A stretch of DNA of 64,000 bases from Planctomycetota bacterium. GTDB taxonomy: Bacteria > Planctomycetota > PUPC01 > JACPCR01. The stretch spans positions 1 through 64,000 of the forward strand of contig JACPCR010000094.1 in assembly GCA_016179685.1 (NCBI GenBank), given 5' to 3'. The notes beneath the pieces are model-generated. The model searched no databases and was not told the DNA's origin. It worked only from the letters and a program-made list of their open reading frames with translations. Position numbers and translations under genes: made by a program. Shown piece after piece: positions 1 to 64,000 of the stretch. How positions within the stretch are numbered: the stretch's first letter is position 1; the number at the start of each line of letters is the position of its first letter.

Positions 1-253
1 AGAAGGAAAGACACCGGCTTTACCCGTACAAAACGGCCCTCGAGACCGTCAAGTGGCCTCTCGCGGCATAAAAAGATGAGCGGGGGCCGAGTTACACCCC
101 AGGCCGTCACTCCAACTTGGGTTAAGGCCTTCTTCTTAAGTGGTTGTATACAAACGTGTTATCAGTCTATTTCTCAGGAGGGGCTCCCCGAAGAGGCATG
201 CCCAGGGGTCGTTCCGGTGTCCGAGCGAATCTCTGCCGAACTTCGGCTGCCCT

Positions 254-1657
254 TTACTCGTCTCTCTCCTTTCGAATCTCGAACCGCCCGAGCGAGCCGA
301 GGGGTCCCGCCAGGGCTTCCGGGTCCCCGACCACCACGAGGCTGAGGTCCTCGGCGTGGACCGTCTCGCGCAGGACGCGGTTCACCCGTTCCAGGCCGGT
401 GCGGGCGATCCTTTCCCTGGCCTGCGGCGTGTAATCCAGTGGCCGGTCCAGGAAAAGGTCGCCCAGGGCCGCCTCTGCCCAGTGTTTCGGGCTCTCGAAG
501 CCCAGGGGAAACGAGCCGATCAGGGCGGTCTTCGCCTTCGCCAGCTCCTCTTCCCGAAGCCCTCCCTCGGTCGCTTCCTTGAGGACCTGGAGGACGAGCG
601 TGACGGTCTCCCTCGCTTGCTCGTTGCGGGTGAAGGTCTGGACGAGAAACGTGCCGGCGTGGACCGTGGCGCGGTTCGAGCTGAAGATGCCATAGGTCTT
701 GCCTTCCTGGCTGCGGACGGCATTCATGAGGCGGGAGGAGAAATCGCCGGCGCCCAGGATGTGATTGGCCATGCGGAATGCCTCGTGATCGGGCGAGGCG
801 GCGGCGAGACCACGGCCCCCGAAGAGGAGCGTGGCCTGGGTCAGATTCTTCTTGGCGACCAGGCGTCTTCGGGCCGGGTAAACGAAGGAATCGGGCAGCC
901 GCACAGGCGTCGTGCGCGTGCCGGTGCGCCAGTCGCCCAGCCGGGCCTCGAGGGCAGCCAGCATCGCCGTCGGATCGGTGTCCCCGATCATCGCGATCAT
1001 CAAGTTGGCCGCGTGGAAGTGGCGGTCGTAGAAATCGACCAGGTCGTGACGCCGGAGGCCCCGGACGCTGCGATCGGTCGGGAAACGGCCCAGGGGCAGG
1101 TCGGACCCGTAGACCATCGCCTGGAAGTGCCGCATGCCGATAAAGTCTGGGTCCGAATAGCCTGCCCGGATGCCCGCCCGGTGCTGCTGGAGCACCCGGC
1201 GCAGAGCGGCCGGGGGAAAGGTGGGCCGGCGGAGCATCTCGACGAGGAGGTCGAGGGTCCGTTCGCTCTCCCGGCCGAGGACCTGGGCCTCGATCCGGGT
1301 ATTCTCCCCGCCGGCCTCCACGTGGAATTCGCCGCCGATCTGGTCCATCGCAGCGGCCAGGGCCATCGAATCGTGCGCGTCCGTCCCCTCGAGCAGCATG
1401 TCGGCCACGACGGCAGCGAGACCCTCCTTGCCGCGCGGATCGTGCAGGCTGCCGGTCCGAACCAGGAACTCGAAAGAGACCACCGGCTGTTCCCGGTGCG
1501 CGGCGGCGAGGAGAGTCGCTCCGTTGGAAAGGTCCGTTCGGAGGAAATCCGGGACGGCCAGGGGTCGGAATTCGGCCAAGGCAGGGGGAAACCGGAGAAG
1601 GGAGAAAAAGGCGAGCAAAGCCAGGATTACCCGGCCAGGGACGAACGGCACTCCCAT
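254..1657 (-). CDS. M16-family peptidase-like protein, probably non-catalytic (HxxEH lost), secreted
   Basis: ORF 254..1726; start set at ATG 1657 giving signal peptide MGVPFVPGRVILALLAFFSLLRFPPALA. M16-like layout (LSNGATLL..., GLAAVVADMLLEGT, EGKTYGIFSSNRA), but the zinc motif position reads AVVAD instead of HxxEH. Confidence 0.8.
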   Translation of the reverse strand: MGVPFVPGRVILALLAFFSLLRFPPALAEFRPLAVPDFLRTDLSNGATLLAAAHREQPVVSFEFLVRTGSLHDPRGKEGLAAVVADMLLEGTDAHDSMALAAAMDQIGGEFHVEAGGENTRIEAQVLGRESERTLDLLVEMLRRPTFPPAALRRVLQQHRAGIRAGYSDPDFIGMRHFQAMVYGSDLPLGRFPTDRSVRGLRRHDLVDFYDRHFHAANLMIAMIGDTDPTAMLAALEARLGDWRTGTRTTPVRLPDSFVYPARRRLVAKKNLTQATLLFGGRGLAAASPDHEAFRMANHILGAGDFSSRLMNAVRSQEGKTYGIFSSNRATVHAGTFLVQTFTRNEQARETVTLVLQVLKEATEGGLREEELAKAKTALIGSFPLGFESPKHWAEAALGDLFLDRPLDYTPQARERIARTGLERVNRVLRETVHAEDLSLVVVGDPEALAGPLGSLGRFEIRKERDE

Positions 1658-1658
1658 G

Positions 1659-1712
1659 GAGCCGCCATTTCTGACAAGCGTTTCGTACAAAGGGGTTGGG
1701 AAATGGCGGCTC
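1659..1712 (-). repeat. 13-bp perfect inverted repeat in M16 gene leader
   Basis: GAGCCGCCATTTC (1659-1671) ... GAAATGGCGGCTC (1700-1712), immediately 5' of ATG 1657. Confidence 0.75.
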
Positions 1713-1713
1713 G

Positions 1714-1755
1714 TAACCCTGTTCATCAGTGCAGGTGCACTTGCGAACTCGTCTG
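1714..1755. repeat. TAG-hairpin element, 42-bp class, chimeric arms
   Basis: TAACCCTGTTCATCAGTGC-AGGT-GCACTTGCGAACTCGTCTG; right arm is the GACGAGTTCGCAAGTGC type, left arm the CCCTGTTCAT type. Confidence 0.65.
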
Positions 1756-1771
1756 CTCTGCGGGCGCTTCG

Positions 1772-3748
1772 CTACCCCGCGAGGTAAGTCTGCGAATTCA
1801 GAAGTCCCTCGTACTGGGCCTGCATCCGTCCCGCGGTCTCGGCATCGATCACTCCGTCCTGCTGAAGGTGGCGGAGCTGGTCGCTGAACTGCTGGCGAAG
1901 GTCTTCGCGTTTGAAGCGGACGTATTCCAGGACCTCGCCGCAGGTGTCGCCCTCGATGATGTTTGGGATGTGCCAGCGGCCCGTCGCGGCATCCACCCAG
2001 ACCGTCACTTCTGTCACCGCTCCGAAAAGATTGTGAAGGTCCCCCATGATGTCCTGGTAGGCGCCGAGAAGGAAGATGCCCAGGTAATAGGGGCCGTGAG
2101 GGACCCCGTTGTTCGCGCCGTCGAAAACCAGGGAATGCAGCTCCAGCTCGCGCTTGTCGGCCCTGGCGTCCACGAACCGGTCGATCTTTCCGTCCGAGTC
2201 GCACGTGATGTCCATCAGCAGCGCCCGCATGTCCGGGCGTTCATTGAGCCGCTGGAGCGGAGCGATGGGGAAGAGCTGGCCGACGGACCAGAAGTCGGGC
2301 AGGGACTGGAAGACACTGAAGTTGCAGGTGTATTTCTTGGAAAGGTAGCGGCGCAAGTGGGAGGTGTCGCGTCGCCGGGCGTGCTCCGCGGCCAGGTGGA
2401 AGTCCACCAGTTCGGCGATGCGGCGGAACAGCCCCTCGCCCCAGGCTCGGTCCCTCAGGCTCAGGTAACCTAGGCTGAACAGGGAGAGCACCTCGTCGCG
2501 CATATTGACCGCGCGGTGGTACAGCTCGCGGAAATTCTTGGGGTTGAGGTTCTCGACGATCCACTTCAGCTCCTTCACCGGCCGCGGCGTCTCACGCGAG
2601 GGCTGAAGGCTGGATAGGTCGACCTCCTCCGGACCCGTTGCGCGCACATCCACGGCCAGGAGCGAATGGTAGGCGCTCACCCCGCGGCCGGACTCGCTGA
2701 CCAGCACCGGGTCCGGAATCCCCTCGGAATCACAGACCTGCCGCACGGTATCCACGATGTCGTTGCAGTATTCCTGGAGCGAGTAATTGGCGCTCGAGTC
2801 GGAAGAGCTGGCCGATCCGTCGTAATCAATGGCCAGCCCGCCTCCGACGTTCAGGAATTTCAGGGTATCAGCGACCTGGTAGACCTTGCAGTATAGCCGG
2901 GCGGCCTCCTGCACCGCCTGCGTGATGCGCTCCACCTGGGTGATCTGCGATCCGATGTGGAAATGGAGCATCTTGAGGAGGTCCAGCGCCCCGCGCTCCT
3001 TCAGCAGGTCCAGCCCTTTCAGGATATCCGAGGTGGACAGCCCGAACTTGCTGGCCTCGCCGCTGGATTCCTCCCATCGGCCCGCGCCCCGGGCATAGAG
3101 CCGGCAACGGAAGCCCACCTCCGGCAAATCCGAGAGGCGGTCCGACATGCTGAGAAGCCGCGGTAACTCATCCACCTGCTCGCAGACGACGATCACCCGT
3201 TTCCCCATCCGCCGGCCCAGACAAGCCATCTCCAGGTAGGTCTGATCCTTGAATCCGTTGCACAGCAGCAGGGCGTTCGGATTGTCATGGATCGCCAGGG
3301 CCGCCGCCAGCTCCGGCTTGCTCCCGACCTCGAAGCCGTAGTTGTAGCGCCGCCCAGCCCGGTGAATCTCCTGGACCACGTTGCGCGTCTGGTTGACCTT
3401 GATCGGGAACACGCCCTGGTAGTGGCCCTGGTAGTTGAATTCCTTGATGGCCCGGGCGAACGACTCGTGAAGCTCTTCGATCCGCCGGGCGAGGAGTTGA
3501 GGAAAACGGAAGATGAGGGGAGTGAGAACCTGCCGTTCCCGCAGGTTGGCCAGAAGCTGGTAGAGGTCCGCCTGCACCCGAGGATCGCCCGTCGGCTGGA
3601 CCACCGCGTGTCCCTCGGGATTGACGCCGAAGAATCCGCGCCCCCAGGTGTCGAACCCGTAGAGCTTCACCGCGTCCATCACCGACCACTCCGACGAGGC
3701 GAGCGGCGGCGTTTCCACCCGGGGACCCACGATGGTTTCGATTGCCAT
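1772..3748 (-). CDS. speA: Biosynthetic arginine decarboxylase
   Basis: 658 aa; YGFDTWGRGFFGVN, FPIKVNQ (PLP Lys), HFHIGSQI, LNVGGGLAIDYDGS typical of SpeA. Confidence 0.95.
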   Translation of the reverse strand: MAIETIVGPRVETPPLASSEWSVMDAVKLYGFDTWGRGFFGVNPEGHAVVQPTGDPRVQADLYQLLANLRERQVLTPLIFRFPQLLARRIEELHESFARAIKEFNYQGHYQGVFPIKVNQTRNVVQEIHRAGRRYNYGFEVGSKPELAAALAIHDNPNALLLCNGFKDQTYLEMACLGRRMGKRVIVVCEQVDELPRLLSMSDRLSDLPEVGFRCRLYARGAGRWEESSGEASKFGLSTSDILKGLDLLKERGALDLLKMLHFHIGSQITQVERITQAVQEAARLYCKVYQVADTLKFLNVGGGLAIDYDGSASSSDSSANYSLQEYCNDIVDTVRQVCDSEGIPDPVLVSESGRGVSAYHSLLAVDVRATGPEEVDLSSLQPSRETPRPVKELKWIVENLNPKNFRELYHRAVNMRDEVLSLFSLGYLSLRDRAWGEGLFRRIAELVDFHLAAEHARRRDTSHLRRYLSKKYTCNFSVFQSLPDFWSVGQLFPIAPLQRLNERPDMRALLMDITCDSDGKIDRFVDARADKRELELHSLVFDGANNGVPHGPYYLGIFLLGAYQDIMGDLHNLFGAVTEVTVWVDAATGRWHIPNIIEGDTCGEVLEYVRFKREDLRQQFSDQLRHLQQDGVIDAETAGRMQAQYEGLLNSQTYLAG

Positions 3749-4103
3749 GGACCACTTCCCTCAGCCGACGGTAATGTTGGGAACAAACGTGAGCATACAG
3801 TATATCACACCTGTCAAGTCCCCTTTCGGATCGAGAACATCGGTTGCACGGATGTCTCGGCTCCCGCTCGCGAAGAAGACGAAGGAAAATCTTGGAAGAT
3901 GAGTTGGAGAGAAGAGAGTTTACAGAAATACCAATTCTAGGATTTCTTCCGCGAACATCGACAGGAATCCTGGAAAATTTTCTGCGGTGGCGGAGCCCCG
4001 GGCACGGAGGAGCAGGGATATTCGATGGTGACCGGATGGGGATTTCCGAAGCGGCGATTTTCGTTTATCATGGGACTCCGTTCATCGAAAGGGTAACCTC
4101 GGC

Positions 4104-4958
4104 ATGCGGATCAATCTGAACGGAAAAATGCTGTCATCGGACCAGGCCACGATCCCTGTGCTGGATCACGGATTTCTCTTTGGTGACAGCGTGTACGAGG
4201 TGATCCGAACGGCCAACGGGCGGCTCCTCACCGCGCGGGAGCACATCGAGCGCCTCCGGGAGTCCGCAGCGGCCATCCGGCTTCCGCTGCCCCTGACGGA
4301 CGAGCAGTTCCTCAGGGAGCTGGAGCGCACGCATGCCGAGGCGGGACACGCGGAATCCTACCTGCGCCTCGTGGTGACGCGGGGCGTCGGGGAGATCGAG
4401 CTGTTGCCGCGTTCCTGCCGCCAGCCGAACTGGCTCATCATCGCCAAGCCCCTGGCCGCCTGGCCGGAAAGCTGCTACACCGATGGCATCCCGGTCTGCC
4501 TCGCGCACATTCACCGGAATCCGGACAGCGCCCTGAGCCCGCGGATTAAGTCCGGGAACTACCTCAACAACGCCCTCGCGCTCATGGAAGCCGCGGACGT
4601 CGGGGCCGGCGAGGCCATCATGCTCAACCCGGACGGCTGGGTCACCGAGGCGACCACGAGCAACGTCTGGATCGTCCGGGACGGTGCGGCCCTGACGCCG
4701 TCGCTCGATTGCGGGCTGCTTCGGGGCATCACGCGGGGCATCCTTCTGGAGATCGCGCGGGCGCACGGCGTTCCCGCGCGCGAGACGCGAATCAGCGCTG
4801 GCGAGATGCTGGGGGCCGACGAGGTGTTCCTCTCCGGCACGACCCGAGGCGTCATGCCGGTCCGTCAGGTCGACCAGACCCGGATCGGCAGCGGGCGGCC
4901 GGGTCCCGTGACCCGGCGGCTACACGAGCTCCTCGAAGAGCGCCTCCGGGCGAACTAG
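4104..4958 (+). CDS. Class IV PLP aminotransferase (branched-chain/D-amino acid aminotransferase or ADC lyase-like)
   Basis: LDHGFLFGDSVYEVIRT, IKSGNYLNNALALMEA, TEATTSNVWIV, LLRGITRGILLE, LSGTTRGVMPV. TAG stop at 4956-4958. Confidence 0.88.
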   Translation: MRINLNGKMLSSDQATIPVLDHGFLFGDSVYEVIRTANGRLLTAREHIERLRESAAAIRLPLPLTDEQFLRELERTHAEAGHAESYLRLVVTRGVGEIELLPRSCRQPNWLIIAKPLAAWPESCYTDGIPVCLAHIHRNPDSALSPRIKSGNYLNNALALMEAADVGAGEAIMLNPDGWVTEATTSNVWIVRDGAALTPSLDCGLLRGITRGILLEIARAHGVPARETRISAGEMLGADEVFLSGTTRGVMPVRQVDQTRIGSGRPGPVTRRLHELLEERLRAN

Positions 4959-5003
4959 TATTCGAGATTGAAACCGCCGGTGCACTGGCGGTCTCGTCAC
5001 CTA
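4956..5003. repeat. TAG-hairpin element, 48-bp class; both ends are stop codons of convergent genes
   Basis: TAGTATTCGAGATTGAAACCGC-CGGT-GCACTGGCGGTCTCGTCACCTA; TAG = aminotransferase stop, CTA = SDR stop. Confidence 0.7.
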
Positions 5004-5774
5004 GCTGGAATCGGCCGATCGGGCCGGCAGCCAGAACCCGCCATCGACCCGGAGGCACGCGGCCGTGATGTACGAGGCGTCCTCCGAGCAGAGAAAGACC
5101 GCCGCCTTCCCCAGCTCCTCGATCGTCCCCAGGCGTCCCCAGGGGAGCTTCTTGCCCAGCTCATAGATTTGCGACTCCGGGACGAACCGCCGTTCTCCAG
5201 GCGTGTCGATCCATCCGGGCTCGATCACGTTCACGCGAATGCGGTGCGGGAGCAGTTCCTCCGCCATGGTATAGCCCATGTGGTTGATGCCGGCCTTGCA
5301 GGCATTGTAGGCGAGGGAGGTCCGGAACGGGATGAAGGCGTGCACGGAGCTGATGATCAGGATCGCTCCGCCCTGCCCGCGCCGGACCATGTCGCGAGCG
5401 CAGGCCTGACTCGTGTGGAAGACGCTCATCAGGCTGACGCCCAGAACCCACTGAAATTCCTCGCCGCTCAACTCGAGGAACGGCTTGCGGACCGTGCTGG
5501 CCGCGTTGTTCACGCAGATATCGATCTTGCCGAAGGCTCGGAGGGTCTCCTGCACCATGTGATCGACCGCCTCGCGTTTCGACACGTCCGCCTGGCAGAC
5601 GATGGCCCGTCGGCCGAGCCCGCGAATCTCCCGGGCCACGGCTTCCGCCTCCGCCTCGTGAGTGTTGTAATTGAGCGTCACGTCGGCCCCTTCCCGGGCC
5701 ATCTCGACGGCGATCCCTCGCCCGATCCCGCGGTTCGATCCGGTGACCAGCGCGACCTTTCCGGCCAGCTTCAT
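5001..5774 (-). CDS. SDR-family oxidoreductase
   Basis: MKLAGKVALVTGSNRGIGRGIA (TGxxxGIG), NNAAS, YNACKAG (YxxxK). Start 5774 preceded by AAAGGAGTG. Confidence 0.92.
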   Translation of the reverse strand: MKLAGKVALVTGSNRGIGRGIAVEMAREGADVTLNYNTHEAEAEAVAREIRGLGRRAIVCQADVSKREAVDHMVQETLRAFGKIDICVNNAASTVRKPFLELSGEEFQWVLGVSLMSVFHTSQACARDMVRRGQGGAILIISSVHAFIPFRTSLAYNACKAGINHMGYTMAEELLPHRIRVNVIEPGWIDTPGERRFVPESQIYELGKKLPWGRLGTIEELGKAAVFLCSEDASYITAACLRVDGGFWLPARSADSS

Positions 5775-5828
5775 AACCCGCACTCCTTTCTTGTCATTCC
5801 CTGGGCTTCCTGCCACAATGCATGAGTT

Positions 5829-5876
5829 TAGTATTCAAGCTCGCAAGTGCGGGTGCACTTGCGAGCTTGAATACTA
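5829..5876. repeat. TAG-hairpin element, 48-bp class, perfect palindrome
   Basis: TAGTATTCAAGCTCGCAAGTGC-GGGT-GCACTTGCGAGCTTGAATACTA, 22/22 bp paired. Confidence 0.95.
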
Positions 5877-5892
5877 GCAGGAGGTGCCTGAA

Positions 5893-8592
5893 ATGAAAGC
5901 CTCGACGCCTTATTCACGAGAGGAACTGTTCGGCCTGGGCCGGAGGCGCACGTTCACCGGCGAGGCCTTGGCGCAGATCGCCTTTCCCCTGGGGGGCATC
6001 GGCACGGGAACCGTCTCCCTGGGCGGCCGCGGCCAGCTCCGGGACTGGGAAATCTTCAACCGGCCCGCCAAGGGGAAGAACCTGCCTATGACGTTCTTCG
6101 CCGTGTGGGCCCAGGCGGACGGCCTGCCCGCGGTCGCCAAGATTCTCGAACGGCGGTTGCTCCCGCCTTTCACGGGTTCCGGCGGACACGACCGCAGCGG
6201 ACTCGGCGGCGTCGCCCGACTCGACGAAGCCGCGTTCCGCGGCGAGTACCCGTTCGCCCGGATCGATTTCCGTGACGCCGACCTTCCCGTTCGCGTGCGC
6301 CTTGAGGCCTTCAATCCCTTCATCCCTCTGCGGGTCGAGGACAGCTCCATCCCGGCAGCGCTCTTCCAGTGGACCTTCGAGAATCGGTCAGGACGGCCCG
6401 TCGCGCTTTCGCTTCTGAGCACGATGCAGAACCCCGTCGGCTGGCAGGACATCGGGGTCGAGACCAAGCCGTTTCCGCCCCGTCTCAACCAGTTCCGCGA
6501 AGAAGAACCGGTCCGGGGCCTGTGGTTCTGGTCGCCCGAGCTGAAGGCGGAGGACCCGAACCAGGGCACGGCTGCGCTGATGACGACGTGGCCCGATGTG
6601 GACGTGCAGACGCGGCTCTACCGCGGGGGCTGGTGGGACAGCGCCCACCTGCTCTGGGACGATTTCGCCGCGGACGGGCGTCTCGAGCACCGGATCGAGT
6701 CCACCTACCGGCAGGGAGAGAAGCCTGCGGGCACGGAGAGGCCCGAGGTCGGCGCCCTCGCCTTAAGAACCACCGTCGCGCCCGGCGGCTCGGTCACACT
6801 GCCCGTCGCCATCGCCTGGCACTTCCCGTTTATCAAGTGCTGGACGGAGAACATCATCGCCCGCACCGCCGTCTCCCGTCAGTTCCGCGATGCTTGGGAC
6901 GCGGGCCGAACTCTTTTCGTCAACCTCGATCGGCTCGAGTCCGGCAGCCGACGGTGGCACGGGGCCCTCTTCAGCAGCACTCTTCCTCCGTTCGTCCTCG
7001 ATGCCGTGAGCAGCCAGGCCTCCATTTTCCGCACCCAGACGTGCTTTCGTCTGGCGGACGGGCAATTTTATGGGTGGGAGGGCTGCAGCGATGATCGGGG
7101 CTGTTGCCACGGCACCTGCACGCACGTCTGGAACTACGAGCAAACGCTGGCCTTTCTCTTCCCGTCGCTCGAGCGCTCGATTCGCCGCAACGAGTTTCTC
7201 AATTCCGTTTCACCCGACGGGCACATGCAATTCCGGTCCTCCGCGCCGGCGAACGTGCGGATGGGCCGATTTCACGCCTGTGGCGATGGTCAGATGGGGG
7301 CGGTCATTCGAGCCTACCGCGATTGGCAACTCAGCGGGGACGACGCGTTCCTCCGGGAAATCTGGCCGAACGTGAAGAAGGCGGTCGAATACGCCTGGAC
7401 CGGCGGCTGGGACGCGGACAGGGACGGGGTGATGGAAGGCTGCCAGCACAACACGTACGACATCGAGTTCTACGGCCCGAACACGATGATGGGCGCGATG
7501 TACCTCGGGGCACTCCGGGCCGCGGAGGAGATGGCCCTGGCCCTGGGGGAGGCGGGAAAGGCGAGGGAGTACCGGACCGTATTCGAGTCGGGCCGCGCCC
7601 GCATGGATGCGGAGTTGTGGAACGGCGAATACTACATCCAGAAGGTCGAGGTGAAGGAAGGCCTCGAGGTGCCCGAGCACTTGCGGGGCCCAGCGGCTTG
7701 CGGAGCGGGTTGCGCCTGTCGAGAAACACCTTCTCCTGCATCCCCTCCGCTGCCGGCCTTCGAGGTCAAGTACCAATACGGGGACGGGTGCCTGAGCGAC
7801 CAGCTTCTGGGCCAGTGGGCGGCGCACGTCGCCGGACTGGGGTATCTCCTGGACCCGGCCCGCGTGCGGCAGGCCGTGCTCCACGTCTTCCGCTACAATT
7901 TTCAGAAGCCCATCGGCAGCTTCAGCAACGTCCAGCGCATCTATGCCCTCAATGACGAGGCCGGCCTCCTCCTCTGCTCGTGGCCGAGGGGCAGCCGCCC
8001 GAAGTTGCCTTTCGTTTACTCGGACGAGGTATGGACCGGCATCGAGTATCAGGTTGCCGCGCACCTCATCTTCGAGGGGCTGGTCGCCGAGGGGCTGGCC
8101 ATCGTCAAGGGCGTACGCGACCGGCACGACGGGCTGCGGCGCAACCCGTGGGACGAGTTCGAGTGCGGCCACCACTACGCCCGGGCGATGTCGAGCTGGA
8201 GCGTCCTGCTCGCCTTATCTGGATTCAGCTTCCAGGCGAGCCGGAAGGCCATCGCTTTCCGGCCGCGGCTCGGGCGAGAGGGCTTCCGCACGTTTTTTTC
8301 GACCGGGCAGGGCTGGGGCACATTCCAGCAGAAGGCCTCGGCCGGGAGGTTTGAAGTCGTCCTCGCGCTGCTCGAAGGCGGCTTGGAGCTGGGCTCGCTG
8401 GCCGTGCTGCCGCCGAAAGGCTTCGCCGCCGACGGCCGCGTTCAGGCGTCCGCGGATCGAGGGCCCGTCCCGGCTGAGGCCTCGGCCTCCGGTGAAGGAT
8501 GGACGATCGTTTTCCCCGCGCCGGTCCGCCTCGCCGCTGGCGAGACCTTGAAGGTCCGGCTCGCCGCATCCGCCGGCCGTGCCCGCCGGTGA
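5893..8592 (+). CDS. GH116-family (GBA2/non-lysosomal glucosylceramidase-type) glycoside hydrolase
   Basis: IAFPLGGIGTGTVSLGGRGQLRDWEIFNRP, EGCQHNTYDIEFYGPNTMMGAMYLGALRAAEEM, CGHHYARAMSSW. ATG 5893 after AGGAGGTG. Confidence 0.88.
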   Translation: MKASTPYSREELFGLGRRRTFTGEALAQIAFPLGGIGTGTVSLGGRGQLRDWEIFNRPAKGKNLPMTFFAVWAQADGLPAVAKILERRLLPPFTGSGGHDRSGLGGVARLDEAAFRGEYPFARIDFRDADLPVRVRLEAFNPFIPLRVEDSSIPAALFQWTFENRSGRPVALSLLSTMQNPVGWQDIGVETKPFPPRLNQFREEEPVRGLWFWSPELKAEDPNQGTAALMTTWPDVDVQTRLYRGGWWDSAHLLWDDFAADGRLEHRIESTYRQGEKPAGTERPEVGALALRTTVAPGGSVTLPVAIAWHFPFIKCWTENIIARTAVSRQFRDAWDAGRTLFVNLDRLESGSRRWHGALFSSTLPPFVLDAVSSQASIFRTQTCFRLADGQFYGWEGCSDDRGCCHGTCTHVWNYEQTLAFLFPSLERSIRRNEFLNSVSPDGHMQFRSSAPANVRMGRFHACGDGQMGAVIRAYRDWQLSGDDAFLREIWPNVKKAVEYAWTGGWDADRDGVMEGCQHNTYDIEFYGPNTMMGAMYLGALRAAEEMALALGEAGKAREYRTVFESGRARMDAELWNGEYYIQKVEVKEGLEVPEHLRGPAACGAGCACRETPSPASPPLPAFEVKYQYGDGCLSDQLLGQWAAHVAGLGYLLDPARVRQAVLHVFRYNFQKPIGSFSNVQRIYALNDEAGLLLCSWPRGSRPKLPFVYSDEVWTGIEYQVAAHLIFEGLVAEGLAIVKGVRDRHDGLRRNPWDEFECGHHYARAMSSWSVLLALSGFSFQASRKAIAFRPRLGREGFRTFFSTGQGWGTFQQKASAGRFEVVLALLEGGLELGSLAVLPPKGFAADGRVQASADRGPVPAEASASGEGWTIVFPAPVRLAAGETLKVRLAASAGRARR

Positions 8593-8760
8593 GTCGGCAG
8601 GGGGCCCGCGCCGGTCGTCTCGCCGCTTCGGGCATCGAGGCAGAGGAACGGGTCATGATGCGGGTTGGAGAGGCCGAAGAGTCGGCTTCCGGCGGGCATC
8701 GGTGAACTCGTGTAGAAGGCAGCCACAGCCGTGGCGGCCTCTCGGGCCGCCAGACGCCCC

Positions 8761-9345
8761 TCAGTCCCGAAGCATATCAATGGGGCTGGTCTTTCCGACG
8801 TCGGTGGACTTCAGATTGCCGGAATACTCGACGTGCGCGTCGAAGAACATGAGATTGACGCCTTCGTCGTGGTTCTGGGTCCCGTCGGAATCGTCGCACA
8901 TCATGGTCGTGTTGGATTCCATCTTGTCGACGATGACGCCGATCAGGCCGTTCCGGCCCGCGTAGGATACGTCGATGTCGCGCAGGGCTGTGAACTTGCG
9001 GCCCAGCTCGCCTCCGTTGTCGTTGTCGTCCGCCGAGCTGGGGCAGACGTATTGCTCGCGCTCGGCGAGCAGGTTCGACCAATAGAGCGAGGCGATCCAC
9101 TGGGCGCCGTTGAAGATCGGGGCCTGCGTGCCCGGCCACGAGTAGAACCGGCCCTTCCCAAACATGTCCACGTACTGAGCCATGGCGGTCCCCATGTTGT
9201 GAAGGGCGGACCGGCATTTCATCTTGCGCGCCTCCTCCCGCGCCCGCGCCAGAGCGGGGATCAGCATGCCCACGAGGATGGCAATGATGGCGACGACCAC
9301 CAGAAGCTCGATGAGGGTGAAGGCAGGACGCGGCTTCTTCAGCAT
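8761..9345 (-). CDS. Prepilin-type N-terminal cleavage/methylation domain protein (type II pseudopilin-like)
   Basis: MLKKPRPAFTLIELLVVVAIIAILVGMLIPALARAREEARKMKC; C-terminal NLMFFDAHVEY. Confidence 0.9.
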   Translation of the reverse strand: MLKKPRPAFTLIELLVVVAIIAILVGMLIPALARAREEARKMKCRSALHNMGTAMAQYVDMFGKGRFYSWPGTQAPIFNGAQWIASLYWSNLLAEREQYVCPSSADDNDNGGELGRKFTALRDIDVSYAGRNGLIGVIVDKMESNTTMMCDDSDGTQNHDEGVNLMFFDAHVEYSGNLKSTDVGKTSPIDMLRD

Positions 9346-9616
9346 GAGGACTCCTTCATTTGTCATTTGTCATCTGTCATTGATTGCCGCCACAAGCCAT
9401 GAACGCAGAATTTGTCGGGCCACAGGCCTTCCCGCCGGGCTCCTCCCCAGCCGATCGCTGAGTTCGAGGATCCGAACCGCGAAATCGACGAATCTTTCCC
9501 CGAGTTCATCCGCGTCCATTCTCTTTTTACATGGGTGGGTTGCCTGGGGATGATAGCAGAAGCTCCCGGCAATGCCATTGCGCCGCGCCGGGAATCCTCT
9601 ACCGCCTCCTTGCTCG

Positions 9617-9658
9617 GTGACGAGCTTGCAAGTGCAGGTGCACTGCTGAACAGGGACC
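9617..9658. repeat. TAG-hairpin element, 42-bp class, degenerate/chimeric
   Basis: GTGACGAGCTTGCAAGTGC-AGGT-GCACTGCTGAACAGGGACC; homologous to 1714-1755 in inverted orientation. Confidence 0.6.
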
Positions 9659-9671
9659 GAGTCCTCATGAA

Positions 9672-9700
9672 TTGCGGCGGAGAGGGGCCGTTGCTAGAAT
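9672..9700 (+). promoter_or_regulatory. Putative sigma70-type promoter for gatCAB
   Basis: TTGCGG (9672-9677), 17-nt spacer, TAGAAT (9695-9700), upstream of gatC. Confidence 0.5.
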
Positions 9701-9834
9701 TCCACTCGGTTGTTGATGGCCCCACGCGGTCTCAGGACCGCGGCCGCGTTCCAGTCCGTGCACGGGTCAGCCCGGCGGAGAAGGGACCTGGGGCCCCCTG
9801 CCTCTCTCCTTTTCCCGTTCGGCTCGTTCGGGTC

Positions 9835-10125
9835 ATGGCGAAAATCAGTCGAGACGATGTCCTGCACGTGGCGTTGCTCTCCCGGGTGGAATTGACCGAG
9901 GAAGAGTTGGAGCTGTTCCAATCGCAGCTTGCGGGCATCCTCGCCTATGTCGAGAAGCTCAAGGAGCTTTCCACGGAGGACGCCGAGCCGATGACCAGCG
10001 TGATGGGTCTGCATGACGTTTTTCGGGAGGATGAGCCGCGGGCGTCGCTGGGCCGGGAGGAGGCGCTGGCCAACGCGCCGGACCGGGACGAAGACTCGTT
10101 CCGGGTCCCGGCGGTGGTCGAATGA
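9835..10125 (+). CDS. gatC: Asp-tRNA(Asn)/Glu-tRNA(Gln) amidotransferase subunit C
   Basis: [53 protein letters not shown]; followed by gatA. Confidence 0.93.
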
Positions 10126-10138
10126 TTCGGAGACTCGA

Positions 10139-11608
10139 GTGGAGACGCATTCGCTCAGTGCGGTGGAGCTGGCGGAGTGCATCCGGAAGCGGTCGGTTTC
10201 CGCCTTGGAGGCTGTCGAATCGGTTCTGAAGCGGATCGAGCAGCTCGACGCGCAGGTACGGGCCTTCGTGACGGTAGACGCGGACGGGGCGCGGGCTCAG
10301 GCGCGTGCCCTGGACGAGAAGCGGGCGCGCGGCGAAGCCCTGGGCCTGCTCGGCGGGGTGCCCGTGGCCGTGAAGGATAACATCTGCACGCGGGGACTGC
10401 CGACCACGTGCTCCTCGAAGATCCTGCAGAATTTTGTCCCCCCCTTCGACGCGACGGTCGTCGAGCGGCTGCGGGCCGCCGGCGCGGTCATCCTCGGCAA
10501 GACCAATCTGGATGAATTCGCCATGGGGTCGTCCACCGAGAATTCCGGTCTCTTCGTTACCCGGAATCCCTGGGCACTGGACCGAGCACCCGGCGGGTCG
10601 AGCGGCGGCTCCGCCGCGGCCGTGTCGGCCCGGATGGCTTCTCTCGCCCTGGGCTCCGATACGGGTGGATCGATCCGCCAGCCGGCCTCCTTCTGCGGCA
10701 TCGTGGGCGTGAAACCGACCTACGGCCGCGTTTCGAGGTATGGCCTGGTGGCCTTCGCTTCCTCGCTCGATCAGATCGGGCCCCTGGCGCGGGACGTGCC
10801 GGACGCCGCGCTCCTGTTGCGGGTCCTCTGCGGGCATGACCCGCAGGACTCGACTTCCGCGGACCGGGCGGTCCCCGATTTTCTTCGGGACCTCGACGGC
10901 CCCATCCGGGGCTTGAGGCTGGGCCTGCCCCGCGAGTTCTTCGGAGAGGGGCTTTCCCGCGAGGTGGAGGACGCGGTGCGCCAGGCCATCGAGACGCTCC
11001 GGTCCGCCGGCGCGGAGACCCTTGAAATCTCGCTGGCCCACTCCGAGTACGCCGTCGCTACCTACTATCTCGTGGCCACGGCGGAGGCCAGCTCGAACCT
11101 GGCCCGCTACGACGGCGTGCACTACGGTTATCGCAGCGCCGAGGCGGGCGACCTCTACCGGCTCTACGCGGCGACTCGGCGCGAAGGCTTCGGGGCCGAG
11201 GTCAAGCGCCGCATCATGCTCGGCACTTACGCCCTCAGCTCCGGCTATTACGACGCTTACTATCTGAAGGCCTCGAGGGTCCGTACGCTCATCCGCCGTG
11301 ACTTCGAAAAGGCCTTCCAGGAAGTGGATGTGGTGGTCTGCCCGACGGCCCCGACTCCGCCTTTCAAGCTGGGTGAGAAGGTGGACAACCCTCTGGAAAT
11401 GTATCTTTCGGATATCTATACGATCAGTCTGAACCTGGCGGGCCTGCCGGGCCTCTCCCTTCCCTGCGGCTTCAGCTCCGAGGGCCTGCCGCTGGGCATG
11501 CAGATGCTCGGCCGAGCGTGGGATGAATCGACGCTCCTGCGCGTGGCTCAGGCCTATCAGAGGCGAACGGATTTTCACCGGCGCGAGCCGAAGGTGTCCC
11601 TCTTATGA
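10139..11608 (+). CDS. gatA: Asp-tRNA(Asn)/Glu-tRNA(Gln) amidotransferase subunit A
   Basis: GTG start 10139 proposed ([15 protein letters not shown]). Amidase signature [64 protein letters not shown]. Confidence 0.95.
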
Positions 11609-13059
11609 CCGACTACGAAGTGGTCATCGGGCTCGAGCTGCATGCCCAGCTCGCGACGCGGACGAAGCTCTTCTGCGGGTGCAGCACGGCTTTCGGCGCC
11701 CCGCCCAACTCGCAGACCTGCCCCGTGTGCCTCGGGATGCCCGGGGTGCTCCCCATGCTGAACCGCGCGGCCTTCGACCACGTCGTCAGGACCGCGCTCG
11801 CGCTCCACTGCCGGATCGATCCGGAGACGGCGATGGACCGCAAGAATTACTACTACCCGGACCTGCCCAAGAACTACCAGATCTCGCAGAATGCGCGCCC
11901 CATCGGGGTGGACGGCTGGTTCGACATGGAGTCGGGCGGATCAATCAAACGCGTCCGCATCCTCAACGTGCACCTCGAAGAAGACGCGGGCAAGCTCATC
12001 CACCCGGAGGATACCGGCGCGGCGACGAGCCGGGTGGACCTGAACCGTGCGGGCACGCCGCTGGTGGAGATTGTAACGGGGCCCGACCTGCGCAGCGTCG
12101 AGGAGGCGAAGGCCTACATGGAGAGCATGCGCCAGTTCCTGGTCGCCCTGGGCGTCTCGGACTGCAAGATGCAGGAGGGCTCCCTCCGCTTCGAGGCCAG
12201 CATCTCCCTTCGTCCCTTCGGCCAGGAGAAGCTGGGGCCCCGCGTCGAGATCAAGAACGTCAACTCCGTGCGGTTCGTCCTCGGCGCGCTCGAATGCGAG
12301 ATTCGACGCCAGACCGAATTGCTGAACCGAGGCGAATCCGTCCCACAGCAGACGGTGCTCTACGACGTGCGCCACGACGAGACGCGCCCGATGAGGTCCA
12401 AGGAACATGCGGAAGACTACCGGTATTTTCCTGAGCCGGACCTCGTGCCCCTGCACTTGTCTCCGGAGCGGCTCGAAGCCATCCGGGCCACGATTCCGGA
12501 GTTGCCCCTGGCCCGCAAGCAGAGGTTCATGCAGTGCCTGGGCCTCTCCTCCTATGACGCGGGTATTCTGGTCGAGGACCCCGCGATCGCCGGCTATTTC
12601 GAGGCCTGCGCCGCCCTCCACGCGGACGCGAAGGCGGTGAGCAACCTGATCACGAACGAGGTTCTGCGGGAGCTCAAGGAACGGCGTCTGACGATCGACG
12701 CCTTCCCGGTCCGGCCGGAGGGGCTGGCGGACCTGCTCCGTCGTATGGATGCGGGCGAGGTGAGCAAGACGGTGGCCCGGGATGTGTTGACGGAGATGGT
12801 GGCGACGGGCCGGGGCGCCGGCCCCATCATCGAGGCCAAGGGCCTCCGGCAGATCGGGGACGAGGCGGTATTGCGGGCGCTCGTCCTTCAGGCGATGCAG
12901 CAGAATCCCAAGGCTGTGTCCGAGGTTCGGGCCGGAAAGTCGAAAGCCAGGGGCGCCCTCGTCGGGCCCGTCATGCGGGCCACCCAGGGCAAAGCCGATC
13001 CGGGCCTCATCAACAGGCTGATCCAGGAACTCTTGAACCGTCCGTCGTCCGGGGAATAG
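11605..13059 (+). CDS. gatB: Asp-tRNA(Asn)/Glu-tRNA(Gln) amidotransferase subunit B
   Basis: [51 protein letters not shown] overlap with gatA. Confidence 0.96.
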
Positions 13060-13102
13060 CACGCCGCCGTTCCTGGGACGCTGAAAAGGAGAACCATACG
13101 CC

Positions 13103-13414
13103 ATGATCCATTTTACTTGCGACCTCTGCGGGAAGACTTTGGTAGCTCACCAGGAGCTCCGGTACGTGGTGAAAATCGACGTCTACTCCGCGCTGAACCC
13201 GGTGGAGATGTACGACGAGGAGCTGGACAAGGACCCGCTGGAGGACGTCTCCGACCTGCTGCCATCGTCGGAGGAGGCGCACGAGGGTCCCCAGGCCGAG
13301 GAGGGCGACTTCCAGACCTTCCGCTACGACCTGTGCCCCGCGTGCCATGCGGAATTCATCAAGAATCCGCTCGGGCGGCCCGTCCCCCGGAAGTTCGGCA
13401 TCAGCGGGAATTGA
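13103..13414 (+). CDS. Small zinc-ribbon-like protein of unknown function
   Basis: 103 aa with paired CDLC...CPAC motifs; directly downstream of gatB. Confidence 0.65.
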   Translation: MIHFTCDLCGKTLVAHQELRYVVKIDVYSALNPVEMYDEELDKDPLEDVSDLLPSSEEAHEGPQAEEGDFQTFRYDLCPACHAEFIKNPLGRPVPRKFGISGN

Positions 13415-13580
13415 GGCGTCAGCGACCCGTCCACCGGCGGGGTCAAGCCGGTGGTGGCGATCGTGTCACCGGTGGACGGGTTGTTGAGCAGCGGGAATTT
13501 GCTGCCGGTCACGGTGGTGTTTTCAGCCAAGCTCGAGAAGGGGTGCGCCCACCGTTTTACACGTGCGGGAAGCGGCAGCC

Positions 13581-13624
13581 CTCCCAGCGTCCCTCCACAG
13601 AATCCCCACGGGAAACGGGATGCC
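13581..13624. repeat. 44-bp direct repeat, copy 1
   Basis: CTCCCAGCGTCCCTCCACAGAATCCCCACGGGAAACGGGATGCC; 43/44 identical to 13672-13715. Confidence 0.9.
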
Positions 13625-13671
13625 TTCGGGAGATCAGTTGAATCCGGCGACGTTCTGCGCGGACGGCGCGT

Positions 13672-13715
13672 CTCCCAACGTCCCTCCACAGAATCCCCAC
13701 GGGAAACGGGATGCC
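13672..13715. repeat. 44-bp direct repeat, copy 2
   Basis: CTCCCAACGTCCCTCCACAGAATCCCCACGGGAAACGGGATGCC. Confidence 0.9.
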
Positions 13716-13788
13716 GCGGGGAGAACAGGTCTCGCCGGGGCAAGTCTGGAAGGCGAGACAAGAAAACTCGATATTTGACAACTGGCCC

Positions 13789-13836
13789 ATTCACAAGTGG
13801 TAAAATAGGAATGTCTCTTGAATTTCGCCGAGGTTT
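13789..13836 (+). promoter_or_regulatory. Shared 48-bp leader/promoter-region repeat, gmk copy
   Basis: ATTCACAAGTGGTAAAATAGGAATGTCTCTTGAATTTCGCCGAGGTTT; 44/48 identical to 59735-59782. Confidence 0.8.
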
Positions 13837-13843
13837 CCCAAAG

Positions 13844-13885
13844 GAGACGAGTCAGCAAGTGCGGGTGCACATGCTGACTCGTCTC
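13844..13885 (+). repeat. TAG-hairpin element, 42-bp class, in gmk leader
   Basis: GAGACGAGTCAGCAAGTGC-GGGT-GCACATGCTGACTCGTCTC, 18/19 paired; one further G-C pair outside. Confidence 0.9.
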
Positions 13886-13920
13886 CTGGCGCTCGGCCGC
13901 CGTATCCGGATTCATGCCCG

Positions 13921-14511
13921 ATGGCTTCCTCTTCCGGGAAAATCGTGATTCTGTCCGGGCCTTCAGGCGTTGGAAAAACGTCCATCTGCCAGAAGCTGCT
14001 CGAGCGGCCCGCGCGGGCCAAGTCGACCTCCGCGACGACCCGGCCCCCAAGGCCCGGCGAGATCGACGGCGTTGATTACCATTTCCTGTCCCGGGAAGAA
14101 TTCGAAAAACGGCTCCGCGCCGGATGGTTCGCTGAACACGCCGAGGTGCACGCCCACCTCTACGGCACGCCCAGGCATCCCCTCGAGGACGCCCTGCAGC
14201 AAGGCGTCACCTTCCTGCTGGATATCGACGTCCAGGGGGCCGAACGCATCCGCCAGCGATACCCCGGCGTTCTCTCCATCTTCATCCTGCCTCCCAGCAC
14301 GGAGGCACTCGAAAAACGGCTGCGCGGCCGCAGGACCGATAGCCCCGGGGTGGTCGAGCGCCGGCTCGCCCGCGCCCGTGCCGAGATCGCCCGGCAGGAC
14401 GAGTTCGATTACCGCGTCGTCAATGATAGACTAGAACGAGTCGTCCGAGAGATTGAGGATATCCTGGAGAGGCCGAGGCCGGGAGAGCAGAACACCTCAT
14501 GCCGGGCATGA
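13921..14511 (+). CDS. gmk: Guanylate kinase
   Basis: KIVILSGPSGVGKTSICQKLLERP; HLYGTPRHPLEDALQQGVTFLLDIDVQGAERIR. Confidence 0.94.
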   Translation: MASSSGKIVILSGPSGVGKTSICQKLLERPARAKSTSATTRPPRPGEIDGVDYHFLSREEFEKRLRAGWFAEHAEVHAHLYGTPRHPLEDALQQGVTFLLDIDVQGAERIRQRYPGVLSIFILPPSTEALEKRLRGRRTDSPGVVERRLARARAEIARQDEFDYRVVNDRLERVVREIEDILERPRPGEQNTSCRA

Positions 14512-15110
14512 AGAACCGCAGGGAATTCGAGGGGAAGGCCGTCCTCGTGGGCGTGACGGGCAGCATTGCCGCTTACAAGGCCGCCGAACTGGTGTCGCGG
14601 CTCAAGCAGGGCGGCGCGGACGTCCACGTCGTCATGACGCGGGACGCCCAGGAACTGGTCGGGCCCATGACCTTCCATTCCCTTTCCATGAATCCGGTGG
14701 TTACGGAGCTTTTCCCTGCGGGCGGGGCGTCCCGACCCTATCACATCGACCTGGTGGACCGGGCGGACCTGATGGTCATTGCGCCGGCCACGGCCAACAT
14801 CATCGGCAAGATCGCCGCGGGGATCGGCGACGAGATTCTTTCGACCACCGTCCTCGCCGCCTACGACATGCCCGTGATCCTCGCCCCCGCCATGAACGTG
14901 CGCATGTTCAGCAATCCCATCGTGCAGCGCAATCTCCAGACGCTCCGAGACCTGGGCTACGTGGTCGTCGATCCCGAGGAGGGCTACCTCGCCTGCGGCT
15001 ATGAGGGCCGCGGCAGGCTGGCCGGGCTCGAGAGCATTCTGGACGCCATCCGGTCGACACTGAAGAAGCACGCCGGGCGCGGGCGCAGGTTCCCCAGGCG
15101 GGAGGAGTGA
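14499..15110 (+). CDS. coaC: Phosphopantothenoylcysteine decarboxylase-type flavoprotein (CoaC domain only)
   Basis: VLVGVTGSIAAYKAAELVSRLKQ, APATANIIGKIAAGIGDEILSTT, APAMNVRM; 13-bp overlap with gmk; ends without a CoaB domain. Confidence 0.85.
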   Translation: MPGMKNRREFEGKAVLVGVTGSIAAYKAAELVSRLKQGGADVHVVMTRDAQELVGPMTFHSLSMNPVVTELFPAGGASRPYHIDLVDRADLMVIAPATANIIGKIAAGIGDEILSTTVLAAYDMPVILAPAMNVRMFSNPIVQRNLQTLRDLGYVVVDPEEGYLACGYEGRGRLAGLESILDAIRSTLKKHAGRGRRFPRREE

Positions 15111-15141
15111 ACCGGATGCCGGGCGATCCTGTTCCGCCGTG

Positions 15142-16173
15142 CTACAGCGTCTGGAGCAGGGCGAGAAGCCTGGCCCCGACGATCTCCGTGGAGTAGGCCT
15201 GCTCGACCCTCCGGCGGCCAGCCCGGCCCATGGATGTCCTGTAATCCGGGCTGGCGGCGAGGCGGTGCAAGGCTTGGTACCACTCGTCATCGGTCCGGCA
15301 GAGGAAGCCTTCCTTCCCGTTCTCGAGAATTTCGCCGTTGGCGCCCACCGCGGAGCACACCGCCGGGATGCCTGCCGCCATGTACTGAAGCGCCTTCAGT
15401 CCGCACTTGCCTCGGGTCCATTCGTCATCTTCCAGCGGCATCAGGCCGACGTCGAAAGCCAGGAGGTCGGCCGTTTCGGTGGCCTCCGACCAAGCGCGGT
15501 TCTCCACCTTCACGCCGGCCATCGCCATGTCTTGATCGGAAACGACGATGAGCCGCAGCCCAGGGATGATACCGGCCAGACGCGAGAGGGGCTGCTTCAG
15601 CAGGGCCAGGTAGCGATGATTGACTCGGCTGCCCATCCATCCGAGGGTGAAGTCGCCGGCGGTATGCGCATGAACTTTCATCGAATAGCGGGATAGGTCG
15701 ATTGCCGTGGGCAACATCTCGACGCGTGGAGCATGGGCGCGGGCAAACTCGGCCAGGACGGCGTTCCCGGCCAGGACCAGGCTTGAGGCCTCCAGGACGC
15801 GCTGAAGCCTCCTCAGCGCCCGCGCTCGTGTCCAGGCGGACCAGTCCCCTCGCGGCGACGTGTAGAGAGCGTCGTCAAAATCAAAGATGATGGGTTTCCC
15901 GAGCCTTTCGAGCCGGCCGGCCAGGCCCGCCGTGAGCAGGCGCTTCTGGATGAAAAGGATATCGGCCTCGCGGGCGTGTCGTAGAATACGCCGTTCCTCT
16001 CTCAGGCGGCGCAGGAGACGGAGCGGCCCCCGTCCCCGGGCCTCGGGCGCAACGAGGTCCACACGAAACCCGGCCCCCTCGAGGACGGGAACGAACTGGG
16101 CGACGCGGTAGCGGGTGCTGGCCGCTCGGGTATCGGACTTGGTGAGGAAGAGGATGCGGCGCTTCACGGCCAT
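15142..16173 (-). CDS. Glycosyltransferase (GT4-like)
   Basis: ILFLTKSDTRAASTRYRVAQFVPVLEGAGFRVDLV; IIFDFDDALYTSP; GLKALQYMAAGIPAVCSAVGANGEIL. Confidence 0.85.
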   Translation of the reverse strand: MAVKRRILFLTKSDTRAASTRYRVAQFVPVLEGAGFRVDLVAPEARGRGPLRLLRRLREERRILRHAREADILFIQKRLLTAGLAGRLERLGKPIIFDFDDALYTSPRGDWSAWTRARALRRLQRVLEASSLVLAGNAVLAEFARAHAPRVEMLPTAIDLSRYSMKVHAHTAGDFTLGWMGSRVNHRYLALLKQPLSRLAGIIPGLRLIVVSDQDMAMAGVKVENRAWSEATETADLLAFDVGLMPLEDDEWTRGKCGLKALQYMAAGIPAVCSAVGANGEILENGKEGFLCRTDDEWYQALHRLAASPDYRTSMGRAGRRRVEQAYSTEIVGARLLALLQTL

Positions 16174-16174
16174 G

Positions 16175-17428
16175 TCACCCCGCGCCCCAGAGGCTCATCA
16201 GCATCCACCACCCGTAGGCAATGAGAAACGTGAGGATGGCAAAGGGCGCTGTCCAGGCCGCATGGGCGCGGAACGTGATCTCGGCGCCCAGACGCCGGGC
16301 CTGCTCGGCCACGATCAGGTTCGCAATCGATCCGATGAGAATCAGGTTGCCCGCATAGGTGCTGGTCAGGGCCAGCAGATAAGCGAGGTCGGGACGCTCC
16401 TGAGGCCACTGGGCCATGAGCAGCATGACGGCGGGAACGTTGCTCACCAGGTTGCTGAGCACGATGCTGACCGCGCCAAAAAGGCCCGGCTGGAACAGGT
16501 CGACCCCGCGGTCCGAGAAGAAGCCCATGAGGGCCTCCAGGCCGCCGGAGGCGCGAAAACCTCGCAGCAGCACGAACAGGCCGACAAACAGGATCAGAAG
16601 CGGCCAGTCCACCAGGCCGAGGAACTGGCTCGTCGTCAGTTTCCGGCTCATCAGGAGGATCGAGGCGGCCCCGAGGACGGTGACCTCCCGCGGCACGGGC
16701 GTGAAGAACAGGACGATGATGGCTGCGGTGATGCAGATCGCTTTGCCCGACTGATAGCTGTCCCAGGGCTGCCCGGACCGGAGCTCGAGATTCGCTGATT
16801 CGGACGCTGGGGTCTCGGCTTGACCCGCCACGTGCAGCCCGCCTTTCCAGAGGCTCCAGGCGTAGAGGAGGACCAGGCTCAGGAGGCTGGGCGGCCCGCA
16901 CCAGAGCAGGAATCGGGCGAAATCGAGGCGGGCGGTCTGGCCGATGAACATGTTTTGCGGGTTGCCGATGATCGTGGCGGCGGAGCCGACATTGGAGGCC
17001 GCAGCCAGGGCAAGAAGGAATGGAAGGGGATTCCAGCGCCGAATCTGGACGATCTCGAGAATCAGCGGGGTGAGGACGAGGCAGATGACGTCGTTGCACA
17101 GGAGCGCCGAGAGGACGGCGGACGCCGCGATGACGAAGGCCATGAAGCGATGGGGACTGGTCTGACCCTGCGCGGCCCGGCGGGCCAGAAAAGTGTAAAA
17201 CCCACCCAGGCGAAACTGCGCCGAGAGGAGCATCAGACCGAACAGGAGGATGAGGGTCCCGTAATCGATCGCGCCCGTCGCCTCCGGCACGGACACGACA
17301 CGGGCGACCACCATCAACATGCCGCCCAGGATGGCCACTCCGCTGCGATCGAGCCCGAGGCCAGGAATTTCCCCGAGCGCGATCCCGACGTAGGAAAGCG
17401 AGAAGATGAGGATGCCGATGTAATTCAT
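16175..17428 (-). CDS. SLC13/ArsB/NhaD-type ion transporter permease
   Basis: Multi-TM (MNYIGILIFSLSYVGIALGEIP...), ASNVGSAATIIGNPQNMFIGQ and LSNLVSNVPAVMLLMA motifs. Start moved from ORF start 17554 to ATG 17428. Confidence 0.85.
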   Translation of the reverse strand: MNYIGILIFSLSYVGIALGEIPGLGLDRSGVAILGGMLMVVARVVSVPEATGAIDYGTLILLFGLMLLSAQFRLGGFYTFLARRAAQGQTSPHRFMAFVIAASAVLSALLCNDVICLVLTPLILEIVQIRRWNPLPFLLALAAASNVGSAATIIGNPQNMFIGQTARLDFARFLLWCGPPSLLSLVLLYAWSLWKGGLHVAGQAETPASESANLELRSGQPWDSYQSGKAICITAAIIVLFFTPVPREVTVLGAASILLMSRKLTTSQFLGLVDWPLLILFVGLFVLLRGFRASGGLEALMGFFSDRGVDLFQPGLFGAVSIVLSNLVSNVPAVMLLMAQWPQERPDLAYLLALTSTYAGNLILIGSIANLIVAEQARRLGAEITFRAHAAWTAPFAILTFLIAYGWWMLMSLWGAG

Positions 17429-17554
17429 GAACGGGGTTGGTGGGTTGCCCTGCAAGAAATTGGGTGGAAGCGCTTCTGGTGGGGGCAGGGAAGCCGAAGC
17501 CGTGAGGAAGCGGTCCCCGAACGGGAAGGGCGGCGATGTCTCCCGTACGCACAT

Positions 17555-20500
17555 TCATTCCGGAGCGTACCGGCGCAGAAGGAGCAGGTCGGCCACGTCC
17601 ACCGGCAGCTCGACGATCAGGTCGCCGCGCTCCATCCGGAACTTCAATTCGCCCCGTACCCCGCTCGAAACGTGCCGGATGCTACCCGGGTCAAGCACCC
17701 GGACCTCGAGGGACGGGACCGGCGAGCCGCGGTAGTTGACCAAGGGGACCGCGATGCCGGCCGGGCTGGCTATCCACGAGGTCTCCACGAGGTCCTCGGA
17801 CGTGATGATGGGCCGCTTGACCCCGGCTTCGAGCGCCCAGCGGGCGAGAAACGCCTTGATTTCCTGGTTGAAACTCGTCGGCAGGAAGTGGTTGAAGGCC
17901 TCGTCCGTCGCGCCGCGGTCACAAGGTCGATCGGGGATGGCCGGTTTCACGTAGGCGGTGCCGGGGAAGGCGGCGCAGGTGATGGCCTTGCCGGAGCCGA
18001 CCGGTTGAGCGAAGAGGGCCGGAGTAGCGTCCTGGAAGGCGCCGAGCACGTCCAGCTTGGGCCGAGCGCCGGTCAGGCGCTGAAAGACCGAGCCTTCGCC
18101 GGGCGACAGAACGGACTTGAAGGCATAGACCTCGAGGATGCCCGGCTGGGCGCCGGGTGAGAGCTTGAAGTAGAGGGTGTCCATGGGCTGAAGCCTGGGC
18201 AGCGTGTCCTTGCCGAGAAGGTCGTCCACGGAGGCCTGCTCTCCGGCCAGGCTGACGCCCAGGAGCTTCTGCATTTCGACGCTGGGCGCACCGGCCTCGT
18301 CGCGCAGGCCGGCCGGGCCCGCGGCGAAAACGGTGCCTCCGCGGCCGACCCATTTGCGGAGGCCGAGGGCCGCCTCACGCTTCAGGTGCGTCTCCACCAG
18401 GTAGACGATCTTCAGTCCTCCGAATTTGCCCGCAGCCATGTCCTCCTCGGAGATGAAATCGACGGGTATCTGCGCGTGCCGCAGCGCGAGGTAGAGATGC
18501 TGCCGCTCCGCATTGAACAGGCTCGAAGACGTCCAAATGTCCGTCGAGTTCGAAATGGCCAGTCCCACCTCCGCGGGCCGAACCTTCCCGGGAAAGACCA
18601 GGTCCTCGAATAACCCGGCCTCATGGATCACGTCATAGATCGCCCGGTACATGTCCGTGCTCTCTGCCAGCATGCTGTTCTCGGTGTAGCAGAGGGCGGT
18701 CGGAATCGGCTCGAAGAAATTGAAAATCTTCGCCCCGTGCGCCACGTCGGCGTAAAAAGCCCGCCGGAAGCTCGCCGGGGTGTTGCCCGGCGTGTGAGGC
18801 ATCACATACATGAGGATCGGCAGGTCGTGCTCCCGCGCCGCGCACCTCAAGGCGCTCACCAGGTAGCCCAGGACCTGCTGGCTCGTGCTCGGAATCTGCC
18901 AAAGGTAGTCCTCGCTCCAGGGCAGCGTCATCGCCCGCTGCCGGAACAGCTCGATCCACTGGAAGTAGTGGGGATGGTAGTGGGGATGGGGCGAATAATT
19001 GGCCCCGAAGAGAACCCCTTTCGGCAGGGCCTCCTCCAGAATTCGTGTCCGTTCCTTGAGCTGGTCGAGCCCGTACTGGCTCGCAAAGACCCGGGCGTGG
19101 TAGTAGAGACGCGGGTGGCTCTTCCGGAGCGGTTCGTCCGTCTTCCAGGTGATCCTCTTCCAGAGATCATCGGTGGAAAGACCGTCGAGCGCAGGGTCCG
19201 GCGGCAACAGGTCCTTCGGCTTAAGTCCCTGGTGCTGCAGGTAGGCGCGGAAGGCCAGGTCCGTCTGTTCGCCTGCCGTGGGGCCGCCCAGGCCGATTTC
19301 GTCGCCCAGCGAGACCACCTTGATGTAAGGCCACTGGCCCTTGTCTCTCAGGCTCTGCACCCACTCCCGCAGCTTCGGGGTCTCCACGTCCCGGCAGTCC
19401 TTATACCCCGTCTGCCGGAACCTGAGCCGGCGCGACTTCACGAGGTCAGGGTGTATCCAGCCGGGCATATCGTTCACCACGTTGTTGCCGAGCGCCAGGC
19501 ACATATCGAGGGCCAGCTCGGCGCGGTGCGGGGCATCGCCCGTGGCGTGCTCCGGCGACGGCATGGGAAGGAACGTGTTGAAGAACAGCATCCGGGTCGG
19601 AATCCGCCCGCGCGGGGGAAACGCCTTCACCGACGCCAGCAGCTTCTCCAAAACCTCGTCGAAGGTCTCGATCTTCTCCGTGTAGCGCACGTTCCCAGCG
19701 ACCGCGAACTCCGCCGCTCGTGATCGAGGATTCGTGTACCGAAGCTGACGGATGACGCGGGGCGTTCCGTCTTTCGTGGGCGCGCCGAAGAAGAATTCCA
19801 GGTCGATCCCGTCCTGCTGCTGGCCCTGCGGATAGTAAACCTCCGGAACGTAGCCGCAGGTGTTCAGGGCATCGAGGCCCGAGCCGATCTCTACCCACGG
19901 CGATTCTTCCCCGGGTCCAAGCCACGCCGTCTCCGCCGGCGCTTGCGGATGCGGTCCGGCTCGATCGATCCAGACCGATTTCCAGTTCCGGATATGCACC
20001 CAGTAGGGAGAGTGCTCCCGGGCGGTCGAAGAAACGAGCGCCACCGGCGCGGCCGCGCCGGCGGGATTCCGAATCTTGAGGTAAAGGTCGCCCGCCTGGG
20101 TCAACAACCCGTCCAGCGGCAGGTAGCCTTCCTTCTGGATGCGCCGGTTCAGCTCGGCCGTATCCGTTGTCAGAACAACGATATCGACGTTCCGCCGGGC
20201 CGCCGGGGCGGGTTGCCGCTCCTTGAAGAGGACGAGCCGCGCGGGTCCCTGCCGGAGGGCAACCGTGACATCGGTGCCCTCCCAGACGACGTTCTCATCC
20301 GGGCCCCAGCACCACCGGACCTGGGGCTTGAGGCCGGACTGGAAGGCCCAGAGCTTCACGTTGTTCATACCGCCGTAGGTGCGCTGGAGAACGGTCTGGC
20401 CGCCTTGCTCGATGCGCAGTCCGAAGCGCGTCTCGAAGTTATAGCAGGCCTCGTAACGAACGCAGACGTGGTAGCTGCCGTCCGCCGGAATCTGGACCTC

Positions 20501-20755
20501 GGCGACCGCCTCGGACTCCAACCCCTGCTCCGGCGACCCCAGGTAGCGCTGCCGCGACAGAAAACAATTGGCAAACGTGGCAGCATAATAATTCGTGCCC
20601 CAGGGCAGGACCTGCCAGTCGCCGGAGACAACCTGGAATTCCTCGGCCTCCTGGAAGACGTAATGCGCCGCTGCCTCCTCCCCCACGGAGGTCCGCGCGG
20701 CCAGGGAGACAGACGCCAACAACCACCCTATTCTTAGGCCAAACCGCTTGGACAT
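17555..20755 (-). CDS. Large secreted protein with N-terminal CBM-like region, putative glycoside hydrolase-like core and GH42-trimerisation-like region
   Basis: ORF 17555..20854; MSKRFGLRIGWLLASVSLAARTSVGEE signal peptide from 20755; VVNDMPGWIHPDLVK, KVVSLGDEIGL, ALGLRKWVGRGGTVFAAGPAGLRDEAG. Fold assignment is inference. Confidence 0.65.
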   Translation of the reverse strand: MSKRFGLRIGWLLASVSLAARTSVGEEAAAHYVFQEAEEFQVVSGDWQVLPWGTNYYAATFANCFLSRQRYLGSPEQGLESEAVAEVQIPADGSYHVCVRYEACYNFETRFGLRIEQGGQTVLQRTYGGMNNVKLWAFQSGLKPQVRWCWGPDENVVWEGTDVTVALRQGPARLVLFKERQPAPAARRNVDIVVLTTDTAELNRRIQKEGYLPLDGLLTQAGDLYLKIRNPAGAAAPVALVSSTAREHSPYWVHIRNWKSVWIDRAGPHPQAPAETAWLGPGEESPWVEIGSGLDALNTCGYVPEVYYPQGQQQDGIDLEFFFGAPTKDGTPRVIRQLRYTNPRSRAAEFAVAGNVRYTEKIETFDEVLEKLLASVKAFPPRGRIPTRMLFFNTFLPMPSPEHATGDAPHRAELALDMCLALGNNVVNDMPGWIHPDLVKSRRLRFRQTGYKDCRDVETPKLREWVQSLRDKGQWPYIKVVSLGDEIGLGGPTAGEQTDLAFRAYLQHQGLKPKDLLPPDPALDGLSTDDLWKRITWKTDEPLRKSHPRLYYHARVFASQYGLDQLKERTRILEEALPKGVLFGANYSPHPHYHPHYFQWIELFRQRAMTLPWSEDYLWQIPSTSQQVLGYLVSALRCAAREHDLPILMYVMPHTPGNTPASFRRAFYADVAHGAKIFNFFEPIPTALCYTENSMLAESTDMYRAIYDVIHEAGLFEDLVFPGKVRPAEVGLAISNSTDIWTSSSLFNAERQHLYLALRHAQIPVDFISEEDMAAGKFGGLKIVYLVETHLKREAALGLRKWVGRGGTVFAAGPAGLRDEAGAPSVEMQKLLGVSLAGEQASVDDLLGKDTLPRLQPMDTLYFKLSPGAQPGILEVYAFKSVLSPGEGSVFQRLTGARPKLDVLGAFQDATPALFAQPVGSGKAITCAAFPGTAYVKPAIPDRPCDRGATDEAFNHFLPTSFNQEIKAFLARWALEAGVKRPIITSEDLVETSWIASPAGIAVPLVNYRGSPVPSLEVRVLDPGSIRHVSSGVRGELKFRMERGDLIVELPVDVADLLLLRRYAPE

Positions 20756-21310
20756 AGGCTCGACTCGGAATACGAACGAGGACCCCGGCGGGGATCGTTT
20801 ACTCTGCTCGCCTTTCCAGCATGTCCTGGCGGTGTCGAGAGCAGAGCTTGGCACTTCTTGGCCATCGTCTCAAATCTGGAGGATTTTGAAGTAGCGGCAG
20901 CCTCCGGACCGCCAGAATCTACGGCCGCTGATGCGGTCGACCATGCCGTGGGAAAATAGGCCCAACTTCAGGAGCGGCAATGCCCGCTGCGGCCCGCCTT
21001 CTCTCCACGCCCCGGCGGCCTAGTCGCCCGTCAAAGCCAAAAAAATTATAGGTGGCCCGACAGGAAGGTCAATCCGGCCATCGCGGGGCCAGACACGGAT
21101 GCCCGCCCCGATTTCTCCGCCCGGCGTGACGAGAAGTCCGGGCGCGGCGGCTCAGAAAGACGCCAGCAGCTACACGGCGCAGGAGAGCAGGTGGAGGAGG
21201 ACGCTCTTCTGCCTTCTTTCCGCCGTTCGGGCCCGGTGGCGATGAACGATCGCCTCGGAAATAGCGATGCCCAGAGCCGCCCAAAGAGGACATACACCTT
21301 CTACCGTTTC

Positions 21311-22168
21311 CTACGCGAACGACTCGTGGAGGTTGTTCTTCCGGATACGTAGGAACTCCTCATGAGTCCGCACCACCCGGTCCGGCCACCGCCGGCTGCG
21401 CACCAGGAAGGGAGCCTCCCACGGGTAGCCCGTCGGCAGCGTCGGAAGTTGATACCGGGTGTCGACGGACCATCGCACCATCCGTTTCGAATGCGGTTTC
21501 GAGCAATGCGGCGCAAGATTGTGGATGATGAGCGCCCCGCCGCGCTTCACGGGCGCCGGGATCGGCTTCGTGTCTGGGAAGTCGGCCGGATCGATATCCA
21601 GGTAATGCTTCGCCCGGATGTGCTTCAGAATCCCCCTCTTGTGCGCCCGCGGGATCACCCAGAGACACCCGTTCTCTTCGTCCGCATCCACCAGCGGAAT
21701 CCAGAAGGCCGGAGCGGTCACCTGCTTCGCCTCGTCCTTCACGTAACCCGCGTCCTGATGCCAGTTGACCTCCGTCCGCGGATGCAACGGCAGCTTGGGC
21801 CGAAGCCGGTAGATGCCGTTGTTCAGAAGGTCTGGCCCGACGAAGCTTTCCGCCACGTCCAGGATTTCATTGCAAGTCAGAAAAGTGAACATGGCGGGCC
21901 CGTTCATCTGTCCGCCGGACATCCGGCCGTAAAATTCTTCGCTCTGCCCATTCAACGCGATCAGCCGAGTCTCGAAAGCCTCCCCGGCGCACAGGTCCCG
22001 GATTTTCCCTTCCTTGTAGGCCGCCTGCGCCAGGTCCTCGATGGTCTGGTGAATCTCCTGGATGAGCGCGTCCACGTAACGGTCCGGCACCAGCTTCTCC
22101 AGGATGAGGTAGCCCTCGTCTTCGAAGAACATCATCTGTTCCGCAGTGAGGCCAGCCATCGGAATCAA
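21311..22168 (-). CDS. Phytanoyl-CoA dioxygenase (PhyH)-family protein
   Basis: EDEGYLILEKLVPD, NWHQDAGYV (HxD), GGALIIHNLAPHCSKPH. Confidence 0.88.
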   Translation of the reverse strand: MIPMAGLTAEQMMFFEDEGYLILEKLVPDRYVDALIQEIHQTIEDLAQAAYKEGKIRDLCAGEAFETRLIALNGQSEEFYGRMSGGQMNGPAMFTFLTCNEILDVAESFVGPDLLNNGIYRLRPKLPLHPRTEVNWHQDAGYVKDEAKQVTAPAFWIPLVDADEENGCLWVIPRAHKRGILKHIRAKHYLDIDPADFPDTKPIPAPVKRGGALIIHNLAPHCSKPHSKRMVRWSVDTRYQLPTLPTGYPWEAPFLVRSRRWPDRVVRTHEEFLRIRKNNLHESFA

Positions 22169-22465
22169 CCTCCTTTTTCCATCAATCCTGAGAAACGACC
22201 TGGCAACTTGTTTGTTTAAAACCAGTTAACAATTGTCTATTCTTGGCCATCGCGATCCTGCTCGCGTCAGTCATCGGGCCTTGGGTGGTTCATCTTCCTT
22301 GTGGTCCCCGGGATCGCGATCGGGATCGAGACTTCCCAGGGTGAAGATTCTCGCCTCCTCGATGGCCGCCCAGGACACATCCAACGGTTCATGGCCCAAG
22401 GACGTGAGAAGTCTTTCGATCGCGATCCCGACCCCGGTGCGCGCCTACGAGGAGACCAAATTCTT

Positions 22466-22545
22466 GGCCATTCTCCGGTAACTGAGACCTCCTGTTTCTC
22501 TCTGTCACAACGCAGCGCGCCAGCAAGCTTCGTAAATCATGCTCC
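22466..22545. repeat. 80-bp dispersed repeat, copy 1
   Basis: GGCCATTCTCCGGTAACTGAGACCTCCTGTTTCTCTCTGTCACAACG...GCAAGCTTCGTAAATCATGCTCC; about 66/80 to 35426-35505, no indels. Confidence 0.8.
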
Positions 22546-22641
22546 CGACGGGACCCTCCGGAAACAGGGTCCCTACGGGGGGACGAGTGCGGGAGGATAG
22601 GTCCAGGAAACAGGTTCCCTCCCATCGGGACAGGTCCGGGA

Positions 22642-22675
22642 AAAGCGCCGACCACGAAGGGTCGGCGCTTTACGT
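22642..22675 (-). terminator. Intrinsic terminator of the desaturase gene
   Basis: Perfect 12-bp stem AAAGCGCCGACC-ACGAAG-GGTCGGCGCTTT overlapping the TAA stop, with T4 on the minus-strand 3' side. Confidence 0.75.
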
Positions 22676-23779
22676 GAGGGAGGCTTCCCGCTCGAGCACC
22701 GTATCTTCTGCTCGTGTCCCTTCGGACGGCGTCAGCTCGGGCACAAACGCGTAGGTGCAATCCTGGAGTCGACGCCGATGGATTTCCAGCATCACCTTCC
22801 AAGTCGCCCAGAGTCCATGCGGGGCAGGTGGCAAGTTGTGCTCAATAGCGCGCCGGAGCTTGGGTAAGTTGTAGAACGGCACCGCAGGATACATGTGGTG
22901 CTCCACATGATATTGCATGTTCCAGTAGAAAAAGGCCGGAAGAAAGGAACAGGTGTAGGTTCGACAGCACAGCCGGAAATCCGGCACGTTGCTGGACAGC
23001 CCATAGTGCTGCGGAGTGCCGCACAGGAAGCCGAGCCAACCGCAATAGGACGTGCCCATGGTGAAGACCACGATCAGAAACCAGTGGCCAGTCACGACAA
23101 AAAGAGCGGCCAGAATCGCATGTCCGATGAGGACGGTGCGGGCCCAGTTGCAATGTCTGCGGCGCAGTTCCGGCTTGGACTCCGGCAGGATGTGCTGATA
23201 CCAGTCCCCGTCGATGTGCCCTCTTGCGCGCCGAGCGTAGGCCTTCAGGGTGTTCCAGAACCCCTGCGGATTCCAGGCCAGTATTCCCAGCCAGAATCTC
23301 CAGTTCTTGAAATTGAGGTCCGAGGGCAGGACGACTTCACCATCGTAATCCCTGTGCACGGTCAATTGATGGTGTTTCACGTGGCTCGGCCGGAACCAGA
23401 TGTAGTCCGACCAACTGATGAAGGAGTAGATTCTCAGAAAAACTTCATTCATGAACTTCGTCCTGAAGGGAGTCTTGTGGCAGAGTTCATGGACCGCGAC
23501 GAGCCCCATGAATGGCCCCTGGGTGCCGTGGACGAAAAGCGCTGCGAGCAGCAGCGGGACGGACCAGACCCAATTGCTGGAGTTGACGTTCCGATAGGCC
23601 AGATACGCCAGGGTGGCCGTGGTGAAAAAAAGACCCAACTGGCAGAAGACCTGGCAGAAAGCATGGAGATCGCTGCTTTGCATGAGCCCGGACAGGACCT
23701 CCCGGTCGATCGGGCAACGATACCACTTGATCTGGGAATCTCGGCGGAATTTGCTGGGGCTTTCCATAGGGGGGAACAC
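22670..23779 (-). CDS. Membrane fatty acid desaturase
   Basis: Histidine boxes HELCHKT, HVKHHQLTVH, HVEHHMYP with multiple TM segments. Confidence 0.9.
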   Translation of the reverse strand: MFPPMESPSKFRRDSQIKWYRCPIDREVLSGLMQSSDLHAFCQVFCQLGLFFTTATLAYLAYRNVNSSNWVWSVPLLLAALFVHGTQGPFMGLVAVHELCHKTPFRTKFMNEVFLRIYSFISWSDYIWFRPSHVKHHQLTVHRDYDGEVVLPSDLNFKNWRFWLGILAWNPQGFWNTLKAYARRARGHIDGDWYQHILPESKPELRRRHCNWARTVLIGHAILAALFVVTGHWFLIVVFTMGTSYCGWLGFLCGTPQHYGLSSNVPDFRLCCRTYTCSFLPAFFYWNMQYHVEHHMYPAVPFYNLPKLRRAIEHNLPPAPHGLWATWKVMLEIHRRRLQDCTYAFVPELTPSEGTRAEDTVLEREASLT

Positions 23780-23932
23780 CGGGTAAGTTATGAACCGAAC
23801 AAGGGCTCAAATACCTTGGTTTCGGGTATCAGGTGTCTGGAAATACACTCATCAAGGCAAGGGAACGCCTGAGGCCTGATGTCTCTATTGTAGTGCGACC
23901 GACACGTCGTGCGCAACCCAGGAGACCCAGCC

Positions 23933-24808
23933 ATGGCTTGGCACTTCGAACTTGTCGCGGGCCCCTTCACCTTCACCGAGGGACCCGCGTGGGATGGTGC
24001 AACCCTTCTGTTCTCGGATATCCCCAATAGCCGAATCATCCGGTTCTTCCCGAAAAGCTGGCGGTGGGAGGTCTTCCGCACCGGAACGAATGAAAGCAAT
24101 GGCCTCATGTTCGACCGGGATGGGCGACTCCACGCCTGCGAGGGCGGAGGACGCCGCATGGTCCGTTACGACCCGGATGGCGGCACCGTTGTTCTGGCCG
24201 ACCGCTTCGAAGGGAAGCGCCTGAACAGCCCCAATGACCTGGCCATCGATAGGCTAGGCCGCATCTGGTTCACGGACCCGCGCTACGGGGAGAAGCGAGA
24301 CGACATGGAACTGGACCACGAGTCCGTTTACCGGCTCGACCCTCAGCCCGGCGGCGGCTGGTCCCTTCGCCGGATGACGTTCGACACGACGCGGCCGAAC
24401 GGGCTGCTGGTGACGCCGGACTTGAAGACCCTTTACGTGGCCCAGAGCGAGTACGGGGACAACCGAAACCGCGAGCTGCGGGCGTATCCGATCCTGGCGG
24501 ACGACACCCTCGGGGCATGCGAGGTGCTTCACAACTTTTATCCGCACCGCGGGATCGACGGCATGTGCCTGGACGACGAGGGGAATATCGTGGCGACTGC
24601 GGGTTGGGAAAAGAGCGGGCCGGGTCCCATGATCTACGTATTCAGCCCGCGGGGGCGGGTGCTCGGGACTCATCCTTTGCCCGTCTCGCCGACCAACTGC
24701 ACCTGGGGCGACGAGGACCTTCGTTCGCTTTACGTGACGACCTTTGGGGGCTATCTCTTCCGTGCCCGGACGGACAGCCAAGGCTGGGTGATCTTCCCCG
24801 AGCTGTGA
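23933..24808 (+). CDS. SMP-30/gluconolactonase/LRE-family protein
   Basis: FTEGPAWDGATLLFSDIPNSRIIRF, SPNDLAIDRLGRIWFTDPRYG, RPNGLLVTPDLKTLYV, DGMCLDDEGNIVAT. Confidence 0.92.
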   Translation: MAWHFELVAGPFTFTEGPAWDGATLLFSDIPNSRIIRFFPKSWRWEVFRTGTNESNGLMFDRDGRLHACEGGGRRMVRYDPDGGTVVLADRFEGKRLNSPNDLAIDRLGRIWFTDPRYGEKRDDMELDHESVYRLDPQPGGGWSLRRMTFDTTRPNGLLVTPDLKTLYVAQSEYGDNRNRELRAYPILADDTLGACEVLHNFYPHRGIDGMCLDDEGNIVATAGWEKSGPGPMIYVFSPRGRVLGTHPLPVSPTNCTWGDEDLRSLYVTTFGGYLFRARTDSQGWVIFPEL

Positions 24809-24889
24809 TAGGGCGCGTCCGAGGCCCGCGGCTCTATCCCCTGGTGAGGCCTTCGGCTGCCTGCCGGCGGGACGCCAGCGCTGATCTGT

Positions 24890-25828
24890 TCAGGCATCGA
24901 ACCGCGCCGTCTCGGCCCGTGCCTTCTCCATCTCCTCCGGCGTCAGAGCGCCCTCGCCCGCAGCGGTGTTCTGCCGGACCTGTTCCGGCGACTTCGCACC
25001 GGGGATCACTACCGTGGCGCCGGGATGAGAAAGCGCGAACTGGAGCGCCGCCACCGCCAGCGACCGGTCCGGACGGACCAAGAACTTCAGCCGCTCCGCC
25101 GCCTCCAGCTTCTCCAGATAGGCCCGCCTGCCATCGCCCTCGTTCCAGCTTCGCCTCAAAAGGTCCTCGAATTTCGTCTCCCGGCCATACTTGCCGCTCA
25201 GGATGCCCATCGCCAGGGGACCCCGCAGGATCGTCGCGATGCGGTTCTCCAGACACCAGGGCAGCAGCTCAGCCTCGGCCTTGCGGCTGACCAGGCTGTA
25301 ATCGAGCTGGCAGGAGATGCAGTGGCCGTCGCGGTTGAATCGCTCGAGGACGTCCCGCCGGACCGTCGAGATGCCGCAAGCCCGAATCTTCCCCTGCCCC
25401 CGCAGGTCCTCGAAGGCCTCCAGGAAAACGGTCGGGTCCGCCAGGTCGCCGATATGGCACTGGTAGAGATCGATATAATCCGTCTTGAGACGCCCGAGGC
25501 TGGCGTCGCAGCACAGGGTAACGTGCAGCGGACTGGCGTAGGAGAGCGGGAAGCCGGCCCGGCGTGCGTAATTTCCCACCTTCGTGGCGACGATCGCGTC
25601 GCCACGCCGTCCCTTCAGCGCCTTGCCCACCAGTTCCTCGCTCCGGCCCGGGGTCGCCCCGTACGCGTCCGCCGTGTCCAGAAAGTTCATCCCGGAGTCC
25701 AGCGCCGTGCGCACCGTCGCCACCGCCGTCGCTTCGTCCACCGGGCCCCACTGGCCTCCAATGCCCCAGCAGCCCAGCCCGATCACCCCGACCTCCCAGC
25801 CCGTCTTCGGAAACGTCGTTCGTCTCAT
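24890..25828 (-). CDS. Aldo/keto reductase
   Basis: VGVIGLGCWGIGGQWG, ALDSGMNFLDTADAYG, RSEELVGKALKGRRGDAIVATKVG, PGATVVIPGAKSPEQV. Confidence 0.94.
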   Translation of the reverse strand: MRRTTFPKTGWEVGVIGLGCWGIGGQWGPVDEATAVATVRTALDSGMNFLDTADAYGATPGRSEELVGKALKGRRGDAIVATKVGNYARRAGFPLSYASPLHVTLCCDASLGRLKTDYIDLYQCHIGDLADPTVFLEAFEDLRGQGKIRACGISTVRRDVLERFNRDGHCISCQLDYSLVSRKAEAELLPWCLENRIATILRGPLAMGILSGKYGRETKFEDLLRRSWNEGDGRRAYLEKLEAAERLKFLVRPDRSLAVAALQFALSHPGATVVIPGAKSPEQVRQNTAAGEGALTPEEMEKARAETARFDA

Positions 25829-25926
25829 GATGACTCCTTGGCCCGGTTTTGCATCCGCCGTCCTGGACCGCTAACATCCCACTTCGCCATTTTCTTCGAG
25901 AAACCACGATTTTTCAAAGGAGAGTC

Positions 25927-26568
25927 ATGAGCGCCTTCGCGATCCAGAACGGTCAGACCCTCGTCTTCATTGGCGACAGCATCACGGACTGCGGACGCCG
26001 CGGGCCGGAAGTTCCGTATGGCAACGGGTACGTCAAGCTCGCCATCGACCTGATCACCGCGCGGTATCCCGAACGCCGTGTCCAGTTCATCAATGAAGGC
26101 ATCGGCGGCAACACGGTCACGGACCTCCGCAACCGCTGGCACGACGACGTTCTGGTGCACCGGCCGAACTGGCTGACCATCAAGATCGGCATCAATGACC
26201 TTCACCGGACGATCAACGATCCGAACATCCTGCCGCCGAAAAAGTATGAGGAGGTCTACCGCGAGATTCTCGACCTGACCGGCCAGCACACCCGGGCGAA
26301 GATTGTGCTGATCGACCCGTTCTACATCAGCACGGACGGGGACAGCGGGGGTTTTCGGAGCAAGGTGCTTTCCATGCTTCCGGACTACGTCCGCGTGGTC
26401 GAAAGGCTGGCGAAGGAGTATGGGACGCGGCACGTTCGTACCCACGCGCTTTTCCAGAAGCAGCTCCGATACAGGCCAGCCGACCGTTTCTGCCCCGAGC
26501 CGGTCCATCCCTACGTGTCCGGCCACCTCGTCATCGCACTGGGCCTGCTCGAGGCTCTGGGGTGGTAA
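25927..26568 (+). CDS. SGNH/GDSL hydrolase
   Basis: LVFIGDSITDCGRRG (GDS), IGGNTVTDL, TIKIGINDL, DRFCPEPVHPYVSGHLVIA (DxxH). Confidence 0.92.
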   Translation: MSAFAIQNGQTLVFIGDSITDCGRRGPEVPYGNGYVKLAIDLITARYPERRVQFINEGIGGNTVTDLRNRWHDDVLVHRPNWLTIKIGINDLHRTINDPNILPPKKYEEVYREILDLTGQHTRAKIVLIDPFYISTDGDSGGFRSKVLSMLPDYVRVVERLAKEYGTRHVRTHALFQKQLRYRPADRFCPEPVHPYVSGHLVIALGLLEALGW

Positions 26569-27334
26569 GAGCATCGGTTCACAAGTTCGTCGCAGGTTTC
26601 TAGTCCTTCGATTCATAAATCCGATGACGGGTTTCTTCCCTCAGGACTAGTGCTGAGTAAGCAAACGACGTGATCCAGTGATGGTCATTCGTCAGGGTCA
26701 TTGCGCATCGAAGCACCAGCGTTCACGACCCTCACCCCGGCCATCCCCCGCAGGGAGAAGGGGATGCTGATCTGTTGGTTAATCCATGAAGGATACAGAA
26801 AATTCCGGCTCTTCGCGATTGAGCGCGCGGAACGCAGCCATCGGTTCAATATCTTGATTCTTTATCTTCATTCTTGTCGGGGTCGGCATCGGGTGCCCGC
26901 CGAAGCCAAAGGCCCTGAGTTTGCCGAAGGGGGGCGCTATCCGGACGAAGAATTTCATATTCCACTTGTCCCTAAGCCGTTTGCCCTGAATGCCGCTTGC
27001 CTATTTGCCATTTATCATTCCTCATTTACCACTTCCCATTTCCGAATGGCAAATGGCAAATGACCGATGACCAATGGCTAATGAGAGGATGCTCGCGGAA
27101 CTCCTTCTCTGAAAGGGGGCTTTCGACCAGTCGAAGCACCTCCTCCAGGTGCGCGTCCAGATACTTCTCCTCCAGCCTCATGCACCGTTGAGGCCTCTCC
27201 GCGCAACAGCATCCCGGCGACAGGGTCCGCTAAGGTGATCTGGGAAAACAATTCCATTTGAGTCATGACCCTCTTATGGTACCAGAAGGCGATCCCCCTT
27301 GAACTCCGGCCCGCTGGTGTTTCAATACCAACCC

Positions 27335-30300
27335 ATGCCCGAATCGGACATCCTCATTCGCGGCGCGCGCGTCCACAACCTGCGCAACGTCAGCCTCTCC
27401 CTGCCCCGAAACCGGCTCATCGTCTTCACGGGCGTCAGCGGATCGGGCAAGTCCTCCCTCGCCTTCGATACGCTCTTCGCCGAGGGACAGAGACGCTACG
27501 TCCAGTCGCTGTCGTCGTACGCCCGCCAGTTCTTGGACCAGCTCGAAAAGCCGGATGTGGACTTCATCGGTGGTCTATCCCCCTCCATCTCCATCGAACA
27601 GAAGTCCGCCGCCCACAACCCCCGGTCCACCGTCGGCACGGTGACCGAGGTTCACGACTTCCTCCGGGTGCTCTTCGCCCGGATCGGCACGGCCCACTGC
27701 ATCCGGTGCGGCCAACCCATCGGGGCGCAGACGCGTGAAGAGATTCTGGCGCGGCTTCTCGCTCTCCCCGCCGGCAGTCGCATCCAGGTCCTCGCTCCGG
27801 TCGCCCGCGCCCAGAAGGGGGAATACCGTGATCTCTTCGCGGCGATGCGGAAGCAGGGCTTTGTCCGCGCGAGGGTGGACGGCCGGCCCGTCGAGCTTTC
27901 GGAGCATCTCCAGCTCGATCGGCAGATGCGGCACGACGTCGAGATCGTGGTGGACCGGCTGGTCATCCGGGATGGCCTGCGCCCGCGGCTCGCGGAGGCC
28001 GTGGACCAGGCCCTGGCGCTGGCCCAGGGCACGCTCATCGCATCCGTTGAAGGTCAAAGGGACCTTCTGTTGAGCGCCTCTTACGCCTGTGCGCCCTGCG
28101 GGCTGAGCTACCCGGAGCCCACGCCCCAGCTCTTCTCGTTCAACAGTCCTCAGGGGATGTGCCCGACCTGTTCCGGCCTGGGAACCCAGATCGACCTGTG
28201 TCCCGATCTCATGCTGGTCGAGCCGAAGAAGTCGATCCGGGACGGCGCCATCGATCGGGAGGTCTTTCAGAGAAGCCGCTGGTTGCTGCACCTCTACGAG
28301 GGCGCGGCTCAGGCTCTCGGCTTCCGCCTCGACCAGCCCTGGAATTCCCTCACGGACTCACAGCAGCGCGGCTTCCTCTACGGCACGGGAGACGCTCATA
28401 TCGATTTCATCTGGCGCGGCCGCGACCACGAATGGCGGCACGGCGGAAAGTTCGAGGGCCTCATCGCCATGCAGATGAGGCGCTACGGACAGTCCGGCGA
28501 GCGCAAACGCCGCGCCATGGAAGCCTTCATGCGGACCAGCCTCTGCCCCGAATGCCGCGGCGAGCGGCTGCGGCCTGATGCCCGCGCCGTCCGCGTCGGC
28601 GGCCTCAATCTCCCCGCGGTTTGCCGCCTCACCGTAGGCGAGGCCGAGACCTTCTTCCGGGGCCTCACCCTCGGGCCGGCTCAGCTTCGCATTGCCGAGG
28701 ACGCCCTCAAGGAGATTCGCGGTCGGCTGCGCTTCCTCATGAACGTCGGGCTGCACTACCTGACCCTGGACCGTTCGGCCCCGACACTCTCCGGCGGCGA
28801 GGCGCAGCGCATCCGCATGGCCAGCCAGGTCGGCTGTGGACTCGTCGGCGTCACCTACATTCTGGACGAGCCGAGCATCGGGCTGCATCCCCGGGACAAT
28901 GCCCAGCTCATCCAGACCCTGAGAGAGCTTCGAGACGCGGGCAACACGGTGATCGTCGTCGAGCACGACGAGGAGACCATCCGCGCCGCGGACCACGTCG
29001 TGGATTTCGGGCCGGGACCCGGCGTCCACGGCGGGCACGTCGTCGCCGCAGGCAAATTCCAGGAGATCGTCTCCACCCCGGGCTCGATCACGGCTGAATT
29101 CCTGGACGGGCAACGAGCCATTCCCATTCCGGCCTCGAGGCGCCAGGCCGGCCGGAACGGCTGGCTCACCCTCACCGGAGCGCGCCACAACAACCTCAAA
29201 AACATCACGGTCCGCATCCCCCTGCAGTCCTTCACGGCGGTCACGGGTGTCAGCGGATCGGGCAAGAGCTCGGTGGTGTGTGACATCCTCTGGGAGGCCT
29301 TGGCGCGGGACTTGAACGGCGCGAGGACTTTTCCCGGCGCCTACCGGTCCATCCGCGGCACGGAGAGGCTCCGCAAGGTCGTCGACATCGATCAGAGTCC
29401 GATCGGGCGTACGCCGCGCTCCAATCCAGCCACCTACGTCGGCGTGCTGGACCCCATCCGCGACCTGTTGGCGAGCCTTCCAGAAGCCAGGGTCCGAGGT
29501 TACCGCAGGGGCCGCTTCAGCTTCAACGTGCGCGGTGGCCGCTGCGAGGCCTGCGAGGGACACGGCTGCAACCGGCTCGAGATGGACTTCCTCGCCGACG
29601 TCTGGGTCACCTGCCCCGTGTGCAGCGGCCGGCGCTTCAACCGCGACACGCTGGCCGTGCGCTTCAAGGGCCGGAGCATCGCCGACCTCCTGGACCTCGA
29701 CGTCCAGGAAGCTCTCGAACATTTCGAAAACATCCCTCCGATCCGGTCCATGCTTCAGACCATGGCCGACGTGGGGTTGGGCTACCTCAAGCTGGGGCAG
29801 CCGTCGACAACCCTCTCCGGCGGCGAGGCCCAGCGCATCAAGCTGGCCGAACAGCTCGTTCGGCCCAGCTCCGGCGGCACGCTCTACATCCTGGATGAGC
29901 CGACCACGGGCTTGCATTTTGCCGACGTAGAAAAACTCCTCCAGGTGCTCCAACGCTTCGTGGACGCTGGCAACACGGTCGTCGTCGTCGAGCACAACCT
30001 CGAGGTGGTCAAGTGCGCGGATTACGTCATCGACCTCGGGCCCGAAGGCGGCGAAGGGGGTGGGCGCGTCGTGGCCACGGGCCCGCCCGAAGCCATCGCC
30101 CTCGTGCCCGCCTCCTACACGGGCCAGGCCCTGCGCCGGGTCCTCCATGCCTCAAGGCCAGCCCCCGCCCGAGGCGGGCCGACCGAGAGGCGGCCGACCG
30201 CCGGCCAGAGGAAGCGGGCCTCTCCGACGCCCGCAGGGCGTGGCCGCGCTCTGACCGAAATCCGCATCCTCGGCGCCAGCCAGCATAACTTGAAACATCT

Positions 30301-33300
30301 CAACGTGAGCATTCCCCGCGACCAGCTTACCGTGTTCAGTGGCGTCAGCGGGTCCGGCAAGTCCTCCCTGGCCCTCGATACGATCTATGCCGAGGGTCAG
30401 AGGCGCTACGTGGAATCCCTCTCCGCCTATGCCCGCCAATTCCTCGGCCAGATGCCCAAGCCCAAGGTCGAAAGCGTCTCTGGCCTTTCACCCGCCATCG
30501 CCATCGAGCAAAAGGCCCCGAGCAAGAATCCCCGGTCCACCGTCGGCACGGTCACGGAAATCTACGAATACCTCCGCGTCCTCTGGGCCCGACTGGGCCG
30601 GCCTCATTGCACCGGCTGCGGATCGGAGGTCAGCACCCAGACCAGCGGGCAGATCGTCAGCCGCATCCTGTCGCTCCCGCCGGGCACTCGTTGCCACGTG
30701 CTGGCGCCCGTCGAGCCGCGGGACAACGAGGACTATGAAGGACTCCTCCGCCGGGCGAACCGCGAGGGGTATCCCCGGGCGCGGGTCGATGGACAGGTCG
30801 TCGATCTCGGGGCGGGCGTCGCGGTGGACCGCCGGCGCAAGCACCGCGTCGAGATTCTTCTGGACCGCCTCACGGTGCAGGAGGAGGCCGCGGCGCGGCT
30901 GGCCGGATCGGTGGAGGCCGCCCTCGAGCTGGGCGGCGGCGTACTGCTCGTCCAGCGCCTGGATTCCGGCGAGGACATCCGTTTCAGTCAGTTTCGGAGC
31001 TGCCCGTCGTGCGGGACGAGCTTCGAGGACCTCACGCCCCGGCATTTTGCCTTCAACACGCCTCTCGGCTGGTGCGCGGCCTGCGAAGGCCTCGGCGTCC
31101 AGCGCGGCGCCCACCCGGGCCTCATCGTGCCCGATCCGCGATGGAGCGTGCGGCAGGGAGCGATTACCCTCTGGGGCCCCATCGGTGACAACGACTTCGG
31201 ACGCCTCATCCAGGCCGTGGCGAAGTACGCCGGGTTCAGCCTGGACACACCGTTCCGCGGCCTCGATCCCGCCCATCAGCGGGCCCTCTTCTTCGGACTC
31301 GGCGACGCCTGGATCGAAGCGCACCGCGGCCTCCGGGTCCGCTTCCTCGGCCTCTTCCCCTCGCTCGATGCTTGCACCCGCCATTCCTGGGCGTTCCGCA
31401 GGGCCTTCGAGGACCTGGTGACGGACGTGCCCTGCCACGCATGCGGTGGCGGCCGCATCCGGCCCGATGCCGCCGCCGTCCGCTTCCAGGGCAGGACCCT
31501 GCCCGAACTGTGTCGTCTCCCCATCGGCGCGGCCTCGGCCTTCTTCTCCGCTCTTCCGCTTCCCGAACGCGAGCAGAGGATCGCCGGTGAGGTCCTCCGC
31601 GAAATCACCCACCGCCTCCGCTTCCTCGTCGACGTCGGGCTCGACTACCTGACGCTCGACCGCGCCGCCCCGAGCCTTTCCGGCGGCGAGGCCCAGCGCA
31701 TCCGGCTCGCCAGCCAGATCGGCAGCGGCCTCACGGGCGTCCTTTACGTGCTCGATGAGCCAACCATCGGCCTGCATCCCCGGGACAACCGCCGGCTTCT
31801 GGCCGCCCTCGAAAAGCTTCGGGACCTGGGCAACACGCTCATTGTCGTCGAACACGACCGAGAGACCCTCGAACGCGCGGACCACATCCTGGACTTCGGA
31901 CCCGAGGCGGGCGAAAAAGGCGGCCACGTCGTCGGCCAGGGAAATCCGGACCAGATTCGGCAGCAGCCCGCCTCCCTCACCGGGCAATACCTTGCGGGTC
32001 AGCTCTCCATCGACGTCCCGACCAACCGCCGAGTCCCGGGCGAACGATTCCTCGAGGTGGTGCGTGCCCGGCACAACAACCTCAGGGACGTCACCGTCCG
32101 CTTCCCTCTCGGCCTCTTCATCGCCGTCACGGGCGTCAGCGGCTCGGGCAAGACATCCCTGGTCTTCGATGTCCTTTACCATCGGTCGGCGCGTGATCTG
32201 CACCGTGCCCGGACCGTGCCGGGCGCCCACGACGAGATTCGTGGCCTCCGGCATCTCAACAAGGTGATCTCCATCGACCAGAGCCCCATCGGGTTCTCCC
32301 CGCGCTCCGACCCCGCCACGTACGTCGGCGTCTTCGACGAAATCCGGGACCTCTACGCGGCCTTGCCTGAATCGAAGATGCGCGGCTACACTCCACGCCG
32401 CTTCAGCTTCAATCAGCGTGGTGGCCGCTGCGAGGCCTGCTGGGGCTACGGCGCGCGCCTCGTGGAAATGCACTTCCTTCCCGACGTCTGGATCGAGTGC
32501 GAGACCTGCCGCGGCAGCCGCTACAACCCGGAAACCCTCGCCGTCCGATTCAAGGGCAGGAGCATCGCCGACGTGCTCCGGATGAGCGTCCGCGAGGCGC
32601 TCGAGCATTTCCGCAATGTCCCGCGCATCCGGCGCATCCTGCAGACGCTCGACGACGTGGGACTCGGCTACCTTCGCCTGGGCCAGTCCGCCCCCACCCT
32701 TTCTGGCGGCGAAGCCCAGCGCGTCCGACTCGCCGCCGAGCTCGCCAGGCCCAGCACCGGCCGGACCCTCTACCTGCTCGATGAGCCCACCACCGGTTTG
32801 CACTTCGCCGACATCGCCAAGCTCCTCGCGGTGCTGAACCGCCTGGTAGACGCTGGCAACACGGTCGTTTTCATCGAGCACAACCTGGAGGTGATCAAGA
32901 CTGCCGATTGGATTCTTGACCTCGGGCCCGAAGGCGGAGACGCGGGCGGGCGCGTCGTCGCCCAGGGCGCGCCCGAGGACGTCGCTCTCGTCCCTGAAAG
33001 CCACACGGGCCGGCTTCTCCGCGAGGTCCTCGCCCGAAGCCGCCGTTTTCAGCGGCCCGTCTTTGACTTTGAGGCGCACCGCCAGGCCCTCGACCGCGTC
33101 GAGAAAGAGGAGGAGCTTTGCGCCCCCGCCGCCATGCCGTGGCAGGCGGACGGCCGCCAGTGGCATCTTCGGGACCGGCTGACCCGGCAGGGCGACAAGC
33201 CCCTGTGGGACCCCAAGGTGCTTGCCCGACCGGTGGAGCACATCCTGTCGGACCCCGATTTCGAAGCACACTGGGGTGACCGCGACGCCTTCTCGATCGG

Positions 33301-34075
33301 CCTGAAGGGCAAGCGCATGCCCTTCTTCATCGGGCACTCGACGGGCCGGCGCTGGGCGTTTTTCAAGGTCCGTATCCCTCGGAACTATTGCACCACGGAG
33401 GAGATCGCGAAACGCCTGGCGCTTCCAACATTCAACGATCTGCGAGGCTACCCCTGCTATGGCGATTGGGTGCGCGTCTGGAAGCGCACAGCAGGCAAGA
33501 CCTTTGATGAAGTCAGCGTCTGCCCCGCGGTCATCGGCGACGTGGATACGCCCGCGATGCGGCAATTCCTGGCCGCAGCCATGCAGGCCTTCAAGGAACG
33601 CTTCGGGTCCGGCGGCCGCGCCCGTGCCCGCGTCCCCCATCCCCTTTCCAACGCCAAGGCCAGGGCTCAGCACCTCCAGCGCAGGGAACGCCAGGGACAG
33701 CCCACGGCCTGGGAACCCGAGGCCATCCTCGCCTTCGAACGCCTCTCCGCTTCAAACGATTTCCTGGGTCAGGCGGATTGGTCCGACGATACTCGCATCC
33801 TGTTCCCCGTCCCGAAATGCAAGTGGCCATTCGCCGAGATCGATACGAGCTGGCCGGACCGCCTGGCGGTCACCCTGCGAGCCCCCAAAGGGGAGTTTCA
33901 GGAGAAAACACTCGCCCGAGCACTTGGCTTTGAATGCTGGATCGAGGACTGGCCCGATGCATTCGACCGCATCTGCCTATTCCCCCTCTCGCGCACCCAG
34001 GTCGAGTCCAGGCCGTTTCGGCACTTTCTTCGCCAGTATGCGCGAAGCTTCCGACGGTGGCAGGGCACACGTTGA
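27335..34075 (+). CDS. uvrA: Tandem double-length UvrA (excinuclease ABC subunit A) with extra C-terminal domain
   Basis: About 2246 aa from ATG 27335. Four Walker A (GVSGSGKSS, GVSGSGKSS, GVSGSGKSS, GVSGSGKTS), four LSGGEAQR(I/V) signatures, four Walker B (LDEPSIGLHP/TTGLHF/TIGLHP/TTGLHF); UvrA zinc-finger cysteines in both halves. Second half starts near 30251; unexplained extension from about 33047. Confidence 0.96.
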   Translation: MPESDILIRGARVHNLRNVSLSLPRNRLIVFTGVSGSGKSSLAFDTLFAEGQRRYVQSLSSYARQFLDQLEKPDVDFIGGLSPSISIEQKSAAHNPRSTVGTVTEVHDFLRVLFARIGTAHCIRCGQPIGAQTREEILARLLALPAGSRIQVLAPVARAQKGEYRDLFAAMRKQGFVRARVDGRPVELSEHLQLDRQMRHDVEIVVDRLVIRDGLRPRLAEAVDQALALAQGTLIASVEGQRDLLLSASYACAPCGLSYPEPTPQLFSFNSPQGMCPTCSGLGTQIDLCPDLMLVEPKKSIRDGAIDREVFQRSRWLLHLYEGAAQALGFRLDQPWNSLTDSQQRGFLYGTGDAHIDFIWRGRDHEWRHGGKFEGLIAMQMRRYGQSGERKRRAMEAFMRTSLCPECRGERLRPDARAVRVGGLNLPAVCRLTVGEAETFFRGLTLGPAQLRIAEDALKEIRGRLRFLMNVGLHYLTLDRSAPTLSGGEAQRIRMASQVGCGLVGVTYILDEPSIGLHPRDNAQLIQTLRELRDAGNTVIVVEHDEETIRAADHVVDFGPGPGVHGGHVVAAGKFQEIVSTPGSITAEFLDGQRAIPIPASRRQAGRNGWLTLTGARHNNLKNITVRIPLQSFTAVTGVSGSGKSSVVCDILWEALARDLNGARTFPGAYRSIRGTERLRKVVDIDQSPIGRTPRSNPATYVGVLDPIRDLLASLPEARVRGYRRGRFSFNVRGGRCEACEGHGCNRLEMDFLADVWVTCPVCSGRRFNRDTLAVRFKGRSIADLLDLDVQEALEHFENIPPIRSMLQTMADVGLGYLKLGQPSTTLSGGEAQRIKLAEQLVRPSSGGTLYILDEPTTGLHFADVEKLLQVLQRFVDAGNTVVVVEHNLEVVKCADYVIDLGPEGGEGGGRVVATGPPEAIALVPASYTGQALRRVLHASRPAPARGGPTERRPTAGQRKRASPTPAGRGRALTEIRILGASQHNLKHLNVSIPRDQLTVFSGVSGSGKSSLALDTIYAEGQRRYVESLSAYARQFLGQMPKPKVESVSGLSPAIAIEQKAPSKNPRSTVGTVTEIYEYLRVLWARLGRPHCTGCGSEVSTQTSGQIVSRILSLPPGTRCHVLAPVEPRDNEDYEGLLRRANREGYPRARVDGQVVDLGAGVAVDRRRKHRVEILLDRLTVQEEAAARLAGSVEAALELGGGVLLVQRLDSGEDIRFSQFRSCPSCGTSFEDLTPRHFAFNTPLGWCAACEGLGVQRGAHPGLIVPDPRWSVRQGAITLWGPIGDNDFGRLIQAVAKYAGFSLDTPFRGLDPAHQRALFFGLGDAWIEAHRGLRVRFLGLFPSLDACTRHSWAFRRAFEDLVTDVPCHACGGGRIRPDAAAVRFQGRTLPELCRLPIGAASAFFSALPLPEREQRIAGEVLREITHRLRFLVDVGLDYLTLDRAAPSLSGGEAQRIRLASQIGSGLTGVLYVLDEPTIGLHPRDNRRLLAALEKLRDLGNTLIVVEHDRETLERADHILDFGPEAGEKGGHVVGQGNPDQIRQQPASLTGQYLAGQLSIDVPTNRRVPGERFLEVVRARHNNLRDVTVRFPLGLFIAVTGVSGSGKTSLVFDVLYHRSARDLHRARTVPGAHDEIRGLRHLNKVISIDQSPIGFSPRSDPATYVGVFDEIRDLYAALPESKMRGYTPRRFSFNQRGGRCEACWGYGARLVEMHFLPDVWIECETCRGSRYNPETLAVRFKGRSIADVLRMSVREALEHFRNVPRIRRILQTLDDVGLGYLRLGQSAPTLSGGEAQRVRLAAELARPSTGRTLYLLDEPTTGLHFADIAKLLAVLNRLVDAGNTVVFIEHNLEVIKTADWILDLGPEGGDAGGRVVAQGAPEDVALVPESHTGRLLREVLARSRRFQRPVFDFEAHRQALDRVEKEEELCAPAAMPWQADGRQWHLRDRLTRQGDKPLWDPKVLARPVEHILSDPDFEAHWGDRDAFSIGLKGKRMPFFIGHSTGRRWAFFKVRIPRNYCTTEEIAKRLALPTFNDLRGYPCYGDWVRVWKRTAGKTFDEVSVCPAVIGDVDTPAMRQFLAAAMQAFKERFGSGGRARARVPHPLSNAKARAQHLQRRERQGQPTAWEPEAILAFERLSASNDFLGQADWSDDTRILFPVPKCKWPFAEIDTSWPDRLAVTLRAPKGEFQEKTLARALGFECWIEDWPDAFDRICLFPLSRTQVESRPFRHFLRQYARSFRRWQGTR

Positions 34076-34165
34076 AGCGGGCCCGAGGGATGCCCGAAAT
34101 GCAGCATCCCCGCCGCCCCGTGCCGCGAATCCAGAGGATGCATTTCCTTCCCAGGAAACTCAGGT

Positions 34166-35392
34166 ATGATCGAAATGGCGCTTGGCCAGGCACGGCGCTG
34201 GGTCGAACAATACGGCTCGCCCCTTTACCTCGTCTTCGAGACCCCCATCCGGGAACGCTTCCGGCGGTTGCGCCGTGCCTTCGACGGCCTCGGCATCCAG
34301 GCCGCCATTGCCTATTCGGTCAAGACCAACTCGCTCGCCGGCGTCTGCCGCATCCTCGCCGAGGAGAATGCCTGGGCGGACATCGTATCCGGCTTCGAAT
34401 TCGAGATCGCCTGCACCGCGGGTTTTTCTTCCAGCCGCCTCGTTTTCAACGGCCCCTACAAGACCGAGGCCGAACTGCGGGCGCTCCTGGGGCACGCTCG
34501 TGTCAATCTGGAAAACCGCGAGCAAATCGAGCGGGCCGACGCCATCGGACGGGAAAAAGGTATCAGGCTGCCTGTCGGACTCCGCATCCACATCCTGGCC
34601 GGCCGCCGGGCCTGGTCCCGCTTCGGCTTCTCCCTCGAGTCCGGAGAGGCGGCGGAGGCCATCGCTCTCACGCGTCGTCTGCCCGGGCTCGATCTCGCCG
34701 GACTCCACACGCACATCGGGACGAACCTTCCCGATCCTGCTGTATTCGAGAAAGCGGCCCGGACGCTCTGCGACCTGGCCGCACGGCTCAAAGCTGAGGG
34801 ATGCTCCATGCAATATCTCGACCTGGGCGGAGGCTTCGCGGCCCCCGGGACGCCGCCTCGGGACTGGGCCGGCGTCTGGTCCGTGCCGCCTCTCGAGGAG
34901 TTCGCGGCGGCCGTGTCCCGGCCCGTAGCCGAGGCCTTCCAGCCCGGGGAACGCCCCCTGCTCGTCATCGAGCCCGGCCGGGCCCTCGTCGCCGAGGCCG
35001 GCATCCTCCTCAGCACGGTGCACAGCCGCAGGCGCACGGGCGGCCGCCTTCAGGCCGTGCTCGACGCCGGCGTGAATCTTCTTCCCAGGGCTTGTCCGCT
35101 TCGCCACGCGGTGCTCAACCTCTCGCGGCCGGACGGCCCCAAGTCGGTGGTCGATCTCTGGGGCCCCCTGTGCATGCCCGAGGACTGCGTGGCCAGCGGC
35201 GTCGAGATGTCGGAGCCGCAGGCGGGCGACCTCCTGGCGATCGGGTCCGCTGGGGCGTACACGTTCAGCCTTTCCACACAGTTCAGCCGATTGCGCCCGT
35301 CGGTCTTGCTCGTGCCGCCCGAGGGTCCCCCGCGCCTCCTGCGCCGATCCGAGACCCCCGAGGACGTGCTGCGGCTGGAAATGAGAGATTGA
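34166..35392 (+). CDS. Diaminopimelate/ornithine-type PLP decarboxylase (LysA-like fold III)
   Basis: IAYSVKTNSLAGVCRILAEENAWADIVSGFEFEIA, GLHTHIGTNL, YLDLGGGFA, EPGRALVAEAG, DLWGPLCMPEDCVA. Confidence 0.85.
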   Translation: MIEMALGQARRWVEQYGSPLYLVFETPIRERFRRLRRAFDGLGIQAAIAYSVKTNSLAGVCRILAEENAWADIVSGFEFEIACTAGFSSSRLVFNGPYKTEAELRALLGHARVNLENREQIERADAIGREKGIRLPVGLRIHILAGRRAWSRFGFSLESGEAAEAIALTRRLPGLDLAGLHTHIGTNLPDPAVFEKAARTLCDLAARLKAEGCSMQYLDLGGGFAAPGTPPRDWAGVWSVPPLEEFAAAVSRPVAEAFQPGERPLLVIEPGRALVAEAGILLSTVHSRRRTGGRLQAVLDAGVNLLPRACPLRHAVLNLSRPDGPKSVVDLWGPLCMPEDCVASGVEMSEPQAGDLLAIGSAGAYTFSLSTQFSRLRPSVLLVPPEGPPRLLRRSETPEDVLRLEMRD

Positions 35393-35425
35393 GAGATTGA
35401 AAATTTGAGGGATGGGGAGATGGGA

Positions 35426-35505
35426 GGCCATTCTTCCGTAACTGAAACCTCCCGTTTCTTTCCATCACAACGAAACGAGTCCGCAAGCTTCGTACATCAC
35501 GCTCC
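35426..35505. repeat. 80-bp dispersed repeat, copy 2
   Basis: GGCCATTCTTCCGTAACTGAAACCTCCCGTTTCTTTCCATCACAACG...GCAAGCTTCGTACATCACGCTCC. Confidence 0.8.
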
Positions 35506-35852
35506 TCAGGAACAAAGTCTCATCTCCATAAGTTCGGGAAGGACGATCAGGTCATGTCCATGCGGTATGAATTCCGTAGCGGAACGCGTCAGCGTTCCGT
35601 CCGAGAGTTGAGATGTGAGGGTCCAGACGAAGCGCTGGCGCGCTTTGCTACGCCATTCGGGGCTGACACCCCGCGAGCGTAGGCGAAGCCTTCCCAAGTT
35701 TATCCCCCTGGGAGGGGCCTACGATTCCGGGCTTCGCCGAAGCGCTGACGCGCTTCGCAACGAAAACTTGTGAAGTGCTGAATCAAGATCGATAATAAAA
35801 TCAGGCGGGTCCGTCTCCCCGAACGGATTGAGAAGTTACGTTTTTCGAAAAA

Positions 35853-36245
35853 ATGAATGAATCACCGCGTGAAACATGGGCCGCTTATCTCGGAGGGGCC
35901 GTCACGATCATCCCCGCCATGATCGTGTCGGGATTCATGCCCAAGTGGAACATGCTTCCCTTCACGGGGTGGCTCGCCATTGCCACGGTCGGCGCGGGAA
36001 TCGCCGGGGCCATCGCCACGCCACGGTGGGCGCGCGGCGCTCTGGCCGGCGCTCTGGCCGGCGCCGGCGTCCTGCTGGGCATGTCGCTCTATGTCGCCCT
36101 GCGCGCCGCTCTCACCGGCAATAATACCTTCTTGAAGATCGAGCTCGGTATTGGCGCGGTCCTCGGCGCGGCGCCGGGCATGCTCCTTTTTACCCACTGG
36201 GCGCGCGTCAAGCCGGGTGAAGACGATGAAGAGGAAAGCGGCTGA
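35853..36245 (+). CDS. Small membrane protein of unknown function
   Basis: 130 aa, about four hydrophobic segments (GAVTIIPAMIVSGF..., LALAGAGVLLGMSLYVAL...). Confidence 0.5.
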   Translation: MNESPRETWAAYLGGAVTIIPAMIVSGFMPKWNMLPFTGWLAIATVGAGIAGAIATPRWARGALAGALAGAGVLLGMSLYVALRAALTGNNTFLKIELGIGAVLGAAPGMLLFTHWARVKPGEDDEEESG

Positions 36246-36350
36246 CCTGTGCCATCGATGGCCGTGCGTGTGGGAAGGGACTGCAACTTAAGGTGCGCTT
36301 CGGGGATGGCCGGTGGGAAAAATCATGAGCACGGCCACGGTTCGCCGGAC

Positions 36351-36378
36351 TTGGAACCTCTGGAACAGTCGCTAGAAT
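36351..36378 (+). promoter_or_regulatory. Putative sigma70-type promoter for TPR gene
   Basis: TTGGAA (36351-36356), 16 nt, TAGAAT (36373-36378). Confidence 0.5.
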
Positions 36379-36468
36379 AGCCTTTTTCACCGTCCGAGAC
36401 GGGGCGGTCTCACCGGCCCGGTTTCCGGACGCGGGATGAGATTTCATGCCCTTCGGGAGTGCGAAGCG

Positions 36469-37044
36469 ATGAAGAAAAGGCTCGCGGTCGTGAAGACCAG
36501 CGGAATCGTTGGTCTCGTCTTCTGGGCCTTCATGGCGGCCGGCGCCCGGGCCGAGGACGCCCCCTCTGCCGATGCGGCGAAGAAGAAGACGCGAGAGGCG
36601 ATTTCCATCGAAAAGGACAAACCGCCAACCTGGCGTGAGCGCTGGGCGAAAAGGCGTCAGGAAAAACGTGACTACCGGGTCCACTTCACCGAGGGTTTCC
36701 TGGCCCAGGAGGACGGCGATTACAAGAAGGCCATCCGGTCTTATGAGCGGGCCATCAAGTACAACCCTTCCTGCGCCTCCGCCTTCCTTTATCGAGGCTA
36801 CTGCCAGTATCGCCTGGGCGAGGTCGGAGACGCCATCCTTTCCTACCAGACGGCGATCCAGATGCAACCGGAGCTGAAGATGGCGTATTACCATCTCGGC
36901 GTGGCCTTGCACAGCCAGAGGCGCATGGAGGATGCCCGGGCCCAGATCGAGAAGCTGAAGGGAATGGATGAGGCCCTGGCGACGGACCTGGCCCAGGTCC
37001 TGGAAGGCGGGTCCGAGAGGCCCGGAAACGGCGGGAAACAGTGA
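36469..37044 (+). CDS. TPR-repeat exported protein
   Basis: N-terminal signal (MKKRLAVVKTSGIVGLVFWAFMAAGARAE), TPR-like YKKAIRSYERAIKYNPSCASAFLYRGYCQYRLGEVGDAILSYQTAIQMQPE. Confidence 0.8.
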   Translation: MKKRLAVVKTSGIVGLVFWAFMAAGARAEDAPSADAAKKKTREAISIEKDKPPTWRERWAKRRQEKRDYRVHFTEGFLAQEDGDYKKAIRSYERAIKYNPSCASAFLYRGYCQYRLGEVGDAILSYQTAIQMQPELKMAYYHLGVALHSQRRMEDARAQIEKLKGMDEALATDLAQVLEGGSERPGNGGKQ

Positions 37045-38069
37045 GCCTGTCTTCGGACTGCCTGGGGATACCGGAGCTGCGCGGGCTCATCCGGCGTCTG
37101 CCCCGCGTGTTCCTGGCGCACGTCCCGACCCCGCTGGACTATGCCGCGAGGCTTTCCCGGCATCTCGGCGTCCGGCTCTACATCAAGCGAGACGATGCGA
37201 CCGGCCTCGGCCTGGGCGGCAACAAGGTCCGGCAGCTCGAGTTCACGCTGGGCGAGGCGGTCCGGCGCGGCGCGGACTGCATCGTTCAAGGGGCCGCGGA
37301 GCAGTCCAACCATTGCCGCCAGGCCGCGGCCGCGGCCGCCCGCCTGGGACTCGATTGCTACCTGGTCCTCAGCGGGGATGCCCGCGGCGGCTCACGCCAG
37401 GGCAATCGGCTGCTGGACGAACTGTTCGGCGCCCGAATCGAACGGGTCGAGACCGACATGGGCCAGGGCATCCAGGAGGCCAAGAAGGCCGTGGCGCAGC
37501 GACTGCTCGCCGAGGGACGCCGACCCTACCTGATCGCTCCGCCGGACTCCCTGGGGCTCGGGGCCGTCGCCTTCGTCGATGCGTTTCTCGAGCTCATGGA
37601 ACAGGCCAGGGAGCAGGAGGTATCCCTCCAGCACCTCTTTGTCTGTTCCTGCGGGGCTACCGGCGGAGGACTGATCCTGGCCAACCGGTGTCTCGCCACC
37701 GGTCTCCGCATCCGATGTGTCTCGCCCATTCTCTGGGAGTGGCCGACGGACCAGCGGCTGGCCGAGGCGGCCAACACGGCCGCCCGAGTGCTCGGCCTCG
37801 ATACGCGGGTCACCCCCTCGGAAGTAGATTACACCAATGCCTTCGTCGGGCCCGGATACGGCATTCCCTCTTCCGAAGGATGCGAGGCCATGAGCCTGGC
37901 CGCCCGGCAGGAGGGCATCGTGCTCGACCCGATCTACACCGCCAAGGCCTTCGCCGCACTCGCCGCCGCGGTGCGCTCCGGCGAGGTCCCGCCCGGCTCG
38001 ACCGTCCTTTTCTGGCACACGGGAGGCTCGCCTGCCCTCTTCGCATTCCCCGATTCGGTCGGGGCTTGA
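37041..38069 (+). CDS. D-cysteine desulfhydrase/ACC deaminase-family PLP enzyme
   Basis: TPLDYAARLSRHLGVRLYIKRDDATGLGLGGNKVRQLEF, QGAAEQSNHCRQAAAAAARLGL, HTGGSPALFAF. GTGA overlap with the TPR gene. Confidence 0.9.
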   Translation: MSLSSDCLGIPELRGLIRRLPRVFLAHVPTPLDYAARLSRHLGVRLYIKRDDATGLGLGGNKVRQLEFTLGEAVRRGADCIVQGAAEQSNHCRQAAAAAARLGLDCYLVLSGDARGGSRQGNRLLDELFGARIERVETDMGQGIQEAKKAVAQRLLAEGRRPYLIAPPDSLGLGAVAFVDAFLELMEQAREQEVSLQHLFVCSCGATGGGLILANRCLATGLRIRCVSPILWEWPTDQRLAEAANTAARVLGLDTRVTPSEVDYTNAFVGPGYGIPSSEGCEAMSLAARQEGIVLDPIYTAKAFAALAAAVRSGEVPPGSTVLFWHTGGSPALFAFPDSVGA

Positions 38070-38093
38070 AATCAAAGGGCAAACTTGTTAGCC

Positions 38094-38141
38094 TAATAGA
38101 GGGGTGCGGAGGTGCATTCGCATTCCCGCACCCCTTTATTC
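38094..38141 (+). repeat. TAG-hairpin-like element, 48-bp class, just upstream of rpsU RBS
   Basis: TAATAGAGGGGTGCGGAGGTGC-ATTC-GCATTCCCGCACCCCTTTATTC; 17/22 Watson-Crick plus 3 G.U. Confidence 0.7.
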
Positions 38142-38155
38142 AAGGAGGTTGTCTC

Positions 38156-38368
38156 TTGATTCGGATTCAGGTTGAAAACCGGGACTCTTTTGAAGGCACG
38201 CTGAAGCGATTCCAGAAGACGTGCCAGCGGGAAGGTGTTCTCAGCGAGGCCAAGAAGCGCGAGTTCTTCGAGAAGCCCTGTGATATTCGTCGCCGGGAAG
38301 CGCGTGAGCGCTATCGCAATATCCGGCGCATCGAGAGGATGCGGGGACTCCGCCGGCGCAAGGGTTAA
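38156..38368 (+). CDS. rpsU: 30S ribosomal protein S21
   Basis: 70 aa, TTG start at 38156 after AAGGAGG: (M)IRIQVENRDSFEGTLKRFQKTCQREGVLSEAKKREFFEKPCDIRRREARERYRNIRRIERMRGLRRRKG. Hidden in the C-terminus of spurious ORF 36968..38368. Confidence 0.93.
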   Translation: MIRIQVENRDSFEGTLKRFQKTCQREGVLSEAKKREFFEKPCDIRRREARERYRNIRRIERMRGLRRRKG

Positions 38369-38472
38369 GCATCAAGGCTCGGAAAGGTGTCCGGTTTCAG
38401 GTTTCAGGATCGTTTCACACCTGGCCCGCTTGCGGCGGGACACCTATTCAAGTGTGGCCCCCAAGCGCCGAG

Positions 38473-38520
38473 TGGACGAGTTCGCAAGTGCACCCGCACT
38501 TTCGAACTCTTTTATTTTGC
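38473..38520 (+). repeat. TAG-hairpin element, 42-bp class (38473-38514), possibly doubling as rpsU terminator
   Basis: TGGACGAGTTCGCAAGTGC-ACCC-GCACTTTCGAACTCTTTTA followed by TTTTGC; T-rich 3' flank. Confidence 0.8.
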
Positions 38521-38549
38521 AAGCACTCCCGGTCCCACCGGATTGTCTC

Positions 38550-39370
38550 CATCGCCCCCTGTTGGCTTTCGCGCCCTGAACTTCGACCGGCCGCTCCACA
38601 TCTCGCATCGGGGGGGAGCGGGCTTGGGACCCGAAAACGCCCTGCCCACCTTGCGCCAGGCCGTCGAAGCCTATCGGACCGACGTCCTCGAGATAGACGT
38701 CCGAGCCACGTCGGACGGCGTCCTGGTGCTCCATCATGATCCCGGCGTTGAACGCGTGACCGACGGACACGGTCGTGTCAACGAGATGTCTTGGGCGGAA
38801 ATCCAGAAGCTGGACGCTGGATTCCAGTTCTCGCCCGACGGCGGCCGTACCCATCCTTTCCGGGGACAGGGCTACCGCATCCCCTCGCTTGCAGAGGTCT
38901 TCGAGGCCTTTCCAACCGTCCTTCTCCATATCGACGTCAAGCAGGCCAGGCCGCCCATCGTGAGCCGGGTGGTGGACCTCATCCGCCGCCGAGGCATGGG
39001 AGACCGGGTCTTTCTGGGGTCGACGAACGATCGGGTGGGCCGCAGCATCCGCCGTGCGGCCCCCGAGATCGCCACGTTTCCGGGCCGGTACGGCCTGTGG
39101 CGGCTCTATCTTTGCTACCGCTTGGGGTTTTTTCGCCTCTATCCGATCCGGGATGAGATCGTTTCCATCGTGCCGAACCTGGAAAACGGCCGGCCCGTGG
39201 TCACCCCTGAATTTGTGCGAGCCATCCACCAGCGGGGCCGAAAGCTGTTTGTCTTCGTCGTGGATGAGTCCGAGAAGCAGCGACAACTGCTCTCCTGGGG
39301 CGTCGATGGGATCATGACGGATTATCCTGACCGATTGAGGAAGACGATGGACGAGTTTCGGGTGTCCTGA
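38550..39370 (+). CDS. Glycerophosphodiester phosphodiesterase-family protein (start approximate)
   Basis: ISHRGGAGLGPENALPTLRQAVEAYRTDVLEIDVRATSDGVLVLHHDPGVERVTDGHG. The ORF-track start 38387 runs through an intergenic hairpin, so the true start is later (TTG/GTG, about 38550). Confidence 0.88.
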
Positions 39371-39395
39371 TGAGAACGTGAAGCACTTTCTCAAG

Positions 39396-39430
39396 GCGTC
39401 CGACGATAGCCGTCGGACGCGGTTCTTACG
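39396..39430 (+). terminator. Probable intrinsic terminator of the GDPD gene
   Basis: GCGTCCGACG-ATAGC-CGTCGGACGC perfect 10-bp stem followed by GGTTCTT; weak U-tract. Confidence 0.55.
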
Positions 39431-39476
39431 GAACGGGAATCGATCGCTCGACGGCAGCAGGGAACATCTGATAAAC

Positions 39477-39524
39477 TAGCACACACGTTCGGAAGTGCGG
39501 GCGCATTTCCGAACGTGTGTGCTC
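39477..39524 (+). repeat. TAG-hairpin element, 48-bp class
   Basis: TAGCACACACGTTCGGAAGTGC-GGGC-GCATTTCCGAACGTGTGTGCTC; 20/22 plus 1 G.U. Confidence 0.92.
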
Positions 39525-39598
39525 GTTTCCCAGCACGGAAGTCCTCCCGCACATCGATGCCGGGATGTCCGATAGACACCCCGGCGAAATGAACCGCG

Positions 39599-41245
39599 AT
39601 GAACGCGAAGATGGACATCCCGCCGGTCCAGTGGGGCGATCCGGAGAAGGCCGCGGAGGTGCCCGAATCGTTCCAGCAGCTTCTGCAGGAGGCTCTGGGC
39701 CTCGAGCAGGCGCAACCTAGGACTCTGCCATCTCCGAAGGACGTGCACATCCCGCCAGCATCCCTGCCCGCAAAGGCTCATGCGGAACTGGTGGAACTTC
39801 TCGGGCCTGAGCATGTGAGGTCCGATCATGCCGTGCGCCTGCGGCACGCCCTGGGAAAGAGCTACCTGGACATCATCCGCTACGCCTCGGGTCGGCTGGA
39901 TTACGCCCCGGATGCGGTGGTTTTCCCCGCCGACAAGGCGCAGATATCGGACCTGTTGAGCTGGGCGACGCGGCACGGCGTCGCCGTGATCCCGTTCGGC
40001 GGCGCGACCAACGTCGTCGGCGGGCTCGAAGGCCACAGCCCCGCGATCGCCATGAGCCTTCGTCGGCTGGGCCGCGTCCTGGAGTTGGACGAAACGGACG
40101 GCCTCGTCACCGTCCAGCCAGGGCTTTTGGGGCCCGACCTCGAAGCCGCGCTCAATCCCCGCGGCTTCACCCTGGGGCACTTCCCGCAGTCCTTCGAGTT
40201 CTCATCCGTGGGAGGCTGGCTGGCCACACGGTCGGCAGGCCAGCAATCCACGCTTTACGGCAAGATCGAGGACCTGGTCGTCTCGATGAAAGTCGTCACG
40301 CCAGCGGGCGAGATCGCCACGTTGAGGACGCCGGCCGAGGCCGCGGGACCCGATCTCGACCAGGTTTTCTGCGGATCCGAAGGCACCCTGGGAATCATCG
40401 CCGAAGCGACACTCCGGCTGCACCGGCTGCCGGAAAGCCGCGTCTTCGCCTGTGGGCTCTTTCGCAGGTTCGATGAGGGGATCGAGACCGTCCGGGAGCT
40501 GCTCCAGGAGGGGCATCGGCCCGCCACGGTGCGGATGTTCGACCAGGAGGAGACGCGGGCGCTGGGGGCCATCGGCGGCCGGGGCCGCAGCGCAGCACGG
40601 CACACCCGCCGCTGGCTCGGCGAGCTGGCCTTGCGCGCCCAGGGACTCGAGCCGGGCCGCACCTGCCTCCTCATTCTCAGTTTCGAAGGCACGGCCGGGC
40701 ACACGGCTCAGGCCTCGCAGCACGCCGCACGGATCATCACCATTCACCGCGGCATGCCCATCGGGCCGAAGCCGGGCGAGATTTGGTACGACACACGCTT
40801 CGAGCTGCCGTACCTCCGGGACCGGTTGATCCAGCAGGGAATCCTGCTGGACACCCTCGAGACGGCCACCACGTGGGGACGGGTGCAGGACCTGCACCGC
40901 GATGTTTCGGGGGCGATCCTCGAGGCTCTGTCGGGCTCTGGCCGCCGCGGCCTCGTGCTGGGCCATCTCTCGCACGCCTACCCCGAGGGGGCATCGCTCT
41001 ACTTCACCTTCCTGGCCCGGGCCGAAGCCGGCCAGGAAGCGGGCCAGTGGCTCCGCGTTCAACAGGCCGCCCTGGAGGTCATCCTGCGGCACGGAGCCTG
41101 CATCAGCCATCACCACGGCATCGGACGCCGACACGCCGAAGCCTTCCAGCGCCAGGCCGGCCAAACCCATCTCAAAATACTCCGGGCGATCAAGTCGGCC
41201 CTCGACCCCTCGAATATCATGAACCCCGGCCAGATGGGGATTTAG
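39599..41245 (+). CDS. FAD-linked oxidase resembling alkyldihydroxyacetonephosphate synthase (AGPS)
   Basis: VIPFGGATNVVGGLEG, FEFSSVGGWLATRSAGQQSTLYGKIEDLV, CISHHHGIGRRH, IKSALDPSNIMNPGQMG. Confidence 0.85.
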   Translation: MNAKMDIPPVQWGDPEKAAEVPESFQQLLQEALGLEQAQPRTLPSPKDVHIPPASLPAKAHAELVELLGPEHVRSDHAVRLRHALGKSYLDIIRYASGRLDYAPDAVVFPADKAQISDLLSWATRHGVAVIPFGGATNVVGGLEGHSPAIAMSLRRLGRVLELDETDGLVTVQPGLLGPDLEAALNPRGFTLGHFPQSFEFSSVGGWLATRSAGQQSTLYGKIEDLVVSMKVVTPAGEIATLRTPAEAAGPDLDQVFCGSEGTLGIIAEATLRLHRLPESRVFACGLFRRFDEGIETVRELLQEGHRPATVRMFDQEETRALGAIGGRGRSAARHTRRWLGELALRAQGLEPGRTCLLILSFEGTAGHTAQASQHAARIITIHRGMPIGPKPGEIWYDTRFELPYLRDRLIQQGILLDTLETATTWGRVQDLHRDVSGAILEALSGSGRRGLVLGHLSHAYPEGASLYFTFLARAEAGQEAGQWLRVQQAALEVILRHGACISHHHGIGRRHAEAFQRQAGQTHLKILRAIKSALDPSNIMNPGQMGI

Positions 41246-41290
41246 TACACGCGCAGGGAAGTGCATTCGCCCTTCCCTGCGCGTGTACTA
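41243..41290 (+). repeat. TAG-hairpin element, 48-bp class; TAG is stop codon of AGPS-like gene
   Basis: TAGTACACGCGCAGGGAAGTGC-ATTC-GCCCTTCCCTGCGCGTGTACTA; 21/22 paired. Confidence 0.95.
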
Positions 41291-41294
41291 GGAA

Positions 41295-41341
41295 GTCCAT
41301 CCATTCGGAAAGAGTGTCCAACCCTTTCTGAACGGATGGAC
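41295..41341 (+). repeat. Second hairpin in tandem with the preceding one
   Basis: GTCCATCCATTCGGAAAGAGT-GTCCA-ACCCTTTCTGAACGGATGGAC, long stem with G.U and two mismatches. Confidence 0.7.
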
Positions 41342-41406
41342 AAGTATCCCGGCTCAGAAGTGCGCCTGCACTCGACGCGCTTCCCGATTCCGCGGAATGA
41401 CCGGCC

Positions 41407-44400
41407 ATGGCCAACCCCGTACGCCTCGGACGCTACAGCCTTGTCCGGAAGCTCGGTCAGGGCGGCATGGGCACGGTCTATGAGGCCGTCGAGGACGGCC
41501 TCAAGCGCCGGGTCGCGCTCAAGGTCCTTTCCAAAGAGTTGATGGACGACCCGGCCTATCTCGACCGTTTCCGCCGCGAGGCCAAGGCGGCGGCTGTCCT
41601 CAATCATCCCAACATCGTCACGGTCTACGAGATCGATGAAGACTCTGGTTATTTCTTCTATTCCATGGAATTCGTCGACGGTATGAGTCTTCAGAAGAGG
41701 CTCGACGTCGAGGGCCATCTGTCCATTCCTGAAGCCCTGCGCATTCTCACCGACGTCGCGGAAGCGCTCCATTATGCCTGGAATCGCGGCAGGGTCATCC
41801 ACCGGGACATCAAGCCGGACAACATCATGCTGACCCGTGAGGGCCACGTGAAGCTAGCCGACCTAGGCCTGGCCAAGAGTCTCCTGGAGCAGACGCGAGT
41901 GACGATGACGGGCGCGGCGATCGGCTCGCCGGCCTACATGGCGCCGGAGCAGGCCCGCAACGCCAAGGACGTCGACTGCCGCGCTGACATCTACTCGCTC
42001 GGCATCACGCTCTACCAGATGCTCACCGGCCAGTGGCCGTTTCAAGGCACATCGCCGCTCGCGATCATTCTCGCCCATGAGGATAACCCGCTGCCCGACC
42101 CTCGGGCGATCAATCCTAACATCCCCGTGTCGGTCTGCCGCATGCTCCGGCGGATGTGCGACAAGAAGCCCAAGAACCGTTTCCAGACTCCGGAGGAGCT
42201 GCTTGCCGAGGTCCGCCGCGTCAGCGCCGCTTGGCAGACCCCCGTTGGAGGTCTGTCCGACAGCTCCGAGCTGGCGCGCAAGGGCGGCACTTCGGACATC
42301 CAGATGCCGGAGTCCGATTCCACCATCGATATCCCCGTCGTTGAGGAATCCGCTCCAGCGCCCAGCCCGGGCCCTTCATCGTCGTCCGCATCCGCCCGGC
42401 GTCGGGTGACGCCCGTCCAGGCCGCGCTGGCCACTGCCGTTTCCCTGTCGCTGCTCCTGGCTCTCTCTACAGCCCTTAGCAGGGGAAAGCATTCCTCACC
42501 TTCCGAAGCGAGCCCTCAGGGTTCGTCCGCACCGCCCGCTGCCCGTTCCGTGAGTCCGGACCCGAACGAGCTGCCCGTCACGGTGGCGGACGGCGAGACG
42601 GCGGCCTCGATGGGCCAATCAGCAAAGAGCGATCCGGCGTCCTCTTCCAGCCCTTCGGACGGGAACGAGGCGGCCTCCCTTCTGGCGTCAGACCCCGATT
42701 CCTCCCTCGATGATCTCCGTTCGGAGCTCGACCGAGTCGGCCGCTTTTCGAAGGATCAGCCGGAACAGTTTGCGGAGATTCTTCAGCGCCTCGGGGAGTT
42801 GAGGAAGCGCAGCCGGGGCACGGTTGTCGAGGCTTCCTGCGGGGACCTCATCCAGGTCTGGCAAGCCAAGTGGGAAGCCGCCGCCAAGCTGGAACTCGCG
42901 AAGCGGGATCAGCAGGCGCAGCCGCTGGTTCTTTCCGGCCGTCTGGAAGAGGCCGCTCGCTTCTGGCTCGAATTCCCTCCGGGGGCCCGTTCCCCCGAGG
43001 TCTCGCCCCTCATCGAACGGCGGCTTCAAGACCTTTCGGAACAGGCGGAGCGGCTGCCCGATCAGCTTGCCGTGCAGGCCGAGCCGTTCCTGTCCGGTTC
43101 TCCGGAGGAGCTTTCGGCGGAATCGGCGGAGGCCCTCGCGCAGATTCAGGAACGCGGCCGGGCGCTTCTGGCCGCGAGCGATCCTGCCGCGTCGAAGGAG
43201 GCCGCGTCCCCATCATGGCGATCCGCTCTGCCCGAGGAGCAGCGTCTCGGTCTCTCGCTGCTGCTGCGGCAGATCGACACGGCGCTCGAGGCCCGAAAAA
43301 GCGCCCTGGCCGCGCAACAGGCCAGGGCCTACGACGACTTCTGGGAACTCTACGAAAAGGCCGTCCGGGAACGCAAGTTCAAGGACGCTCTCGACCTCAT
43401 AGAAAAAAACCAGTCCGCGGGCTCGCCCGAACGCATGCGGCAGCACGAGCGCGACACCCGGCTGCTTCAGTCCGTCTTCCATCGAGCGGCGGAAAACCTT
43501 GTCCCGCTTGTCCAGCAGACTGTCCGGCTCAACGGCATACCGATGAAGATCAGTTCGGTCCGGAACGGCAAGCTCATGGTCAGGCAGGACCAGGACGCCG
43601 AGATGGGATTTGGGCCCGAAGCGCTCGAGGCGGACGTTCTCTGGAAGCTCGGTACGGACGCGGAACTCGATGCGGCCACGAGGACCCATCTTCGGGTCGT
43701 CTTCCTATTTTTCTATGGCCAGCCCGCTTCAACTCGCAAGGCGGTTGAGGATGCCCGCACCGCCAACGTGGACATCCGATTTTTCGAGGGAAAGCTGGCC
43801 GAGTTGGAACAGGGCCGCGAAAAGGTCCGGATCGAGAAGGCGGCGGCCGCGCTGGTCGACCGCATCGAGTCCGAAATCCGGCGAAACCGGCTCGACGAAG
43901 CCGGGTCCGATCTCGACCGTCTGAAGGCGGAATTTGCGGGAAGCGATGCTTCGAAGGCTGGCCTCGCGCGCCTCGAAGAGCTGCTCGAACGAGCCAACAC
44001 GACCGCCGCGGCCCAGAAGAACCTGGCCCGCATTCCCGCAGGTAAGTCCCGGTTCATCACCGAGGGGCTTCAAAAGGACGTAGAGCTGAGCACCTATTTC
44101 ATCGGCAAGTACGAGGTCACCTGGAGGGAATATAACCTCTTCCTTCAATGGATCGAAAAGGAAGCGGAGAAGGGAGAAAAAGGCGACCCCCACCGTTTCT
44201 GCTATCCGGGCTGCCTGCCCGACGGGCGGGAGCTGACGGATGAGCAGTTCATCGCTTTGGACCATCTGCCGCCCAAGAAACGCGCCGCGGAGCTCGCAGA
44301 ACTGAAATTGCAGGGCTTCGAACCGCTCAACAAGTTGCACAAGCCTACGGCCTACGCAGGCTTTTCCACGGATTCCGACTTCCCGGTCACCGGGGCCGAC

Positions 44401-44814
44401 TGGTATGACGCCTGGGCCTACTGCCGCTGGGCCGGGGGCCGTCTGCCGACCGAGGAGGAGTGGGACAAGGCGGCGACCTGGGACCCCAAGGCCCAGCAGC
44501 GGCGAACCTACCCCTGGGGCAACGAGCTTGTCCCGAAGTGGGTCAACAGTTCCTCCAAGGAGGACGGCATCTCAGTTCTCTGCGCCGTGCATGAGCTCGC
44601 TCCGGGTGCCAGCGCCTATGGTTGCCTGAACATGGCCGGGAACGTCGGCGAATGGTGTTTCGCGGTGATCGGGCCCCAGCGTTACCGCATCTTCAAGGGC
44701 GGGCACTATGCCGTCACGCCCGAATTCTGCATCCCCCACCGGAGAGAAATAGCGCTTCCGAGCTACCGCGGTCCGTATCTCGGTTTCCGGGTGTTCCGGA
44801 AGACCGTGCGGTGA
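41407..44814 (+). CDS. Ser/Thr protein kinase with central TM/helical region and C-terminal FGE-sulfatase-like (SUMF1) domain
   Basis: GQGGMGTVYEAVEDGLKRRVALKV, VIHRDIKPDNIML, LADLGLAKS, APEQARNAKDVDCRADIYSLG; TM AALATAVSLSLLLALSTAL; C-term ARIPAGKSRFI...FIGKYEVTWREYNLFL...GRLPTEEEWDKAA...MAGNVGEWC...YLGFRVFR. Confidence 0.93.
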   Translation: MANPVRLGRYSLVRKLGQGGMGTVYEAVEDGLKRRVALKVLSKELMDDPAYLDRFRREAKAAAVLNHPNIVTVYEIDEDSGYFFYSMEFVDGMSLQKRLDVEGHLSIPEALRILTDVAEALHYAWNRGRVIHRDIKPDNIMLTREGHVKLADLGLAKSLLEQTRVTMTGAAIGSPAYMAPEQARNAKDVDCRADIYSLGITLYQMLTGQWPFQGTSPLAIILAHEDNPLPDPRAINPNIPVSVCRMLRRMCDKKPKNRFQTPEELLAEVRRVSAAWQTPVGGLSDSSELARKGGTSDIQMPESDSTIDIPVVEESAPAPSPGPSSSSASARRRVTPVQAALATAVSLSLLLALSTALSRGKHSSPSEASPQGSSAPPAARSVSPDPNELPVTVADGETAASMGQSAKSDPASSSSPSDGNEAASLLASDPDSSLDDLRSELDRVGRFSKDQPEQFAEILQRLGELRKRSRGTVVEASCGDLIQVWQAKWEAAAKLELAKRDQQAQPLVLSGRLEEAARFWLEFPPGARSPEVSPLIERRLQDLSEQAERLPDQLAVQAEPFLSGSPEELSAESAEALAQIQERGRALLAASDPAASKEAASPSWRSALPEEQRLGLSLLLRQIDTALEARKSALAAQQARAYDDFWELYEKAVRERKFKDALDLIEKNQSAGSPERMRQHERDTRLLQSVFHRAAENLVPLVQQTVRLNGIPMKISSVRNGKLMVRQDQDAEMGFGPEALEADVLWKLGTDAELDAATRTHLRVVFLFFYGQPASTRKAVEDARTANVDIRFFEGKLAELEQGREKVRIEKAAAALVDRIESEIRRNRLDEAGSDLDRLKAEFAGSDASKAGLARLEELLERANTTAAAQKNLARIPAGKSRFITEGLQKDVELSTYFIGKYEVTWREYNLFLQWIEKEAEKGEKGDPHRFCYPGCLPDGRELTDEQFIALDHLPPKKRAAELAELKLQGFEPLNKLHKPTAYAGFSTDSDFPVTGADWYDAWAYCRWAGGRLPTEEEWDKAATWDPKAQQRRTYPWGNELVPKWVNSSSKEDGISVLCAVHELAPGASAYGCLNMAGNVGEWCFAVIGPQRYRIFKGGHYAVTPEFCIPHRREIALPSYRGPYLGFRVFRKTVR

Positions 44815-44862
44815 GCGGAAGCCGCGGACGCGCTTCCGAAAGGCCAGCGAAGCCGCTAACAC

Positions 44863-46026
44863 TCATTTTAGGGAATGCCGAACCGGCTCGCGGCGCTCCC
44901 AGCCGGACTGGAACAGCGGCAGCCAGTAGCCGGGATCGTAGGGATGTTTCTCGATCTCCGCCCAGTTCAGGTCGATGCCCAGCCCCGGGGCCGTGGGCGG
45001 CTCGATGAAGCCCTTCACCGGATCGACTCCGCCCTTCACGATGTCCTTCTCCCACTCCGCGTTGAACTCGTCAAAAATCTCGTGGATGAAGAAGTTCGGG
45101 CACGACGCGTTCAGGTGCGCGCACACGGTCGAGCACACGGGGCCCTGTGCGCTGTGCGGCGCGATCACCCCATAGAAGGCGTCCACCATGTCCGCAATCT
45201 TCCGGGCCGCCCAGAGCCCGCCCACGTGCAGCGGCTCGACCTGGATAATGTGCACCGCGTCGTGCTTGAGCAGCTCGGCGAACTGGTGCTTGTTCGAATA
45301 GCTCTCCCCCGTCGCAATCGGGATGTTCAGATGCCGAGCCACCTCGACCATCGACCCGATGTTCTGGTGGTGCACCGGCTCCTCGAACCAGGCCGGCCGA
45401 TACTCGGCCAGCCGCTCCCCGACCTTGATCGCCGTCGAGACGCTGAACCGGTTGTGGCCTTCGACCAGGATGTCCACGTCCCAACCCACCGCCTCCCGGA
45501 CCGCCGCCACGATCTCGACGGACAACTCCTCCTCCGCAGGCGTCATCATCCGCCAGTTCGCGCCGAAGGGGTCGAACTTCAGCGCCGTGTAGCCGCGCCG
45601 CACCACGTCCTTCGCTTTCTGCGCGAAGCTCTCCGGCTTCCGCGGGCCTCGATACCAGCCGTTCGCATAGCATCGCAGCTTCTCGTGGCAGCGCCCGCCG
45701 ATGAGGTCGTACACCGGCCGGCCCAGGCTCTTGCCGATGATGTCCCAGCAGGCGAACTCGATCGCCGCCACCGCGCAGCCGTGAAACTGCCCCCCCTCGG
45801 CATAAATGTCTCGCATCAGCTTCTGAAGGATGATCTCCACTTGAAACGGGTCCATCCCCACCACGAGCGGACTCAGCTCCCGGATGCAGGCCTCGACCGT
45901 CTTGGCCGCGCCATTCGCCGTGCCTTCTCCAACGCCGTAGACTCCCTCGTCCGTCTCCACCTTCGTGAAGACCCAGTTCTTCCACGGGTTGCCCGCAATG
46001 ATCGTTCGGACGTTCGTGATCTTCAT
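44863..46026 (-). CDS. Enolase-superfamily (mandelate racemase/galactonate dehydratase-like) enzyme
   Basis: MKITNVRTIIAGNPWKNWVFTKVETDEGVYGVGE, ALKFDPFG, DILVEGHNRFS, WFEEPVHHQN, IATGESYSNK, GVIAPHSAQGPVC. Confidence 0.92.
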   Translation of the reverse strand: MKITNVRTIIAGNPWKNWVFTKVETDEGVYGVGEGTANGAAKTVEACIRELSPLVVGMDPFQVEIILQKLMRDIYAEGGQFHGCAVAAIEFACWDIIGKSLGRPVYDLIGGRCHEKLRCYANGWYRGPRKPESFAQKAKDVVRRGYTALKFDPFGANWRMMTPAEEELSVEIVAAVREAVGWDVDILVEGHNRFSVSTAIKVGERLAEYRPAWFEEPVHHQNIGSMVEVARHLNIPIATGESYSNKHQFAELLKHDAVHIIQVEPLHVGGLWAARKIADMVDAFYGVIAPHSAQGPVCSTVCAHLNASCPNFFIHEIFDEFNAEWEKDIVKGGVDPVKGFIEPPTAPGLGIDLNWAEIEKHPYDPGYWLPLFQSGWERREPVRHSLK

Positions 46027-46163
46027 GAAATACGCTCCCTGCCCTGTAGGGTGAATCCACCGCCTTGAATTGCACAGCGTGTATCTTTGTCGCTCCCGTC
46101 CCGGATTGCAAGGGGAGATGGCCCCGCCCGATTACATAACCGATGAGGGTTCGGCACTTCATG

Positions 46164-47294
46164 CTACCGGCCTATTTCGCGGCCCGTGTGGATGAGCGTC
46201 AGATAATTCTCGACTACGTTGGGGCTCAGGGTGGGAGTGAACGGCGAGGCCGAGGGACACAGGATGAAGCCGCCGCCGGGCGCGCCTTCGGTGATCGCCT
46301 GTTTGACCTTTTTTCGGATTTGTGCGGGCGCGCAGGCGTAGAGTTCGCCTATCTGGATATTGCCCTCCAGGCAGATGCGGTGTCCGATGCGGCGCTTGGC
46401 CTCGGCCAGCGGCATGTCGCCCATGGGCGGCGGCTCGATGGGATGCAGGCAATCCGACCCGATGGTGAGGAACTCCTCGAGAATGGCCTGGAGCGGGCCG
46501 TGGCAGTGGATGTGGACCAGGCAACCGCGCCGGTGAAGCAGGTCGCAGAGCTGCCTTTCCGGGACCGTGCAGAACTCCCGGAAATCGCGGGGCGACATGA
46601 GCAGCGGCCCGGCGTATTCCTGGCCGGCCAGGCCGAAAACACCGCGTATGCCGCCTTCGAGAAGATATTGGAACAGGCCGTGGAAACGTGCGGCGAAAAG
46701 CTCCACCAGCCTGGAAATAACCGGCCGCTCCTCCACGCTCCACACGGCCAGCAATTCCGATCCGAGCAGATCATGAACATACGCCAGTGGATTCAGGAAG
46801 CTGATCATCACCAGGGCGGAGTCGCCTATCCGCCGCTCAAAATCAAAATAGGCCCGAAGGTCAGGCCGATAGGGCACGTCGGGAATCGATAAGAACCGTT
46901 CGAGGTCTTCCTTGTTCTTGACGTAAAACTCCTTGGTCAGACTGGGGAAACCCTTCTTGCTGACCTGGTGCATCATGGTCAGCGGCCCCTTCGGCGTGTG
47001 AAGGGTCGTGTGGTGGCAAGTCCAATCGCTCGTTTCTTCCGCCCATCGGTCCACACGAAGGTCCGGCGGATTCGTCAGAAAAATTCCACCCGCCGGATGC
47101 CAGGTGGCCACAGGGTCGCCATACTCTCGAACCGCCCGAATCACTGGTTCATAACTCGGATGCCTGGTGCTCACCCATTGATCATCCCAAACTCGAACGC
47201 CGCGGATATGGATGGGCAGCCGGTCGGTCGGTTGCCGCCGGAAGGCGTGGAGCAGTCGTTCACGGGATGACATTGGAGCGGGCGTTTGAGGCAT
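46164..47294 (-). CDS. Uroporphyrinogen decarboxylase (URO-D/MtaA-like) family protein
   Basis: SSRERLLHAFRRQPTDRLPIHIRGV; CLVHIHCHGPLQAILEEFLTIGSDCLHPIEPPPMGDMPLAEAKRRIG, CLEGNIQIGEL. Confidence 0.85.
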   Translation of the reverse strand: MPQTPAPMSSRERLLHAFRRQPTDRLPIHIRGVRVWDDQWVSTRHPSYEPVIRAVREYGDPVATWHPAGGIFLTNPPDLRVDRWAEETSDWTCHHTTLHTPKGPLTMMHQVSKKGFPSLTKEFYVKNKEDLERFLSIPDVPYRPDLRAYFDFERRIGDSALVMISFLNPLAYVHDLLGSELLAVWSVEERPVISRLVELFAARFHGLFQYLLEGGIRGVFGLAGQEYAGPLLMSPRDFREFCTVPERQLCDLLHRRGCLVHIHCHGPLQAILEEFLTIGSDCLHPIEPPPMGDMPLAEAKRRIGHRICLEGNIQIGELYACAPAQIRKKVKQAITEGAPGGGFILCPSASPFTPTLSPNVVENYLTLIHTGREIGR

Positions 47295-47369
47295 GACTTA
47301 CCAAGGCGATCCGCAAAATTTGCCTACCAGCGGCCTCAATGCAAACTTTCATCAATTCGTATCGAGTTT

Positions 47370-47482
47370 TCCCTTACCCCGGCCCTCTCCCAGGGGGAGA
47401 GGGAGAAGATTTTTCTTTGTAATTCCTTGATAAACAAAAACATCAGCATCACCCTCTCCCTTTGTGGAGGACCGGTGTGAGG
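47370..47482. repeat. Inverted pair of CCCTCACCCCGGCCCTCTCCC-type repeats
   Basis: CCCTTACCCCGGCCCTCTCCCAGGGGGAGAGGG ... CCCTCTCCCTTTGTGGAGGACCGGTGTGAGGG; related to 26730-26765. Confidence 0.7.
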
Positions 47483-47652
47483 GTCATAGTCGCTAGAAAT
47501 TTGTTGCGAACTTGTGAACCGATGCACCACGTGCCTTCGAAGTTGCGCGTATTTTCCGGAAAAAAATACGGTGGGAAAGGCATTTGCAAAGCGGCTACCA
47601 AGTAAACGAACTTCGGGCGCGGTGGGGCCGATTTGCAGAGGTGCTGCTTGCT

Positions 47653-48714
47653 ATGACTCCCAGAAAACGCGTCGAAATTTCACTCCGGGGCGGACATACC
47701 AAGCGCGTCCCGTTCACCATGTATGAGTGCATGATCCCGCAATGCCAGGCTGAACGGGAGATGCGTAACCGCGGCCTCTGCATCGTCAAGCGGGATGCGC
47801 CCGTGGTTCGCGTTCACCGCCCAAACGTGAAGACCCTTCAGCATATTTTCACGGAAAACGGAAAGCGATTCGTTCAGACCCTTTACGAGACTCCGGCTGG
47901 CGTCCTGTCCACCCTCGACGAGCCTGCCGGCTTCACCACCTGGCATCATGAATACCTGTTCAAGACGCCGGACGACTACAAGGCGCTCCTCTTCTTCATC
48001 CAGGATGAACGGTATGAGCCCTGTTATGAGGTGTTCGTCAAAGCGCAGGAGAGCTTTGGAGAGGACGCTATCTTCCGCTCCGGATTCGGGCTTGAACCTC
48101 TTCAGACCTTGATCTCTGGGAACTTCATCGGCATGGAGGAGTTCTGCATTCAGTGGATGGACAACCGCGACGAGATTCTCAAGCTCTACCAGGCGATCGT
48201 GGAGAACCGGCGGAAGATGTATTCCCTGGTGGCCGAATCGCCCGCGCTCCACGCCAATTACGGGGGCAACGTGGTTCCGGAGATCACGGGTCCCGAGATT
48301 TTTCGAGAATACTACCTGCCGCACTACAACGAGGCCGCTGAAATCATGCACCGGCACGGGAAGCTCATTGGATGCCACTTCGACGATGATTGCGGGCTTC
48401 TGGCCGAGGCCATCGCCGAGACCGACCTGGATTACATCGAGGCCTTCACCCCGGCGCCTACGACGGACATGACTCTAGCCGAAGCTCGTGCAGCCTGGCC
48501 CAGCAAAGTGATCTGGATCAACTTCCCCTGTGATGCACACCTCAAGCCGGCCGAGGAGATCGAGGACATCACGATGGACCTGCTGGACCAGGCAGGGACG
48601 CCGGACGGTCTGCTCGTGGGCATCACGGACGACGTGCCTGCCGGCCGCTGGCAAGAAAGTTGTACAGCCATCATGGACGGGCTGGAGCGTCATGCGCTGG
48701 CTTTCAGAAGCTGA
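47653..48714 (+). CDS. Uroporphyrinogen decarboxylase (URO-D/MtaA-like) family protein
   Basis: MTPRKRVEISLRGGHTKRVPFTMYE; LIGCHFDDDCGLLAEAIAETDLDYIEAFTPAPTTDMTLAEARAAWPSKVIWINFP, LVGITDDVPAGR. Confidence 0.85.
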   Translation: MTPRKRVEISLRGGHTKRVPFTMYECMIPQCQAEREMRNRGLCIVKRDAPVVRVHRPNVKTLQHIFTENGKRFVQTLYETPAGVLSTLDEPAGFTTWHHEYLFKTPDDYKALLFFIQDERYEPCYEVFVKAQESFGEDAIFRSGFGLEPLQTLISGNFIGMEEFCIQWMDNRDEILKLYQAIVENRRKMYSLVAESPALHANYGGNVVPEITGPEIFREYYLPHYNEAAEIMHRHGKLIGCHFDDDCGLLAEAIAETDLDYIEAFTPAPTTDMTLAEARAAWPSKVIWINFPCDAHLKPAEEIEDITMDLLDQAGTPDGLLVGITDDVPAGRWQESCTAIMDGLERHALAFRS

Positions 48715-48780
48715 TGGTCCATCTCGCGGTTCAGAATTGTTCCCCCACTTCTGAACAAGGAGGCTCATAGACGAGGCGCT

Positions 48781-48808
48781 TTGACAACCTCGGACACCAT
48801 GCTAGAAT
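48781..48808 (+). promoter_or_regulatory. Strong sigma70-type promoter for second kinase gene
   Basis: TTGACA (48781-48786), 16 nt, TAGAAT (48803-48808) with TGC immediately upstream. Confidence 0.75.
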
Positions 48809-48860
48809 TTACAACTTGTACGGTCTTCCCCTCGCTGGGTCAGAACTTTCTGACGGTCCG

Positions 48861-51800
48861 ATGGCCCTCAATATCACCTGCAGTAATCCACAGTGCCGGA
48901 AAGTTCTCACCGTTCCGGACGACCTCGCGGGCCAGGATGCGGTTTGTTTGAGCTGCGGCGCCCACACGGCGGTACCCGGCACCCCAGAGGGGGCCTTCAC
49001 ACCCGGCGTGAAACTCGGCCACTATCGTATTGTCCGAAAGATCGACGAAGGCCGGATGGGCGCGGTCTATGAGGCCGTACAAGAGGGCTTGAATCGGCGC
49101 GTGGCGGTGAAGGTCTCTCCGAGCTGGCTCGCCGCGGATCCGGCCTACATGAAACGCTTCCGGCAGGAGGCGCAGACGGCGGCCGCGCTCGACCACCGTA
49201 ACATCGTGCGGATTTATGAAATCGGCGAGGAGCGTGGCCGAACCATCTTCACCACGGAATTCGTCGAGGGCGAGAGCCTCCGCCGCTGGATACAGCAGGA
49301 GAAGAAGGCGACGCCGGAAGAGGCCTGGGATGTTCTTCTCCAGGCCGCTCGCGGCCTCTCCCATGCCTGGGATCACCAGGTGGTCCACCGGGATATCAAG
49401 CCCGAACATCTCATGCTCACTCGCGATGGCGTCCTCAAGATCGCATACCTCAGCGTGCACAAGGTCACCGCCGGGGCGGCGAACGTGGTCGACAGCGAGG
49501 TCGCTTCCGCGATGCCGTACTACATGAGCCCCGAGCAGGTCAAGGATTCCCTCGATGTCGATATCCGGTCCGACATCTATTCGCTCGGCGCCACGGTTTA
49601 CCATATCGTCACTGGGCAGATTCCTTTTGAAGCCCCTACCGCCGTGGAACTGGCCATGAAGGTCGTGCGCGAGCCGCTCCGGCCCGTCCGGGATCTCCGT
49701 CCGGGTGTGCCCGGACCGCTTGCCGCCGTGATCGAGAAAATGATGGCCAAGGAGCCGGAGGACCGTTACCAGACTCCGACGGAGCTTCTGGCAGCGCTCG
49801 ACAAGGCGAACCCGGCGCAGGCCAAGGAGAAACTGGCCAAAGCCCAGGAACTGGTGAAGCTCATGACGACCCTGGAGATGGCCCAGCAGGTGGCGGCGGA
49901 GGCGGCAACGCCCGCCTCACCGCAGAAGCCCTCCCTTCCCGCCGCTCCTGCGAGTCGCCCACCGACCCGCGGGATGCCCGCCGTGCAGCCGCCTGCGGCC
50001 TCGGGCCAGGCCGCCGCTTCGAGGCCCCCCACCCGCGGGATGCCCGCCGTGCAGCCGCCTGCGGCCTCGGGCCAGGCCGCCGCTTCGAGGCCCCCCACCC
50101 GCGGGATGCCCGCCGTCCAGCCGCATCCGCCGGCGTCGGCGTCCCAGCCGGCCGAAAATTTCCGGCCGAATGCCGCAGTTTCACCGCCGGCCCGGCAGGG
50201 CCTCCTCTTCGCCGTGCTCGGGATCGCCGCTGTTGCTGTCATTGCCGTCGCCGCTTTCTGGGTCACCCGCTCCCTTTTCAAAAGGCAGGATGCCGCCCAG
50301 TCCCCAGGCGCCACAGAAACCACCGTCCGCCCGGTCGAGCCCGGGGACTCTCAGCGGGAAGCCATCGCTGGGATGTTCGATTACACGATGCAGTATGTGG
50401 AGGAGCACCCGGAAGACTACCGCGAGATTGTGAATCGATTCGAGACACTGAAGGAACGGGGCCGCAACACGGAATTCGAGTTCAAGGCCGAGGATCAGGC
50501 CAGAGTCTGGCGGGCCCGATGGGACGCGGCGGCCCAGAAAGAATTTGAAAGACGCCAGAAAGAGGCCGAGGCCCAACTCCAAGCGGAGCGTTTCGACGAG
50601 GTCTCCCGGCTATGGAAGGAGTTTCCCGACAGTTTCCGCACGGATGCCATTGCGGGCCGAATCAACCTGGAGACACGCAAGTTGAGCGATCGTGCGGCCA
50701 CCGCTGCGGGTCAACTCGGCGCATCCGCTCGCCCCATCCTGGCCAAGCAGCCGGGCAGCCTTTCCGAGGCCGAGGTGAACATCCTCATCGACGTGCGCAA
50801 TGGCGCTGCGTCCCTGTCGGGCAGGGACGGCGTTCCGCTCAACTCGCTCTCCGCCTGGCTGGGTGCCGAGCAGAAGACCTTCCTCCAGGGCCTGACAGAC
50901 AACCTGGAGGCCTTGCTCGAGGCCCATAAGAGTGTGAAAGCAGCCGAGCAGGCCAAGGCCTATAACAGCTTTTGGGGCCAGCTTTCCCAGCTCGTCAAAG
51001 GGAAGAAATTCAAGGAGGCCGAAGACCTCATCGCCGCCAGTCAGGCGATTCTCGAAGGGGAATCCCTGACCCGCCTCCAGCAGGACATTCAGACCCTCAA
51101 GTCTCTTTGGCCGCGTCTGGAGGCCAACCTCGGCACTCTCAAGAACAAGTCGGTCCTTGTCGGCGGAATCAGCATGAAAGTCACGGACATCCGCGAAGGC
51201 AAGTTCATCGTCCGCCAAAACGACGGGGAGGTTGCCCTGGGGCCAGAAATCCTGGACGCGGAACAGCAGGCCGATCTCGCCTGCGCCTCCGAGAAAGACC
51301 CCAAGGCGTCCACTTTCCAACGGGCTCTTTTCCTTTTCTTCTACGGAAACGCCGGCCAGGCCAGCAAGGCCTTGGAGGAAGCCCGGGCCTCTGGCCTCGA
51401 TCTCTCCCTCTACGAGTCCCGGGTCCTCCCCATCCTCGTCGTCACTTCCGTCCCGTCCGCCGCCACCGTCGATCTCTCTCCCAAGATGGACCCTTCCAAG
51501 CTGCCCGGGAAAGGCTCGAAGCCGCTCACCACCCCCGTCCGCATCGAGGTCCAGCGCAATACCACGTATACCGTCGAGGTCACGAAGGAAGGCTACTTCG
51601 CCTTTACGCGGAAGATCAAGGTCGGGCAACTCGGAGAACACCGCGTCGAGGCCACCCTTCAAAAATTCAAGCTGCCCGCCTCCATCCAGGAGGACTTCGA
51701 TATCCCCTCCAAGGGTGAAGACTCGCGGGGCAACCCGGTTCGCAGGGGCGAGGACCCCGACTTCGGATATCCCTTCGAGATTCGACACCGCGCTTCCGGC

Positions 51801-52622
51801 ATCCACCTCGTTTTTGTGCCTTCCGGAGGCTTCCCGATGGGCAGCCCCGAAGGCGAAAAGGGCCGGGACGCCGATGAGACCCAGCACACGGTCACCTTCT
51901 CCCAGCCCTTCTATATCGGCAAGTACGAGGTCACCGCCGGTGAATTCAAGCGCTTCGTCCAGCGGACCGGCTACCGTACGGATGCCGAACGCGGCGGAGG
52001 CGGCTGGGTCTGGGCCGGCTCCGAATGGGTCAGCAAGCCCGACGCCAATTGGAAAAACCCCTATTCGCAGGACCCGAGCGACGAACACCCCGTGGTGCTG
52101 ATGAGCTGGAACGATGCCCAGAAGTTCGTCAACGGGCTCAACGGCGGCCGTGGCGACCGCTTTCGCCTGCCGAGCGAGGCCCAGTGGGAGTTCGCCTGCC
52201 GGGCCGGAAGCGAGACCCGGTTCTCCTGGGGCGAGGACGAATCCGCTGCCGGTCAGTACGCCAATGTGGCCGACCGAACGGCCAAGCAGAAATTCCCGGA
52301 ATGGCCATGGGCCGTCTTTGACACCGACGACGGATTCATCACCACCGCCCCGGTCGGACGCTTCAAGCCGAATGCCTTGGGGCTTTACGATACCCTGGGC
52401 AATGCCTGGGAATGGTGTTCGGACTGGTATGAATCCAATTACGCCACCAACCAGAAATTGGACCCGCAGGGACCCGCCTCCGGCACGACGAGGGTCTGGC
52501 GCGGAGGCCACTGGGCGAGCCAACCTGCGGGCGACCGTGCCGCCAGCCGGGGCGACGCTGCTCCGGATTACCGCGATATGTATTCGGGATTCCGCGTCGC
52601 CTTCACCCTGGCTGGAAAATAA
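48861..52622 (+). CDS. Ser/Thr kinase-like protein (predicted pseudokinase) with N-terminal Zn-ribbon-like motif, TM segment and C-terminal FGE-sulfatase-like domain
   Basis: MALNITCSNPQCRKVLTVPDDLAGQDAVCLSCGAH; DEGRMGAVYEAVQEGLNRRVAVKV; VVHRDIKPEHLMLTRDGVLKIAYLSVHKV; C-term HLVFVPSGGFPMGSPEGEKGRDADETQHTVTF...FRLPSEAQWEFACRAGSETRFSWGE...LGNAWEWCSDWY. Confidence 0.93.
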   Translation: MALNITCSNPQCRKVLTVPDDLAGQDAVCLSCGAHTAVPGTPEGAFTPGVKLGHYRIVRKIDEGRMGAVYEAVQEGLNRRVAVKVSPSWLAADPAYMKRFRQEAQTAAALDHRNIVRIYEIGEERGRTIFTTEFVEGESLRRWIQQEKKATPEEAWDVLLQAARGLSHAWDHQVVHRDIKPEHLMLTRDGVLKIAYLSVHKVTAGAANVVDSEVASAMPYYMSPEQVKDSLDVDIRSDIYSLGATVYHIVTGQIPFEAPTAVELAMKVVREPLRPVRDLRPGVPGPLAAVIEKMMAKEPEDRYQTPTELLAALDKANPAQAKEKLAKAQELVKLMTTLEMAQQVAAEAATPASPQKPSLPAAPASRPPTRGMPAVQPPAASGQAAASRPPTRGMPAVQPPAASGQAAASRPPTRGMPAVQPHPPASASQPAENFRPNAAVSPPARQGLLFAVLGIAAVAVIAVAAFWVTRSLFKRQDAAQSPGATETTVRPVEPGDSQREAIAGMFDYTMQYVEEHPEDYREIVNRFETLKERGRNTEFEFKAEDQARVWRARWDAAAQKEFERRQKEAEAQLQAERFDEVSRLWKEFPDSFRTDAIAGRINLETRKLSDRAATAAGQLGASARPILAKQPGSLSEAEVNILIDVRNGAASLSGRDGVPLNSLSAWLGAEQKTFLQGLTDNLEALLEAHKSVKAAEQAKAYNSFWGQLSQLVKGKKFKEAEDLIAASQAILEGESLTRLQQDIQTLKSLWPRLEANLGTLKNKSVLVGGISMKVTDIREGKFIVRQNDGEVALGPEILDAEQQADLACASEKDPKASTFQRALFLFFYGNAGQASKALEEARASGLDLSLYESRVLPILVVTSVPSAATVDLSPKMDPSKLPGKGSKPLTTPVRIEVQRNTTYTVEVTKEGYFAFTRKIKVGQLGEHRVEATLQKFKLPASIQEDFDIPSKGEDSRGNPVRRGEDPDFGYPFEIRHRASGIHLVFVPSGGFPMGSPEGEKGRDADETQHTVTFSQPFYIGKYEVTAGEFKRFVQRTGYRTDAERGGGGWVWAGSEWVSKPDANWKNPYSQDPSDEHPVVLMSWNDAQKFVNGLNGGRGDRFRLPSEAQWEFACRAGSETRFSWGEDESAAGQYANVADRTAKQKFPEWPWAVFDTDDGFITTAPVGRFKPNALGLYDTLGNAWEWCSDWYESNYATNQKLDPQGPASGTTRVWRGGHWASQPAGDRAASRGDAAPDYRDMYSGFRVAFTLAGK
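49953..50132 (+). repeat. In-frame 66-bp tandem repeat (about 2.7 copies) in kinase-like CDS
   Basis: Encodes SRPPTRGMPAVQPPAASGQAAA repeated; nucleotide copies nearly identical. Confidence 0.9.
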
Positions 52623-52689
52623 AGCCTCTCCGTTCTCCCTGTCGTCATGGGGCTCAGAAAATGACCCCGAGAGGCGCAGCACTGGCCGT

Positions 52690-53505
52690 TTAATTCGTCT
52701 TGATCCGGGGTCGGTTCAGCCGCAAGTGATACGGCGGCTCAAGAACAGAGCGTTCCTCCGCCGTAAGATTCCCGCCGATGGTTTTGAGAACTTCAGCGAA
52801 CCGGTAGGGCACATAGGCCATGTGGCCCGGAGTATACCGGGCGAGAATCGAACGGCGGCTGCGCTCCGAATTCCACGGAAGCGTTCCGTGGAGCACCGAC
52901 TCGGTAAAGACCACTGCGTCGCCGGCCTTCATGACGATCGGCTTGATCAGCTCCGAATACATCTCGTAGCGCCGCACGCCTTCGGGGACCGGAAAATTGC
53001 CCTTGTGGCTTCCCGGCACCAGCGCAAAGCCCCCATCCCCGGGGTTCACGTCCGAAAGCTGCCAGGCCACCACCGTTAGCCCGTTGAACATCCGTCCATC
53101 CCGGACAATGTAATACTGGTTCGGGTCGAAGCCGGGCCCCGTCGATCCGTGGAAGTGGAATCCCTCGCAGCCCTTGTCTTGGACGAGGAGAAGATGCGGA
53201 TGGTCCAGCCGAAAACCGTCGCCCAGAATAACGTTCAAGTAGGGATTCATCCGGGGATGGGCCAGAAGTGAACGGAAGGTTTCCCCCCATGGCGAAGGCA
53301 TCGTGATCAGCTCGCCCATCTCTTTTCTCCGGGAGGTCCCCGCCAGCGCGTTGGCCCCCCGAATCAGGGAGTCGGCGCGCTCGTTCAGCTTGTCGATATT
53401 CGCGTCCACCGCGTCGTTGAGCCGGCGTACCTCCTCGGCCGTCAGCGCCTCCTTTACGACGATATACCCGCACAGGTCGAAAAAATATTTCTCCTCGTCT
53501 TTCAT
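52690..53505 (-). CDS. Phytanoyl-CoA dioxygenase (PhyH)-family protein
   Basis: LCGYIVVKEALTAEEVRRLNDAV, GFHFHGSTGPGF, GDAVVFTESVLHGTLPW, RSRRSILARYTPGHMAYVP. Confidence 0.87.
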   Translation of the reverse strand: MKDEEKYFFDLCGYIVVKEALTAEEVRRLNDAVDANIDKLNERADSLIRGANALAGTSRRKEMGELITMPSPWGETFRSLLAHPRMNPYLNVILGDGFRLDHPHLLLVQDKGCEGFHFHGSTGPGFDPNQYYIVRDGRMFNGLTVVAWQLSDVNPGDGGFALVPGSHKGNFPVPEGVRRYEMYSELIKPIVMKAGDAVVFTESVLHGTLPWNSERSRRSILARYTPGHMAYVPYRFAEVLKTIGGNLTAEERSVLEPPYHLRLNRPRIKTN

Positions 53506-53528
53506 CGCAAAAATACCATTGCCTTGTT

Positions 53529-53571
53529 TAGCCCGGATTTCTTATCCCGCCGGGATGAGAAATCCGGGCTA
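53529..53571. repeat. TAG...CTA hairpin of a different sequence family (43 bp); CTA is stop of isochorismatase-like gene
   Basis: TAGCCCGGATTTCTTATCCCG-CCG-GGATGAGAAATCCGGGCTA; near-perfect stem. Confidence 0.9.
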
Positions 53572-54366
53572 GACAGTTGCCCGCACCTTCTGGCAGGCCG
53601 AGAAAAAATCTTCGTTCGACGCCGAAAACCCATATTGCTGCTCGATCTCACGGATCGCTATCTCCGTGACCAGACACCCGTCCAGCGTGTCCGGAAACTC
53701 CACCCCGGTCGTGCAGTCTCGCAGCACGATGAAATGGTAGCCCCGCCTCGACATCGCCCGAATGCCGTAGTCCCGGCCCAGTAAACACCAATTCGCCGCA
53801 AAACCAGCATAGATGAGATGCAAGATGCGCCGCTGCGCCAACACATGGTGAAGCTCTGATCCCGTCGCTACCACCTTCTCATCCGGCCGCACGTCGATGA
53901 GCGGCGACATCCCGAGCTGGTCCTTCACCTTCTCGTAGTGAACCATGATGCCCGGCGGTTGACTCCTCGGCCCCACGTAGGCTCGATAGGCGCCCTCACG
54001 CCGACGGAAAGATGCCGGAGGCCAGTCCGGCTCCACCCCGGGTGGTGCGACCGCGGTCTTCACCCCATCGGGCCGGTGGTCAGGAAACTGCCGCGCCACA
54101 TCCGGGCAGGGCGCGTGGATCACCATCAGGCCCGCTCCGCGCGCCGCAGCCAGCGCAGGCACCAGCTTCTCTGTCATCACGTGGCTCGCACGCTCGATCC
54201 AGCTCTCAATAAAATGGCTGTTCCAGGTGTCCACCAGCACCAGCGCAGTAGCCTCGACGGGCAAGACCATCTCGATCTCGCGACGGATGAAATTCGACTC
54301 CCGGCACGGCACGCCCGCCGGCGTGCTGTCCTGAAAATATCGCACCCTCAAATTCAAATCAGCCAT
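53569..54366 (-). CDS. Isochorismatase-like cysteine hydrolase
   Basis: TALVLVDTWNSHF, VIHAPCPDV, ILHLIYAGFAANWCLLGRDYGIRAMSRRGYHFIVLRDCTTGVEFPDT. Confidence 0.87.
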   Translation of the reverse strand: MADLNLRVRYFQDSTPAGVPCRESNFIRREIEMVLPVEATALVLVDTWNSHFIESWIERASHVMTEKLVPALAAARGAGLMVIHAPCPDVARQFPDHRPDGVKTAVAPPGVEPDWPPASFRRREGAYRAYVGPRSQPPGIMVHYEKVKDQLGMSPLIDVRPDEKVVATGSELHHVLAQRRILHLIYAGFAANWCLLGRDYGIRAMSRRGYHFIVLRDCTTGVEFPDTLDGCLVTEIAIREIEQQYGFSASNEDFFSACQKVRATV

Positions 54367-54453
54367 GATTCGACTCCTGGGTGAATAGCCGATCGGCGCG
54401 AAACGCTGATATTCACCGATTCACCTGGGGATTGTCAATAGGGCGAACGACTC

Positions 54454-54831
54454 ATGCGAGCCGATCTTGAGTTTCCGGAAACTTCCCTGGCCAGGGCGGT
54501 GCACGAACAAGACCCGGAGTGGGGCCCACCCGGAATTTCCCCGCATGAGTTCGCCAATGCCCTGGGCAGCCTCATCCGCATGAAACGGGCGGACAGAAAT
54601 TCTGTGCTCATGGTCTGGGATGCAGCGGCGTCCTTGTTCGAACGTGGCGTACAAGAGGTTCCTCTCCCCAAGGCGTTGGACCTGGCTGCCGCGCAAGGGG
54701 TGACCGCCACTGACGCCGAATTCATCGTGCTGGCGCAGACGCTTGGCGTCCCGTGCGTGACGGAGGATCGCCAGCTTTGTGACGCGTTTCCAAAAATCGC
54801 CATTTCCATGAGGGTCTTCCTGGATGCTTGA
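54454..54831 (+). pseudogene. PIN-domain (VapC-like) protein, apparently N-terminally truncated
   Basis: DPEWGPPGISPHEFANALGSLIRMKRADR...AQGVTATDAEFIVLAQTLGVPCVTEDRQLCDAFP; no N-terminal DTN/D-motif strand. Confidence 0.65.
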
Positions 54832-54910
54832 CATCCCGGCCCCACCTGCTCATCATACCGGCCGGCGGACGAAGGGGTTATCTACCTCAGCGATTGTCAT
54901 GGAGGCTCCT

Positions 54911-55807
54911 ATGGCCGGCGGCTACACGCGAGACCTGTTGATTCTGCCATTTGATCATCGCGCTTCGTTTGCGAAGGTGATGTTTGGGGCGTATGCGAAG
55001 CCGAGCCCGGCCATTACTCAAGCCGTGGCCGCGTTCAAGGACATCGTCTATGACGCCTATCTTCGCGCCTTGTCCGAGAAATACGTTTCGAAAGAGACCT
55101 CGGGCGTCCTGGTCGACGAGGAGTTTGGAGACCGGGTATTGAAGGACTGCCGGGCGAGCGGGCGGATATTCGCCGTGTGTGCGGAGAAGAGCGGGCAGGA
55201 CGAGTTCGACTTCGAGTACGGGACACGGTTCGGCCAGCATATTGAAAAATACCATCCGACCTTCACCAAGGTGTTGGTTCGCTACAACCCGGACTCGCAC
55301 CAGGAGATGAACGAGCGCCAGAACAAGCGGCTCAGGAAGCTAGGGGATTACCTGAGGAAGAAGGAGATGTTTTATCTCTTCGAGCTGCTGGTTCCGCCGA
55401 CGAAGGAGCAGAAGCAACTGCCGGACTACGATACAAAGGTCCGGCCTGATCTGATGGTCCGGGCGATCCTGGAGATTCAGGAGGCGGGTGTGTATCCGGA
55501 TGTCTGGAAGATCGAGGGGCTGGAGAGCCGGGCGGACGTGGAGAGAGTGGCGGCCGCCTGCCGGAAACAGGTGAAGGGCGCTGGCATCATCATTTTGGGG
55601 CGTGGAGAAAGCGACGAGAAGGTTGGACTTTGGCTGAGGGCGGGTGCGAAGGTGCCGGGCGTCATCGGTTTTGCGGTGGGCCGCACGGTTTTCCAGAAGC
55701 CGTTGGAGGAATTTCGAGACAGAAAGCTGAGCCGTGTGGCGACGGTGAAAGCGATCTCCGAGAATTATCGGCAATTCGTTGAAATCTGGAACTCGGCGCG
55801 CAACTGA
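54911..55807 (+). CDS. DUF2090-type (2-deoxy-5-keto-gluconate-6-P aldolase-like) protein
   Basis: RDLLILPFDHRASFAKVMFG, GVLVDEEFGDRVLKDCRA, YHPTFTKVLVRYNPDSHQEMNERQ, VWKIEGLESRADVERV, GFAVGRTVF. Confidence 0.82.
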   Translation: MAGGYTRDLLILPFDHRASFAKVMFGAYAKPSPAITQAVAAFKDIVYDAYLRALSEKYVSKETSGVLVDEEFGDRVLKDCRASGRIFAVCAEKSGQDEFDFEYGTRFGQHIEKYHPTFTKVLVRYNPDSHQEMNERQNKRLRKLGDYLRKKEMFYLFELLVPPTKEQKQLPDYDTKVRPDLMVRAILEIQEAGVYPDVWKIEGLESRADVERVAAACRKQVKGAGIIILGRGESDEKVGLWLRAGAKVPGVIGFAVGRTVFQKPLEEFRDRKLSRVATVKAISENYRQFVEIWNSARN

Positions 55808-55935
55808 CGAGACGAGGCTGAGTGACCAGCGGCGAAGCGCTGTCTCAAACCGTCCAGAGTGGCCCGGGCGACCAGAGCCGAAAGAGGATGCGGCACGCGC
55901 TTCGACGAGCGGTCTTGCTTCGCAAATACTTGGCT

Positions 55936-55941
55936 TATAAT
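55936..55941 (+). promoter_or_regulatory. -10 element (TATAAT) upstream of STAS-HPr pair
   Basis: Perfect TATAAT at 55936-55941; -35 candidate TTGCTT is at 15-nt spacing, so weak. Confidence 0.4.
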
Positions 55942-56052
55942 GGGATACAGGTCTCTTCCCTTAAGTGAGCAAACTGGTCTCAAGTGTTCCAGGTTCGAAA
56001 TCCTTGCGTCCTGTCGCCCAGGCTGATAGAATTCCCAACCCCCGTGTGGTAG

Positions 56053-56631
56053 ATGCTAGATGCGAACCCCTCGGAAGCATTGCATGACAATTATCAAGGA
56101 TTTATGAGAGAGACATCTCTTTTCTCGGGCAAGCTGAAGGACAAGCTTGTCCTGCGGGTGGTCGGCAAAGGTAAGTCCAGTCATTCGGCGGCCTTAAGTC
56201 AGGCGGCAGATGAAGCGGTCGAGAACGGTGTCAGTTCCATCGTCATTGACTTGAAATCCTGCGACTGGCTGGATAGCACTTTCGTGGGCACTCTGGTTGG
56301 AATCGCCTTGAGGCTGCGAAATGCGCACAGGGGCCATCTCGCCCTGGCCAACGTGGATGAGGCGACCCGGCGGCAGCTCGAGGAATTCGGCCTGACGCGA
56401 CTCCTAGCGCTCGAGGAAGTGGGCGAAGACTACCATTGGGCTGTCAGCCGGCTTCCGGATGTCTTGCAGGAGCCGAGCCAGCTTGCCCGGGCTATCCTGG
56501 AAGCACACCAACACCTGATGAAAGTGAATCCGGAAAATGCGAGGCGATTCGCCGCTCTCCAAAGACGCCTGTTGGTGGAGTTACAGGCCGCCCTTCCTGA
56601 CCGACCCCCATCCGAACTTGCCTCTACGTGA
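56053..56631 (+). CDS. STAS-domain (anti-sigma factor antagonist-like) protein
   Basis: VSSIVIDLKSCDWLDSTFVGTLVGIALRLRNAHRGHLALANVDEATRRQLEEFGLTRLLAL. Confidence 0.85.
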   Translation: MLDANPSEALHDNYQGFMRETSLFSGKLKDKLVLRVVGKGKSSHSAALSQAADEAVENGVSSIVIDLKSCDWLDSTFVGTLVGIALRLRNAHRGHLALANVDEATRRQLEEFGLTRLLALEEVGEDYHWAVSRLPDVLQEPSQLARAILEAHQHLMKVNPENARRFAALQRRLLVELQAALPDRPPSELAST

Positions 56632-56909
56632 TTGCCACGTCCCAGCGAGCCGTAGCCGTTGTTCGCAACCAGAAGGGACTTCATGCGCGGCCCTCCACGC
56701 TGATCGTGGAAGCAGCGCTGAAGTTTCAGGCGGACGTTTATCTTTTGCGGGGCGACCTGCGAGCGAACGCGAAAAAATTGCTGGATGTCCTATCGCTCGG
56801 GGCTGAACAGGGAGCGATCGTTACGCTTGAGGCGGCTGGCCCCGATGCGGAAGAAGCGATTCTGACCGTCAAGGGACTGGTAGAAACGGAGTTCTCGTTC
56901 GACTCTTAG
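56628..56909 (+). CDS. ptsH: HPr-family phosphocarrier protein
   Basis: NQKGLHARPSTLIVEAALKFQADVYL (His site), ANAKKLLDVLSLGAEQG; GTGA overlap with the STAS gene. Confidence 0.9.
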   Translation: MIATSQRAVAVVRNQKGLHARPSTLIVEAALKFQADVYLLRGDLRANAKKLLDVLSLGAEQGAIVTLEAAGPDAEEAILTVKGLVETEFSFDS

Positions 56910-56954
56910 AATCCCTGTTCATGAGTGCACCCGCATTTCTGGACAGGGATTCTA
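56907..56954 (+). repeat. TAG-hairpin element, 48-bp class; TAG is stop codon of ptsH
   Basis: TAGAATCCCTGTTCATGAGTGC-ACCC-GCATTTCTGGACAGGGATTCTA; 18/22 plus 3 G.U. Confidence 0.9.
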
Positions 56955-56961
56955 AAAGAAA

Positions 56962-57010
56962 CCCCTCCCGCAGCAATTCCTACCGCGGGGACAGGTCCGG
57001 GAGGGGTTTC
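56962..57010. repeat. 13-bp inverted repeat with GGGACAGGTCC-containing loop
   Basis: GAAACCCCTCCCG ... CGGGAGGGGTTTC. Confidence 0.85.
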
Positions 57011-57015
57011 CAAAG

Positions 57016-57057
57016 TAGACGAGTTTGCAAGTGCGGGTGCGCTGGCGAGTTCGTCTA
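57016..57057 (+). repeat. TAG-hairpin element, 42-bp class; CTA is stop codon of cupin gene
   Basis: TAGACGAGTTTGCAAGTGC-GGGT-GCGCTGGCGAGTTCGTCTA; 14/19 plus 4 G.U. Confidence 0.9.
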
Positions 57058-57657
57058 CTTAGGAGTAGCAGGCTTGGAGACCGTTCCGTTGATGGGCGGG
57101 GAATTCTTGGCCGCAGCCTCTGCTGCCGTGACCGTGACAAAGTCACGGCCGTCGCTGGGCGGAGAGACGATGCTGACCACCACGGCAGGCGTGCCATCAG
57201 CGCTCCTGAAGGAATGAAAGGTCCCTTTGGGGATATGCATGAGCGCCCCGGCGGCGATGGGATATTCCATGTCGCCGACTCGGAGGACGCCGCGTCCGGA
57301 CTTCACATAGACGGTCTCATCATGGTAGGAGTGGTAATGGGCGGGAACGTCCCGCGCCTCGACCACGTGGATGCTGAGGGCCGCATTTCCCCCCACATTC
57401 TGAATCTGGAAATTCCGGTCCGCGGGCAGCGGGGATTCCTTGAGGATTTCGTCGATCTCTTTCAGAAGGAACTTGGAGCTCCCGGTCGGATTCTGCAGCA
57501 TTCTCACCTCTCGGGGACTGGCGCATCCGATCCCGAACAGCACAAGAGAGACGCCGACGAGGGCGCAGACCAGGCACGTCTTGACGAATGGCGTCGACCG
57601 AAGACCATCGAGGGCAGGCGACGTCCGCCGCCCTTCGACACGGTAGGATTCCATCAT
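57055..57657 (-). CDS. Cupin-domain lipoprotein
   Basis: Lipobox VLFGIGCAS; cupin VPAHYHSYHDETVYVKSGRGVLRVGDMEYPIAAGALMHIPKGTFHSFRS. Start MMESYRV at 57657. Confidence 0.82.
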   Translation of the reverse strand: MMESYRVEGRRTSPALDGLRSTPFVKTCLVCALVGVSLVLFGIGCASPREVRMLQNPTGSSKFLLKEIDEILKESPLPADRNFQIQNVGGNAALSIHVVEARDVPAHYHSYHDETVYVKSGRGVLRVGDMEYPIAAGALMHIPKGTFHSFRSADGTPAVVVSIVSPPSDGRDFVTVTAAEAAAKNSPPINGTVSKPATPK

Positions 57658-57787
57658 ACGAGGCCCTCGAAAGGGATTGGACGAGCGGGCTTCTATCTCG
57701 CACGCCGCGCCGGGATGCGCTCGTGGATTCCCGGCGCGGCGTACCAGAGCATGGACGACCACGATGGCTCCTGATGCCTGCTCAAAG

Positions 57788-58405
57788 CTAAAGGTTTATG
57801 AAATTTTCCAGCATTCGCAAGCCGACGGCCTGGCTTTTTTCCGGATGGAACTGGGTGGCATAGACTGGCGGCCGCATCACCGCGGAGGCAAAAGTGACAC
57901 CGTAGTCCGTCCAGGCGGTCACCACGGATGCGTCCCCCGGTTGTGCGTAATAGGAATGCACGAAATAAGCGTGGACCCCGTTCGACAGGCCCGAAAAGAG
58001 CGGGCTGCCGCCCTGAAACCGAAGCGAGTTCCACCCCATGTGAGGGACCTTGAGTTTTTCACCGCCGGATGGCGAAGCCGAGGGGAAGCGGACGATGCGG
58101 CCGGCGAGGACGTCGAGGCCTGGGTGAAGCCCGCCCTCCTCGCTTTCGGTGAAGAGGAGCTGAAGGCCGAGGCAGATGCCCAGGAACGGTTTATCTCGAG
58201 CCGCTTCGCGGAGGGCCGGCACCAGGCCCCGGGCATCCAGCTCGGCCATGGCATCCTTGAAAGCGCCCACTCCGGGGAGGACCACCTTGTCGGCCTCTCT
58301 CAACACCGTGGCTTCGCCGGTGATGACGGCCCGGGCCCCGAGGCGCTCGAGCGCTTTTTGAACGCTGCGCAGGTTTCCCATCCCGTAGTCCGTGATGGCA
58401 ATCAT
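57788..58405 (-). CDS. hisH: Imidazole glycerol phosphate synthase subunit HisH
   Basis: MIAITDYGMGNLRSVQKALERLGA, FLGICLGLQLLFTESEEGG, MGWNSL, YFVHSYYA, ATQFHPEKSQ. Confidence 0.95.
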   Translation of the reverse strand: MIAITDYGMGNLRSVQKALERLGARAVITGEATVLREADKVVLPGVGAFKDAMAELDARGLVPALREAARDKPFLGICLGLQLLFTESEEGGLHPGLDVLAGRIVRFPSASPSGGEKLKVPHMGWNSLRFQGGSPLFSGLSNGVHAYFVHSYYAQPGDASVVTAWTDYGVTFASAVMRPPVYATQFHPEKSQAVGLRMLENFINL

Positions 58406-58935
58406 CGGGGCCGTTCTTTCGACTGCAGGTGAAGGACGATCTCCGCGGCCACTTCCGCGGCTGGCCGCACCGCCGTATTGTAGCGGGCCTCCGCTGCAGC
58501 CGCATAGAACGACGCCCGAGCGGCGAGAAGCTCCTGGATTTCCTCCCGGGAGTTCTTCCCGGTAAGACGGGGCCTCTGGCCCACGGTGCGACCGTCCGCG
58601 GCGAGACGCTCGTGGATCGTTTCGGCGTCGGCCTCGAGCAGGACGACGCATCCGCTGTTCTTCATGCGTTGAACGTTCTCCGGCCGCAGAATGACGCCGC
58701 CTCCCGTAGCGACGATGGCGCAGCGATGCGTCCCGGCGATCTCCGCCAGGCACTCGCTTTCGAGGTCGCGGAAACGAGCCTCACCGTCGGTCGCAAAAAT
58801 CTCGCGGATACTCCTGCCTGTGCGCTTCTCCAGGACATCATCAGCGTCGATGAACGGCCGGCCCATGGCCTCGGCGATCCTGCGGCCGATGGTGCTCTTC
58901 CCCGTGCAGCGATATCCGATCAGGTAGAGGTTCAA
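58402..58935 (-). CDS. aroK: Shikimate kinase
   Basis: MNLYLIGYRCTGKSTIGRRIAEAMGRPFIDADDVLEKRTGRSIREIFATDGEARFRDLE; overlaps hisH start. Confidence 0.93.
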   Translation of the reverse strand: MNLYLIGYRCTGKSTIGRRIAEAMGRPFIDADDVLEKRTGRSIREIFATDGEARFRDLESECLAEIAGTHRCAIVATGGGVILRPENVQRMKNSGCVVLLEADAETIHERLAADGRTVGQRPRLTGKNSREEIQELLAARASFYAAAAEARYNTAVRPAAEVAAEIVLHLQSKERPR

Positions 58936-58975
58936 GTCGAGAACATCCTCATGGACCTGCAGCGATTATAAGCAT

Positions 58976-59030
58976 TGCTAGGCGTGCCGCCCGGGGCTAG
59001 GCGTGCCGCCCGGGACTGCGCGTGCCAACT
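58976..59030. repeat. Short tandem repeat (about 19 bp, 2.5 copies)
   Basis: GCTAGGCGTGCCGCCCGG-GGCTAGGCGTGCCGCCCGG-GACTGCGCGTGCC. Confidence 0.85.
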
Positions 59031-59159
59031 CCCTTTTCCTCATGGACTTAAGGCGATAATAGGGGATGGAGAGGTTCCCTTCAAAGCACGACAGCGTTCG
59101 ATTTTGACGTAAGTCCTTGGAGTGAACGCCTTAGCGCTTGTACCACGCCTAAATCCTTC

Positions 59160-59310
59160 ACAGATTTGTCTCCCATAGGGATCCCGTTGGGACTCCCGGT
59201 CCTGTCCCACTGGGAGGGACCTTCCCGGACTTGTCCGCATGGAAGGGAACCTCCCGCAGGGACCCCTTTCCCGGACATTTCCCGATGGGAGGTATCGTCC
59301 CAAATGATCC
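59160..59310. repeat. Array of GGGAGGGACC/TCCCGGACxTGTCC palindromic boxes
   Basis: CTGTCCCACTGGGAGGGACCTTCCCGGACTTGTCC...AACCTCCCGCAGGGACCCCTTTCCCGGACATTTCCCGATGGGAGG; related boxes at 22555-22640 and 56962-57010. Confidence 0.7.
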
Positions 59311-59355
59311 CCATGGGAGGGACAACTGTGGAGGGACGCTGGTATCTACGGGAAG

Positions 59356-59403
59356 GCTTTCCCAAAGTTGGAAGTGCGGACACACCTCCGAACGTGCGTG
59401 CTC
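59356..59403. repeat. Degenerate TAG-hairpin element, 48-bp class
   Basis: GCTTTCCCAAAGTTGGAAGTGC-GGAC-ACACCTCCGAACGTGCGTGCTC; right arm matches the 39477-39524 element. Confidence 0.55.
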
Positions 59404-59734
59404 GATATGTAACTTCTCACTAAGTTCGGGAAGGACGATCAGGTCAAATCGATGAGTTATGAACGGAGTAGCGAAGCGTTGAATCCATGCCCCGTTGGGA
59501 GCGGGTTACTACGAGCGTATTTTGAGGTGCACGACAAGGCTACATTTAGGCGTCAGTCGTTGGAGTGACGGTTTTAACCGTTGTCCGATCAGCGCCACGC
59601 GTATAAGGCGTAACTCCAACGAGGTGGCCGTCCTGCGGATCGAGAATCAAGTCTCCGCAAGAATTTAGCGCGGTAGGAGTAGGCAAATCACCCGAACTGA
59701 TTGAGAAGTGACATCGATATCCCATAAGTAACCG

Positions 59735-59782
59735 ATTCACAGGTGGTTAAATTGGAATGTCTCTTGAATTTCGCCGGGGTTT
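59735..59782 (+). promoter_or_regulatory. Shared 48-bp leader/promoter-region repeat, leuS copy
   Basis: ATTCACAGGTGGTTAAATTGGAATGTCTCTTGAATTTCGCCGGGGTTT. Confidence 0.8.
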
Positions 59783-59863
59783 TGGGTTAGTATCCCTATT
59801 CATACGCTCCAGTTGCTCCTTAAACGCTTCCGTTCTACTGGAAAGAACCGCAGGGAGGCAGAG

Positions 59864-62671
59864 ATGGCCGGTCGAGGATACGACGCGTCAACCCTTGAGC
59901 CCAAGTGGCAGAAGTACTGGATCGAGCGACGGACATTCCGTGCCCCGGACCCGTGCGATGCGGATTTTGATCCGGCCCGGCCGAAGTATTACATCCTGGA
60001 TATGTTTCCGTACCCGAGCGGCGAGGGTCTGCACGTGGGCCACCCCGAGGGCTACACGGCGACGGACATTCTCGCCCGTTACAAGCGGATGCGAGGCTAC
60101 AACGTACTGCATCCGATGGGATGGGACGCCTTCGGGCTGCCGGCGGAGCAGTACGCCATCCAGACGGGGACGCATCCGGCACAGACGACGCGGAGGAACA
60201 TCCAGACGTTCCGCCGGCAAATCCAGTCGCTGGGCTTCTCCTACGACTGGGACCGGGAGGTCAGCACGACCGATCCGGAGTACTATCGCTGGACGCAGTG
60301 GATTTTCCGGCTGATCCACGACACCTGGTACGATGAAGCGTCGGGCCTGGGCCGGCCCATCTCGGACCTGCCCATCCCGCCGGGGGCGGCGGCCGACCCG
60401 GTCAGGCGGCGGCTCTACGTGGATTCGAAGCGGTTGGCCTACCTGGACGAGGTCCCGGTCTGGTGGTGTCCCGCGCTGGGAACGGTCCTCGCCAACGAGG
60501 AGGTCATCGACGGACTTTCAGAACGCGGGCAGCACCCCTGCACCCGTCTTCCTCTCAAACAGTGGATGCTGCGCATCACGGTCTATGCGGAACGGCTGCT
60601 GCGGGAGCTGGAGGGCGTCGACTGGCCCGAGGAGACGAAGAAACAGCAGCGGGAGTGGATCGGGCGCAGCGAGGGGGCCGAGGTGTGGTTCGGCCTGGAG
60701 ACGCCCGCGGGAGGGACGGAGGCGCTCGCTCGCCTGGCGGACGGCCGGCTGGTGCGCCGGGCAGCCCGCAGCAGTTTGGCGACACCGAGCTTCGAGTTCC
60801 GAATCTTCACGACGCGGCCCGACACGCTCTTCGGTGCGACCTACATGGTGCTGGCCCCCGAGCATCCCCTGGTGGCGGTGTTGACGACGCCGGAGCAGCA
60901 CGACGCCGTCGAGGCCTATCGACTCCGGGCGGCGCAGAAGAGCGACCTGGACCGCACGGGCTTGGCCCAGGACAAGAGCGGCGTATTCACCGGCGCCCGG
61001 GCGGTCAATCCGGTGAACGGGTCGAGGATTCCCATCTGGATCGCGGACTACGTGCTGCTCACCTACGGCACGGGCGCCATCATGGCCGTGCCCGCCCATG
61101 ACGAGCGCGATTTCGATTTCGCCCTGCAATACGGCCTGCCCATCGTGGAGGTCGTCCGGCCCGTTCAGCCCATCACCGGCAGCGTCGAAGAAAAGGCCAA
61201 AGCGGGGCTGCTCCGCGAGACCTCTCTCGATGGGAAGCCTCTCTCCTGCTACGTCGGCGACGGGACCGCGGTGCATTCGCCCTGGATCGACGGCCTGCCA
61301 ACGCCGGAGGCGAAAACCCGGATCACCCGAAAACTCGAGGAACGCGGCGTCGGGGAACACCGGGTGCAGTACCGACTCCGCGACTGGATATTCTCCCGGC
61401 AGCGCTATTGGGGAGAACCGTTCCCCATGCTCCATCTCGAAGGCGGCGGAACGGCGTCCGTGCCGGAGTCGGCACTGCCCGTGCTCCTGCCCGAGCTGGA
61501 GGATTTCAAGCCGTCGGGCCGGGCAGAGCCTCCTCTGGCCAAGGCCTCGGCGTGGGTGAAGACGTTGGACCCGACGACGGGCCGGCCCGCTCGCCGCGAG
61601 ACCAACACCATGCCGAATTGGGCCGGCTCGTGCTGGTACTACCTCCGATTCATCGACCCGAAGAACAACCAGGTGGGTTGGGACCCGGCGAAGGAGCGGT
61701 ACTGGATGCCGGTGGACCTTTACGTGGGCGGCCGCGAGCATGCGGTGTTGCACCTCCTCTATGCCCGCTTCTGGCACAAGGTGCTGTACGACCGCGGTAT
61801 CGTCTCGACACCGGAGCCCTTCCAGAGGCTGTTTCACCAGGGGCTGATCCTGGCCTTCGCCTACGAGGACGCGGCGACCTCCGCCCTGGTCCCGACGGAC
61901 CAGGTCGAGGAGCGCGCCCCGGGCGAGTTCGCCCGCAAAGATACGGGCAAGCCGGTGCGCCAGATTGTGGCCAAGATGTCCAAGTCCCTCAAGAACGTGA
62001 TCAATCCGGACGAAGTCATCCGCGAGCACGGGGCCGACACGCTGAGGCTTTATGAGATGTTCATGGGGCCGCTCGAGGTGTCCAAGCCCTGGAATCCAAG
62101 GGACGTCGAGGGCATCTCCCGTTTCCTGCACAAGTGTCACCGGCTGGTGCTGGGCGACGCCGGCGAGTCGCTGCGGCCCAACCTGCGGCCGGGCGCTGCG
62201 GAGGCCCCGCCGGAGCTGGAGCGCGCGCTTCACCGCTGCATCAAGAAGGTGACGGACGATCTCGAGGCGATGGCCTTCAACACGGCCATCTCGGCGATGA
62301 TGATCTTCGCCAATGAAGCCGCGGCCCGTGCCGACGCGCTGGAAAAGTCCCAGGCGGAACGCTTCGTCTTGCTGCTTTCGCCTTTCGCTCCTCACCTCGC
62401 TGAGGAGTTGTGGGAGGCGCTGGGACACGATCACACCCTGGCTTACGAGCCGTGGCCGCGGTACGACCCCGCGCTCCTGGTGGAAAGCACGCTGGAAATC
62501 CCCGTCCAGGTGAACGGCAAGGTCCGTGGCCGCATCCGGGTGGCCTCGGACGCTGGCGAAGAAGCCCTCAAGCAAGCGGCCCAGGAGTCCGTCTCCTCTT
62601 ACCTGGCGGGGAAAACAGTCCGAAAGGTCATCATCGTGCCTAAAAGACTGGTCAACCTGGTGGTCAGTTAG
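59864..62671 (+). CDS. leuS: Leucyl-tRNA synthetase
   Basis: [88 protein letters not shown] 59864 after AGGGAGG. Confidence 0.97.
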
Positions 62672-62716
62672 AATCCCGGTTGGGAAGTTCTATCGCACTC
62701 CCGAACCGGGATTCAA
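62669..62716 (+). repeat. TAG-hairpin element, 48-bp class; TAG is stop codon of leuS
   Basis: TAGAATCCCGGTTGGGAAGTTC-TATC-GCACTCCCGAACCGGGATTCAA; 18/22 paired. Confidence 0.85.
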
Positions 62717-62787
62717 AGCCAAAACCCCTCTCGGACTTGTCTTGTTGGTTTTTTCCCTGCAACCTGTGGCTCATGGGGAGTTCAGCG

Positions 62788-63759
62788 ATGTCCAAGAAGA
62801 TGCGATGGGGCATTCTGGGAACGGGGATGATTGCAAACGTGTTCGCCAGGGCGCTGGAACACGCCCAGCGCGGCTGCAAGCAGGCGGTGGGCAGCCGGTC
62901 AGGCCCCAAGGCCGCGGCCTTCGCGACGACACACCAGATTCCCAGGGCTTACGGCAGCACCGAGGCGCTGCTGGCGGACCCGGAAGTGGACGCGGTGTAT
63001 GTCTCCACGCCGCACCCCGTGCACCGATCGGGTGTGCTGGCGGCGGCCGCCGCGGGCAAGCACGTTCTCTGCGAGAAGCCGATGGGCGTGACGCCGGGCG
63101 AATGTGAAGAGATGATCGAGGCGGCACGGCGGCACGGCGTCGTGCTCCTCGAGGCCTTCATGTACCGCGTGCACCCGCAAACGCTGCGCCTGCAGGAAAT
63201 CCTGCGTGAGGGCCGTATCGGAACGGTCCGCACCATCCGCAGCTCGTTCACCTACGGGATGGGAGACGCCTATAACGTCCGCACGGACCTCAGCCTGCGG
63301 GGCGGCGGGCTCTACGACGTCGGCTGCTATTGCATCAACTTCAGCCGGATGGTGGCCGGGCAGGAGCCGGACCGCATCGCCGCGTCGTGGTGGTTGGGGC
63401 CGAAGACGGGCGTGGACGAGAACCTGGCGGCCGTGCTGGGATTCCCTTCCGGGCCGCTGGCCCATTTCGACGTGGGCATCCGGTGCGCCGGGACGAGCTT
63501 CGCCGAGATCGTGGGCAGCTCGGGCCGCATCCACATTCCCAACCCGTGGAAGCCGGATGCGCGCCGGGCCTCGTTCGACGTGGTGGCCGGGGGCAAGACC
63601 GAGACGGTGGTCATTGAGAACGGGGGCGACATCTTCAGCCTGGAGGCTGACCATCTCGCAGCCGTGGCGGCCGGGGAGGCGAAGCCGCTGATCCCGGCGG
63701 AGAATGCGGTCGGCAACGCGGTGGTCATGGACACGATCTGGAGGCAGATGCACGGGTAA
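62788..63759 (+). CDS. Gfo/Idh/MocA-family oxidoreductase
   Basis: MRWGILGTGMIANVFARAL, AVYVSTPHPVHRSGVLAAAAAGKHVLCEKPMGVTPGEC, GGGLYDVGCYCINFSR. Confidence 0.94.
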   Translation: MSKKMRWGILGTGMIANVFARALEHAQRGCKQAVGSRSGPKAAAFATTHQIPRAYGSTEALLADPEVDAVYVSTPHPVHRSGVLAAAAAGKHVLCEKPMGVTPGECEEMIEAARRHGVVLLEAFMYRVHPQTLRLQEILREGRIGTVRTIRSSFTYGMGDAYNVRTDLSLRGGGLYDVGCYCINFSRMVAGQEPDRIAASWWLGPKTGVDENLAAVLGFPSGPLAHFDVGIRCAGTSFAEIVGSSGRIHIPNPWKPDARRASFDVVAGGKTETVVIENGGDIFSLEADHLAAVAAGEAKPLIPAENAVGNAVVMDTIWRQMHG

Positions 63760-63782
63760 ACGGCGGCAAAGCCGCCGTTTTG
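63758..63782 (+). terminator. Intrinsic terminator of the Gfo/Idh/MocA gene
   Basis: AAACGGCGGC-AAA-GCCGCCGTTTTG; overlaps the stop codon. Confidence 0.75.
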
Positions 63783-63830
63783 CTGGTTTTCTCCGTGCTT
63801 TCCGTGCTCTCCGTGTTTCAAACCGATTTT

Positions 63831-63866
63831 GTTTATCTCTGTCACAACGAAGCGATTCCGCAAGCT
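63831..63866. repeat. 80-bp dispersed repeat, partial copy 3
   Basis: GTTTATCTCTGTCACAACGAAGCGATTCCGCAAGCT. Confidence 0.65.
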
Positions 63867-64000
63867 GGAAACGGAGGACGGGCATCTCTAAACTTCCTGA
63901 CATGAGGGGAGTCATGAACAGGTCCATGAGTCGGCGACCTTTGGAGGTTGGGCCCGGACGATTCTCGATACCCGTCGTGGCCGCCCTGCCGGTGCTGATT

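Follow-up and report, generated by a model that had tools for sequence, protein, structure and literature searches.

The 48-bp hairpin element at positions 4956-5003 of the window (the whole stretch of 64,000 nucleotides analysed here) fills the gap between two convergent genes, and its ends are also their ends. TAG at 4956-4958 is the stop codon of an aminotransferase gene, and CTA at 5001-5003 is the stop of a short-chain dehydrogenase (SDR) gene on the other strand; inspection of the sequence and its open reading frames bore out both coincidences. The initial annotation proposed either that such elements insert at or near stop codons or that their ends were selected as translational stops. 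Does either proposal account for this locus?

The hairpin family and its copies in the window

Using a palindrome scan and alignment, we assigned the element to a palindromic family, F1, with the core AAGTGC-N4-GCACTT, arms of 15-17 bp and a total length of 46-50 bp. F1 copies most often end in (C/T)TAG, TCG or GAG, then T, base-paired and at both ends. The copy at 4956-5003 is a degenerate member with hybrid arms: its core, AACCGC-CGGT-GCACTG, has three mismatches to the F1 core, and its arms resemble two different F1 subfamilies. Its predicted hairpin has a stability of -17.0 kcal/mol; the inner part folds, with about 10 bases at the left end and 5 at the right end unpaired. The genes and repeats considered here are as follows.

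4104..4958, forward strand: class-IV aminotransferase (PF01063); its stop, TAG 4956-4958, lies inside the element, and the orthologue in the same-family genome G001, of a sister genus, ends at the same residue and stops with TGA
5001..5816, reverse strand: SDR (adh_short_C2); its stop, TAG (CTA 5001-5003), lies at the other end of the element
5829..5876: perfect F1 copy of 48 bp between divergent genes, away from stops; hairpin of -38.3 kcal/mol
13842..13887: F1 copy, no stop coincidence
38095..38140: diverged F1 copy about 25 nt past a stop
38471..38516: F1 copy with one arm decayed, no stop coincidence
39478..39523: F1 copy upstream of the gene starting at 39599, no stop coincidence
39524..39571: diverged F1 copy directly following the preceding one, no stop coincidence
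41243..41290: F1 copy; its first three bases (41243-41245) are the TAG stop of the FAD-linked oxidase/AGPS-like gene 39599..41245 (forward strand)
53529..53571: palindrome of a different family, F3 (TAGCCCGGATTTCTTATCCCGCCGGGATGAGAAATCCGGGCTA); the isochorismatase-like ORF 53569..54366 (reverse strand) has its TAG stop at the right end of the palindrome (53569-53571)
55832..55905, forward strand: 74-bp copy of a further family, F2, no stop coincidence
56906..56955: F1 copy; the HPr/ptsH gene, 56628..56909 (forward strand), stops within it at TAG 56907-56909
56958..57010: internal hairpin (GAAACCCCTCCC...GGGAGGGGTTTC) between two F1 copies, a component of a composite repeat
57012..57059: F1 copy; the cupin ORF 57055..57762 (reverse strand) stops at a TAG (CTA 57055-57057) that lies one codon in from the end of the copy
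62669..62716: F1 copy; its first three bases (62669-62671) are the TAG stop of leuS

The TAG stops that had been placed at element ends for the AGPS-like, leuS, ptsH and isochorismatase-like genes were all found there. For ptsH and the cupin gene the stops stood but the exact boundary did not: at ptsH one base of the palindrome precedes the TAG, and the cupin TAG lies one codon inside the element. The initial annotation counted six such genes; the actual number is seven gene ends. Its 'six of six' was, moreover, circular in that it counted the coincident copies alone: about 11 F1 copies are present in the window, and 5 of these have an end on a stop.

The gap between ptsH and the cupin gene is a mosaic of three hairpins. 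Elsewhere, a second repeat starting GGAAACCCCTCCC adjoins many F1 copies, again giving mosaics. Further dispersed repeat blocks occur in the window at 13757-13836 and 59703-59782, and at 35453-35586, 22493-22529, 63830-63866 and 59415-59478; some directly adjoin F1 copies, suggesting longer mosaic repeats. Two other repetitive features of the window are a 66-bp unit present three times in tandem at 49959-50156, within the long ORF 48816..52622, and a very long ORF at 27299-34075 (2258 aa) with internally repeated ABC-type segments, which may resemble a doubled UvrA.

The genome assembly comprises 7.23 Mb and is 90% complete. The F1 core (at most one mismatch) had 517 matches in it compared with 27 for the reversed control, and we estimate about 500 F1 copies. 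In G001 the same core had 23 matches against 38 for the control, which is background. Among 102 sampled copies, 93 were outside called genes. The arms exhibit base-pair covariation: 75-95% of pairs are Watson-Crick (85-95% at most positions), many positions occur with four pair types, and the observed pairing at variable positions is well above the 30-60% obtained from shuffles. Rfam 15 gave no match at gathering score in the window or in stretches bearing F2, tRNAs aside. Neither F1 nor F2 had a match in plasmid records, nor did F2 in phage records.

Stop codons and repeats across the genome

The statistics below come from 1.24 Mb of the genome, supplemented by a separate 0.4-Mb set. Gene calls were our own, made with a hexamer model trained on the sample; the same model was applied to the 0.4-Mb set.

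An end lay on a stop codon in 26 of 102 F1 copies, exactly in 19 and one codon inside in 7. Among the 96 F1 ends that face the 3' end of a gene, the 19 exact coincidences comprised 16 TAG, 2 TAA and 1 TGA. When each copy was moved within its own intergenic gap, 4.6 exact coincidences were expected and the maximum in 2000 placements was 11; since the element itself partly determines the gap, this null errs on the conservative side. The stop-coincident copies thus exceed random intergenic placement several-fold, which indicates that stop codons are preferred at insertion or in retention. Genes that run into an F1 element do so in the TAG frame in 28 of 31 cases (p = 6e-11).

A second comparison uses the null that the initial annotation proposed, the frequency of TAG. 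Gene stops make up 10.7% of noncoding YTAG sites, and CTAG and TTAG are rare in the genome. Against this share, F1 ends carrying TAG were clearly in excess (16/50, 32%; p = 4e-5), whereas the excess over all F1 copies was modest (19/102, 18.6%; p = 0.011). A pyrimidine preceded TAG in 35 of 43 element stops compared with 83 of 187 other TAG stops (p = 1.5e-5). If TAG is kept solely where it serves as a stop, this would account for its presence in nearly all cases. The 0.4-Mb set, with its small numbers, agrees: stops were present at 5 of 11 nearby F1 ends and at 2 of 5 F2 heads.

At least two families besides F1 share the coincidence. F2 (TTAGCGAAGCG...) is a 74-bp unit, TTAGCGAAGCGCTGCCTCAAACCG...GATACGGCAAGCGCTTCGCTAA, flanked by TTA...TAA. 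Of its 36 heads, 21 coincided exactly with a TAG stop (58%; p = 5e-12 against the YTAG share); the near-identical tail never did (0/26). In F3, heads coincided with TAG stops in 7 of 41 cases, and a scan for any hairpin starting near a stop returned further families at offset zero. Repeat coverage in this genome starts abruptly at the stop codon. In the sampled 1.24 Mb, a repeat occurred within 40 nt after 44% of TAG, 23% of TAA and 15% of TGA stops; the corresponding values for G001 were 7%, 7% and 5%.

The contrast between head and tail of F2 might be taken as a sign of single-stranded DNA transposition. This reading is weakened by the similar sequence that continues past the tail in several copies, and the F2 3' end may not be a true terminus, which could explain the absence of stop-linked tails. 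Pyrrolysine insertion or read-through at TAG, the amber codon, was also considered. F2 copies do not conserve the reading frame that follows TAG, and the proteins already end at their native residue, so we dropped this idea.

The F2 head pattern TAGCGAAGCnnYGCCTCAAACCG (at most three mismatches) had 102 matches in this genome. Elsewhere, it had 9 matches in G001 (TAGCGAAGCTTCGCCTCAAACCG-type); in two genomes labelled Deltaproteobacteria and Myxococcales the counts were 24 and 10, respectively, and the reversed control had none. At two of the loci in these other genomes the head is not on the stop but follows it by 1-12 nt. The head, with TCGAG often following it, recurs at loci L270, L272, L273, L275 and L276 and in G001, the labels including Myxococcales, Deltaproteobacteria and Anaerolineae. 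These are metagenome-assembled genomes, and mis-binning is a possible source of heads under other phylum labels. A literature search for the F2 sequence returned nothing.

Gene ends in a sister genus

Have the stops moved? We searched C-terminal pieces of about 60 proteins in G001, which represents the sister genus, and obtained reciprocal best hits from 0.8 Mb of that genome. The difference at the C-terminus was 0 aa for Mrp, PriA, the aminotransferase, UDP-glucose dehydrogenase, CysS, LepB and others. In LeuS, PilT and DprA the last residue was swapped one-for-one, and LeuS ended at the same place or within a few residues in 29 relatives. The FAD-linked oxidase has a sister stop TAG and a C-terminus identical in position; the sister SDR also stops at TAG and is one residue longer. 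The tail of RecA differs from that of the sister RecA. As orthologues mostly end at the same residue, the stops of element-bounded genes are in native positions.

The identity of the sister stop codon differed between families. For F1 genes (n = 12) it was TGA in 8 and TAG in 4; for F2 genes (n = 15) TGA in 3, TAA in 4 and TAG in 8; and for repeat-free TAG controls TGA in 2, TAA in 5 and TAG in 8. Comparing TGA with TAG/TAA, F1 differed from the controls (p = 0.007) and from F2 (p = 0.022). One entry of the F1 set, RseP, itself stops at TGA; swapping it for the SDR, with its sister TAG, again gives 8:4. These tests were not planned in advance, their samples are small and come from a single sister genus, and stop codons are subject to drift; we therefore treat the contrast in ancestral stops as a lead. 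It suggests that F2 landed on TAG or TAA stops and that the TAG at F1 sites often came with the element. The initial annotation had named a TAG that predates the element as a finding that would refute it, and on this point the outcome appears to divide by family: for F2 the TAG probably does predate it, given sister stops that are mostly TAG/TAA, and for F1, with mostly TGA in the sister, the element probably supplied it.

Together these data support the first proposal, that elements insert at stop codons or close to them: the coincidence extends across the genome, lies above both the uniform and the TAG-frequency null, at least three unrelated families are involved, repeats in the sister genome are rare at stops and have no TAG bias, and the sites are native stops. 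Selection of the ends as translational stops received no direct support, as most F1 copies lie off stops and TCG or GAG is a frequent terminal triplet. The observation at 4956-5003 is real and extends beyond the window; its original description holds in part.

Explanations and related systems

The reading we favour, with a probability of roughly 0.6 for the whole of it, is that REP-like non-autonomous repeats were inserted or retained at stop codons with the protein unchanged. The data show directly the families and their copy number, the exact coincidence, the unchanged C-termini and the base-pair covariation. On this reading F1 belongs to a group of such families, short and with hairpins, that have spread through intergenic DNA; their heads carry TAG, usually with C or T before it. 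Copies on a stop would be tolerated since the head keeps or supplies an in-frame TAG and leaves the protein unaltered. The families probably move by means of an HUH/IS200-type enzyme supplied in trans, F2-type heads presumably inserting at pre-existing YTAG/TAA stops and F1 often replacing a TGA stop by the TAG it carries. The outermost pairs of such a hairpin would include the stop codon, and by analogy with work on E. coli REPs this should affect termination or ribosome recycling on those mRNAs.

Eight Y1-type (Y1_Tnp) proteins are encoded in the genome, and none of their loci contains an F1 copy. One of them is a RAYT above the NCBIfam cut-off (NF047646; locus L069), which is flanked by a GGTCAGGCTTCCAGCCTGACC-type hairpin and not by F1 or F2. 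No transposase tied to F1 or F2, including a RAYT flanked by either, was found in the 90%-complete assembly. Joining the flanks and searching paralogues within the genome gave no empty sites; as no site was seen both with and without an element, transposition itself is something we infer. The RAYT gene (about 1288-1827 of L069; contig C6 near 50.4 kb) lies between two inverted hairpins within a gene of DUF1156 anti-phage type; its left part is joined in frame, the host gene continuing in a different frame, which looks like an intragenic insertion. At L067:1183-1956 (contig C84 near 204 kb), a LexA DNA-binding domain is joined to an IS200-type (Y1) transposase domain; the HUH motif of this protein looks degenerate, and an F2 head lies about 290 bp upstream.

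Could the coincidence arise with no preference for stops at all? Repeats might insert at random into TAG-like or TA-rich sites, those within genes being lost, and stops would then be the commonest harmless TAG near genes. The share of noncoding YTAG that are stops, the rarity of CTAG and TTAG and the moderate excess per F1 copy (19/102) agree with such a neutral filter. We nevertheless regard it as unlikely in view of the F2 heads (58%), the F1 TAG ends (32%) and the in-frame run-ins (28/31); moreover, two thirds of the F1 sister stops are TGA, where no TAG target exists. That the coincidence is definitional, the gene caller extending ORFs to the first TAG in an element, is very improbable. 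The coordinates are indeed ORF ends, and a gene entering an element can stop only at the element's stops, but out-of-frame run-ins are rare (3/31), and the C-termini of sister orthologues, and of LeuS in 29 relatives, fall on the same residue or a few residues away, which refutes it for the genes tested.

The hairpins might instead be kept as functional 3'-end elements, for transcription termination, protection of mRNA 3' ends or tuning of translation termination. Their great stability (-26 to -39 kcal/mol for the window copies except that at 4956), the strong covariation and the position directly at stops speak for this, and ribosomes are reported to stall at E. coli REPs that lie within 15 nt of a stop (PMC12306157). 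Yet F1 occupies convergent, divergent and tandem gaps (15/15/56) in proportion to their numbers (p = 0.65), and a tract of four or more T follows the hairpin at 6 of 204 ends, which is background. With no excess of U-tracts and no depletion between divergent genes, F1 is not a class of intrinsic terminators. Most copies are off stops, and the perfect arms may stem from quasi-palindrome repair, so we hold a functional origin to be distinctly unlikely. Finally, TA-duplicating MITEs of the IS630/Tc1 or Correia/ERIC-like kind with G as first base would always leave TAG on inserting into the TA of TAA or TAG. All three families have the form TA-G...C-TA; F2 has TTA...TAA on its flanks, and its sister stops are mostly TAG/TAA. 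TA is common at both borders; the ends are, however, inverted pairs and appear not to be direct TA repeats. As many F1 ends are TCG or GAG, the F1 sister stops are mostly TGA, the F2 tail is never at a stop and no DDE_3/IS630/Tc1 transposase was found in the genome (90% complete), such an origin seems quite improbable.

If insertion or retention of REP-like repeats at stops is confirmed, the stop codon serves several independent repeat families of one genome as a safe harbour, which would show how parasitic repeats can alter stop-codon usage and the 3' ends of genes with proteins untouched. The hundreds of natural strong hairpins beginning at a terminating codon would also make the ribosome stalling reported for REPs near stops testable outside E. 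coli. A bolder proposal, which we find doubtful, is that (C/T)TAG-headed hairpins constitute a class, with the F2-type head across phylum labels, mobilised by an enzyme that recognises the stop-codon sequence: stop codons would then be its preferred target, and every insertion would spare the protein and put a hairpin on the terminating ribosome.

Among known systems, IS630-, Correia- and ERIC-type MITEs are short inverted-repeat elements with TA at their borders. The families described here differ from them in that no cognate transposase was found, the borders do not appear to be direct TA duplications and the F1 arms vary with pairing kept. Mycobacterial MIRUs are interspersed repeats reported at stop codons, where they are described at TGA overlaps (stop/start) in operons; set against that general description, the present repeats are hairpins, involve TAG and occur in all gene arrangements. 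The likeness to E. coli REP/BIME and RAYT systems lies in the mosaic intergenic hairpin repeats, of which about 11% of REPs are within 15 nt of a stop and reported to stall ribosomes there (PMC2817692, PMC12306157). Here, by contrast, the stop itself is inside the repeat end, the sequence is unrelated and F1 is not enriched in convergent gaps.

The closest parallel is provided by GTAG-tagged REPs (Di Nocera et al. 2013), whose termini often give a TAG stop to flanking ORFs (PMC3733652). Both they and the families described here are short intergenic palindromes in hundreds of copies, with several families per genome (PMC3733652), paired or mosaic arrangements and a TAG in the terminal tag that serves flanking ORFs as a stop. 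GTAG REPs are 20-40 bp with an unpaired GTAG at one end, whereas the F1 unit, of 46-50 bp, is near-perfectly symmetric and carries a paired (C/T)TAG at each end. TCG or GAG stands at many F1 ends, and no RAYT gene could be tied to F1. Because of these differences in tag, size, symmetry and RAYT linkage, we regard the present families as a variant. The stop-codon habit is thus known in kind from REPs, and the repeats of this genome are a striking new example of it rather than a new kind of thing.
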